64,000 nucleotides of DNA, taken from assembly GCF_001625215.2 (NCBI RefSeq), contig NC_030385.2, positions 31,645,598 through 31,709,597 on the forward strand. Reading direction: 5' to 3'. This document shows, piece by piece, positions 1-64,000 of the stretch. Origin of the DNA: Daucus carota subsp. sativus. Lineage: Eukaryota > Streptophyta > Magnoliopsida > Apiales > Apiaceae. Within the stretch, counting starts at the first letter, position 1. Each line of letters starts with the position of its first letter. The notes beneath the pieces were generated by a model. The model did no database searches, was not told the origin of the DNA, and was given only the letters and a program-made list of their open reading frames with translations. A program made the translations under genes and the position numbers.

Positions 1-1168
1 TTTTATGTTTTTGAAAAAATTTTCGTTAAAAACTCTCTTACATGCAAAAAATTTCCACAGTATTTGTTTCTGGATACCTTCATTGGAAGAAGGGCTTTCC
101 CAACAATTCCAAGCCCCAGATATGTTTCATGGAACTGCTACAATTTGGATGTTCTTGAGGAAATCATGATTCAAAAAAATTGCATACAAAATGGGGAGCT
201 GAGTATTCCTGAGATTGACTATTCTGCACTGCAAGGCTGCCAGAGAAAGGTCTTAGAATAAATTATTATATAATGTTTTTGTATTGGTTAATAAACGTCT
301 CTTTAATTTTTTTTACGTTATATTTAAACTCATCACGAAAACACTTTTTCTGAATCTCTGCAGTGCTTGACTGATCCCATCGAGCATGAAGATGATGACA
401 GTAGCATCATACCAGAGGTGAAAAACGTTTGTTACCGCATGTACTCTCAAAATAATTTCAAGGACATATTTTTTTTTATATTTTTTTGCCTTATACTTAT
501 ATGAATGTTATTTTTTTCAAACATCTGTCTTTATTTTCTATTTTTAAGAAGGACAAAGAAATTAATTCTTCTTCAAGGGAGCATTTGGGTGAACCAGAGA
601 TGGACAATATCACAAAGGTTTTTGTCCATAAACTATTATTGTCACAAATACGGTTATCATCTTTTTTTAGATGACTCCATTGCTCTAATTTTCAGGACCC
701 AAGTGTCAAGGACACTGTTGAGAACAAGTGCGAAGCAAGTTCTGAAAGACATAATCATCAGGTTCCTACTAGATAATTCACTTATGTCCTTTCCGAAAAA
801 TTCTCAACACTGCCTTATTTCTGTACAATAAAAAATTCTCAACACTGCAATATTTCAACTTGTAGTATTGCTAAATAATCTTTAAAACACTATTAAAAGA
901 TAACATTGAATGTGATATAACTAAAAATGGTAAGTATAGGTAATCAATGTTTTATTTGGATTATTAATCAACTTTCAAATTTGATTTGTTTTATATACAG
1001 GGGAATCTAATTGTGTTGGAATCTCTGTTAGAGTCATACAAGAGACTTCAACAAACGTTCATGCTACAGATGTCATGTCTAAAGAATGAAATGATAGAAG
1101 ACGAAAATGTTGAACGTATAAGGAGAGCTTTCATCAACATGAATGACACTGCAAATATGTCACTGTAA
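1..1168 (+). CDS. C-terminal exons of a ULP1-associated (MULE-type) gene, 5' part outside window
   Basis: Five exons can be read with GT/AG borders: about 61-249, 364-417, 549-617, 696-761 and 1001-1168, ending in TAA. The first and last are clearly homologous to exons of the gene at 19279-29288. The first begins with a FLDTFIGRR-like stretch matching FLDSFIGRN there. The last (VLESLLESYKRLQQTF) matches VDSLLASYQSVQQTF and ends in a short coiled coil. The upstream protease and plant-specific domains, if present, lie before the window. The function of this C-terminal region is unknown. Splice sites look intact, so it may be expressed, but only the tail is visible. It lies directly upstream of, and in the same direction as, the small coiled-coil gene array. 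Confidence 0.65.
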
Positions 1169-1989
1169 TAGATCAGTTTTTCTCTTATCATCAAAATTTG
1201 GCGTGGAATGTGAAGGAGTGTATTGATGTTATTAATCTGGCCTATCGATATGAACAGGCATTATTTCTTTTGGTTTTTTATTAACCAAATCGAATTACAA
1301 GATGGTTCTGTGTTGCAGGGACGGCCAAAAATCAGATTGCCCCTTTTTGAAGTCATTTTACTCGTCAAATGTTGTTATTTTTAGTTTGTTTGTTCAAGAA
1401 CAACACGCTGATGAATTTACTGAACACCCAGAAGAATATTTGTATAAGGAAAAAACGATATAATGTTGTTTTTTAACATTTTTGAATGTGTTTTTGTATT
1501 GGATATAAGTGATTTTTGAATCTTTGTATAATTGATTTTTGTTAGATGTTCTTCGAGGCTTTTATAGAGATAAAAAAAAACTGACTATTGGACTACCCCC
1601 AGGATTTGCCCACAACTTTCTCCACGCATTTAATACATGCATGTATTGGGTTGTTTTTTTTTTTTTAAAATGTTGCACTATTCATTTTAATTTTTTTACT
1701 AATTATAACTCATTTTTATCACAAATAATGAATACAAAAAGTCTATTTTTTTAAATTAGGAGTATCTTTGAAATAGATTTACATCAGAATACGTAAGAGA
1801 ACACTAGAGTAAAATCAAACTGACAAGATTTTAAGACCATTCTGGGTTTTTTCCTATATAGAAGTTATTATGGCTACAATGCCTACAGCCTCTATTTTAT
1901 TCTCTTATTTGAAATGTATCTTGTGATAGTCCATTATAATACTAAATACTTACCATATAATAAATAAAGAAGATCAAAAGTCAATTCTA
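1169..1989. other. Intergenic, no gene seen
   Basis: AT-rich sequence between the ULP1-associated tail and the first coiled-coil gene. Short ORFs here have no recognisable family or splice context. I see no repeat with clear ends. Confidence 0.6.
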
Positions 1990-2074
1990 AATTTATCTTT
2001 ATAAACCCTCGGCTACAAACCCATTGAAGAGTTAACCCACTTTATAATTTCCAAACCTAACCCTTTTTATACCA
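1990..2074 (+). promoter_or_regulatory. Core promoter of the first coiled-coil gene
   Basis: A TATA box (TATAAAC, 2000-2006) lies 75 bases before the ATG at 2075. The leader between them is C- and A-rich, as in the other array members. Confidence 0.45.
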
Positions 2075-2347
2075 ATGGCCTCACAGTCACCGTCAAACCC
2101 CAATCAGATCATCGCCAATAAGAGTGTTTTGGAAGAAAAAATAAAAGACTTGGAGGAGGATAATGCCATTCTTCAAGAGAACATAAGGTTAATGGAAAAT
2201 CAACTCGCGCACCACCAAACTGTGATTGATTTGCTGAAGAAGCATATTGAGGAACGAAGTGCCAGGGGAGTTTCCATTCAAGGTGAAGTCGAAAGCCGGA
2301 AAGCCTCCGATCTTATTCAGGCTGAACGCAAAGAAGATAAGAACTAG
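2075..2347 (+). CDS. Small coiled-coil protein, array member 1 (divergent)
   Basis: A single-exon gene for 90 residues. I do not recognise the family. Residues about 17-58 form a predicted coiled coil with an L/I/V heptad pattern (LEEKIKDLEE, ENIRLMENQ, VIDLLKKHIEER). This aligns with the core of the five other array genes at 3572, 9315, 10955, 13841 and 15214: N-x2-L-x3-I-(K/R)-L-x-E, then L-K-x-H-x-(E/D)-(E/Q)-(R/Q). The C-terminus is shorter and lacks the clear KKRAK or KKRKL basic cluster of its relatives. There is no signal peptide or membrane segment. The ATG is the first after the TATA box. A role in protein-protein interaction is inference only. Confidence 0.7.
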   Translation: MASQSPSNPNQIIANKSVLEEKIKDLEEDNAILQENIRLMENQLAHHQTVIDLLKKHIEERSARGVSIQGEVESRKASDLIQAERKEDKN

Positions 2348-3354
2348 ATAATATTAATTAATTTTCTTTACATGTCGATGTACTATGTAGTCCACGCCAC
2401 CGCGGGGAAAAAAATGAAAAGTCAAGGTTTAACTTAAAGTAATTTTTCTTGATTTATTATTACACATTTTTTCAACGTTGTAAAATGTTTAAAATTAAAA
2501 ACGATGTTTAAAATGACGTTTCTTAATATATTTTTTTACAATCATTATATGTGACACGGGAAAGGCATTATTAGAAAGAACATAAAAAAGAGAATTTAAA
2601 CGAAGAACACCTAATGAAATCTATGCAAAAGGAACATGTATCGGGGATTAGATACGGGTTCCAACATGTGTTCTATTAGGTAGTTTGTAAAACAAAGTTT
2701 CCAGTGCGTGTGATGGAAATGAAACGTTAGGAAATATAAACCGAAGTAACATTGTAATTTTCTAAAATTTTATTTTTTTGACCGTGTTGAATTTGTTTAA
2801 TTTGACATTCATTTTTAAAATGTATTAAATGGATTATATAAAAACATTTATTAAATTTTTGAAATGATTCTTATTGATGAATCACTTTAAGACGCAGTTC
2901 CATATATTGTTCACCAATATTGATCATATACGTTTGTTTTTTTTTTTATTATGACTGTAGTGACTGAAACGTTTACTTTTTTCCTTTCAAGTTTTTTCTG
3001 AATCTTATCTCCGTAACATTTTTGAGATTCTTTTTATTGTTTTCTATAGAACACTCTATAGAAAGATATGGAGATCTAAGCTATGCTCGCTATTTTCTCG
3101 TCCATTCATTTTTCTACAAATATAGAACCACCTGTCAGAGCAGTCATATAAATTTTTTGAAACAAAGTTTAACATAGAGATTAAGTCAAAAAATATGATT
3201 CTTCATGCAAGAAAATTATGTTAAAAATTATTAAAATGATTGTATTCCAGAAAAATATCTTAATTGTAATCGACAGTCGAACAAATAGGATAACATGTTA
3301 TGTGAGATAAGAAAACTAAATATTAAAAAATAAATAGTCATTTTTTTAATTAAA
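2348..3354. other. Intergenic; its second half is duplicated near 10.3 kb
   Basis: No gene is seen. From about 2860 the sequence matches 10320 onward with small indels (for example, around GACGCAGTTCCAT and CCACCTGTCAGAGCAGTCAT). This is the left part of the duplicated unit that carries the subfamily A genes. Confidence 0.65.
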
Positions 3355-3571
3355 ACAGGTGGGTGCACTTAGTGAAGTAAAAAATCAAGAGTCAGTTTTG
3401 TTTAATGCGGTTATACATTGTTTGAAGACAGTTCCTGAATGTAATCCAATAGCCGGTTTATTTTTTGAAGTCTATAAAAGGCATCCGAGTAACGACAAAA
3501 ACTCCCATTCAACTTTCCAAAAAACCAATCTAAAAAACATCCTCAAGCACTTCTCTCTCAAAAAAACAAAG
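3355..3571 (+). promoter_or_regulatory. Conserved subfamily A promoter, copy 1
   Basis: This block is nearly identical to 10737-10954 and recognisably similar to 13620-13840. Shared parts are TTTAATGCGG, a TGACAGT-like or AAGACAGT motif, an ATCCAA element and TATAAAAG at 3473-3480. The TATA box is 99 bases before the ATG. An open frame runs through it from 3359, but copy 2 at 10.7 kb carries an indel that breaks that frame, so the block is best read as promoter and leader. Confidence 0.6.
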
Positions 3572-3907
3572 ATGGATTCAAACACACAGATGAACCTCTT
3601 ACAACTTACTAATGAGAATGCTTCAATGGAGGTAAGAATCAAGATGCTTCAAGCGGAAAACAGTATTCTCGAACACAAGATTAAGCTGATGGAGATTCAG
3701 CAGACGCATGATGAAGCGGTGGTAACAGTTCTTAAGAATCATATTGAAGAACGAAGAGCCTTCAATCGTTTACTGAGGGATGATTCAAATTTTTCTCCAT
3801 CGGAAATGGAGAGACATGAAAAGATTCGTGAAGAAATAATCAACGAACACGAAGCCAAGAAACGTGCAAAGATTTCACCGAACGTGGATGAACAAGAAAA
3901 GAAGTAA
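3572..3907 (+). CDS. Small coiled-coil protein, subfamily A, copy 1
   Basis: A single exon, 111 residues, family unknown. Residues about 5-60 form a coiled coil (LLQLTNENASME, ILEHKIKLMEIQQ, VLKNHIEERRAF). An acidic stretch with LRDDSNF and SPSEMER follows, then a basic cluster (EAKKRAK) that could be a nuclear localisation signal. The start at 3572 is preferred over an in-frame ATG at 3359. The TATA box at 3473 lies between them, and the paralogue at 10955 keeps only the downstream frame. An AATAAA motif near 3965 and the 3' flank are shared with copies 2 and 3. Against copy 2 I count about nine base differences in the coding part, about five of them changing a residue. Function unknown. Confidence 0.75.
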   Translation: MDSNTQMNLLQLTNENASMEVRIKMLQAENSILEHKIKLMEIQQTHDEAVVTVLKNHIEERRAFNRLLRDDSNFSPSEMERHEKIREEIINEHEAKKRAKISPNVDEQEKK

Positions 3908-4868
3908 AATAATTTTTAGCATTAAAAATATGTTTATTTCGTTGTAATCCACTGTCTAACTATGAATAAAAGTTAATGTTTATTTTAATTTGTGTTTTAG
4001 TATAAATGGTGTTTTTTTATTAAAAATTTTTTGTTCTGTGGTATTTTTGCTTTACGACCATTTTTTCCGATTCAGAACATGAATGAAAGATGCACATTTC
4101 TTAATATTCTATTATTTAAATCAAGTTTTTTAGTTTTTTTATGTAAAATACGTGGTCAATAAAATAGTGAAACATAACAAGGAAACGTAACATCATACAT
4201 TCAGTTTGAGGAACACAGCAAAGAACTCTTTTGGGAAAAGGAATTTTTTGATATCTCGGGGGTGTAATTCGAAGCAGTGTTCCATGGGAAGACCTGTAAG
4301 GATGTAATTAATAGAGTAGATGTTTTCTTACCAGAAGCATGCAAAACCTTGACACGGTTCTATGCATCATTTATTTTTATGGGTACTAGTAAAAAAATGT
4401 TATGCTCGGTTGTCATTATATCAAATCTTTAAATTTGTGGCGGTTATATAGGACAAAACATTTAATTCAAGTAAATGAGCATAATTTAAACAAGTCGTTT
4501 TAATACATTGTAAGTAACTCATAAAGAATTAATACAAAATATATTTTTTTAATGTTTAAAATATATTCTTGCTAATATCGAAATGAAACAAATAATGTTA
4601 CACTTTTAAATTCAGAATTCCTCAAAGACGTGTCTAAAGTCGTGGGGTTGTCTAGTGAAGTCGTGTATGCATAACAAAAATCATCAAATAAATTAGAATA
4701 GTTCAAAAATTAGTTTCTTGTTAAGTAATTCAAATAATTTAAACCATATTTTAAAAATTTTCATATTCGGGTACAAGGAACACCCAACAGAACACCTAAC
4801 TTAGCTATAGGGAAGCGCAACATAACGTTGTGCACAAGGAGATGAGGAGGATATCGAGGCGATAGAGT
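3908..4868. other. 3' flank and repeat module, interrupted by the CACTA insertion at 4868
   Basis: This matches 11291-12416 over most of its length, including the polyadenylation region. It ends in the intergenic module (about 4680-4868) that recurs four more times in the array. The target triplet AGT at 4866-4868 is repeated after the transposon at 7440-7442. Confidence 0.6.
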
Positions 4869-5391
4869 CACTACACCATAACTAGCCTTCTACAACAATT
4901 TTCCCCACTGTTGCCGTAGAAGATGTTGCCGTAGCTATCTATTAATCTAGCATGTTACAACAATTTTTAATTACGTTAGCATAGACATAAACAAAATGTT
5001 GCCAAACAATTATATAGGCAAAGAATATTAATTTTAATAAAGAAATATGTAAAGGAAAAGAAAATATTTTTAATAAAAAAATATTTTTAATCAATATTTT
5101 ATATATATGCAGGTCCCACTAAAAAATTGCCACGCTGTTTGAACAACTCAGCTCCAAATTACACTAATTCATCATCGACACTCAGCCCTCTTTCTCAATG
5201 TCGAGAGCTGAAAAATAGGGTTCGAGAGCGGCGAAGAGAGGGCTGGAAATGGAAGCAAGCTGTGAGTTAAGGGAGGATTAAAACTTTATTAGTTCTTGAA
5301 CTGGGGTTGAATTTAATCTTCTTTGATTTAAGGTACTATTCTTACTCGATTTTGTTTCTTGTACCTGTATATGCATATGCCTGTGTATGTA

Positions 5392-5430
<39 letters not shown>

Positions 5431-5872
5431 TCCTTTCTCTCCCTCTCCCTCTCTCCTGAGCTGTTCCTTCTCATGTCTAGGTCAGATTCACTGTTCGATT
5501 TTCGGTTGCATCGCTAATTACTACTAATCACACTCTAGATCCGTGAATCTCGGATACGTGTTCGCCTAATTCAACTCGAATCTGTTGTTAATTTGTTAAT
5601 TAGTGTTTGACTCAGGTCTTGACTTCATTAATTAAGGCTCAGCTACTTGGATAATGTTTATCTTACTTATTGTGTCTATAGCTTGAATGGCCTAATGATA
5701 TAAAACCCCAGGTTAGCTGTAATTTTATTGATTTTTTACATTGTTATTTCTATTTATGCCTCTTTCAAATAATTTGCTCCTCAATCAGGGTAGTATGCAC
5801 TATGCACTTTAAGTATTATTGCTGATATTATTGTCCTGTTTTTCTTGACTAATTGTCCTGTTTTTCTCAAAG

Positions 5873-6313
5873 ATTGGTAGTGCCAGGAAAAATGGAATTC
5901 TTTTAGAAGCCATTTAAATCCTCACAGATCTTGACATGTCGATTAAGAAAGCTTATATTTCTTCTTATGAAAGATGGTTCATGGATGGTAAGTTTAATTA
6001 TCACTAATCCTTTTCAAAAACTTAAACTTTACAATCTTTTTTTTATCACTAATTATGATGTATATTATTTTGTTGGTCACAATTTTTCATTTGAATGATT
6101 TGAATGGAAACAAGTTAATAGATGAAAGTGTAATCGACTACATGGAACAGGTTAATATTATTAACTTCTTAATTTTTGTATTTCTCTATCGGATTAATTA
6201 AGACTGCTACATATATTGTTATTGAATTTGTGTTACTTGTTTTGATTTTACAGTCTCTAGGTAAAATCCAATTTGCTGGATCGAAAGGTATTGAGAGGTT
6301 AACACCGGAGCAG
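5873..6313 (+). pseudogene. Captured fragment of an ACT-domain-repeat (ACR) gene
   Basis: Three exon-like segments occur in order: 5873-5987, about 6083-6150 and 6254-6313. The first encodes GILLEA, LTDLDMSIKKAYISS and RWFMD. The second encodes VFHLNDLNGNKLIDESV and DYMEQ. The third begins SLGKI. This is the N-terminal ACT repeat of plant ACR proteins (ACR4/6/8 type), which sense amino acids and related metabolites. The first segment contains an in-frame stop, and the acceptor of the second reads AA instead of AG, so it cannot make a normal ACR protein. Introns are retained, which means the capture was from genomic DNA, not from mRNA. Confidence 0.75.
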
Positions 6314-6749
6314 GTACTGCCATACTTATATCCACTTATCTTGCTGATTTGTTTGCTTTTATCCAGTAAACTTTAATAATAATTTTAATGTTGTGTGTTA
6401 GTTCCAACACAATATGATTCAGAGACCATTCCAATTCTTGTTGTGCCATCACTTTCTTTTCCTTTTAATAGTTGACATGCTAGTAATTAATTACGAGCAA
6501 TACAGAGCATTATTAATTAATTTTGTTTATGTTTTGTTTCTCTGATCTAGACAGTGATTATAACTTATATTTGGTCTAACCTCTAACAATAGCAAGACGT
6601 TTGTTCTTGGAATCTTGCTTCATGGAAACAAATATTTGAGTGTGGAGTGTTGGTTCAAAGAAACAGGTTTCTGAGTTTAAATCGAATAGCATGCTTTCCT
6701 TGGATTTAGATCAATTGATTGACCCTTCTAATGTTTTGGAACATAATAG

Positions 6750-6970
6750 GTGCTTCTGATTGACAAGTCTGAAAGATTTATCTTTAAGCCAATGTTACAT
6801 GAGCTTCTGAGTGGAGGTATGACTAAAATTAAACATTTACTTGGTTGTATAATGCACCTGCTAACGGACAGAATGTTTAAGTGCAGAAGTAGATTCATGG
6901 GAAATAGCTCCACGGTTTTCAGATCTTCTAGCAAAAACTGGTGTGCAATTTTTACAAGATAGAGTGAAAC
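6750..6970 (+). pseudogene. NDC1: Captured fragment of the NAD(P)H dehydrogenase C1 gene
   Basis: Two exon segments with intact GT/AG borders occur at 6750-6816 and 6887 to about 6970. The first reads VLLIDKSERFIFKPM and HELLSG. The second reads EVDSWEIAPRFSDLL and TGVQFLQDRVK. Both match the region after the N-terminal FAD-binding fold of plant NDC1, the type II NAD(P)H dehydrogenase of plastids and mitochondria involved in plastoquinone and vitamin K1 metabolism. Only about 50 residues are present, so this is a fragment. It lies in the same direction as the ACR fragment and might be joined to it in a chimeric transcript. Confidence 0.8.
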
Positions 6971-7187
6971 TGGTGTGCTATGTTTGCGGTGCTCGGATTC
7001 TTTATGATTTGTTAAGTGTTTGACATAAGTAGTAGTATGGATGTATATTTTGGATGTTTTTGGAATGTAGGGAAATCTATGTATTCAAATAGTACCTTTC
7101 AATTTGATAATTTTTAGAACCTATTGCAATAGTCATATAAAATGTGTTGTACTCGCTTTATATTTACTGTTGTTATCTGTACAGCAG

Positions 7188-7242
7188 TGGGACCCACCAA
7201 ACAGTGGACCTAATATATGGACCCACTGTTTGGTGGGTCCCA
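7188..7242. repeat. 20-base perfect inverted repeat (hairpin) in the right end of the CACTA element
   Basis: Arm 7188-7207 (TGGGACCCACCAAACAGTGG) is the exact reverse complement of 7223-7242, with a 15-base loop. It lies among the subterminal repeats. Confidence 0.85.
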
Positions 7243-7442
7243 TATTTTTTTCAAAATTGTGCCTTTTTGGCAACGAAATTAAGATGTTGCATAAACTGTT
7301 GCCTTTGCTGGCTAAGGCAACGCCAAAAATACTAACAGCCCAAAATCGTTGCCATTGCAAATTTTCAGCCTGCTGCAACAATTTATGGGCCTCTGGCAAC
7401 GTATTTGTAATGTTGCTGAAAGCCATTTACGGCGCAGTGAGT

Positions 7443-9149
7443 TAATGTTTTGCCATATCAGACATTTTTTTTTCGTTAGGTTGTATTAGATGTTCTTTCA
7501 TGGGTTCTAAATGATATTTTGAAAAAAAAAATTAACGCATCGTAAATAATTTTTTTTTACAATGTTTATCAGTTAATGAAAGGTCTGTTTTCCTTTCGAA
7601 ATGATCAACCCGGAAAGAAATCTAGATAAAATGCATTAACGTCATTATTAAATATACCGCTTACCTTTCTAAATATGGAGGTGTAGAGCACTGCCATTAT
7701 TATCGTGACATATATTTTTTCCACCATTTGATTAATCACCAAATTATTTGCTGTACACCTTTTATTACCTTCAGGTAGAATCTAATTATCAAATCACCCT
7801 TTCAATAAATTATAATAATTCAAAAATAATTTTTTTTAAGTAATTCAAAAATAATTTTTTTAATTAATTCACCCAACAGAACACTTAGGTGAACTATTGG
7901 GACGCGCAGCAGAACAAATGTGCATAGTGAGATGAGGAGGATATTACCCAAGTTATATATTACCCAAGATGTGCATAGCTATATTACCCAAGTCTTCTAG
8001 ATGGTTGTATTAGGTGTTCTGTCATGGGTTCTAAATAAAATTGAAAAAATATAAATATTGTCTGACATTTACCATGAGTAACTTGTTGAGGAGTTCTTTC
8101 AACAAAAAACATCACAGGATAAAAAAAAAAAATTAATTGTAACGTGTCGTAAATTAATTTTTTAACAATGTTTTTTATTAGTTAATGAAGGTATGTTCTT
8201 AAATTTCGAAATCTTGATAAAAACTTGATAAATTCCCCCAGTAAGAAATCTAAATAAGCAAATTTAACGTTGTTATTAAATATACCTCGTCCTTTTTCTA
8301 AATCCGAATGTTTAAATCATTACCATGATTATCGTCTATATTTTTTTTCCACCGTATGATTGGTCAGCAAAAACGGATTCTAAATACGGATCCAAGTGAA
8401 ATCTTGTCCATTATGAGAAGCTTGGTAGGTGTTTTTTTCAAGACGCATGCAACCCTCCGTTTTCTGTTCTATTAGAGATTCTGTTTTGCGTACTTGTACC
8501 GTTTACTAGTGTTCTGTTTTAGTCAGTCATCATAACAAACCTTAATTAAAAGTGGTGAGATGGGACAGAACCCTAAAGTTAAATTATTAGTGGTTTTCTG
8601 CTTGCTAGATGAACTTTTTTTTGACGGTGTAAAATTTCTTTGCTAGACACGACATTGCATTTAAGTTTTATTTTTTAAGGCTCTATGTGAACAACACGAA
8701 GAACCTCATGGAGAATTCGGTTTTTTATCGCTAATTGTTGCAAAGTAACAATTTAAAAAATTATAAACATATAAAAATTTTAAAAATTCTAAAACATATA
8801 AAAATCCACTACGAAAAATGAAACGGGACACTTATTTAACAAAAAATTATTTATTTATCTTTTCAAAATTTTTGTAGAAATGTTTAAACTTTAATTTTAC
8901 TAATACGAACGTGATATATTGCTTTGAATAATTCAGAATTATTAAAACTCGGATTAACTTAAATAAAAGCTAAAAAATACTATGAGATAAAAATTGTGGT
9001 AAGAAAACCCGATTTTCTGACCAAAAAAAAATAATTCAAATTTTTAGGGGTAAAAAATGTACATTGAATATTTGATAAAAATGACTCTAGGGGTTAACCT
9101 ATAATACAATCCTTCGTAGACAAAATACATGAATGTATTAAATTTAAAA
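7443..9149. repeat. Gene-free tract built of noncoding tandem modules
   Basis: Modules recur here and at 12.2-13.4 kb. The GTTGTATTAG...CATGGGTTCTAAAT part is at about 7480 and 8003. The CACCRTWTGATT part is at about 7725 and 8350. The CACCCAACAGAACACTTAGG part is at about 7870. From about 8380 to 8720 the sequence matches 14460-14770. No coding gene is seen. Confidence 0.6.
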
Positions 9150-9314
9150 TTATTATTAAGTCGTGTGTAAAGCCGTAGGGTCCATCAAAGGGAGACGTGA
9201 CTGAATTCCAAAAGTCACTTCTTCCTTACTATATAAAACCACAAACAGCACTATGTAACCGCATAAAAAACCAAGTCACAACAACAAATACTACCCAGAG
9301 TCCTATTTTACATC
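9150..9314 (+). promoter_or_regulatory. Conserved subfamily B promoter, copy 1
   Basis: This is nearly identical to 15050-15213. It shares GAAGCC/AAAGCC-GTAGGGTCCATC, GGGAGACGTGACT (with an ACGTG core) and TATAAAA at 9232-9238, 83 bases before the ATG. Confidence 0.55.
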
Positions 9315-9626
9315 ATGTCTTCAGAAGCAGATAAGATGATCCTGGATGCTGTCAAGGAAAACACAAGGATGAAAAAAACCATCACACATCTGGAGGAAGA
9401 AAACAAAAGGCTGAAAAATAAGATTAAATTGCTTGAGATACACCACTCAAACAATGAAAGGATGATAGATTTACTTAAAAGACACAAGGACGAGCAACAG
9501 GCACTCGGTCTTCACATGATAGATCCAACTAAGTTCGAGCCCCCAAATATCGGTAAGAAGAGAAAGTTGGAACATGGTGAAGGAAGCCAAGTTCCCAGGG
9601 ATGAAGGAGAACAGAAGAAAGAATAG
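9315..9626 (+). CDS. Small coiled-coil protein, subfamily B, copy 1
   Basis: A single exon, 103 residues, family unknown. Residues about 10-62 form a coiled coil (LEEENKRLKNKIKLLEIHH, RMIDLLKRHKDEQQALG). A Pro-containing linker (DPTKFEPPNIG) follows, then a strongly basic GKKRKLEHG cluster resembling a nuclear localisation signal and a charged tail. The core aligns with subfamily A (KIKLxE then LKxHxxE), but the C-terminal part is different. It is preceded by a clear TATA box, and the first ATG after it is used. The copy at 15214 has an identical central 38 residues. A nuclear scaffold or dimerising role is inference only. Confidence 0.75.
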   Translation: MSSEADKMILDAVKENTRMKKTITHLEEENKRLKNKIKLLEIHHSNNERMIDLLKRHKDEQQALGLHMIDPTKFEPPNIGKKRKLEHGEGSQVPRDEGEQKKE

Positions 9627-10736
9627 GTTAATTTATATGTATTTTTATTTTGTGTTCTTTGTGAATCTTTTAATCTTCTCATATATGAAAAATATATATG
9701 CTTGAACAAATTAATGTTTTTTTTTCTGTGTGGCTTTGATAATACATGCGATGATATTAAAAAACATAGAACAGAGGAAAAAAAGAGTTTGAGCATCTTT
9801 TATGACGTTATCCATGTAAAATGACTTATTTTTATTCTATTATAAAAAAAAATAAGCATTAATCAAGTAATATATTAACACGAAACAAAAGGCGCGGGGT
9901 TATCGTATTGGAAAAAAAAAATTCCTTTTCAGTTTTTAATTGATTGTGTCTAATCAAAATATGGAATTTTTTAACAACTAACAAAGGAATTAATTATTAT
10001 TGGGAGGTCTTTTGATTTCTTTAAGATTCGTTAAGATGTTCAAGTAAAACAGATCCAGTAAAAAGGATGAAAAGAATTTTGAATTTAACGGAAAACAGAT
10101 TAGTAGAATTAAATGCTGAGTTAATTGACGTTACCCATACTATAAATGATAAAAATTAAAACTACAGAATCGTTTAATTGAATCGTTTCACCATATGTTT
10201 GTTACGAATCAACTATCATTTTGTTCCATATCAAGGATCATTAAAAAGTTAAAAAAATTTTAATTTGTGCCTGGAAAACTGAATATTAAATAATACATAT
10301 TTTAAAAATGAAATATTTTTGAAATGATTCTTATTGATGAATCACTAAAAGACGCAGTTCCATCTATATTTTTTTTTTATTTTTGAGATTCTTTTTATTG
10401 ATTTCAATAGAACACTCTATAGAAAGATATGGAGATCTAAACTATGCTCGCTATTTCTCGTGCATTCATTTTTCTACAAAAATAGAACCACCTGTCAGAG
10501 CAGTCATATATATTTTTTGAAACAAAATTTAACATAGAGATTACGTCAAAAAATATGAGGCGTTAAAAATTTATGTTAAAAATTCATGCAAGAAATTTAT
10601 GTTAAAAATTATTAAAATGATTGTATTTCACAAAAATATCTTAATTGTAATCGTCAGTCCAACAATTAGGATAACGTGTTATGTGAGATAAGAAAACTAG
10701 ATATTAAAAAATAAATACTCGTTTTTTTTTATTAAA
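9627..10736. other. Intergenic; left part duplicated at 15.5-16.2 kb, right part at 2.9-3.35 kb
   Basis: The 3' flank of the subfamily B gene (about 9627-10290) matches 15526-16240. From about 10320 on it matches 2860 onward. The junction between the two duplicated units therefore lies near 10300. No other gene is seen. Confidence 0.6.
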
Positions 10737-10954
10737 ACAGATGGTTGCACTTAGTGAAGTAAAAAATCAAGAGTCAGTTTTGTTTAATGCGGTTATACAT
10801 TGTTTGAAGACAGTTCCTGAATGTAATCCAATAGCCGGTTTATTTTTTGAAGTCTATAAAAGGCATCCGAGTAACAACAAAAACTCCCCATTCAACTTCC
10901 CAAAAAACCAATCTAAAAAACATCCTCAAGCACTTCTCTCTCAAAAAAACAAAG
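10737..10954 (+). promoter_or_regulatory. Conserved subfamily A promoter, copy 2
   Basis: Near-identical to 3355-3571, with TATAAAAG at 10855-10862, 100 bases before the ATG. A small indel shifts the upstream frame relative to copy 1, supporting a noncoding role. Confidence 0.6.
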
Positions 10955-11290
10955 ATGGATTCAAACACACAGATGAATCTCTTACAACTTACTAATGAGA
11001 ATGCTTCAATGGAGGAAAGAATCAAGATGCTTCAAGCGGAAAACAGTATTCTCGAACACAAGATTAAGCTGATGGAGATTCAGCAGACGCATGATGAAGC
11101 GGTGGTAAAAGTTCTTAAGGATCATATTGAAGAACGAAGAGCCTTCAATCGGTTACTGAGGGATGATTCAAATTTTTCTCCATCGGAAATGGAGAGACAT
11201 GAAAAGATTCGTGAAGAAATAATCAACGAACACGAGGCCAAGAAACGGGCAAAGGTTTCACCGAACGTGGATGAACAAGGAAAGAAGTAA
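10955..11290 (+). CDS. Small coiled-coil protein, subfamily A, copy 2
   Basis: A single exon, 111 residues, about 95% identical to the protein at 3572. The differences seen are V/E, T/K, N/D, I/V and E/G substitutions. The coiled coil (residues about 5-60), the LRDDSNF acidic segment and the EAKKRAK basic cluster are all kept. The gene, promoter and 3' flank (AATAAA near 11347) were duplicated as one block from or to the 2.9-4.9 kb unit. Function unknown. Retention of the open frame despite active rearrangement around it suggests it may be under selection, but the divergence is too small to be sure. Confidence 0.75.
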   Translation: MDSNTQMNLLQLTNENASMEERIKMLQAENSILEHKIKLMEIQQTHDEAVVKVLKDHIEERRAFNRLLRDDSNFSPSEMERHEKIREEIINEHEAKKRAKVSPNVDEQGKK

Positions 11291-12225
11291 ATTAATTTTT
11301 AGTATTGAAAATATGTTTATTTTGTTGTAATCCACTGTCTAACTATGAATAAAAGTTAATGTTTATTTTAATTTTGTGTTTTAGTGTAAATGGTTTTTTT
11401 TATTTAAATTTCTTTGTTCTGTAATATTTTTGCTTTACGATCATTTTTTCCGATTCAGAACATGAATGAAAGATGCACATTTCTTAATATTCTATTATTT
11501 AAATCAAGTTTTTAGTTTTTTAATGTAAAAACGTGGTCAATAAAATAGTGAAACATAACAAGGAAACGTAACATCATACATTCAGTCTGAGGAACACAGC
11601 AAAGAACTCTTTTGGGAAAAGGAATTTTTTGATATCTCGGGGGTGTAGTTCGAAGCAGTGTTCCGAGGGAAAGACCTGTAAGGATGTAATTAATAGAGTA
11701 GATGTTTCTTACCAGAAGCATGCAACTTTTGACATGGTTCTATGCATCATTATTTTTATGGGTACTAGTAAAAAATGTTATGCTCAGTTGTCATTATATC
11801 AAATCTTTAAAATACTGGCGGTTATATAGGATAAAACATTTATTCAAGTAAATGGACTACAAATTTGTCAATGTTTGTTATTCTCATTGATTGTTATTCT
11901 CATACAAAATTAAATGTTTTGCCTTTTATAAAAAACATCACAAAAAAATCAATATAAAAATGCATTAAAGTTATTTGATTCAATATAACAAATTTTGTTT
12001 TCTTACAAACTAATGTATAACACACAGCATAATTTAAACAAGTCGTTTTAATACATTGTAAGTAACTCATAACGAATTAATACAGAATATATTTTTTATT
12101 GTTTAAAAAATATTCTTGCGAATATCGAAATGAAACAAATAATGTTACACTTTTAAATTCAGAATTCCTCAAAGACGTGTCTAAATGTCGTGGGGTTTGT
12201 CTAGTGAAGTCGTGTATGCATACCA
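11291..12225. other. Intergenic 3' flank, copy of 3908-4680
   Basis: This is collinear with the unit after the gene at 3572, apart from an insertion of about 170 bases near 11850-12030 that copy 1 lacks. No gene is seen. Confidence 0.6.
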
Positions 12226-13415
12226 AAAATCATCAATGAATTATAATAGTTCAAAAATTAGTTTTTTGTTAACTAATTCAAATAATTTAAAATATCTTTT
12301 AAAATTTTTCATATTCGGATACAAGGAACACCCAACAGAACACCTATCTTAGTTATAGGGAAGCGCAACATAACGTTGTGCACAAGGAGATGAGAAGGAT
12401 ATCGAGGCGATAGAGTTAATCAGACTCGCATTGAACAAAATGTGTGTTAAGTCAATTCAAATTTATTGATTTTCCAGTCAATATTCGTGCTGGACAAATT
12501 TTATTACCCTTCAGGTAGAATCTAATTCTCAAATCACCCTTTCAATAATTACAGTAATTCAAAAATAATTTTTTTTAAGTAATTTAAAAGATTTAAAATA
12601 TTTTTAAAATTACTATAGTCGTAAATAAGAAAACACCCAACAAAACACTTAGGTGAACTATTGGAATCCGCAGCAGAACGATGTGCATAGTTAGATGATA
12701 ATGATATTAACCAGATTATATTACCCCCAAGATGTGCATAGCTATATTACTCAATTTTTTAGATGGTTGTATTAGGTGATCTGTCATGGGTTCTAAATAA
12801 CAATGAAAAAAAAAGGAATATTGTCTTACATTACCATAAGTAACTTGTTCAGGAGTTTTTCCACCAAAAATACATCATAGGATTAAAAAATTATTTTAAC
12901 GTGTCGTAAATTTTTTTGTTTAACAATTCTTTTATTAGTAAAATGAATATATGTTCTTAATTTCGAAATCTCGATAAAAACTTGATAAATTCCCGCAGCG
13001 AGAAATCTAGATAAAAAAATTTAACTTTGTTGTTAAATAAACCTCGTCCTTTTTTTTAAATCTGAGTGTGTAAATCATTACAATGATCTTCGTGTGTGTT
13101 TTTTTCGCACCGTATGATTCGTCAACAAAAACCGGAATGTAAATATGTATTTGTAAATCATTGCCATGATTAACCAAAATTACGTTTTTTCACCGTTTGA
13201 TTAATCAGCAAATTAATTGCTGTACAACCTTATTACCTTCATGTATTATCTAATGCTCAAATCACCCTTCCATTAAATTATATTAATTCGAAATATAATT
13301 TATTTTAAGTAATTCCAAAAATTTAAACTATCTCTTAAAACACTTAGGTGATTTATTTGTATGCCCAACAGAATGATGTGTATAGTTAGATGAGGAGGAT
13401 GTCGAGGCGATGGAG
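12226..13415. repeat. Tandem noncoding modules, three partial copies in a row
   Basis: The motif CACCCAACA(G/A)AACAC followed by a GATGAGGAGGAT-like end appears near 12326-12416 and 13341-13415. A more diverged version is at 12634-12712. Each is preceded by a TTCAAAAATTAGTTT or AAAATAATTT AT-rich block. Together with 4680-4868 and 7795-7945 this gives five copies. The GTTGTATTAGGTGATC part is at about 12766 and the CACCGTTTGATTAATCAGC part at about 13193. I do not recognise it as a named transposon. Confidence 0.6.
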
Positions 13416-13619
13416 TAAAACCTTAACAGATAGATTAAGTTAAGAGAAATAATACCTTATCGAACGATTTACTTATAAATTTTATAAATTTTTTTTTTCA
13501 CAAAAATAAAATATAAGCACTTCCGACCTCATTTTATATTCTACAATGATTTCTCTCATTAAAAAATAGAAAAACAAGGATTTTCGTTTTAACAGATTTA
13601 TGCAGTTAATAAATTTAAC

Positions 13620-13840
13620 CTAAGAGTCAGTTTCAAAGAAATTCAAGAGTCTGATTTTTTTAATGCGGCTATTCATTTGAAGCTGACAGTACATGCATTT
13701 AATCCAAGTCAATTTATTTTTTCAGCTTATAAAAGGGATCCAAGCAAATATCACTCTACACTCATTCAAAAAAACCAAAAAAAACATATCACACAGCGTG
13801 ATCATTTTTCTTCTCAAACAAAATTGATTCAAACAAAGAA
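13620..13840 (+). promoter_or_regulatory. Diverged subfamily A promoter, copy 3
   Basis: It keeps AAGAGTC, TTTAATGCGG, a TGACAGT motif, AATCCAA and TATAAAAG (13728-13735), 113 bases before the ATG. The conserved parts against a diverged background point to functional promoter elements. Confidence 0.55.
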
Positions 13841-14158
13841 ATGAATCTTTTACAACTGAAAAACGAGAATGCTTCGATGGAGCATAAGATAAAGTCTTTG
13901 ATGGAAGAAAATAGCGAACTCGAAGAAAAGATCAAGCTGATGGAGATTCAGCAGGCGAACGATGAAGCTGTGGTAGAAATACTTAAGAATCATGTAGAGG
14001 AGCGAAGAGAATTCAACAGTTTTTTGCGGGATGATTCAAATTTCGAACCAGCTGAAATTGAAAGACGTGCAAAATTACGTGAAGAAATAATCAGCAAACG
14101 TGAAGACACCAAACGTGCAAAAGCTTCACGAGATGTAGAGAAAAAAGTAAAGGATTAG
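13841..14158 (+). CDS. Small coiled-coil protein, subfamily A, copy 3 (older)
   Basis: A single exon, 105 residues. It aligns end to end with the 111-residue proteins but is clearly more diverged. The core reads ENASMEHKIK, LEEKIKLMEIQQANDEAVV and LKNHVEERREF, then LRDDSNFEPAEIERR and a basic TKRAKAS segment. It starts at the residue equivalent to Met 7 of copies 1 and 2. The base before that position does not give an earlier in-frame ATG. The AATAAA motif after the gene (near 14213) is kept. Core residues are conserved while linkers vary, which fits a functional coiled coil. Confidence 0.72.
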   Translation: MNLLQLKNENASMEHKIKSLMEENSELEEKIKLMEIQQANDEAVVEILKNHVEERREFNSFLRDDSNFEPAEIERRAKLREEIISKREDTKRAKASRDVEKKVKD

Positions 14159-15049
14159 GTAAAAAATTATTAGTTTTTGTATTAATCCTGTTGTAAGCAG
14201 CTTTTAAATTATGAATAAAAGTTTTTATATTATTTATTCGATCTCCATTGCAAGTTTTAGAAAACATTAAAATTTTGATAAATGATTCTCTTAACTTATC
14301 AAAATGAGGAATATATCTATATATATCTTTTTCTCCGCATAGGCTTTTTCCTTTGCGAATACAGTCTGTATCCATTTAATTACTCGAGTTTCCAATTAAA
14401 ATTTATTAATCTAGTAAAGAACCAATAAATGAGCCCATATATAGAAAATAAAATTAATGCTTTTTCGGGATCCAAGTGAAATCTTGTTCATTATGAGAAG
14501 GTTAAAAAAAGTCTATGTAATCGAGTAGGTGTTTTTTTCAAGACGCATGCAACCCTCCGTTTTCTGTTCTATGAGAGATTCTGTTTTGCGTACTAGTACC
14601 ATTTACTAGTGTTCTCTTTGGTGAGTTATCATAACAAACTTTTAATTAAAAAGCGATGATATGGGACAGACCCCTAAAGTCAAGTTACTAGTGTGTTTCT
14701 GCTTGATAGACTAACTTTTATTTTTTTAAGGCTCTACATGAACAACACAAAGAACCTCATTGGAAAATACGATTTTTTTTATCCCTAATTGTTGCAAACT
14801 AAAAATTTTAAAAATTATAAACATTCTTATTCAAAACAGAAATACCCTATTTATATCAAATACTACGAGATTATATTTAAATTTGAATAAACATGGTGGT
14901 AAGAAAAACCGATTTTCTAACCCAAAATAAATAATTCGATTTTAGGTGTAAAAAATGTACACTGAATATTGATAAAAATGATTAGATGCTGGTTAACCTA
15001 CAGTACAATCCATGGTAGACAGATACATGAATGTATTAAATATAAAATT
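14159..15049. other. Intergenic; from about 14460 a copy of 8380-9150
   Basis: GGATCCAAGTGAAATCTTG and the stretch around AAGACGCATGCAACCCTCCG are shared with the tract before the first subfamily B gene. No gene is seen. Confidence 0.6.
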
Positions 15050-15213
15050 ATTATTAAGTCGTATGTGAAGCCGTAGGGTCCATCAGGGGAGACGTGACTC
15101 AATTCCAAAAGTTACTTGCTCCTTACTATATAAAACCACAATCAGAACTATGTAACCGCATAAAAAAAATCAAGTCACAACCACAAATCCTACCGAGAGT
15201 TCTATTTTACATA
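15050..15213 (+). promoter_or_regulatory. Conserved subfamily B promoter, copy 2
   Basis: Matches 9150-9314, with GGGAGACGTGACT and TATAAAA at 15129-15135, 85 bases before the ATG. Confidence 0.55.
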
Positions 15214-15525
15214 ATGTCTTCAGAAGCAGATAAGATCATTCTGGATACTATCAACGAGAACACCAAGATGAAAGAAACCGTCACACTTCCGGAGGGAGAA
15301 AACAAAAGGCTGAAAGATAAGATTAAGTTGCTTGAGATACACCACTCAAACAATGAAAGGATGATAGATTTACTTAAGAGACACAAGGACGAGCAACAGG
15401 CGCTCGGTCTTCACATGATAGATCCAACTAAGTTCGCGCCACCCCAAATCGGTAAGAAAAGAAAGTTGGAACACGGTGAAGGAAGTCAAGTTCCCAGGGG
15501 TGAAGGAGAACAGAAGAATGAATAG
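15214..15525 (+). CDS. Small coiled-coil protein, subfamily B, copy 2
   Basis: A single exon, 103 residues. From residue about 36 on it is nearly identical to the protein at 9315: KIKLLEIHHSNNERMIDLL, the Pro linker and GKKRKLEHGEG. The N-terminal third is more diverged. HLEEENK there reads LPEGENK here, which puts a proline and a glycine into the coiled coil and may shorten it. The start at 15214 matches the paralogue. An in-frame ATG at 15094 lies upstream of the TATA box and is not used in this model. Confidence 0.73.
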   Translation: MSSEADKIILDTINENTKMKETVTLPEGENKRLKDKIKLLEIHHSNNERMIDLLKRHKDEQQALGLHMIDPTKFAPPQIGKKRKLEHGEGSQVPRGEGEQKNE

Positions 15526-16680
15526 GTTAATTTATATGTATTTTATTTTGTGTTCTTTGTTAATCTTTTAATCTTCTCCAGTTAATATACATTCTTGAAC
15601 AAGTTAATTTTTTTTTGGGGCTTAATCTTTTAATCTTCTCCAGTTAATACACATGCGATGATATTAAAAAAAACATTGAACAGAGAAAAAAATGAGTTTG
15701 AGCGTCTTTTATGGCGTTATCCATGTAAGATGACTAATATTTTTTGTATTTTTAAAAATAACCATTAATCATGTTATATATTAACACAAAAAAAAAAAAA
15801 GAACGGGGTTATGTTATTGGAAAAAAAAAATTCCTTTTCAGTTTTTAATTGATTGAGTCTAATCAAAATATGGAATTTTTAACAACTAACAAAAGGATTT
15901 TATTAATAATGGGAAGTCTTTTTGAATTCGTTAATATTCGTTAAGATGTTCAGGTAGAACAGATCCAGGTAGAACAGATCCGGTAAAAAAGATGAATAGA
16001 ATTTTGAATTTATCAGAAAACGGATGAGTCGAAATAAATGCTGAGTTAATTGACGTTAACCATATTTAAAATGATAAAAAATTTAAACTATAGAATCGTT
16101 TAATTGAATCGTTTCACCATATGTTTGATACCAATCAACTATCACTTTGTTCCATATCAAAAAGATCATAATAAAAGTTATAATTCTTTAACGTGTTCCC
16201 GGAAAACTGAATATTAAATAATATATATTTAATATTAAATTTTTTTGAATTTTTTAAACGGTCGTTAATTTGTTCAATAAACAAACTTGAAGATCCCACA
16301 AAGGTGAATTCAAAAAAAATATAAAAACAAATTTATTTTTTGAAAATGAAATCCAATAAAAAGCTTAATGTTGTTCGATAACTAAAAACATGTAAAATTT
16401 TTGGTATAATGTGTTTGTTACTATGCTCAAGATAAACGAAGAACACTAAAAAGAAAACCTAGCTAAATGAAACCTTGAAACTTGTAGCAGATTACTGTGC
16501 ATATCGAAGTGTTAGCTTAAATGTTTTTCATGTCACCCCAACCTTTGCATGATTTCTATTAATTGTTAAATAGAGCTATGTTTAATGTGTCATTATAGAA
16601 CATTTTTAATTAGAAGCGTTAAGAGGACACAAACATTTGTATTCCGTTGGAATCAATGTTTATAAATATCGGTTTTTCTA
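15526..16680. other. Intergenic 3' flank of the array
   Basis: Up to about 16240 this is a copy of 9627-10290. After that the sequence is single-copy within the window. No gene is seen. Confidence 0.6.
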
Positions 16681-16853
16681 TGGTGTGCCCATGGGCACAT
16701 GCTAAGCGCGGTAAATTTTTTGCTTGAATCATTTTGATTGGCTCCTATCTAATGATAATGGTGGACCCCCCTGCAAATACACCAACCAAAACCAATCAAG
16801 ATCTCCCAAAAATACAAAAATTTCCGCGCTTAGAATGTAACCATGAGCACACA
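16681..16853. mobile_element. Short MITE-like element with terminal inverted repeats
   Basis: The left end TGGTGTGCCCATGG...CTAAGCGCGG is mirrored by the right end CCGCGCTTAG...CCATGAGCACACA. The arms are about 30 bases with mismatches. CTA flanks both sides (16678-16680 and 16854-16856) and may be a 3-base target duplication. The superfamily is not certain. Confidence 0.6.
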
Positions 16854-17193
16854 CTAGCCAAAACGTTATAATATAAATAAAATAACACAAAAAAGTTATA
16901 AGGGCAACAAAACAGGTTATTTTTTTGATTTTTTGTCTTTTCATTGAAGCATCGTACACAAAAATCGTTGTGGAATATATGCTTATCCCCAAAAAAACTC
17001 TTCGTAAGCAAAAAAACGTATTTAATGAAATTAATGCATGTGATACAGTTTTCAATGAAAAAATCACAGTTTATGGAAATAATATCAACGTTTTTATACT
17101 TGACATAAATTCTGTGTTTACAGAATTTTTTCGACCACCTATATCAAGAGATCTTAGCTATTTGTTTATTTCATATTTTTTTTTCTAGTAGGA

Positions 17194-17691
17194 ATGGCCC
17201 CGTGGAATAAACCGCCCGCTGGTTTTTGGAAGATCAATGTAAGTGGTCATAGTGATGAAGGTATTCGCTCATCTGCAATTGGATGTCTCATGAGGTCAAG
17301 GTCGGGTCATTTTTCCTGTGGATATTACGGGATAGTAGAATATTCAGAGCCTATTTATACAGATCTGTTGGCAATATACTATGGATTTAAGATGGCCGAC
17401 GAGGAAAATGCAAGATACATTGAGGTCGAGTCAGATTCAGCATCAGCTGTTTATCTTGTGAATAACCCTAACCAAAACTCCGAATATTCAGATATCTTAT
17501 TAAACATTCGTAGGTTAAAAGATTTGGCACACCAATCTTGTGTACTTCGGTATGTGGAGAGATCATCGAACCTAATGGCTATCAGAATGTCAGCGTATTC
17601 TTACGAGAAAAGAGTCCCTATTACTCGTCTAAGGTGTTGCCCATCGGATATTTTTCCAGAACTTGCAGCAGATTGGTATTTCTCGTCCTAA
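17194..17691 (+). CDS. RNase H-like (RVT_3-type) domain protein, probably inactive
   Basis: A 165-residue single-exon frame. The pattern W-x-K-P-P-x-G-x-W-K-I-N-V at the N-terminus, then TDLLAIYYGFKMA and VESDSASAVYLV, is that of the plant RNase H-like family (RVT_3) found alone and at the ends of plant LINEs. The first catalytic Asp (NVDG in active members) is Ser here (NVSG). The Glu of the second motif is Asp. The Asp of VESDS is present. The last Asp position (usually N-x-x-A-D) reads NLMAI. Nuclease activity is therefore unlikely. A TAG just before the ATG could be a splice acceptor, so an upstream exon is possible. It could be a LINE-derived remnant or a host gene. Confidence 0.6.
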   Translation: MAPWNKPPAGFWKINVSGHSDEGIRSSAIGCLMRSRSGHFSCGYYGIVEYSEPIYTDLLAIYYGFKMADEENARYIEVESDSASAVYLVNNPNQNSEYSDILLNIRRLKDLAHQSCVLRYVERSSNLMAIRMSAYSYEKRVPITRLRCCPSDIFPELAADWYFSS

Positions 17692-19278
17692 AAAAAAATG
17701 AGTACTTCCTCTTTTCTACAGCTAGTTCTTTTAACAGTTTTTATGTATTTTTATTCCATATGATGTTTACTTTCTTGGACATTTCAATTTCATAATATCT
17801 CCGTAACGAAATATGATATGTATTAGAACGAATGAAAAATAGCTTTTTTATAATGATCATCCTATGGAATCGTTTTTATGAATTATTATATGGGTTATAA
17901 AAATAAGAGATACAGTATCACTCTGAAAAAATTTTATTTTTTTATGAGTATTATTCTGATAAGCTAAAAGATAAGCTAAAAGAACGTTTGATCCATGTTC
18001 TGTTTCTAGAATGGATCTCTTCAAAGTGTTCCAAATACTACATGACTCGGTTATAAATTACAAAGCAAAAACGTTTTTTTATGATGTATTTTTGGTCTAG
18101 ATGTCATACCAATATACAACTCACAGGAAAAAAGGCAAAAATCTTTTTCGATTTTTTAAATTTTAGTTCGATGTAAAGTATTAAATAACATGTGTCTTGA
18201 TTATACGATTCTTTAGAGTGTTCTACGTGTTACCAGACCATGAAAGAACGCCGAGTACAATGGAAAAGGCCAAGAAAAATAATTCCACCTCTATGTTTTT
18301 TAAAAAAATAATATCAGCAGTAAATATGGCAGTATGCAACGGCTATACAAAACATATGAGAAAACAAAAATTCTACATTACATAGTTTCATAACCAATTG
18401 TTTAACAAAAATTAAATGTTAAACTAATAGTATGCTAAGTGAAAGTTAACAAAATTTAAATTCTGTGATATATTAAAAAAAATTGGAAAAAATTAGAAAT
18501 AATGAAAAGTGTAACCGTATCAATAGGTATATACTAGTGAAAAAATCTACTAATGTAAAAATTATACTTATGTGTACACAGTTGTGTGATGGATGCGTAA
18601 AGGTTGCAACAGAATGGATTTCGTAAAATGTTATATTTAGTAGGTTTATATTTAAAAACACCCGTATAAAAAAATAAATGCCCCGTTTTTTTATTTATCC
18701 AATGTTTTCAATGTTTATATTTCTTACAAAATTAATACATACTATTATTCTCTACTTTTTAAAGTTCATTTTTGTAACGTGTTTTGTATTATAAATGCCT
18801 CTGGTCTTGATTGTAATTGATTTTTTTTATACATTCGTAGTGCTTATCTTTTTTGTGTTCCTTAGACATTTTTGCTAAATTTCGAATGAGTATTCACATT
18901 ACGTCTAATTTAATTATATCACACTTTGAAACCAATTTGTAGAGTCACAAATGACTTGACTTGTTTGACAAATTGTAATTATTCCACACTTGGAACGAGA
19001 TTAAAAGAGCATTAAATATGTCTTAGTAAAACTTAATCTGTCAAATGGTCTTAACTCTTAAGAATGCCGGTTTTAGAGGCTAATGTCTTTACTGTTCCAA
19101 ATCACCCTTATTATGTGTTGTACTGCCGCAATTATTGATCATTACACAAAAATCTATTAATCAAATACTCCCGGTGTTCTCTATCCATTTTCTTTTTTGG
19201 ACAAAACACAACTACACTTTTACTCAACTGTTGTTGCAAAAAGAGAACACAGAAGAAAATCAATTAAGCACACACACC
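17692..19278. other. Intergenic, no gene seen
   Basis: AT-rich. It contains one arm (18371-18413) of a direct repeat whose other copy is at 29601-29643. The last few hundred bases should hold the promoter of the gene at 19279. Confidence 0.55.
18371..18413 (+). repeat. 43-base direct repeat, left copy
   Basis: It differs from 29601-29643 at only three positions. The two copies flank the ULP1-type gene. Confidence 0.8.
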
Positions 19279-22200
19279 ATGGCAAAGAGGGTTAGCTTCT
19301 CAGGAGCTGGTAAAAAAGGTTTGGTCTGAAAAATAGAACTTTAAACACTTCTACAATTAGTGTGTTTTATTGATTCTTTCTAATTGATTGTTTGTATCTT
19401 TCTTGTTAGCTGATCCAAACAAGCTGAATGATGATCAGGGAGATCGGTACTTCAGGTATGATAACTTATAAAGACCTACTTGTGACTGCATGTTCTGTGA
19501 TAAGTGGTATTTATACACACTTATAGGCCTTCATTTCCACTTAAATTGGTTGGTTGTACTTAAGTGTTTAGTGTCATTTGATGTGTTTCTATTGTTTTTC
19601 TGTGCAGGTCACGAGTTGAGGTGATGAAGTGATTTTCTATCATTTTAGGTTGTTCTTGGTGCATTATTTGCAAGAATGGAGAATTGTGGATTCGTCACGA
19701 CTTGGGATTTTGTGGGTACATCTTCTACAAACCCTCACGAGAACACACTCGTCCACTAGAGCTATCTAGGGGTTTAAAGGGCTTGTTGCATGTGCTAAAT
19801 GCAACCGTGATCACCTACGGAAGTGGTACTAGAGCGAGGAAGGACATGCACGCGAGAACGAGCTAAACACGAAGAATTGGGCTGCCAGTGGCAGACAGTA
19901 GCGCGCCCGCGCTAACATCTAGCGCGCCCGCGCTAGCTACTGTCGCCACTAGCGCGCCTGCGCTAGTTTAGCGCGGCCGCGCCCAGCAGAAGTGCCCCGG
20001 GCCGATTTTTGAAGCTTTTCTGATGGATTTTCGCAGCGGTCGAGGCCCGGTTGACTTGGTCAATGTATTTTATTTTTCTCGTGTGTAAAACCCTAGCCTC
20101 GTAGTAGTTTTAATAAGAGTAGAATATCGGATTATAGATTATTCAGTTTTTCTCTTGTAATCAAGCACATTATCAGTTTGTATTGGATCGTTCTTCGCGA
20201 GAAAGTGACAGTTTCGAGCGAGATCGTGAACATCAAATCTGTAACGTTGTGTTCTTTATTATTAATTCAAGTACTTTTATTCCGTTTAATTCTCGTATTT
20301 TATTTATCATGTTTTCATTAAAACCCATGATGTCGATTAGTTCGATTATGAACTAACCGCCTTCATGGGATTCTAATGGATTTATCGATGTAGTCTAGTA
20401 AGAATATTAATTGCTGATTTTGTGACGTACGTTGATTTCTTTGCATGAGCCGTGCTTATTCTTCTTAGGAGAGTAGCTAACTTCTAAGTTGTTTGTTAAT
20501 TCTTTCTGAAGCGAGAGTGGATGATTGAATTTAGAACTATGCCATGTAAACATAGGATTATGTGAATGAAACATAATTTGTGGTAGACTTGAACTATTTT
20601 TATCACCCTGTGTAATCACGATAGACGACTTGCTATTAAACCTCTCTGCTTACACTACCGCTATAGAGATATAGGGTCTGAGCTTTGTTGGTGTCCATGA
20701 GATTTCTGTCTTAATTGCGGATTTTGATTGGTATGATATGTGTGCAACGAGAGTTGGCATGTATTAACTTCGTGTTGTCTGATTAGGATCAACAGTCGCA
20801 TGTTAATCAGTAATTTCAATTCTAGATGAATTCGATAATGAAGTTAGAATCCCATGTGTTTTCCTATTCTGAATTTGATTAGTAATTTTAGTTATTAGTA
20901 TAAAAGAAACCATCCTTGTTAATTGTCTTGGCAGTGAAAATTGGTCATACATTGTTGCATAGGTGCGTATTCTTAATTCACCAGTCTCTGTGGGAACGAA
21001 CAAATATATTACTTATGATCACGTGCGCTTGCGTGTAGATTTTTGCGAACAAGTTTTTGGCGCCGCTGCCGGGGACTCGGTGTTAATTAATTAGTTTATG
21101 TACTTGTCATCAGTGTGCATTAAAATTCACTGACTCGGATTCTTTTCTCACTTTTCTTAGTTGTTGTTGTATCTATTGTTTTTGTTTAGTTATTTATAAT
21201 GTTTCCTTTGCCTCCTTGGGACTTCAGTTCCAAGTGAGGTAGCTTTTACTGCGTTCTTGGCTGTGTTTGTGCTGTTACAGGGTTACAATGGAAGAAGTCG
21301 ATACCTTTGCACTTCTATCTTCCATAGTTGAGGCATATTCGTCGAAAGCTACAGAGCCGACCTTGTATCCGATGAGTGTCGATGAGATGTCACAAGTTGC
21401 CCCTACAACATACAGCTTCTGTCAAGTTTGTGGTGTTCAGGGTCACTATAGTTATGAATGCTCTTATAACCACTTCAACTCTCAGAATACTCAGTCGGGA
21501 CATGGATATAATTATCAAGAAGGATATGAGTACAACCAGTATTCTAATTCTTGTGATCAAGAATGGATGGATCAACCAGATTTCTCTTACATGGACAACA
21601 ATTTTGGTGATTTCCCATATCATGGTCAACATCAATTTCAAGAACAAAAATTTCCGCAACAATGTTATGAAGAACCTCCAATGCAACAATATGATCAGTT
21701 TGAGCAATAGTATTATCAGCCTCAATATGAGCAACCACAATCTCAACAGTATCAATATCCTCAAGTACAAGAGCTACATGTTCCTCAACCCACTGTAGAA
21801 GTGCTTTCTGATCAAACAAATGAGGTATATGATATGTTGGTAAACATAAACAAGACGCTTAAGGAACTCAAAGCTACACAACTGATGATGGAGGCTCGAC
21901 TTGAGCGGTTAGCTAGTTCTTTTACTGTCGAACAACCCGATTCTTCTCCACTTATAGCCACCCAAGTTGAAGATGACATAAACGCTACCATTCTTGCAAA
22001 TGATGGAGATTGTGATAGTTTTTCGACCAGGGATGATGATGTGCCTATTAATAAAGAGGAAGATCGTGTCGCTGACGGCAAAATCGATGAAGTTGTTGTT
22101 GTGGACCGTGTGGGCGATGATGAGGTGCGTGAAAAAAGCAATATCGAGTTGATCGTAGTTTCTCCTACACCAGGTGTGCTTGAATTACATTTCCTGAAGG

Positions 22201-25200
22201 GGATTAGCTCAATCAAGGTTGCTCCATGTTCTGATATTGAAAATTTGGCTTTCAATCCAACCTCTACCCCTATACTTGAGAGTACATGTTTTAAAGCTAA
22301 CATGATGATTGTCCAAGATGATCTTACACAAAATCTGGTGGGTTATCCAGTCCAAAAGGCTCTTACACTTCAACTCTTGGAAAAAGAGGATAGCAATTTC
22401 ATCTCTTTATTCAGTGACTTGAAAGGCCAAGAAGTTCTTATGACTCCTGTGAAAGTGAAGAGTTCTGAAAAACCACCACCCGAGCCTCCACCTTGTGTGA
22501 AAGTCGAAGGAGTTCGGTCCTTTAATGGATGTGAATTTTTTCGTTGTTTTATCACAAAGTTCTCTAAAAGTATAAATGTCGATCAATGGTTACTTCTTGA
22601 AGTGACAATTAAGTTTACTAACGTTTGTTTGGAGACTTTCTGCAGGACAAAGACAATATTTGATGCTCTTGATTTTATTTGTGGTGGCGAGATTTTGTTT
22701 GAGAAAGCGGATACCCCATTTCCTAAACCTAAGCAATATCCTCCACCGGATTCACCTCCGGCAGAGGAGGGGGAGGACTCCGATTAGGTACGTGTTCGCT
22801 CTAGCCTTTTTACCACTTTCAATGAGAACATTGAAAATTTTAAGTTTGGGGGTGGTAATCTAAGGAAGAGCATGTTATTGTAATTTTGTTTATTATTGCA
22901 TGTGTTAGTTAGTACATGTAGTTCACGTTTTTTTTATTTATTTTGCTTTGATTATTTCTCACGTTTTTTTTTATTTTTCTCACGTTTTCTTTCTATTTTT
23001 TCTCATTTTTTTTATATATTACATGTTTAGTGGTAATTGTCGTAGTTAGTATCACGAGCATTTGCATGAATTATGAAGTTAAGCCAAGCTAATTGCCTAT
23101 GATGAGTTATGTGCGTAGTTCTTGATTAGTAGTTTCAATTGCAATGCTAGGTTAGTACTTGGAAATTGCTTGTGTTGGAAATTGTAATTCACATATGTTC
23201 TTGAGATAGGATTTAGACGAAATTCCATGAATTCTAGGATTGAATTGAGCACCCTTCAGCTTAGGTCTGTAAATCTTAAGTTTGGGGGAACTGAGGAGTA
23301 GATATACCTTTCTAAAAAAAAAAAAAAAGAAAAAAGAAATAGTAGTAAATAAATTCACTAAAAAAATAAGTGGTAGAATTAACTAGGTTGAGCTCATTAG
23401 TACTCGAGTAATTAAGTCTGAGGGGACTTTGTGCCTAACAACCTAAAGCCCTTCGTGGTTTGGGATTGTTGACCCAACGCTCGCTACATGGGTACTAGTG
23501 AATAAATCTTTAGGGATCTCAACCATTGCACGGTTAAATAAACCACTAGAATAGAGTGAATAATTGGTGTGTGAAGTCTTGTGGTGTTCGTAACGCATTT
23601 ACACTGCGAAGCGCTCTGACCTTAGACCGAGCAATTAATCACCAATAAAAAAAAGAAAAAAAAATAGTGAATAAAATAGAAGGGTGTGGACAATCTTTGG
23701 GACCTTGGCTTTTAGTGGGACTTGAGTGACAGGGTGTTAGTTTTAAACTTTTACGATTCTTGATGGGGATTCTGTGGGAGTAGTAGTTTTTGTCTTGTCT
23801 CAATAAAAGAGCATGCTTGCACACACTGGCACTCCACACTTGTAAATAGAAGAGTAATTGACTTAGTAGCGAGAGAGATGAAATTCGAGAACATTAGCAC
23901 AATCTGAGGTATTATAATTGGCAAGGCAATTACTTCATAGTTTACTCATTCATCACGTAGTTGCATTCATGCATTGCATTGTATTATTGTATAGTGTCGT
24001 TGACGCTTGAGGACAAGCATCAATTTAAGTTTGGGGGTGTGATAAGTGGTATTTATACACACTTATAGGCCTTCATTTCCACTTAAATTGGTTGGTTGTA
24101 CTTAAGTGTTTAGTGTCATTTGATGTGTTTCTATTGTTTTTCCGTGCAGGTCACGAGTTGAGGTGATGAAGTGATTTTCTATCATTTTAGGTTGTTCTTG
24201 GTGCATTATTTGCAAGAATGGAGAATTGTGGATTCGTCACGACTTGGGATTTTGTGGGTACATCTTCTACAAACCCTCACGAGAACACACTCGTCCACTA
24301 GAGCTATCTAGGGGTTTAAAGGGCTTGTTGCATGTGCTAAATGCAACCGTGATCACCTACGGAAGTGGTACTAGAGCGAGGAAGGACATGCACGCGAGAA
24401 CGAGCTAAACACGAAGAATTGGGCTGCCAGTGGCAGACAGTAGCGCGCCCGCGCTAACATCTAGCGCGCCCGCGCTAGCTACTGTCGCCACTAGCGCGCC
24501 TGCGCTAGTTTATCGCGGCCGCGCCCAGCAGAAGTGCCCCGGGCCGATTTTTGAAGCTTTTCTGATGGATTTTCGCAGCGGTCGAGGCCCGGTTGACTTG
24601 GTCAATGTATTTTATTTTTCTCGTGTGTAAAACCCTAGCCTCGTAGTAGTTTTAATAAGAGTAGAATATCGGATTATAGATTATTCAGTTTTTCTCTTGT
24701 AATCAAGCACATTATCAGTTTGTATTGGATCGTTCTTCGCGAGAAAGTGACAGTTTCGAGCGAGATCGTGAACATCAAATCTGTAACGTTGTGTTCTTTA
24801 TTATTAATTCAAGTACTTTTATTCCGTTTAATTCTCGTATTTTATTTATCATGTTTTCATTAAAACCCATGATGTCGATTAGTTCGATTATGAACTAACC
24901 GCCTTCATGGGATTCTAATGGATTTATCGATGTAGTCTAGTAAGAATATTAATTGCTGATTTTGTGACGTACGTTGATTTCTTTGCATGAGCCGTGCTTA
25001 TTCTTCTTAGGAGAGTAGCTAACTTCTAAGTTGTTTGTTAATTCTTTCTGAAGCGAGAGTGGATGATTGAATTTAGAACTATGCCATGTAAACATAGGAT
25101 TATGTGAATGAAACATAATTTGTGGTAGACTTGAACTATTTTTATCACCCTGTGTAATCACGATAGACGACTTGCTATTAAACCTCTCTGCTTACACTAC

Positions 25201-28200
25201 CGCTATAGAGATATAGGGTCTGAGCTTTGTTGGTGTCCATGAGATTTCTGTCTTAATTGCGGATTTTGATTGGTATGATATGTGTGCAACGGGAGTTGGC
25301 ATGTATTACTTTCGTGTTGTCTGATTAGGATCAACAGTCGCATGTTAATCAGTAATTTCAATTCTAGATGAATTCGATAATGAAGTTAGAATCCCATGTG
25401 TTTTCCTATTCTGAATTTGATTAGTAATTTTAGTTATTAGTATAAAAGAAACCATCCTTGTTAATTGTCTTGGCAGTGAAAATTGGTCATACATTGTTGC
25501 ATAGGTGCGTATTCTTAATTCACCAGTCTCTGTGGGAACGAACAAATATATTACTTATGATCACGTGCGCTTGCGTGTAGATTTTTGCGAACAGTTCTCA
25601 ATTGGAAAGATATTCTCAAATTCAAGTTCTTTAATTTTTTAAACTTATCCAGACTTTTATGGGCTTCACTGGGCAAAGAGAAAGCCAAAACATGTTTATA
25701 TGTTGATCCACTGGCAACAAAATCTTATTATTACAATAAGAAAGGCAGAGAGAAAATATATAGTCGCCTAATGAAGGACAAATTCTTCCACATGAAATAT
25801 GTTTTTTTCCCATTATGTCTGTGGTAAGTTTTTAGGACTTCTGTATTCAACCTTTTTTAACTTTTAATGTGAATTTTTATTAAAATAATTGACAATTACC
25901 TATGGTACTTTTGGTAAAATTCAGGAATCACTGGGTGTTGATAGTATTATGCAACCCAAGTAATGATCTAAAGGGTGGGGGTGAACGCCCAACTATGTTA
26001 TTGCTGGATTCTTTAAAAGGTTCGGTATCAGGAAAGATAGAAGGATTCATTCGAGGGTATTTTTTTCCCTCTACCTCTCGACTTTTTATCTTAATTGTAC
26101 TGTTCCTGTGTAAGGATACACTTCAATCATGGTCATTCTTTTTTTTAATCTAGGTTGTTGAAGTCTTTTTACAAATATGCAAACAGAGACTGTTCTCCGA
26201 GGAATATTGACTCGATTCCTTTTCTAATCCCCGAGGTTTTTTTTCAGAAGAAAAACTTGGTGAAGTCATTTACAATTATGTTTTCTGAGGCTTTTTTATA
26301 TTACATCACAGGTTCCAAATCAAGATGATGACAAAAGCTGCGGATTTTATGTGTTGTTTTATACAACTCAATTCTTGAAGATGTGTCCTCACACGTTCAA
26401 TTTAATGAAGGATTACCCTTCGTTTGTATGTTATACACTTAATGAAGAATTACCCTTCGTTTGTACCGTAACATTCTTTTAACTAATTAGTTGATTCATT
26501 TCCGTTTCTAGATGTCAACAACTTGGTTTAGCGATGAAGACGTTGAGGAATTGAGAACCGGTTTGCTGGATCTGTTCCAAAAAGAATGTAAGAAATTTTA
26601 CAAAACCAGGATCCACATGTCTATAGCTTTTTTATTCTGACAGTATTACAAAACAGCTTCTGGAACTCGGAAGAGGAGGTCTGATATGGATATGATGCGC
26701 TTAATAGATGCTTGCAAATCTGCAGGTAAGATCTTAGCATTTAATTAAAAACGTAACATATATTATGCATTACCATGATTTTAATCCATGAAAAGATTTA
26801 TTAGTTGCATTTTTGTTTTTTTCCATCGTGTTAGGTAACAATGTGTTAAGAAGTGGTAGAAAGAACCCTAAAAGGCAGTGTGTTGATAGGAAGAGAACTG
26901 AGGATGTTGTATCAGTAAGGGGTTTATAAAAATGTTTACATGTGAAAAGAACAAAAACACACTAATTATATATAAATACTTAACCACTCAGGTTGCACGA
27001 GGGAAAAAAAGGAGGACTCGTGATGTAAAGCAAGAAGAAGTTGTTCTGGAAATAGTCGAAGAAGATATCATCAACGATCGACACAAATTGTCTATGAAAC
27101 ACAGTCCATCCCTTTTCTCTGAGATGATTAAAAATTTGAGTAGTGCACAGAGACAATGGATCTCTAAGACTGGATTTGGGAGCATTTTGGATTTTGAACT
27201 TCATACCTATCCAAAATATTTGTCTTACGGTGTTGTCACCAAATTTGATTATGAATCATGCAGGTTTGTTATAGACGGTAGGTCTATTGAAATTTCTGAT
27301 GTTGATGTTCATCGTGTTCTTGGGCTACCATTAGGATTGAAGACAATACCATTTGTTAAAAGTGAAACTCCGGCCAAAGAGTGGAGGAAGCAATATGGAA
27401 CCTCTAAGAATGCTTTTAGAGTTTCGGTGAAGGATGTGGTTATTGCTGTAGAAAATTCCATGCTGGCGGATTTTAATTTCAAACAAAACTTCATATCTCT
27501 GTTAATTGGTTTTTTTTTGCCAAGCTCCTTCGAATTCGTACATCAGACAAAAATTGTTAGGATTTTGTTGTGATTTGGACTGTTGTTATAATTATAATTG
27601 GTGTGAGTTTGTAATTAAATGTTTGAAGAAGTCTACCAAGTTCTGGTTAAAGAACAAAGAAACCAGATACTACACGGGTTCGCTCCCTTTTCTGCTGGTA
27701 TGACCTTTTTTGGTTGTTTTTTTCCTGACTATGATGATGAGCTTTCTAATATATATCATAACAACATTTTTTTTCATGATTTTACAGTACATGTTTCTTG
27801 ATAGTTTCATTGGGAGGAACACTCTCTCAGAGAGAGAAAAGCCCAGGTTTCTCCCTTGGAACAACTACTGTTTGAACAAGCTGGAACAGATCTTGATACA
27901 ACGGTCTTTTCTGGTAGATGGGGAGTTGCGAGAGCCAAACATTGACTACACAACTCTTCAGAGTTGCAGGATAAAGGTGAATTTAAAAATAAAACATTTA
28001 CTGAATTGATACTTCCACATATTGATTTTTTAGACAAGTTAAACAACACAAATCATGTCTATTGTAATGTCTTTTATAGGGTAGTGTTGATGATGATGCA
28101 TTTGGAAGATCTACCCAGAATCCTGATGTTGAAAAAACACAAATGGTAATTTATCTTGACCAATATATATAGTTCAGGATCGAATTTTATGCATATTACA

Positions 28201-29288
28201 AAGACAATTCAAGCCTAAAACTATGTATTATGATAGATTATATTTTTTTTATTGTAGAACTGAATATATATTTTTTTAAGTTTTTGTTATTTAGATGATA
28301 TCAATTGTGATTATGATTTGAAAAATTCTTGTCTAAATGGATTTTTGATAACATTCTCAAAGGGGGGTGACGTTTGGCGTACGATGGACAGTTCTGATGC
28401 AGACCTCGACTGGGATTTAATTCCAAAGGTTTTGTTAAAACTTTCATAAAAGATGATGACTTCATATCAATTTTTTGTGAATTCTTTTACGAAAACTACA
28501 TAATTGTAATTTCTGTCTGTTGTAAAGTCGTTTTCTAAAGGTCAAGAATGGACATGTAGCAGAAGAGACTGGACAAGAACCTCAAGACCGTCCTTTGATT
28601 CGGTCTGTTACATAAAAGTTTCTGATTTTATTTTTTAAAGTTCGATACAATGTTCTACAAGCTAAATTTTTACTTAAATGTACATGTTAAATTTTTTAGT
28701 ACACCAGAACACTTTCTGGTGTAACTCAAAAAATGAAAATTGGAGTTCAAAAATCATAGATATTCTGTTGTATGGTGTTTGAGAAGAAATCATGTATGTT
28801 TGCCCAGGATTTTCCCAAACTGTCTGAAGAGCATTGTGATAAGCTAGATCAAGGAAAAATTCCAAGACCATGCTTTGAACAGGTTACACATATCTTTTTA
28901 TAAATACCATGTTCGTTGAATATAGTTTTAGTGATTCATTTTTTTCATTTTTTGCTAACAGGGGAACCACTCAGAGTGGATGGATCAAGTGAGTGTAGAT
29001 TCTGAGAATTTTGCTAATGTATGTTGTTCTATATGTGATTACTTGACCAAGTATGTTATGTGTGTTTTATAATTATTCATCAAAAATTGTTTTCCCTTCT
29101 GCAACTTTATTTGGCAGGAAAAACACAGATTGGTGGATTCTCTCCTGGCTTCATACCAGTCAGTACAACAGACCTTCTTGCTTCACATGTTGTATGCAAA
29201 GGAGAGCGATGTACCTGACGAAAAGATGGAGTCTATTAAGAAATCGTTTAAAGAGATGAATGAAAGAGCAAATTCAGCGTTAGACTGA
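19279..29288 (+). CDS. ULP1/C48-type SUMO protease with a C-terminal plant-specific domain (MULE-type cargo gene), with a retroelement in intron 2
   Basis: Exons read as 19279-19318, 19410-19455, 25653-25823, 25925-26056, 26154-26235, 26312-26425, 26512-26587, 26657-26725, 26835-26914, 26992-27697, 27788-27976, 28080-28145, 28363-28428 and smaller ones to the TGA at 29286-29288. Exons 3-7 form a C48 cysteine protease. His is in NHWVLIVL, Asp in LLLDSL, Gln in VPNQDDD and Cys in KSCGFYV, the expected catalytic set. Exons 8-9 are basic. Exon 10 holds a domain with WISKTGFGSILDF and DVDVHRVLGLPLG, seen in plant proteins that usually also carry ULP1. In exon 10 a nine-T run at 27510-27518 separates two frames (VHRVLGL before, NWCEFVIKCL after), so there is a one-base frameshift or a sequence error. 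Phases of the last exons are uncertain. It converges on the FAR1-type gene. Two separate genes (protease; second domain) are an alternative. Confidence 0.65.
19498..21051 (+). repeat. 5' LTR
   Basis: 1554 bases, TG...CA ends. It contains a CpG-rich block of short palindromes at 19899-19984. Confidence 0.88.
19899..19984. repeat. GC-rich palindrome cluster inside the LTR (second copy 24441-24526)
   Basis: Three copies of TAGCGCGCCCGCGCTA-like palindromes and a GCGCGGCCGCGC core lie in 86 bases of an otherwise AT-rich element. Confidence 0.8.
21058..21076 (+). other. Primer binding site, tRNA-Asp type
   Basis: TGGCGCCGCTGCCGGGGAC matches the complement of the plant tRNA-Asp 3' end with one difference, as in Tat/Athila-type elements. 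Confidence 0.75.
21267..22787 (+). pseudogene. Gag-like region of the LTR element
   Basis: Coding pieces span this interval and are not one continuous frame. The first part has a CCHC zinc knuckle (CQVCGVQGHYSYEC), then a Gln/Tyr-rich stretch. The later part has a coiled coil (LKELKATQLMMEARLERLA) and a Pro-rich, acidic end. I recognise no pol domain. It is a retroelement fossil of a non-autonomous type. Confidence 0.6.
22788..24026 (+). other. Noncoding internal region of the LTR element
   Basis: No coding domain is seen. AAGTTTGGGGG polypurine-like motifs occur near 22843 and 23277, besides the functional-looking one before the 3' LTR. Confidence 0.6.
24027..24039 (+). other. Polypurine tract
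   Basis: AAGTTTGGGGGTG lies directly before the 3' LTR, the plus-strand priming site expected there. Confidence 0.75.
24040..25593 (+). repeat. 3' LTR
   Basis: 1554 bases, the same length as the 5' LTR and almost identical to it. Confidence 0.88.
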
Positions 29289-29895
29289 AAATCAAGCACA
29301 TGATTGCAGAGGCAAACTCATCATGATGCTGAACTGTTGTCTTTATCTAATTATGTATTTTGTTGGTATGTGAGACACGAATTATGTCGGTAACTTGTTT
29401 CTGTTTGAACATGGCATATTATTTTGTTAGACCTGCTATTTTAACCATCTGTTCATCCAATTAATCCGTTACCTATAATAAGTTTCTGCCAACCACACTA
29501 ATCCTATAGTGCAATAATACCGATTCTATTAACTATTCCAAATATTGTTCTAGTAGTTTTGTATATTTATAGTAAACTTTTACATTTTTTACATTAAATA
29601 TTCTACATTAAGTAGTTTCCTAACCAATTGTTTAACAAAAATTGGAAGAATAACTAAAAAAAAGGAAGAATTACAAAATTTATTCAAAAACGAAAAATGT
29701 AAAAATGAGAACTACAAATTCAAAACTGTAAAAAAGTAAATAAGTTTAAGGAATCTTTAAAAGAAAACTATAAAATCAGAAATGTATAGGATCCAACTAC
29801 AAATTCATTCAAAATTGAAAAATGTAAAAAAGTTTAATCTCCAACTAACAAACCCAGATTCATATAAAAAATTAAAACAAAACAAAATCGATCAT
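29289..29895. other. Space between two convergent genes
   Basis: AT-rich shared 3' region of the ULP1-type and FAR1-type genes. It holds the right copy of the 43-base direct repeat (29601-29643). Loosely repeated GAAAAATGTAAAAA-like stretches follow at 29690-29840. Confidence 0.6.
29601..29643 (+). repeat. 43-base direct repeat, right copy
   Basis: Partner of 18371-18413 with three mismatches. Confidence 0.8.
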
Positions 29896-32597
29896 TCAGT
29901 TTTTTTCAGGACATGTTCTTGAATCATGAAAAGCATATTCCTTGCATGTTGCACACTTCCTCTTCTTTCTTTTGTTACAGCCAATAGACTTTTCTGCTCC
30001 AGATACAATCCTTTTTCTGCTGCCTTTGTTGTTGCTTTTGTTAGGATTCTGTATGGTCACCTCTTCAACAACACGAGAATCTATTAATTCTTCAATTTGT
30101 TCAGAATTCAATCGTGTCCTTGGCTTCTTCATTGTCACTGTAATGTGCTTACGCATACTACTCAGGCCACTTCTAATATACTCCAAAATATCGGGATTTC
30201 CAGATGCATCACTGAGACAACCCTGAAATTCAAACCAACAATCCTGCGACTTAACCCGTCTAGATAACTGTGTTGTACCAGTATCAGATATTTCTCCAAG
30301 CTCTAGTGTACTGAAACGCTCTATGGCATTCTTCAGCCACCTGTTGGATACATTCTGTCTTGGTATTAATTTTATTCCACATATGCCAAGGCAGAAAAAA
30401 GCATGAGAGCATAGGTAACCAGCTCTGGTGAAAAGTTTGCACGAACATTCAATATTGTTTGTTTCCATGTTAACTGCAACCTGAAAAATGATACATTTTA
30501 GCTGGATAATCATAGAAATCCTACCAAATATAAAAATACATCATTGTAGTTCTTGCAAATGACAATGAACATGTTGATTCCTACAAACCTTGAAAGTGAT
30601 TCCCTTTTTGAATGTGTCTTGAATCATTATTGTTCTTGTATTCTCCGAAAAATTCATGCTCAAGACGACAATATCCATACTACTAGCTTTGATCTCCTCC
30701 TGTACTTTATAGAACATAGCCCTGGTGTAAAGCCTCAGTGCATCCTTCTCAATCTCTCTGTCAGTGATTAACTTTGGTGTGAAATCATCATAGTGGGTCA
30801 ATTTCTTCGAGTTATTCCTCTGTTTGTCAATTGCACTTTGATAACAGAGATAAAACTCTGAAAGTGTGTCTCCTCTTTGAACATAATTGCCAAAATAAAA
30901 ATTAGAACTCTCTGATCTAGATGTTGTTCGGAGAAGGCCAACCATTGGCTCGTCATTAAAGTATGCTGGAATCCAAAAATTCCTCAGTTCAAACATTTCC
31001 CTGAGCCATACATTGTCACTCAAGTCAAATTCTTCAATAGCATCAGACCATCCTTGTTCAAACTCTTCTGGAGTAATGTGATCTGACCAGATAAACTGGT
31101 TAAGTTTCTCCATGAAGCCTGACTCGGCGCAGAAAACAGTACCAAGCTAGATATATCACGGTTAGAACAAAAGTTAGAACATATTATAGAAAAAGTTAGA
31201 ACAAGTTTATCTGTTTAATACAAAAAATATAGCGTATAGAAAGACAGATATAGAATTGCGTGGTGATTTGATTATAGAAACACATACTATCAAACATGAT
31301 TGAACACAAACTGTGGAAAGACAATATTCTACCTTTGAGGGAAATTTTTTCATTATATGCCACATGCAAAGACGATGCTTAACTAACGGAAAGCAAGTTT
31401 GGAGAGCAACCTTCATTGCAAGGTCCTGATCTGTGATTATACATTTAGGATTCTTGACAAAAACTTTCTTGAAGGATTCACAGGCCCATATATAGTTATC
31501 ATTATCTTCCTTCTCAAGCAATATTGCACCAAAAGTTACACTCTTCCAATGGTTATCTATCCCCACTAGCGGAATAAAAACCATTCCATACCTTTAGAAA
31601 ATAAAAAATATTAGTTGGCAACTTGTATACCGAACTATATATCGTAAAATATTAACCAGAATACCTGTTTGTCCTATACGTTGCATCAAATGAAACCGCA
31701 TCACCAAAAACTTCATAATTTTTTCTGCAATCACCGTCTGCCCAGAATAGTTGAGTTAGATGATTATGTGAGTCAGTTCGGTATTCAAATCTAAAATGGG
31801 GGTCTGAAGAATCTTGTATATCCTTGAATTTCTGAATAATCATATCAGCATCGTGCTTCCCAATATGTTTTTTAATATCCCTAGAAAAGTTTTTAAAATC
31901 AACAACAGTAGCTCCTATATCCTCATATGAACCAATCATGGACTTTAGAATGGTAAAGGCTCGTGAGGCACCAATGTTTGATTTAGAAGCATCAACAATG
32001 AACCTCATATGGAAATCAGAGAGGGACCTGCTGCACCTCAAGAATTGCATTCCCCCCTTGCCTGCAAACGGATGATTGTGAGCCTCTGTAAATTTTTTAA
32101 CAAAAAATCCTCCACCGTCGTGAATCCCAAGCACAAGTTCTGCATGACATTCGCACTTTGTTGATATAGTTCTTCTTCTTTTTGTGTTCTCATCAAGATT
32201 TTTGTCTTCCGGCCTACCTGACCTAGAACACACGTAATACTTTGTTATAGTGTTACCAAACCTATCACTCTTTTCGGTTGAACGACGTACATCGAATCCA
32301 GATTGTCTGCCATATTCCTTATAAAAGATATAGCCCTGATCAAGATCACTGAAACGTTGACCCATTTTAGGTTTTGACCTGTCGGGACATTCGGGAATCC
32401 AGTCCTTTCCAAGGTTCTCAAGATCAACACCATCAAAAAGATTGGAACCCTCGGGTAAACTGTTGCTTGAAGCATCTGCAAAACAATAAGAATAAAACTT
32501 GTTCTGTCCATTGTATGTTTAAAAGAAGCCAATAACTTAAATGATAGATTCAAATATACATACCAGAACAAGCTTGATAAGATTTATTGATCTCCAT
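29896..32597 (-). CDS. FAR1/FRS-type MULE transposase (or domesticated FAR1-related protein)
   Basis: Five exons join in frame to 748 residues: 32597-32564, 32475-31665, 31591-31333, 31146-30589 and 30480-29896. The order is the usual one for the family. A FAR1 DNA-binding zinc domain comes first (YYVCSRSGR, CECHAELVL, EAHNHPF). The MULE transposase core follows, with Asp in FGDAVSFDATYRTN, Asp in CIITDQDLAMK and CMWHIMKKF. A candidate Glu lies in EEFEQGWSDAIEEF. A SWIM zinc finger comes next (CSCKLFTRAGYLCSH). At the C-terminus is a CCHC-like motif (CATCKEYAFHDSRTC). No stop or frame break is seen. FAR1 and FHY3 are light-signalling factors derived from such transposases. Position next to a ULP1-type gene argues for a transposon copy, not a domesticated one. 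Confidence 0.85.
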
Positions 32598-32936
32598 TGA
32601 TAGACTTGAGCATGAACGTAGAAAAAAATAGAAATATGAACAGGCATCAATCAGGGATGTAGATTGTCTGCATAATCTTTTTAATTAAAAGGAAGGTTTA
32701 ATCATGAATCTGTGATTGATACACTGAAACGTACGTATTTTTATTTTTAACAATTAAACCATTCCATTAACTGCCCTTATACGAATTATACAGGTTTTAT
32801 ACTAATATAACGTATAGTAAATCTGGCCACATATTTAAAACTCATCCAACGGTTCCAGAGCTGGTCTCTCGAGTCTCTCGCATTGCCTCGGTCTCTTTTG
32901 AACCTCCCCCTATATATATATATATCTCGGTTATAT
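32598..32936. other. Upstream region of the FAR1-type gene
   Basis: No gene is seen. It should hold the promoter. I searched for MULE terminal inverted repeats here and in 16.9-19 kb and could not match the two ends. Confidence 0.5.
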
Positions 32937-33120
32937 GCTCTGTTCTAAAAATCGGTGATTAATCACCGATTAATCCCTGTTCCGTAGCTCGCCGAACTGA
33001 TTAAATCTCCGATTATTCTGATTAATCCCCGATCAATTCAATTAATCTCCGATTAATCCTTGTTCCGTGACTTCACCGATTAAGTCCGATTCCCGTTTTT
33101 TACAACACTGGTTATATGTT
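32937..33120 (+). repeat. Dispersed noncoding repeat, copy 1
   Basis: Homologous in reverse orientation to 61735-61925. Shared features are TGTTCTAAAA near the start, GTTCCGTA, CGAACTGATTAAAT, TCAATTAATCT and CCGATTCC near the end. It is rich in CCGATTAATC words that are partly self-complementary. The superfamily is not identified. Confidence 0.6.
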
Positions 33121-33210
33121 AGTTCAGATTTAAGAAAATATTGCATACATAAGGATTATCCTTTAATATTTTATTATTAAAAAATAAGATGCAAAAAATA
33201 ATAACTATCA

Positions 33211-33469
33211 CTCCCTCCGTCTCTAAATACTTTTCCTATTTCTCTTTTTCACATTTGCCAACACACACTTTTGATCGTTAATATTTTTAATTTCGTATTA
33301 GTATTTAATATAGAAATTTCACCGTATTAAAGTACTCACAAATACGAATCCAACAACATCACTCATGACTATATTTAGTCTTATAGATTAGATGTAAATT
33401 AGTAATTTGTCTCATGTTATGAACAGTCCCGACATATCAAACGAGAGAAGTTTTTAGAGATGGAGGGAG
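33211..33469. mobile_element. Stowaway-type MITE (Tc1/mariner)
   Basis: The ends CTCCCTCCGTCTC and GAGATGGAGGGAG are the classic Stowaway terminal repeats. TA follows the right end, and the left TA has changed to CA. The length is 259 bases. Confidence 0.85.
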
Positions 33470-35357
33470 TACATAAGAATATAACGGTTGTCTATAATCT
33501 CGGATTCTAATACTCCAAAAAAATTGTAGATTCTCTGAAATTGGATTATATTATATAAATGATAAAGCTATAATTCAATTTAGTTTTCTTGTCCAAATAA
33601 ATTAAACCAGTAGCATTCAATATTATTGTTAATTTTATAAATCCTGTTTTGCCCTATAAAATATAATAATCACTAAAATCTTGTATAAACCATTCTCAAG
33701 CCGCTTAGCAAAATAAGTTCCAAAGAAATATAAAATTCTTTTTAGTAAAAAATGTATATTTAAGTACCTATTTTAATATACATATATGTTTGATATTTAT
33801 TCCTATGAGGAAAACATTTTTGTGTAATTTCTTTCGGGAAAAAAATTTATTTATTAGAAATAAAATAAGCCAAACGATTTTAATAATGTTTAAAATGACT
33901 TCATATGATAACAAAAAAGTATAAAATGACTTCATATGATAACTATTAATAATAGTAATAATATTGTATTAATTTTTGAGTAATTATTTTGATAAATTTT
34001 TATTATCAAATTAAAACTTTACTAATAAATTTACTAAGTAAGTTCAATTATCTACGATTAAAAAAGTTAAATTACATTTATCTTTAAAATATTATAAAAT
34101 AATTTTAGATTTTAGATATGAACTGAATTCTTTAGATTTTAAATTAATTAATTGAAGTTAAATGTCAAATCCGTGGTTAGAGGGAATTATTTATGTAGGT
34201 GATGGTTAAAATTAATGACACCCAGAAAAATTATTAAATAATTTTTTTTAGAAAATTGTTTTTTCTAATGATTTATTACACTTGTATTATGTATGATATC
34301 GTCTCGAAGAGAAGGAAGAGATCTTCGGTTCTAGGTTTTTATGATCTGATAAACAATCAAAGTCATTTAAATATTTCAATCAAAAAAAAGTTATTTAAAT
34401 ATTTCTGTTATTCCACATATATTTTAAAAAGAACGCTTAGTCTACAAGAACCGTTCAAGATCTTTTAAAAGAGGTTTTGATTAATAAAAAAAGAATCTAT
34501 TTTAACCGATTTGTCCATAGACACGACCATACATAATATAAATATCACATGTGGAGGGGATGAACAATTAGTTAGAGCGGCGGGTGATGTAACAAATTTG
34601 ATTGCAAAAGAGTGGAAATCGGTCACATTAATAATTACTTTCTGGGGAGTTTCAGTTGATATTTAAAAACTGCTTGAAGAGAGCTTTGTGATGAATTTAA
34701 AATCTTTTCTACTAGGTAATCTAGTATCCTTATGCATGAAAATAATCAATTTGATCGTTGTGGTCGGATTTGTTATGGATTTCTAACCACATGTCTTCAT
34801 AGGACCCTCTTATCTCTTTGTTCTCCGAACTCAGATTATGGAAGAAGGATAAGGAACCGAGAAGAACATATCAGCAACAATTTTTATTAAAAGACAGCTC
34901 ATGACGTTTATATCCATCTATTATGCGCCTCTGGTCTAGTATTAGATAGACCTCATACAATAACTGTACTAGATGTACCGTATCTTCTGTTTCATTTCAT
35001 CTGGAAAATCAAAAAATAATTTTTTTAATTATGAATCTACCATCAAAAATTAAATGTGTAATCTCAACATTCAATATCAGGGTTGATTGTTTTATAAATC
35101 AACATAGTTAACTCAACCAGTATCTTTCTCTACCTCCCCAGTTGCACCCAGTTCTACATTTCGAAAAATGAAATCATCGATCAATTGAGGAACAATATCA
35201 TTGTTTTTGTCCAATAAGATACCAAAGTGGATGATCTAATCATTCCATATCGCGGGAAATCCTTTGCTAACATGGATTCCTATTTATCAACGATATTTCA
35301 TGATCAAGACTATTAGCTGGATCTCATGAAATTATTTCATAAAAGTTCACTGATATT
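33470..35357. other. Gene-free AT-rich intergenic region
   Basis: I find no coding family, RNA gene or element with clear ends here. Confidence 0.55.
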
Positions 35358-35837
35358 TGTTGAGTGGCTGTCAACCCAAGCTACATATCGGAAAGATAAA
35401 TAAGATTTGTCTTGTATATAACCAGCCAACTAACTTCATTAGTATGAGGCCTTTTGGGAGGAGTCTAAAAACAAATCCGTATGGGCTTGACCAAGGGCAT
35501 GACGGACAATATAATACTAATGCGGAGTTAACCAATGTTGCATGGGCCAACAAATAGCATCAAAGTTGGAATTGCTACATGAGGTCTTGGACGATGTGTA
35601 AATGTCACAAGATTGGTGGTTCTTGGATTGAGGGGATATTGTTGAGTGGGCCGAAGTCAACCCAAGTCTCATATTAGAAAAATAAAGAAGTTTTGTTTTG
35701 AATATAAGCAATTAAATAACTCTATTAGTATAAGACCTTTTGCAATAAGCTCAAAAACAAATATGTGTGGGTTTAACCACAACCCAGAGGACAATATCAT
35801 GCTAACACGGAATTAATGAGTGTCGCGTAGCCAAATA
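35358..35837 (+). mobile_element. TRIM (terminal-repeat retrotransposon in miniature)
   Basis: Two direct repeats, 35358-35552 and 35640-35837, start TGTTGAGTGG and share GTCAACCCAAG, TATTAGTATRAG and a GGACAATAT motif. They are diverged, so the copy is old. The 87 bases between hold a degenerate Met-tRNA-like primer site and GAGGGGATAT before the second repeat, which serves as the polypurine tract. There is no coding capacity, as usual for TRIMs. Confidence 0.75.
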
Positions 35838-36553
35838 ATATCATATTTTTACAAAACAAATCAACTTGGATTCTTGAATAATCCACATCACTTGTGCTTT
35901 TATTTTAATGTCGGACCCCATTATCATAATTTGAAACATTAATACACCATATTTCACAATCTGAAAAAATGCCCCCAATATCACTTATTAACACGCTATG
36001 TTGTGTAACATTTTCGATATTAATCAAGAAGACTACTTTGTGTAGGGCTTATTGTGGTTAAAAGAATAAAAGGTTATTTCTTGTGGAGTTTTATTGAGGT
36101 TAAAAAAACAAAACACTATACGATGTAGCATTTTTTTGAGTTTAAAAAAACAAAACGCTACTTCATGTAGCATTTTTCCAGGGTTGAAAGAACAAAACGC
36201 TACACGATATAGTATCTCCTTCCAAAATCGGCCAAAATCAGAAACATTAAATTATCTGGCATTAATAAAAAAATCATTTAGAATTATTTTTTCTAATTCT
36301 GTTATTCGGTGAGTGAAATGTACAGCCAATTTGTGTACATTACAAGATAATTTTTATAATCTTTTTGCAGTAGAAATTGCATGTAAACTGTTCACTTGCA
36401 ATTGTGCAAGACAAAAATGGAAAATTTGGCTTCTAACGAACTACTTCACACTCCCGTCATTGACATTTTACAAGATTCAAATACAAAAACACGTCACTTA
36501 CAAGATCCAAGTACAAAACCACCTAATTTTTAAGTACTTGAAACTAAACTGGT
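35838..36553. other. Intergenic 3' of the TPR-MYND-SET gene, with a short tandem repeat
   Basis: About four imperfect copies of a roughly 45-48-base unit lie at 36040-36215, each with AAAAACAAAACGCTAC and ATGTAGCATTTTT-like parts. No gene is supported. The ORF through it simply repeats the unit. Confidence 0.6.
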
Positions 36554-47253
<10,700 letters not shown>

Positions 47254-48170
47254 TTTCAGGGGTTAGAGAAGGCTTCGTAGCAATAACCCGCTATTTATAA
47301 CAAGGGTTTTATAATCCGAAAAGCAGGGTCTAGGTTCTAAAAAAACGGGGTGCATTAGTATTGCTGAAATTCGATCACTTGTCGCGAGTACTTGTTTGAG
47401 GTAAATTTTTTATAATCTGTAATTTTCTAATTTTCATATGAATTAATTGTAAATCTCTTAATTTGGGTTTACAGGTACTTCAACTGATATATTTTTGAAA
47501 ATTGTAATTTGCTATCGTTATTGTTTTGCACTTTGTATTCGACATTTTTCTATTCAGTTTCATTAAATCTTTCTGTTTAACATTACATAAGTAAGAGAGA
47601 CTTGAAAAACACGTTCTAAATGATCTTCTTCCACTATTTAGCAATATATCATGAATTTATTTATATTAGTACTAAATACTAATTTTATTTAACTTAGTTT
47701 CTATTTTTTTCCATCATAAAAATACGAGAGTTTGTCAAAATTACTTGATTAACTATGTTTCACGGTTTCACCACGATGATAGTCATTCTATCACGCATTT
47801 TCATTACCTCTTTGAGTGACTTCTGATATTCGTTCACCGACATTTGTAGAACATGGTAGTTCATGGTATCGAAAGAAGAAGAAAGAAGAGAAATGGAAAG
47901 AGAAATTTACAGAAGAGAAATGGAAAGAGAAAGAAGACAAATGAGAAGAAGGCAAATGGAAATGGAGGAAAACAGAGGCTATAGCTAGGTGGGAATATAT
48001 GCAGATAGGTGGGAATATATACAGCATGACTACAAGTGTGTGATATAACAGTGTCTTTGACAACCGCTCTAATTCTCGAGTTTTTTTCGGTAGTCGCAAT
48101 TTATTGATCTCTCACCTTCTTGGGTTTGTATTAGGGGTGATCATCAAACCGCAGGATCCATGTGATTCAT

Positions 48171-48286
48171 TTGAAAACTCTTTCATCACTCTTATGCACC
48201 TAAACCTTGAGTTTCTCTTCTTTATCACTTGAAAACTCTTTCATTACTCTTATGCACCTCAACCTTGAGCTTCTCTTCTTTATCAC
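48171..48286. repeat. 58-base tandem duplication, two copies
   Basis: 48171-48228 and 48229-48286 differ at only a few positions. Each contains CTTATGCACCT and TTCTCTTCTTTATCAC. Confidence 0.85.
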
Positions 48287-48334
48287 TTGTGCTAACCTTC
48301 AAATGATATTGTTGATTCCTCTATGACCAAGATC

Positions 48335-48425
48335 AGATACCACTCGTTGGACTAGCTAAGCGAGCTTAACTCCACAATAATAAGATATTGTCCGATTTGG
48401 GTCGAGCCCGCACGGTTTTGTTTTT
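48335..48425 (-). mobile_element. TRIM-type fragment
   Basis: On the minus strand the order is CGGACAATATCTTATTATTG, GGAGTTAAG, then TGGTATCTGATC. This resembles a TRIM LTR end followed by a Met-tRNA primer site. Only one end is recognisable, so it is an old remnant. Confidence 0.5.
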
Positions 48426-48890
48426 CTACATCTATTATACTTTAAAATGTTCTTTTTCAATTTTGAAGATCATGTAAGAATAGTTACTAATTATCGGTCA
48501 AAGTTTGGTCAATTTAACAACAAAAAATCAAACAAGACAGATAAATTGAGACGGAAGAATATACCGTTATCTTTAAAATATGATTAATCTGAGTGCTATG
48601 ACAATCTAAACTCGTCTTGGTACCTATGATATACAACTTTTCTGCCACATAATTGTGGAGGCTAAAGCTTTTGCATATATTTTCATGGATTCCTATTCTT
48701 ACATCAGTTGCTCAGTTCTGACAATCTAGCCTATAAATTATAAAGCTACATTTCCGCAAATACAAAACTTTCTACAGATGTGCTCGATCCAGTCAGCAGG
48801 CAGTGATTCCCATTTGCTTGCCATTTCAGTATAGCAGACATGGATCCAAGCATCCCAGGGCAAAAACTATCATAAATTTCTACCTGATAA

Positions 48891-51737
48891 TTATTCAGCC
48901 TCCGATTCTTCACTTTCACTTTCCAAGTACATCTCTGTTGCTTCACCACCTGGTAAGTTAGCTTCTTCTTCCTCTCTCCTTTTCCTCTCCGCTTCTTTGT
49001 CCCTCTCCGTTGACCTGGACTTTGCTATTTCTAGCCTCATACTCACTGTTTCCCATGACACTAGCTTCTCAAGAAATGTTGAAATATACTCCTCCCTTCG
49101 GTTCTGTTGAATTGACACAAATAATTGCATCAAAATATGATTCAAAGAAGCCAACAAAAGAAAACTTGACTAATACCAGATCATGCATTCTTACCTCATA
49201 GTCAATGTAGTATGAATGCTGCAATAGGAAAACAAAAAGCAATTGAAAAGGAAAAAATAAATCAGCTCTTCAATCAAGAAACTTTAAGTGCAATTACTTT
49301 CTGTAAGAAAACAGTAGTTTAACATTACAAAATACCAACGTACCTCCCAGACATCTATTGTGAGGATGGGCTGCAACAACCAATCAATATAATCAGATTC
49401 TTAAAATTACAAGGAGATGCTAGGGAATTGTAGAGTTGAAAAACCAATTTCTATCAAAAACGACAAAGTTCACATATGAAGTTGTAAAGCTCGCTGTACT
49501 TCAATGAGAATCGGTTAACTCCATCTAAAAGTTTAAGAAAACATAATTACTCACAAAGTAATCCCAGACAAGCGGATTTACAGCATTCGGACTCTTAACC
49601 ACTACAAGCTTCTTGTCCTCCTCCTTTGGGAGTGGGTTCACAGCATTACCTACATCGAGCCTGTTTGCTTTGTCTAGAATAAAGCAAATCAATGGAGCCT
49701 TTAAGTCGTCAGTGTACAAAAACAGTAATATTAAATAGCCATATATTAAGACAAGACAATAAGAAAAGTTCTTTTTTTCTTGATTTGGGGGAGGAATGGA
49801 AGCAAGAGAACCACTTACATGCAAGCCAGGCCCAACCAGAACCAAACTGAGATGATGCTGCCAACTTGAATTCTTCAACAAAAGCATCAAAGGACCCAAA
49901 ATCTCTGTTTATAAGCTTTAAAAGGTCTCCAGATGGCTTTCCGCCGCCACCTGGTGCCATAGATTCCCAAAAGAACTCATGGTTCCAAGTCTGCAACATG
50001 GAAAAGTTAAAACTATTTAGCAAAAAAAAAAGTTAAAACTACAAATATGACGCAGAAATAAAATTAGTCTGTAAATATGAAAGGGTGTGGGTTATCTGGG
50101 AGCCTGATTAATAAGAGGAAAACAGTATATGCAAATCCCAGAATATAAATGTTGGAGAAAGTACCAGTCAAGTGAGATGGGAATTCGCATAGTTTGGCAA
50201 CTTTTTAACAAAGATTATAGTCTGTTTGCTTTTAAAAGATTGCATAATATTAACAGAGATGTACAAACAGTGAACAATCTACTTTAATGTGAAAAATGTG
50301 ACACACCTGTGCAGCATTGTTAAATGCCGGAAGGATATCACCTTTGTTGTATGAAACAAGTACCACACCTTCCAAAGTCAATCCATCCAGTTCTGTTCCA
50401 ACAATTTGCTTGTTTAGGTTGTCCACATAGCCCCTCTGGTGTCTTCCCCAATGATACTCCAGAGTTTCCTTGCTCATGTGTGGCTCCAAAGCATTCTAAA
50501 ACATATCCACAGATTAGAATAAGAACAATCTAGTATATGCTTCATGATTCCGCTGATTGGCACAGATGCAAATTAATTCCACTCATCTATGAATACGTCG
50601 GTCTACCTTTGTACAATTGAAACCAGAAAGTAACACTTAAGGGCTCGTTCTAGATGTATTTCCCTACTTAGCAAAACTTACTCAATTTCTTATCAAAGGA
50701 GACAACAAAACTCTGGCTGGAGGTTGCCCAAAATTAAAAAATTGAACATCAAAATTTTAAACAGATAAGAATACTAAGATTTATGTGGTGACAGAGCTTC
50801 ATAAACTTTGGGTAAGATCAGTCTTTTAAAATTAATGTCAAAGCATTACATCTTGAGCTAAAAGCAGAACATTTACTTCTCTTTGCCACAGAGTTAAAAC
50901 AAAATAGATATATCAAGGCTTACGAGCATATATGGAGGAGGTTTCAACTCGATTTTCGCAGTTACTACTTGTTGACCAGATCTCCTCTTAAACTGCTTCT
51001 GCACAAAATAAAGTAGCTGACTCAGGATTTGCATAGTATAACCAGACACGAAATGTCACAAAACTGGGTACTACACTGGCAACTACATTAACTGTTAAAA
51101 GAGCTGATGTGACACGTGGACACTACCATTTCTCAAGCATTCTACACCAATTTCAAATCTTATTCTTTTGTGCCGATTTGTCCAATAAAGACCTCTCCGC
51201 GTTAGATTAAAATTTTAGGCAGCTACATATTTCTTATAAGCACCTAATATTTCTAAATAATTTCATGGATTCATCAAAAAGTTACTCTATTATAATTACA
51301 ATGGGAATATTTGCACGAACATTTGATAGAATCGATTATTAATATAAAACGGCATCTTACACGTAAAACTATCTATACGTCTAGAGTTATGTTCCACTAC
51401 AAAGCTTTTGAACCCACACACAAACTAAAATAAAGCGAAGAAATAAATAATTGAAGACACTCTAACAGACATTTCATCAAACACATGTCCCCATTCATAC
51501 TATAATCATGATTTTTAAGCTCAATAAAAAATGTTGGATATAACAAAGTGAATATAATAAACCTGTTTGTTGTTCCAAACGAAGCTCCGAGTGGACTCAC
51601 TTAACTCTGTTGTAGCAATATAAAGTATGTTAATAACTCAGTTATAGATACAATTATATGTTGAGATTATAACAACAACTGTGTGAATGCGGACCTTGTC
51701 TCGGGAGAAACGCACACGTCAGCAGACTCGCCGACAT
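48891..51737 (-). CDS. FSD2: Iron superoxide dismutase, chloroplast
   Basis: Nine exons give 301 residues in frame: 51737-51695, 51606-51563, 50998-50924, 50495-50307, 49990-49819, 49673-49555, 49370-49344, 49218-49195 and 49103-48891. It converts superoxide to hydrogen peroxide and oxygen. By family it works with FSD3 at plastid nucleoids. The N-terminal 45 or so residues are a likely transit peptide. Metal ligands are visible: His in [13 protein letters not shown], His in TWNHEFFW, and Asp and His in TIDVWEHSYY. The Gln of NNAAQ marks an Fe enzyme. The exon 5/6 junction restores WLAYKANRL. The acidic C-terminal extension (residues about 255-301, ending ESEESEAE) and length match Arabidopsis FSD2 (305 aa as I recall), not the shorter FSD3. 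Confidence 0.95.
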
Positions 51738-51913
51738 TTTCGCCGGAGATTGTTTACTACTGTGGGAGATTCTACTGAGCTCAACTTAAACTTGATGTTT
51801 ACTGTTTAGTTTTTGTTGCGCGGATAATGTTAGTCAGGCCTGTGTTTTGTGTTATTCAAATAAACGGTCTATTGGAAGATACGTGTAATATATGTATAAA
51901 TTGAATTTTCATT

Positions 51914-51986
51914 GCGGGGATAGCTCAGTTGGGAGAGCGCCAGACTGAAGATCTGGAGGTCAGGTGTTCGATCCACCTTCACCGCA
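51914..51986 (+). tRNA. tRNA-Phe (GAA)
   Basis: 73 bases with acceptor stem GCGGGGA/TCACCGC, box A TAGCTCAGTTGG, anticodon loop CTGAAGA, box B GTTCGATCC and discriminator A. No intron. CCA is not encoded, as expected of a nuclear gene. A T run follows (TTTTTA near 51998) as Pol III terminator. Identical to 54428-54500. Confidence 0.96.
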
Positions 51987-52538
51987 TGTGTTTGTCTTTT
52001 TATTTGAGATTCTTTGCATGCTTTTTCCAGACTGGGGCATATTGTTATCTGTGTACTTCAACTTTTGATGCCTGCTTAAGCTCACACAATGATTGTTATA
52101 AAAATGCATCTTCTGTAAACTTCCTTTGTTATAAAAATGCATCTTCTGTAAACTTCCTTAAGCATATATAATGATTAATTTTGTGTCTGTTACAAATACA
52201 AACGCTAGGAGATTCGCACCTTACAAAAATGTGTCCAGAAAAAGTCTATTCAGGTAAGCAAATCATGACCATTTTTAGAGAAAATGAAACAGAATACTAC
52301 AATTAATCGATTGTCCAGCATTAAGCAATGAGATGGTAACAACTAACAAGTAGTGTAAAATATGTATAGTGGTATACAAATATGAGACCAAGTATCTTAC
52401 AATTAGGAAATACATTATGCATGTTTTACAAGTTTGCAATCATCCTAAGAAAAGTCAATAGTGTTTAATATTTACATAAAACTATCAATAATTGCTCAGG
52501 GACACTTATAAGAAGCTGAAATACCTAAATCCAGGAAA
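51987..52538. other. Intergenic, small tandem duplication
   Basis: A 32-base unit (TTGTTATAAAAATGCATC...) occurs twice in tandem at about 52093-52157. Otherwise nothing is recognised. This is the 3' side of the PPR gene. Confidence 0.6.
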
Positions 52539-54278
52539 CTATTGCAAGAACTTCTTCTGCAAAGCATGAAGAGCAGGATCATGTTCTTTCAATTCCAGTA
52601 GGTCCAGCAACATGGAGGTGGTCGAAGCATCTGCAGAGAAACCACGACCACGCATCTTGTCTATAAGTGCACCTCCTTCATGATACTTCTTATACCGAAA
52701 ATAACCGCGGATCAGTATGTTGTAGGTACACTCATTTGGCAAGCAGTTTTCAGCTTCCATTTGCCCAATAAGCTTATTTGCTTCATCTAGTAGCCCCTCT
52801 TCACAGTATGCTCGAATCATCATAGTGTATGTCTTGACACTAGGCTTCAAACCTTTTGAAGGCAAGCTGTCAAAAAGACTTTTTGCCTTTTCAAGATGTC
52901 CGTTCTTGTTTAATCCGTCAATGAGAATGCTGTATACATATATATTAGGAACTAACCCACTGGATTCCATCATGTGAAACAAGGACAACGCTTCAACAAC
53001 GCAGCGGTTCTTGCACAGACCGTGCAACATGATAAGGCATGTCACTTTGTCTAGATGAATACCTAGATTTAACATCTTCTCCTTATAAAATTTACGTGCT
53101 TCAACATGTCTACCTGAATCAAAAAAACCTTGCAATATAGTATTGTACGTCTGAATAGTTGGTGTCAAACCTTCACAGGGCATTTGTTGGAAAAGATCTA
53201 TTGCATTGTCCACTTTCAGCTTCTTACAATAACCTTTGATCAAGATATTATAGCTATAAGTATTATGAGATATCCCCTTACTCTTCATGGTTTCAAGCAC
53301 TTCTAAAGCCTTATCAACTTCTCCCCGCAAGCAATATCCATCCATTAGTGTACAATAAGTGACTTCATTAGGATACAGACCTCTTTGGACCATAATTTCC
53401 ACCCAATCTTGAGCATCTTTCATCTTTCCTTCTTTCCCGTATGCATCAATCAAAATATTGTAAGTATGGACATTTGGAGAGATCTTCTTAATCTCCATCT
53501 CTCTTAGCAATTTAGAGATATCATCCCATCGACTGAAGTCGCAAAGACCTTGGATCAATGAGCTATACGTTACAACATCCGCCAGTACGCCTTTCCTAGT
53601 CATTTCACAGAGAAGGCCTAATGCTTCATCCACCAATCTATGTTTACATAAACTGTCAATAATTGTGCTATAAGTTACTGTATTGGGTTGGCAACCTTTC
53701 TTCTTCATATACTTGAACAACTTAACAGCCATATTGGTGTGACCAGTCTTGCAAAGCCCGTTAATGATGGTATTATAGGAAACTACATCGTGTTTCATAT
53801 CATCAAATCTAATAAGCTTCTTAAACAAATGCTCCGCCTCCACAAACTTATCTTGGGAAATAAGCCCCCGGATGAGAGTGTTGTAAGTAAAGACATCGGC
53901 CACAAGACCACATTTGATGATCCCACCGAGAAACGAAAAGGCAAAGTCAAGTCTATTCAAGTGACAACAACAATTGATGACAGTATTAAATGTAACTATA
54001 TTAGCTGGTATGCATAAAACACGCATATCACGAAACAGAGAAACCGCAAAGGCATATTGTTGCATTTTTACGAGGGCGGCTAACAGTTGAGTGAAGTCGA
54101 TAACCGTAGGCAGAGGCTTCATAAGGAGCATTTTGTCGAACACAACAAGAGCATCATCGAGTTTATCGAAACCGACCTTGGACTTTTGTAACAGTAACTG
54201 TTGAAGCTGAGCACGAGTAGTAGTAGTAGTAGTTCGTGCTACGGCAGCTGAAGTAGTAAATGCTCTTATCATCATCAT
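52539..54278 (-). CDS. P-class PPR protein, restorer-of-fertility-like
   Basis: Intron-less, 579 residues. It starts MMMIRAFTTS followed by a Thr-rich stretch, a plausible mitochondrial presequence. About 13-14 tandem 35-residue PPR motifs follow from residue about 40 to 560 (for example, NIVTFNTVINCCC, DVFTYNTLIRGL, NTVTYSTIIDSLCK, NVHTYNILIDAYGK). All are of the plain P type, with no E or DYW tail, so RNA binding, cleavage or stabilisation is expected, not editing. The N-terminal motif DALVVFDKMLLMKPLPTVID is characteristic of restorer-like (RFL) PPR proteins, which act on mitochondrial transcripts. The frame is intact. The gene sits between two identical tRNA-Phe genes and between FSD2 and RAF2. 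The RNA target cannot be read without applying the PPR code. Confidence 0.9.
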   Translation of the reverse strand: MMMIRAFTTSAAVARTTTTTTRAQLQQLLLQKSKVGFDKLDDALVVFDKMLLMKPLPTVIDFTQLLAALVKMQQYAFAVSLFRDMRVLCIPANIVTFNTVINCCCHLNRLDFAFSFLGGIIKCGLVADVFTYNTLIRGLISQDKFVEAEHLFKKLIRFDDMKHDVVSYNTIINGLCKTGHTNMAVKLFKYMKKKGCQPNTVTYSTIIDSLCKHRLVDEALGLLCEMTRKGVLADVVTYSSLIQGLCDFSRWDDISKLLREMEIKKISPNVHTYNILIDAYGKEGKMKDAQDWVEIMVQRGLYPNEVTYCTLMDGYCLRGEVDKALEVLETMKSKGISHNTYSYNILIKGYCKKLKVDNAIDLFQQMPCEGLTPTIQTYNTILQGFFDSGRHVEARKFYKEKMLNLGIHLDKVTCLIMLHGLCKNRCVVEALSLFHMMESSGLVPNIYVYSILIDGLNKNGHLEKAKSLFDSLPSKGLKPSVKTYTMMIRAYCEEGLLDEANKLIGQMEAENCLPNECTYNILIRGYFRYKKYHEGGALIDKMRGRGFSADASTTSMLLDLLELKEHDPALHALQKKFLQ

Positions 54279-54427
54279 CTCCGATTCTTACAAACTCAAG
54301 GAACTGGTGAATCTTTTTGAAAAACTGCGCCTTTTTTTTGTTTTTGAATACAAAGGCTTAAATAGTCAAATATATATATAGCATATTTCTTATAATAATA
54401 TAATAATAAAGTAACTTTTCACACATT

Positions 54428-54500
54428 GCGGGGATAGCTCAGTTGGGAGAGCGCCAGACTGAAGATCTGGAGGTCAGGTGTTCGATCCACCTTCACCGCA
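54428..54500 (+). tRNA. tRNA-Phe (GAA), second copy
   Basis: 73 bases identical to 51914-51986, followed by TTTTTA near 54508. The flanks differ apart from ATT just before the gene. Confidence 0.96.
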
Positions 54501-54983
54501 TTCTCACTTTTTATTTCCTGTGTTCACTTATAAGTTTTACAAGTATGAAGAAAAAGCAATGTAAAGAATGCATATGTTTCAGCTATCTTCTGTCAGCTTT
54601 ATTTTTGGCAATTTTCACTAATTTATTTTATAGTTTGTTGTTAAGAATATTATAACTCGATGTGTGTGAAGGAAGATCAATGGTAGGAGACCTAAAAAAC
54701 TAAACACAGATGGTATAAGGATGTGTAGTTTCAATTTACATTTCCTGGTTTGTCACTTTGAATGAGGCCGTCCCAGATTAAAGCAAGAAATGAACTATTT
54801 ATGAAGGAGTTTGGCTGATCTATCTTTGTTTCTCAAATGCAATTACAATCCTCCGATATGCTATGTTGAATTTAAGATAAAACAAAATTTTATTACATGT
54901 GTGTTTTGATAAGACGATACTTAGTGAAATTAAGCTTTGCTTCTTCCAGCTTGCACTGATGTAAAAGTAGAAGTAGAGGTGAG
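54501..54983. other. Intergenic, no gene seen
   Basis: Sequence between the second tRNA gene and the RAF2 stop. Nothing recognisable. Confidence 0.55.
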
Positions 54984-57314
54984 TTACGCCCAAGCTCTCT
55001 TTCTGGGAACAAGATCTGATGTTTTTATCTCATCAATTTTAGCAGCTACGATGAAATCATTCATGCTTAGACCCCCTGCATAGCAGAAGAGAAATATAGT
55101 TTATACGAGGGGATAGGCGGGTAGCTATCTACCACTTTTGTAGTGATTCAAGAATACACAAGTAAACAAGGCTAGACCACAACTATTGCGATTCAAGAAT
55201 ACACAAGTAAACAAGAGGTTTAAAACATATTGAGAGAAGCAAATGCATTTGTTTTGCATCTGAATTTTCTAATTGGATGTAGATTTCTACATGTTGATAA
55301 TTAGTCATATGACTCACTAATTATGACTAGGTATACAGGGCAGCACTTTGACCTTGCAAGAAACATGAGGACAGTTCGATGAAACATGAAGGGAAACATT
55401 TTTAAGTAATTATGAGAAGAAACATGATGATATATCTAATAATATGAGAAGATTAAGAAATATGTTGATAATTAGTCATATAATGAAGGACAGTTTAGCC
55501 TAGTCAAGATAAGGTATATATTGTAGTTGCGTAGTATGGAATAGAAGTTGTTGGAAGTTATCGACTCAGTTATATGTAGATTGCTCTCAATCATTTTTGG
55601 CGATTTATGATAATATATACTATATACGTTATTCCATTATATTAATATGTGTTAGTTCACAGAACAAAAAAAAATTGTGGGCCGGGACTCTTGTTTAACA
55701 TAGCAGATTGAAAATATGATTTTATCAGCTTAGATTTAGATAACCAATATTCGTAAGCAAAGTTTAGAAGAATGTGATAGAACAATAAAATTGAGAAATG
55801 TTCAATCAGATTGAAAAGCTTGTTAAAAGGTTTCATATAGACATAGAATTACTGCAGAAACACAGAAGACATGACCCACACATCGTTTAACCTCCAGTAA
55901 GTGTACTTAAGCGATCATATAGTATTGGACTCAAAATGTTTAAAGAAAGAAAAGAGATCGCATACCAATCGAAGGCGTCCACAGTTCAGCTCTAACTTGA
56001 TTGGGTGGTTCCAAGTGAAGGTTGGGAAGGTGCCCAGTAGCTTCTACAACATTGAATATCCTATTGATGAGTTCAACGCCAGATTTGAAATCTTTTAGCT
56101 TCCACAAACATTGTAATTTCACCCTTCCACCTTCATTTGACAGTCTCCAACCGACAACCTACAAGAACAATTGAGAAAGGTACAGTGAGATCTTTCAAGA
56201 AAATGCAAATAAAATATCTTTTCTTAATGGTATATTCCTGTGATACTTTCTTCTGTCCTATTCATACCACATTAAGAGCTCAATCTGACCAATTTTGGAT
56301 AAATTTGCATTAGTACTTTCTACTCATTTACTTCACAGACCTCGTAACTGAAATTTACGTGCGCTTCAGGTTTTTATGCTCTTCCCCTCACGCTCTTCTC
56401 CTACGCTTCTAATATAGTTCTAAAATTGCATTCCACTCTTATTCTTACCTCATTCATCCAGATTAACATACAGAAGAGAAAGTAAACTTTTAACAATGTT
56501 CTTCGACTTTCATAACTAAGTACTTACTACTTGTAACAACACTTTACAAACAAGCAGGTGTGGCAATGTCTAACAAAACCCAAAATACTCAAATCCAGTC
56601 CAACTATCAACAGTTCGACACAGTATATAGGGACAAATTTCTAATATGATATTGACACAACTCAATGTGGTTCATTTCTGTTATTTCAAGCTTAGCAAAG
56701 TTCAGTTAATAAATTCAAACTCAATTGATACAGCCTAGAAACAAGAATTATCAAAGTTTTATAGGGAAAAAAAAAAATTTAAGGGGTCAGTAAAAATTGA
56801 ACCTTTCTGTGTAAATTCTAATTTTTGTTGATCATGTTAAAATCTTAGCATATAACCTAAGCCCATACATCAATTTTATCAAATTTCAACAAGTCTTAAA
56901 CCCGAAACCAACACCGCTACAAACAACAAAATTCAAAATTCTTGAAAAACTATAGGGGTGTAGTAAAGATTGTACCTTTCTTAACAAATTCTGAGCATCT
57001 TGCTCAGACAAGGCAAATGGCTTAGGAGAACAGTCAAGTCTAGAAAGAGAGAGAGCAGCTAGATTGGGAATCAATATCTTATGCTCAGTGCTGCCAAAAC
57101 CCAAGACTTTGTCTCCAAAATTACTCTCAATCTCAGCAGGAAAGGGGTCTCTTGCCCCAAAATCATTGTCGCCTTCAATAGCCAAAGTGATCAACTTGGT
57201 GTGTCTGGGAGGTGCATATGTGATTTTAGGACATGGGTTTGATGGAAAACAAGATAGAGATAGAGGAGGAGCTGAGAGGCTTGGACGACCTAGAGTAGCA
57301 ATGGAAGAAGCCAT
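54984..57314 (-). CDS. RAF2: Rubisco assembly factor RAF2 / pterin-4a-carbinolamine dehydratase-like protein
   Basis: Three exons (57314-56976, 56158-55966, 55075-54984) give 207 residues in frame. The first 50 or so residues are Ser/Pro-rich without acids, a chloroplast transit peptide. Then comes the DCoH-like fold (LSEQDAQNLLRKV, VVGWRLSNEGGRVKLQCLW, KDFKSGVELINRIFNVVEA). The dehydratase signature (HHP...W-T-H) is replaced by GHLPNLHLEPP and ELWTPSIGGLS, so catalysis of the classical pterin reaction is doubtful. This fits RAF2 (Arabidopsis SDIRIP1), a stromal protein needed for Rubisco assembly. It is close to FSD2, as in Arabidopsis (At5g51100/At5g51110 by memory). Intron 2 contains an LTR-like repeat. 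Confidence 0.88.
55292..55592. repeat. LTR-like remnant in intron 2 of RAF2
   Basis: TGTTGATAATTAGTCATA occurs at 55292 and again at 55463. The second copy runs into a TG...CA-bounded stretch ending near CTCTCAATCA. This looks like nested or partial solo LTR remains, but the limits are uncertain. Confidence 0.35.
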
Positions 57315-58435
57315 GTAATAAGAGTGGAAGTTTCACTCTGCAACAGGCTTGTGTTTCTTATCCATTGATTGGTGGACACTTAGCATTTTTATCAAACATA
57401 TCGTAGAGTCTATTATTTTTCTTTTTATGAAATTATAGAATCATTAATTTGACTCCAAAAATCAAACTATCTTATGTGGGACTGGGATAAGATATATTCA
57501 TCGGTATTTATCTTTTTAAGCATGATTTACAATAAATAAATTGATATTTATATGATTATATCAGCTTTTTTTCTGAAAACTCTTAGTCGTCGTGTTAGCA
57601 CCATACATATTAGCTTTGTAAACACCGATTAGTAGAAGAAGCAACTGATAAGGAAGTATAGAAACTCGTCGAGTTTTATTATTGTTTGCCTGTTTGGTGT
57701 TGCCACAAAAAAATTATGTTTATCTGTCATATTTAGATTTCTTCGCTTGAATCGCTTCCGTTATGTACCATTTTAGGCCTTTTTCACAAATTTTATATAA
57801 AATTGTCTTCTGAAGAAAAAATATAAATATGTAAGCCGATTCTCTTTTCTTTTTTTAGGCCTATTAAAGGGAGTTGCAAAAGCAGAAAATCAAACTCCTC
57901 AGTTCTCCTTCTTTTCCTTTCATTTAAAGTATAACTGCAATCACATTATAATTTCTGAACTTCACTTGATGACAAATATAATAGCAGGACACAGATTACC
58001 ACTGTATATTATTTTTATCTCAAACTGCATATGTTTGGAGCTATGTCTGTCTACATTGATATATTACATAACCAATTGCCACATATCACACAAAATGCTG
58101 GTTGAGTGGTTGAATAGCTTGAACTTTATGAATGTCCAGTCAAAAGTATCATTTAACTCAATATATTTCCCTCCTCCCAAGTTATCAAGTTTTACATGTA
58201 GATTTGTGGTGTTCTACACAGACCTTAGCATCCGTTGTGGTGTTCTACATTGACCTTAGCAATCTTTCCGGGGTAAAAATCAACAAAAAAGAAATTACTG
58301 CACTAAAACTTAACCAGGTTCATCTCAGCAGAACAATGCGACTCACATTGAAGGGCTGATGTAGATATCTTTAAGAGTAAGGTTCAACTGTCAAACACAA
58401 CGTTATCATAAGCCGAAGAGTTAATGTGTTATTTG
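57315..58435. other. RAF2 upstream region and MC1 3' region
   Basis: No gene is supported. ORFs on + here show no family signal. A short local duplication (GTGGTGTTCTACA twice near 58206-58250) is seen. Confidence 0.55.
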
Positions 58436-61400
58436 TTATATGGAGAAGACCTTTTTGTAGACATCAAAAGATTCGTTCGCAGTTAGTTGCGGTTCCTGTG
58501 TCAAATAATGTAACATACACAAATTAGTTGCAGTTCCTGAGTCAAATAGGGATGAAAACCAGTTCTGTTAATTTAACATAATAGAACTATATAGTGTAAT
58601 CCTACTTGCACTTCCAGAGTAGATATTGTGGAAAGAAGTATAATTTTGAAAGTGGATAGTGCGGAAAGAAGTATAATCCATGGGCATGGCTAGAGAGAAG
58701 ATAATGTCGGACTATCAAATTGGCACAAGTAATTCTTGATATTACTGTCAAGCATTCCAAATACGTCATTTTTTCTTCTAGAGATTAGAGAATACTCCAT
58801 AATTTAAAAAAAATAACATTTGAGCTTACAAGATGCCATGTCCTAAAAAATCCCAAATATATGTATATTCATCATGTGGACTACAGTATTTTCTTTGTTA
58901 TGTTGACCTTCGTTGTATGATTAGTGACATGTGCATAACAATATCTGTCTCTATATATTCGCAAATAAGTATTTTTGCTTTCAAATCATAGTAGCAACAG
59001 TATTATATACCTGTCTCAGGCCAGAACCAAGACTCCCTCCTGTCAAAAGCATGGACAAAAGCGATGTAACTGTACCACCTCCCCCTAAACCACCATCAGT
59101 CTTCCGGATAGTTGACCTCATTGCAGTTAGCATATCCCCATATGTTTTTGCATGTCCATGTTCTATTGCTTGGATAAAAGAGTAAGTCATTGCACCTGTG
59201 GAAGTGACCTTTGATAGGGCCTGTCCGCATAAATTGTCAGCCAGCATTCTTTGTGAATCACTCTAAGATGTGACAATTATACGTAATATGATTCCTTACA
59301 GATGTATCAGCAGAAGTTTGATCATCATCACAGCCACTAAAGGATATGACTTCTCCCCCATTTGTTCCTTTCCATACTCCTGACTTAGGACGATGATCCT
59401 CCCATACATACTTCCCTGTCCTGTAAGAAATTTTTGGAAAAAAAAGAGAGGTTAACCATGTAAATTACATCATAACTATATTAGAGTATGACATGTATAG
59501 CATGCTATAGAAAGTCAGACGCTCTACTTAAGGTTAGAGGCCACCTACCTGTCCATTCTACAAAGATAAGGTAAATCTAGCACAGTTCCACTATGACAAG
59601 CATCTATGATTGAGTGAAGCTTAACCCCACGGGGAAGAGGATTGACAATGGTAGCATTTATTTCATCATCAATAATCATTCCCTGTGTTTCGAAATCCAG
59701 GGGACAAATGGTCTCATCATATCCATCAATCTCATCCCCGTTGTAATTCCTTTGTTGAGAACCATGTCCAGAAAAATGAAACACCAAGGAATCTCCTGGC
59801 TGACAACCTTGCACAAGCCAATACATTGCCATTCTAATATTGTGTTTCGTTGGACGCCTTAATGGATCCTTTTCTTCCTCTGTTACAGAAGATATTAGAA
59901 CCGGAACAGACTCCTCTAAAATACTTAACAAGCAATATAAACTACTATAAACATTTAGGGATAATAAACTAAAGTAAGTGCTTTGGCTGACAAATAGAGA
60001 GAGGGGGGGGGGGGGGGGGGGGGGGGGATGCTTGTGCTGATAATAAAGTTACTGTGCTCGGTCATTTTTTTAACAGTAATATTACACAAATAACAAATTG
60101 CCTGAGAGAGTTTGGGTTATGCTATGCACCAAGCTCGTTACCCTCCTATTCAAAGAATTATCAATTATAAATTTATAAGCATAAAGACACACACTGTATC
60201 CAAATTGACTGATAATGGAAAATTGAAGTTTTTTCTTGTTAAGTGGTAATTGCATTGACCCAATAACAATATACATCAAGAACTAGGGACCAAGCTTCAG
60301 CAATTAATCAGAACTCATGATTATATTGAAGTTATTGCTTGTGCTGAGAATTGATAGTACTACACGTTATTCAGTTTCAATAGCATACAGACACGCAGTC
60401 AACTAACAAATTACCGGAAAAATCTATACTATGCACCTAATTCTTCCCTAATCCGGAAATATAACAATTACTAGAACACACATTCATTGTATCCAGATTG
60501 ACTATTGACGTCTAGGCAAACCACGAAAATGAGGATCTAAATACATTGCTCACACACTTCTTATAAGTTGTAAGGTCTTTATATTAATATACATTCACAC
60601 ATAACTAAATGCCTTGATTTGGAAATTCATTGATTATCATTATAGACAAACAGACACGTTGATCCAAATAGGCTTTCAATGTTAAAGCAAGAAAAGACGT
60701 TGGGGTATCCAACACACTGTTTGTATAACTGTGGACAATTTTTCCTAAATTGAAGAATCATACATTATAATCTTCCACAGAGAGAGAGAGCCTAAATTGA
60801 AGAATCATACATTATAATCTTCCAGAGAGAGAGGGAGGGAGGGAGGGAGGGGGAGAGGGGAGAGAGAGAGAGAGAGAGAGAGGGCGGGGGAGAGAGGGAG
60901 AGGGGGGGGGGAGTCAAATTACTGCGGGGACACAATTATTAAATTGCTGAGCATTCACCTGGCCTTTTTCCATAAAATTCACAGATACATCAAATACAAT
61001 CACACACATTGCATCCAGTATGAACAACAATAAAAACAAACCACTAGTACAATATCTAACGATACCGAATAATCAATAACTAAAGTAAACATACCTGTGA
61101 GCATAATAATAGACGACTCCGGAAACTTGAAATTATTGATGAGCATATACTTCATACAATTGGCATCATTAACACATCCTTTCAGCTGATTCCTGCTCCC
61201 AGTATACGAAATCCCGCAAATCACAGCTCTCTTCTGTCCATTCACCGATGCTGGTTGACCAGGCGGCACGTAACTGATCGGAGCCTGTTGCTGCTGAGGT
61301 GGCTGATAATGATGATAATAATTATTATTCGATGTGGAAGAGGAGTAAGCCGGAGGAGGTGGAGGAGCCACGACATCGCGCGGCTGCGCGATGCGAGTAA

Positions 61401-61491
61401 CGGCGAGGCAGAGTGCGCAACGTATGGACTTGGCGCCTGGCGGGAGCTGCAGCTGCGCGCGGCAGTTAGAGCAGTCCACTAACATCAACAT
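58436..61491 (-). CDS. MC1: Type I metacaspase with LSD1-type zinc finger
   Basis: Five exons join in frame to 372 residues: 61491-61095, 59879-59549, 59420-59300, 59220-59011 and 58495-58436. Arabidopsis MC1 has about 367. The N-terminal LSD1-type finger is CSNCRAQLQLPPGAKSIRC and ALC. A Pro/Gln-rich prodomain (residues about 42-85) follows. The caspase-like domain starts RAVICGISY. Catalytic His is in FHFSGHGSQ and catalytic Cys in DACHSGTVLDLPY. It ends EPQLTANESFDVY. MC1 is a calcium-dependent Arg/Lys-specific protease that promotes hypersensitive cell death and is restrained by LSD1 and MC2. Two ATGs lie six bases apart (MLMLVDC); the first is used here. The long intron 1 carries G and GA tracts. 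Confidence 0.94.
60003..60027. repeat. 25-base G run in MC1 intron 1
   Basis: An uninterrupted G homopolymer on +, preceded by GAGAGAGAG. Confidence 0.9.
60750..60913. repeat. Duplicated 45-base unit and GA/G-rich microsatellite in MC1 intron 1
   Basis: CTAAATTGAAGAATCATACA... occurs twice (about 60750 and 60792), each followed by GA repeats that merge into GGGA and G-rich tracts. Confidence 0.8.
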
Positions 61492-62461
61492 TTTAGTTAA
61501 GTGTTTTCGAGATATTGATAGTTTTGATGCGGAGAGAATAAATTTGATGCGGAGATTATGTAGATGAATGTGAGAGAGAAGGCGATGAGGAACAAGTCAA
61601 TATTTGAATGAGTGAAAGACAGAATAACGTCTTTTTCCGGGAAGGAAAGAGGAGGAGTTGGTGAACCCAAGCGTGTTAGTTATAATCCAGGCTTCTTTTT
61701 GGCTCGAGTATATATATATATTCTAGATTACTTTTAACCGATGTTTGTTTACGTAGAACATCGGAATCGGATTTAATGATACGAAACAAGGTTCAATCTT
61801 AATTGAAGATTAATTGAATTTATTAGAGATTGATCATTTTTTTAACTAATTAATTAGATATTTAATCAGTTCGACGAATTACGGAACATCAATAAATTGA
61901 CGAATAATTATCAAATTTTAGAACAATATTCTGACTTAAATTAAATGATAATATTAATACGAGAAAAGGGAATCTAAATATTTGACATATTAAAATTGAT
62001 TTTGTGAATTATATTAATATAAAATAATATTATATATTTCTTTTGTCAAATGGAATAGCAATTGGGGAAATATTGAGTATCGAACCTCTATTAATATGTA
62101 TAAAATCATTTCAAGAAAAAAAAAATGAAGGCCTTGACCTTGACTTGCAATTTAGATCTAGACGCTAACTTGTTTACTTTTTCTTTTTGGATAAATTACA
62201 ACTTGTCATTATTTTTAGTAGATAATATAAATAACAACTTGTTTTGGTGCTAATTTGAAGAACTTGTCCTGGGTTTCACCAAGATTAATGAATGAAGGTC
62301 TTCCTCTGACTTTTGTGCAAGTTCAGAAACAGGGCATCAGTTGAGAATATACAATACTTAAGTAGTTAAGTATATCATGATTAAATCAACACTTGAGCAG
62401 GATGGAAATAATAAGGCTTCAGAATTAAATATATTAGTATAGATTAGCAAATTATAGGTTA
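61492..62461. other. MC1 upstream region
   Basis: No gene is seen. It contains the second copy of the dispersed repeat (61735-61925) and AT-rich sequence. Confidence 0.55.
61735..61925 (-). repeat. Dispersed noncoding repeat, copy 2
   Basis: The reverse complement aligns with 32937-33120 over nearly its full length, with many substitutions. Confidence 0.6.
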
Positions 62462-62856
62462 GAGCATCTCCAACGGCGTTGGCTATAATCGTTGGCTAAA
62501 TTGGACCTGTAAGACATTATGTAAACTTTGCTGAACCTGTAAGACATTTTGCTTCAATGGTATTGGCTATATTGGTTGGTTATAATTTAAAAATAGTATG
62601 TTATTAATATTTTAAATTGTTAAAATAGAATATATCAGTTCAATATGGTAATAAATGATGTGCAATCTTCCTACAGATTTTCTTGAAGACCTGTAGAGGT
62701 TCGACAAATTTAGCCATCCATAGGAGGTTGGCTAAATTTATAGACAACAGGTGAGCATGGTTGGAGTTGAGTTTTTGGAGCTGTTGGCTAAATTTTTTTA
62801 TTTTAGGTATGCCAACTCATCTTTTTGCCAATGGCTTTAGATGGTTGGAGATGCTC
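62462..62856. mobile_element. PIF/Harbinger (Tourist-like) MITE
   Basis: The ends GAGCATCTCCAACGGC and GGTTGGAGATGCTC are inverted repeats with TTA on both sides (62459-62461, 62857-62859). The length is 395 bases. Words such as TTGGCTAAATT recur inside. Confidence 0.87.
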
Positions 62857-62859
62857 TTA

Positions 62860-63382
62860 GCCAACATAGCAAACAGTTTTATATTTTATCCTTAACAGAA
62901 TGTGATAGCTCAATTAACTACTAGAATCGACAATTCTGATTATAAAAATTATATATTCAGATTAGCAATTATACACTCTCCATCAATACAATATGCATAT
63001 TTATAGCTCAGATTACCTATGTATGTGTAAATGTCAGACTTCAAAAATCATAGCAAAGCCAGTCCCTTGGTCATCGAAATTGCGTAGTCTTACTAATATT
63101 ATTTCACCTGCTAAAATGTAAAAAGTTTAACAACTTCGAAATAGACTGATACTGATCTATCCCAAATTTACATCCAGAAGATTATCCAACTGCCGAAAAC
63201 AACCCCCTAGATTAAGAAGATTCAAATTTAAGTCAATGGTCCACACTGATATCCTGTGTCATCAGTGTAATCAAGCTGGCACCATCATTCCACATTCCGG
63301 TGTCCAACATGAACATAACTAACTTTCCTGCCAAAGTATATAAACTCGAATAAAACTCTGGAAGTAGCTCATGTACCTAAAG
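62860..63382. other. 3' region of the CK2 beta gene, no other gene seen
   Basis: AT-rich sequence, probably including the 3' UTR of the gene that ends at 63383. Confidence 0.5.
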
Positions 63383-63513
63383 TTATGGCTTGTGGACTTT
63401 GAAACCGAATACTTTAGGAACATAACTGCGAGAATCTCGTTGTGGCTTGAGATGGTTATAAGTCATCAGAAATAAGTGAGGAAATGTTGACCCGAAATAA
63501 GCCCCATCAATGG
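63383..63513 (-). CDS. CKB: Casein kinase 2 regulatory (beta) subunit, last exon only
   Basis: A 131-base exon preceded by a TTTTTTCAG acceptor and ending in TAA. It encodes [15 protein letters not shown], then MTYNHLKPQ, then [14 protein letters not shown]. This is the highly conserved C-terminus of CK2 beta, directly after the zinc-binding region. CK2 beta dimerises and bridges two catalytic subunits of the Ser/Thr kinase. The preceding exons are beyond the right edge, and a repeat element occupies the intron from about 63648. Which of the plant CKB paralogues this is cannot be told. Confidence 0.88.
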
Positions 63514-63647
63514 CTGAAAAAACCCAAAAGAGACTAATTAGAATATTGTTAAACAAATTTATATACCACCTTAGACTATAGTTAGGATCACAAATTTGAT
63601 GCATTTATACAAGACATGCTAAGAATTTATTATAAATATAACTTTAA

Positions 63648-64000
63648 CCAGGGACGGAACCAGGAATTTGGATTGGGGTGGGCTTGACAAGTCAATAACG
63701 AACAAAAATATACCCACCAGTATATTTAGGAGGTCGAAAGACCTCATGTGCTGATATCTAATAGAGATATCCTCACTGCACTATATTAGGGATCGAAAAA
63801 AAATAGAACTCCACCTACTTACTCCTCATTTTCTATTCTATTCTCTGTATCTTGTTGATTATATTGATGGGCTGGACCTAATTGATAGTGGGTTTGGATT
63901 CAAGTAACACATAAATTGCATAATATATATAACTACTAGACATTTTTTTCAAAAACTACCCAGGGCTTAAGCCCAGCTTAGCCCTTGAGTAGTTCCGTCT
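63648..64000. mobile_element. MITE-like DNA element in a CK2 beta intron, possibly running past the window end
   Basis: GGGACGGAACCAGGAATTTG near 63650 is mirrored by CTTGAGTAGTTCCGTCT at the very end, with GGGCTTAAGCCC-like words near the right end. The inverted ends suggest a non-autonomous DNA transposon. The target duplication cannot be seen. Confidence 0.5.

Follow-up and report, generated by a model that had tools for sequence, protein, structure and literature searches.

Cut-and-paste transposons of plants are generally regarded as small. According to the available part of its description, the autonomous Mutator-like element AutoMuTAnT of Medicago truncatula is 4873 bp long and contains a single ORF (PMC4486113). 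None of the Pack-MULEs reported in 2004 was longer than the full element of 7 kb, their cargo consisted of gene fragments, and DNA transposition falls above approximately 6 kb of cargo, as stated in a review (PMC6431247). The VANDAL elements of Arabidopsis, as far as the partial texts describe them, are MULEs without clear TIRs that carry three genes, VANA, VANB and VANC (PMC5735166, PMC10398659, PMC13317346). Here we analyse a window of 64,000 nucleotides from the carrot genome (Daucus carota subsp. sativus, contig NC_030385.2), in which an array of six small genes is found inside a Mutator-like element of a very different size and content.

The original prediction for this window was a set of six ORFs of 90-111 amino acids, all on the forward strand and all belonging to one family with a common core. 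All six are indeed intact: a B gene (2075..2347, 90 aa, a coiled coil), A1 (3572..3907, 111 aa), C1 (9315..9626, 103 aa, with a KKRKL cluster), A2 (10955..11290, 111 aa, with predicted helices 3-73 and 76-100), A3 (13841..14158, 105 aa) and C2 (15214..15525, 103 aa). Apart from A3, which was assigned from its ORF and from comparison with other copies, they were recognized from the ORF, an alignment of the six sequences and relatives elsewhere in the genome. The alignment has ten invariant columns, and the six form one protein family with three subfamilies, A, B and C; tblastn searches connect the six members at E ≤3e-6, whereas the best match to a non-member in the window has an E-value of 0.04. 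A TATA[AT]A motif precedes each of the six genes, at -75, -99, -85, -100, -113 and -87 in their order along the window, and AATAAA within 400 bp on the 3' side is confined to A1, A2 and A3, where its first occurrence falls at +56 to +58; both had been predicted. The family is not a product of chance, since relatives of it turn up in numerous other places of this genome.

The A, B and C proteins resemble the bZIP leucine zipper in being short coiled coils with an internal Asn, but the basic region that would precede the zipper is absent on inspection by eye. Little zippers, named here beside bZIP, are leucine-zipper proteins as well. The bZIP_2 profile of Pfam was matched by two of the six proteins over the zipper part at 17-18 bits, under the required 22.3. 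A profile of the family gave a weak match to the HY5 zipper among PDB sequences, which was dismissed as background together with the matches to designed coiled coils. Pfam, PHROGs, PDB sequences and IMG/VR yielded nothing beyond coiled-coil background, in agreement with the claim that no named family has this layout. Derivation from another protein of the element was rejected as well, as among 1195 ORFs from the window and seven other loci the profile matched only A, B and C genes at E ≤1. Among the listings and passages of open PMC papers on MULEs, Ulp1, VANC, (TA)n targeting, carrot and coiled coils, there was no report of such a gene set; for giant MULEs, a single paper was listed, on a brown alga.

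The A/B/C loci sit within long repeated blocks with sharp ends, and because these blocks end at (TA)n tracts and enclose a MULE transposase, the array is to be regarded as cargo of a giant Mutator-like element, whose copy occupies positions 1..32910 of the window, with the right end located and the left end outside. A selfish element had been one of three options named in the original prediction, and that option stands; a free-standing host cluster does not, given that the right end, the transposase and other genes of the element lie in the same window. The transposase is encoded on the reverse strand just inside the right end and comprises a SWIM zinc finger part (29896..30540, Pfam E 6e-05), a MULE DDE domain (31207..31593, PF10551, E 3.8e-21), copies of which are found near other right ends, and a FAR1 DNA-binding domain (31652..32518, E 4.1e-17). 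Its MULE exon is present at ≥71% identity in 12 of the 14 A/B/C loci; transposase exons contain stops at 8 of 12 loci, for part of which introns may account. On the forward strand, the R gene (17194..17691, 165 aa) encodes an RNase H-like RVT_3 domain (E 2.8e-11; 43.9 bits vs a Pfam cut-off of 21.6) and has close relatives in the A/B/C loci. A DUF1985-like exon of a VANC/Kaonashi-type gene (26902..27573, forward strand) shares 28-45% identity with five further exons from this family of elements and has no Pfam match of its own. The exons are related to each other and recur across copies, and the best DUF1985 score in Pfam (E 0.00022, 21.6 bits) is under the required 35.1. Pieces of Peptidase_C48 (Ulp1) likewise reach at best 19.4 of the 20.7 bits needed, and come from separate, unjoined exons. 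A stretch at 26309..26388 (forward strand) is 80% identical to one on contig C6 that adjoins or lies inside coding DNA of an Ulp1-type peptidase.

This composition recalls several described elements without coinciding with any of them. MuTAnT, AutoMuTAnT (PMC4486113) and the carrot MiM (PMC8227079) are, in the sections available, also Mutator-like, inserted in (TA)n and G-run-ended, their transposase being of the Jittery type and the one here of FAR1/MULE/SWIM composition. In contrast to the approximately 5 kb of an autonomous single-ORF MULE of the MuTAnT type, the carrot element has many genes, and its located ends are 61-76 kb apart in four copies, the comparison with MuTAnT itself being one by description. 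The VANDAL MULEs with VANC/Kaonashi (KIU) resemble it in that a MULE encloses DUF1985-like exons together with pieces of Ulp1 type, but, as far as the partial texts go (PMC5735166, PMC10398659, PMC13317346), the carrot element differs in its four to five DUF1985-like exons, its cassette of small genes and its targeting of (TA)n. Pack-MULEs and giant eukaryotic transposons, as covered in the review (PMC6431247), are a further parallel as MULEs with extra sequence; unlike Pack-MULEs, the carrot element is far larger and carries whole genes under selection.

A, B or C genes were found at approximately 14 loci on eight contigs of the same genome among the matches listed, usually with an R gene alongside. 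Conversely, 14 of the 15 listed loci with R relatives (≥57% identity over ≥95 residues) are within A/B/C loci, and in four loci of group II the genes follow one another as C-A-R-B on a single strand. Frames were inspected at 21 A loci and 20 C loci, with the truncated L022 left out and the distant L052 (C1:22.80M) excluded from the C counts and from dN/dS. They are open at 19 of 21 loci for A and 16 of 19 for C. The original prediction was right about several subfamilies, basic tails and preserved frames. Judged from search tables, frames are broken at 5 of 15 loci for R and in 2 of 12 genes for B. The median dN/dS is 0.26 for A (68 pairs among 20 genes, L021 being frame-broken at its end) and 0.28 for C (94 pairs among 17 genes), with pairs kept at 0.05 < dS < 1.2. 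According to the original prediction, a dN/dS near 1 or an origin as fragments of a known transposon protein would have spoken against it; the values are well below 1, and instead of fragments there are whole selected genes in a transposon, with no known transposon protein matched in the libraries searched. Purifying selection acts on the A and C genes, and their proteins are therefore maintained.

We consider it probable that the six genes are the A, B and C members of a cassette (A, B, C, R) which is carried by the giant Mutator-like transposon and helps its element. The element would be moved by its own or a related transposase, in cis or in trans. A, B and C may be small coiled-coil proteins of the nucleus that form pairs. 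They could aid the element in one of two ways, by acting with the DUF1985-type proteins against silencing by the host or by assisting the transposition of such long DNA. Later duplication and loss within one element copy probably gave rise to the additional A and C genes of the window. A more specific version, which we regard as rather doubtful, is that A, B and C make up a novel type of protein encoded by transposons and assemble into a heteromeric coiled-coil complex. Such a complex would license a giant plant MULE, e.g. through anti-silencing in concert with several VANC-like proteins, or by keeping the distant ends of a 40-75 kb element together for transposition.

It is also conceivable, if not what we expect, that A/B/C/R are passive cargo, i.e. 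a host gene set captured by the giant MULE and useless to it, with selection left over from a host function or serving the host. Gene capture is frequent in MULEs (PMC13317346, in the part available), and at least one related element, at C7:27.75-27.78M, has both ends present and no A/B/C match, which gives the cassette the appearance of an optional addition, not needed by all members. On the other hand, the open frames and low dN/dS extend across many dispersed copies, several subfamilies and R are retained together at most loci, and the matches listed for the carrot genome reveal no host progenitor, although weak and scattered ones are among them.

The ends of the element bear on another alternative, namely that a host gene cluster was spread by ordinary segmental duplication and transposon pieces were inserted nearby later. 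Internal rearrangement of some copies and the inner point at which the contig C6 copy breaks would fit it, but in seven copies essentially unrelated flanks run up to a (TA)n tract and are followed by the identical sequence (G)GGTCAAGTTCC, starting at the same base. At the right end, at least 19 other loci match the window up to position 1020-1026 of the query and none further, halting at the (TA)n target tract at 32911..32925. Such common ends with differing flanks at (TA)n on both sides mark the element as mobile and make segmental duplication very improbable. An endogenous DNA virus could have compact, intronless genes with small promoters such as these TATA boxes, but it is the least credible explanation of all, given 98 pattern matches in IMG/VR of which none was confirmed, nothing beyond noise in PHROGs, and a unit accounted for by the MULE transposase and TA-flanked ends.

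Both ends are G-rich with a G-run and are set in TA microsatellites. The right terminus (32858..32910, reverse strand) resembles the inverted left end of the contig C1 copy in 37 of 53 aligned columns (about 70%, some TA included, E 0.031), a weak similarity across different copies. The boundary C1:8250873 / C6:12703378 was rejected as an end, as 7 of 8 other copies align with contig C1 further left and contig C6 alone does not, with four group I copies aligning across it. A palindromic terminal repeat at L068:4109-4182 proved to be spurious, produced by the (TA)n tract itself, the true end being the first base past it. A target site duplication of 8-11 bp, a trait of MULEs, would be masked inside such a tract.

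The distances between located ends are 61.4, 68.0, 72.3 and 75.9 kb in four copies, calculated from end positions with nested insertions included. For the window copy, the left end is estimated to lie at around C5:31632900, some 12.7 kb beyond the left edge of the window. This estimate combines the position of the leftmost DUF1985-like exon (C5:31633545) with the exon-to-end distance of 589 bp in the contig C1 copy, and the size of the window copy is put at approximately 46 kb. If this MULE, dispersed through the genome and with many genes between ends that lie tens of kb apart, indeed moves whole selected genes along with several genes of DUF1985/Ulp1 type, then plants would have giant cargo-carrying DNA transposons, and such an element would yield new candidate factors of anti-silencing or transposition. 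A, B and C are then candidates for new transposon helper proteins and not ordinary plant genes, and A, B, C and R should not be mistaken for genes of the host in annotation.

The window copy also bears marks of its own. In A3 the ancestral start codon has been lost, the ancestral first codon now being ATT and the ORF start being shifted six codons downstream; the copy at C5:16.14M has no stretch homologous to this gene (a deletion of approximately 13750-14443 in window positions). An LTR retrotransposon is nested on the forward strand at 19496..25593, with TG...CA ends, 1556-bp LTRs that are 99.7% identical and a possible 4-bp duplication, GTTC.

The six small coiled-coil genes of the window are very probably cargo, in one form or another, of a giant Mutator-like element (MULE) that targets TA. 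All six ORFs are present where the original prediction placed them (B 2075-2347, A1 3572-3907, C1 9315-9626, A2 10955-11290, A3 13841-14158 and C2 15214-15525, the letters denoting three subfamilies), and they form one family, aligning together with ten invariant positions. The prediction was also right about the TATA boxes, found at -75 to -113 of all six genes, and about AATAAA, which lies downstream of the three A genes only. No seventh copy was found in the window, the best further tblastn match having an E-value of 0.04. The surroundings of A1 and A2 are 94% identical at the DNA level and those of C1 and C2 85%, and the genes run B A C A A C R, where R (17194-17691) encodes a 165-aa RVT_3 (RNase H-like) protein. 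A single-sequence prediction gives A2 two helices, a long one at 3-73 and another at 76-100, with a mean pLDDT of 86; a basic cluster (loose pattern) occurs in all 19 full A proteins, and 15 of the 16 full C proteins have KKRKL. We infer that the A/B/C proteins pair and are nuclear.

In the carrot genome itself (441,086,747 bases, 11 contigs, here C1, C2 and so on; the window is C5:31645598-31709597), A2, C1 and B yielded 55, 54 and 54 matches at E <= 1, sets that overlap because the subfamilies are related. The high-identity matches (22 for A at >=50%, 19 for C at >=57%, 12 for B at >=72%) group into about 14 loci: C1:8.26M, C2:14.86M, C2:29.87M, C3:32.4M, C4:4.55M, C4:10.9M, C5:16.14M, C5:31.65M (the window), C6:12.69M, C7:14.08M, C7:24.35M, C8:4.43M, C8:9.65M and C8:33.2M, where two gene groups are separated by about 100 kb. 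Weaker matches are scattered at C1:22.80M, C2:29.905M, C2:38.92M, C7:19.1M and C9:26.4M. R is tied to A/B/C: 14 of the 15 loci with an R match of at least 57% over at least 95 residues are A/B/C loci, and the fifteenth, at C8:32.418M, has a related right end about 3 kb away (C8:32.415M). Stops occur in five of the 15; the remaining R matches of that length, among those listed, do not exceed 34% identity. Seven further loci hold short R fragments (26-83 residues, 44-81%), and four of these loci have a DUF1985-like match within about 5 kb.

The A/B/C loci are located within a mobile element. The C1 and C6 copies are homologous over many kb, and a genome search with the C1 left flank revealed that the copies begin at one common point. 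In the seven left ends read (C1, C2:29.84M, C6, C7:27.78M, C8:4.41M, C8:9.60M and C8:33.26M) the flank, different in each except for a 78% stretch common to C6 and C8:33.26M, is followed by a (TA)n tract and then by GGGTCAAGTTCC (six copies) or GGTCAAGTTCC (one). On the right, a query from window 31900-33700 matches at least 19 other loci, among the best 40 of 2745 candidates, up to its position 1020-1026 and not beyond, which is the (TA)n at 32911-32925. The two ends may be weak inverted copies of each other (37/53 aligned columns). Measured from end positions, with nested insertions included, the located ends are 61.4 kb (C1), 68.0 kb (C6), 72.3 kb (C8:9.6M) and 75.9 kb (C2:29.9M) apart. For two further copies the length is estimated by means of the DUF1985-like exon that lies furthest left: 45.6 kb in the window (39.5 kb minus a nested LTR retrotransposon) and about 37 kb at C5:16.1M. 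That retrotransposon (19496-25593, with a zinc-knuckle gag-like ORF at 21243-21710) is young, its LTRs being 99.7% identical over 1556 bp, and it is probably absent from the C5:16.15M copy, where the spacing is shorter by its length. A separate high-copy, (TA)n-flanked element of about 1.1 kb with many genomic relatives adjoins the left side of the C1 copy (C1:8244900-8246171).

Transposase pieces occupy the minus strand just inside the right end (FAR1, E 4.1e-17; MULE, E 3.8e-21; SWIM, E 6e-05). Of the 14 A/B/C loci, 12 have the MULE exon at >=71% identity (as a fragment at C8:4.477M), with none among the matches listed at C4:4.55M and C4:10.9M; stops within eight of the 12 may be introns or damage. 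Elsewhere in the element, DUF1985-like exons (five were read in the C1 and C6 copies, with 28-45% identity to the window exon) and Ulp1-type peptidase pieces recur among copies, both with weak Pfam matches under the cut-off. In Arabidopsis, DUF1985 proteins named VANC serve VANDAL MULEs as anti-silencing factors specific to the element; Ulp1-carrying forms go by the names Kaonashi/KIU (PMC5735166, PMC10398659, PMC13317346). Also TA-targeting MULEs, MuTAnT (4.9 kb; PMC4486113) and the carrot MiM elements (PMC8227079) are alike in kind, but the giant element is about ten times larger.

Median dN/dS is 0.26 among A genes (68 of 190 pairs, 20 genes; one pair above 1) and 0.28 among C genes (94 of 136 pairs, 17 genes; none above 1), for pairs with 0.05 < dS < 1.2 that share branches and hence are not independent. 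Compared by eye, the A and C trees have matching groups, as joint movement of the genes would predict: one of C5, C7:24 and C3 (with C2:14.86 in the C tree), a second of C1, C2:29, C6 and C8, and a looser remainder of C7:14, C4 and C8:9.65. In four loci of the second group (C1, C2:29.87, C6, C8:4.43) the genes follow one another as C-A-R-B on a single strand; at C8:33.27M the order is C-R-B. Selection together with joint retention argues that A/B/C/R helps the element, which we consider somewhat the better bet; carriage as passive cargo appears less likely. By analogy, A/B/C/R might work alongside the DUF1985-type proteins against silencing or, alternatively, give structural help in transposition.

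Related elements exist without any A/B/C match, namely C7:27.75M, with both ends 27.2 kb apart, and C7:11.51-11.53M, with DUF1985-like and transposase matches, so A/B/C/R seems to have been added in one element lineage; its loss from these relatives is a possible alternative. Related ends with transposase, or DUF1985-like genes, are seen with A/B/C matches absent nearby at C3:54976829-54978538 (a copy with 99% identity to the right end in the window), C7:11.51-11.53M and C2:31.43-31.47M.

Beyond the element, the window contains a long (GA/CT)n-type microsatellite (46849-47290), a source of spurious long ORFs, and, on the minus strand, an intronless PPR gene (52539-54287) and an exon with an LSD1 zinc finger and a caspase-like domain (metacaspase, 61000-61596).
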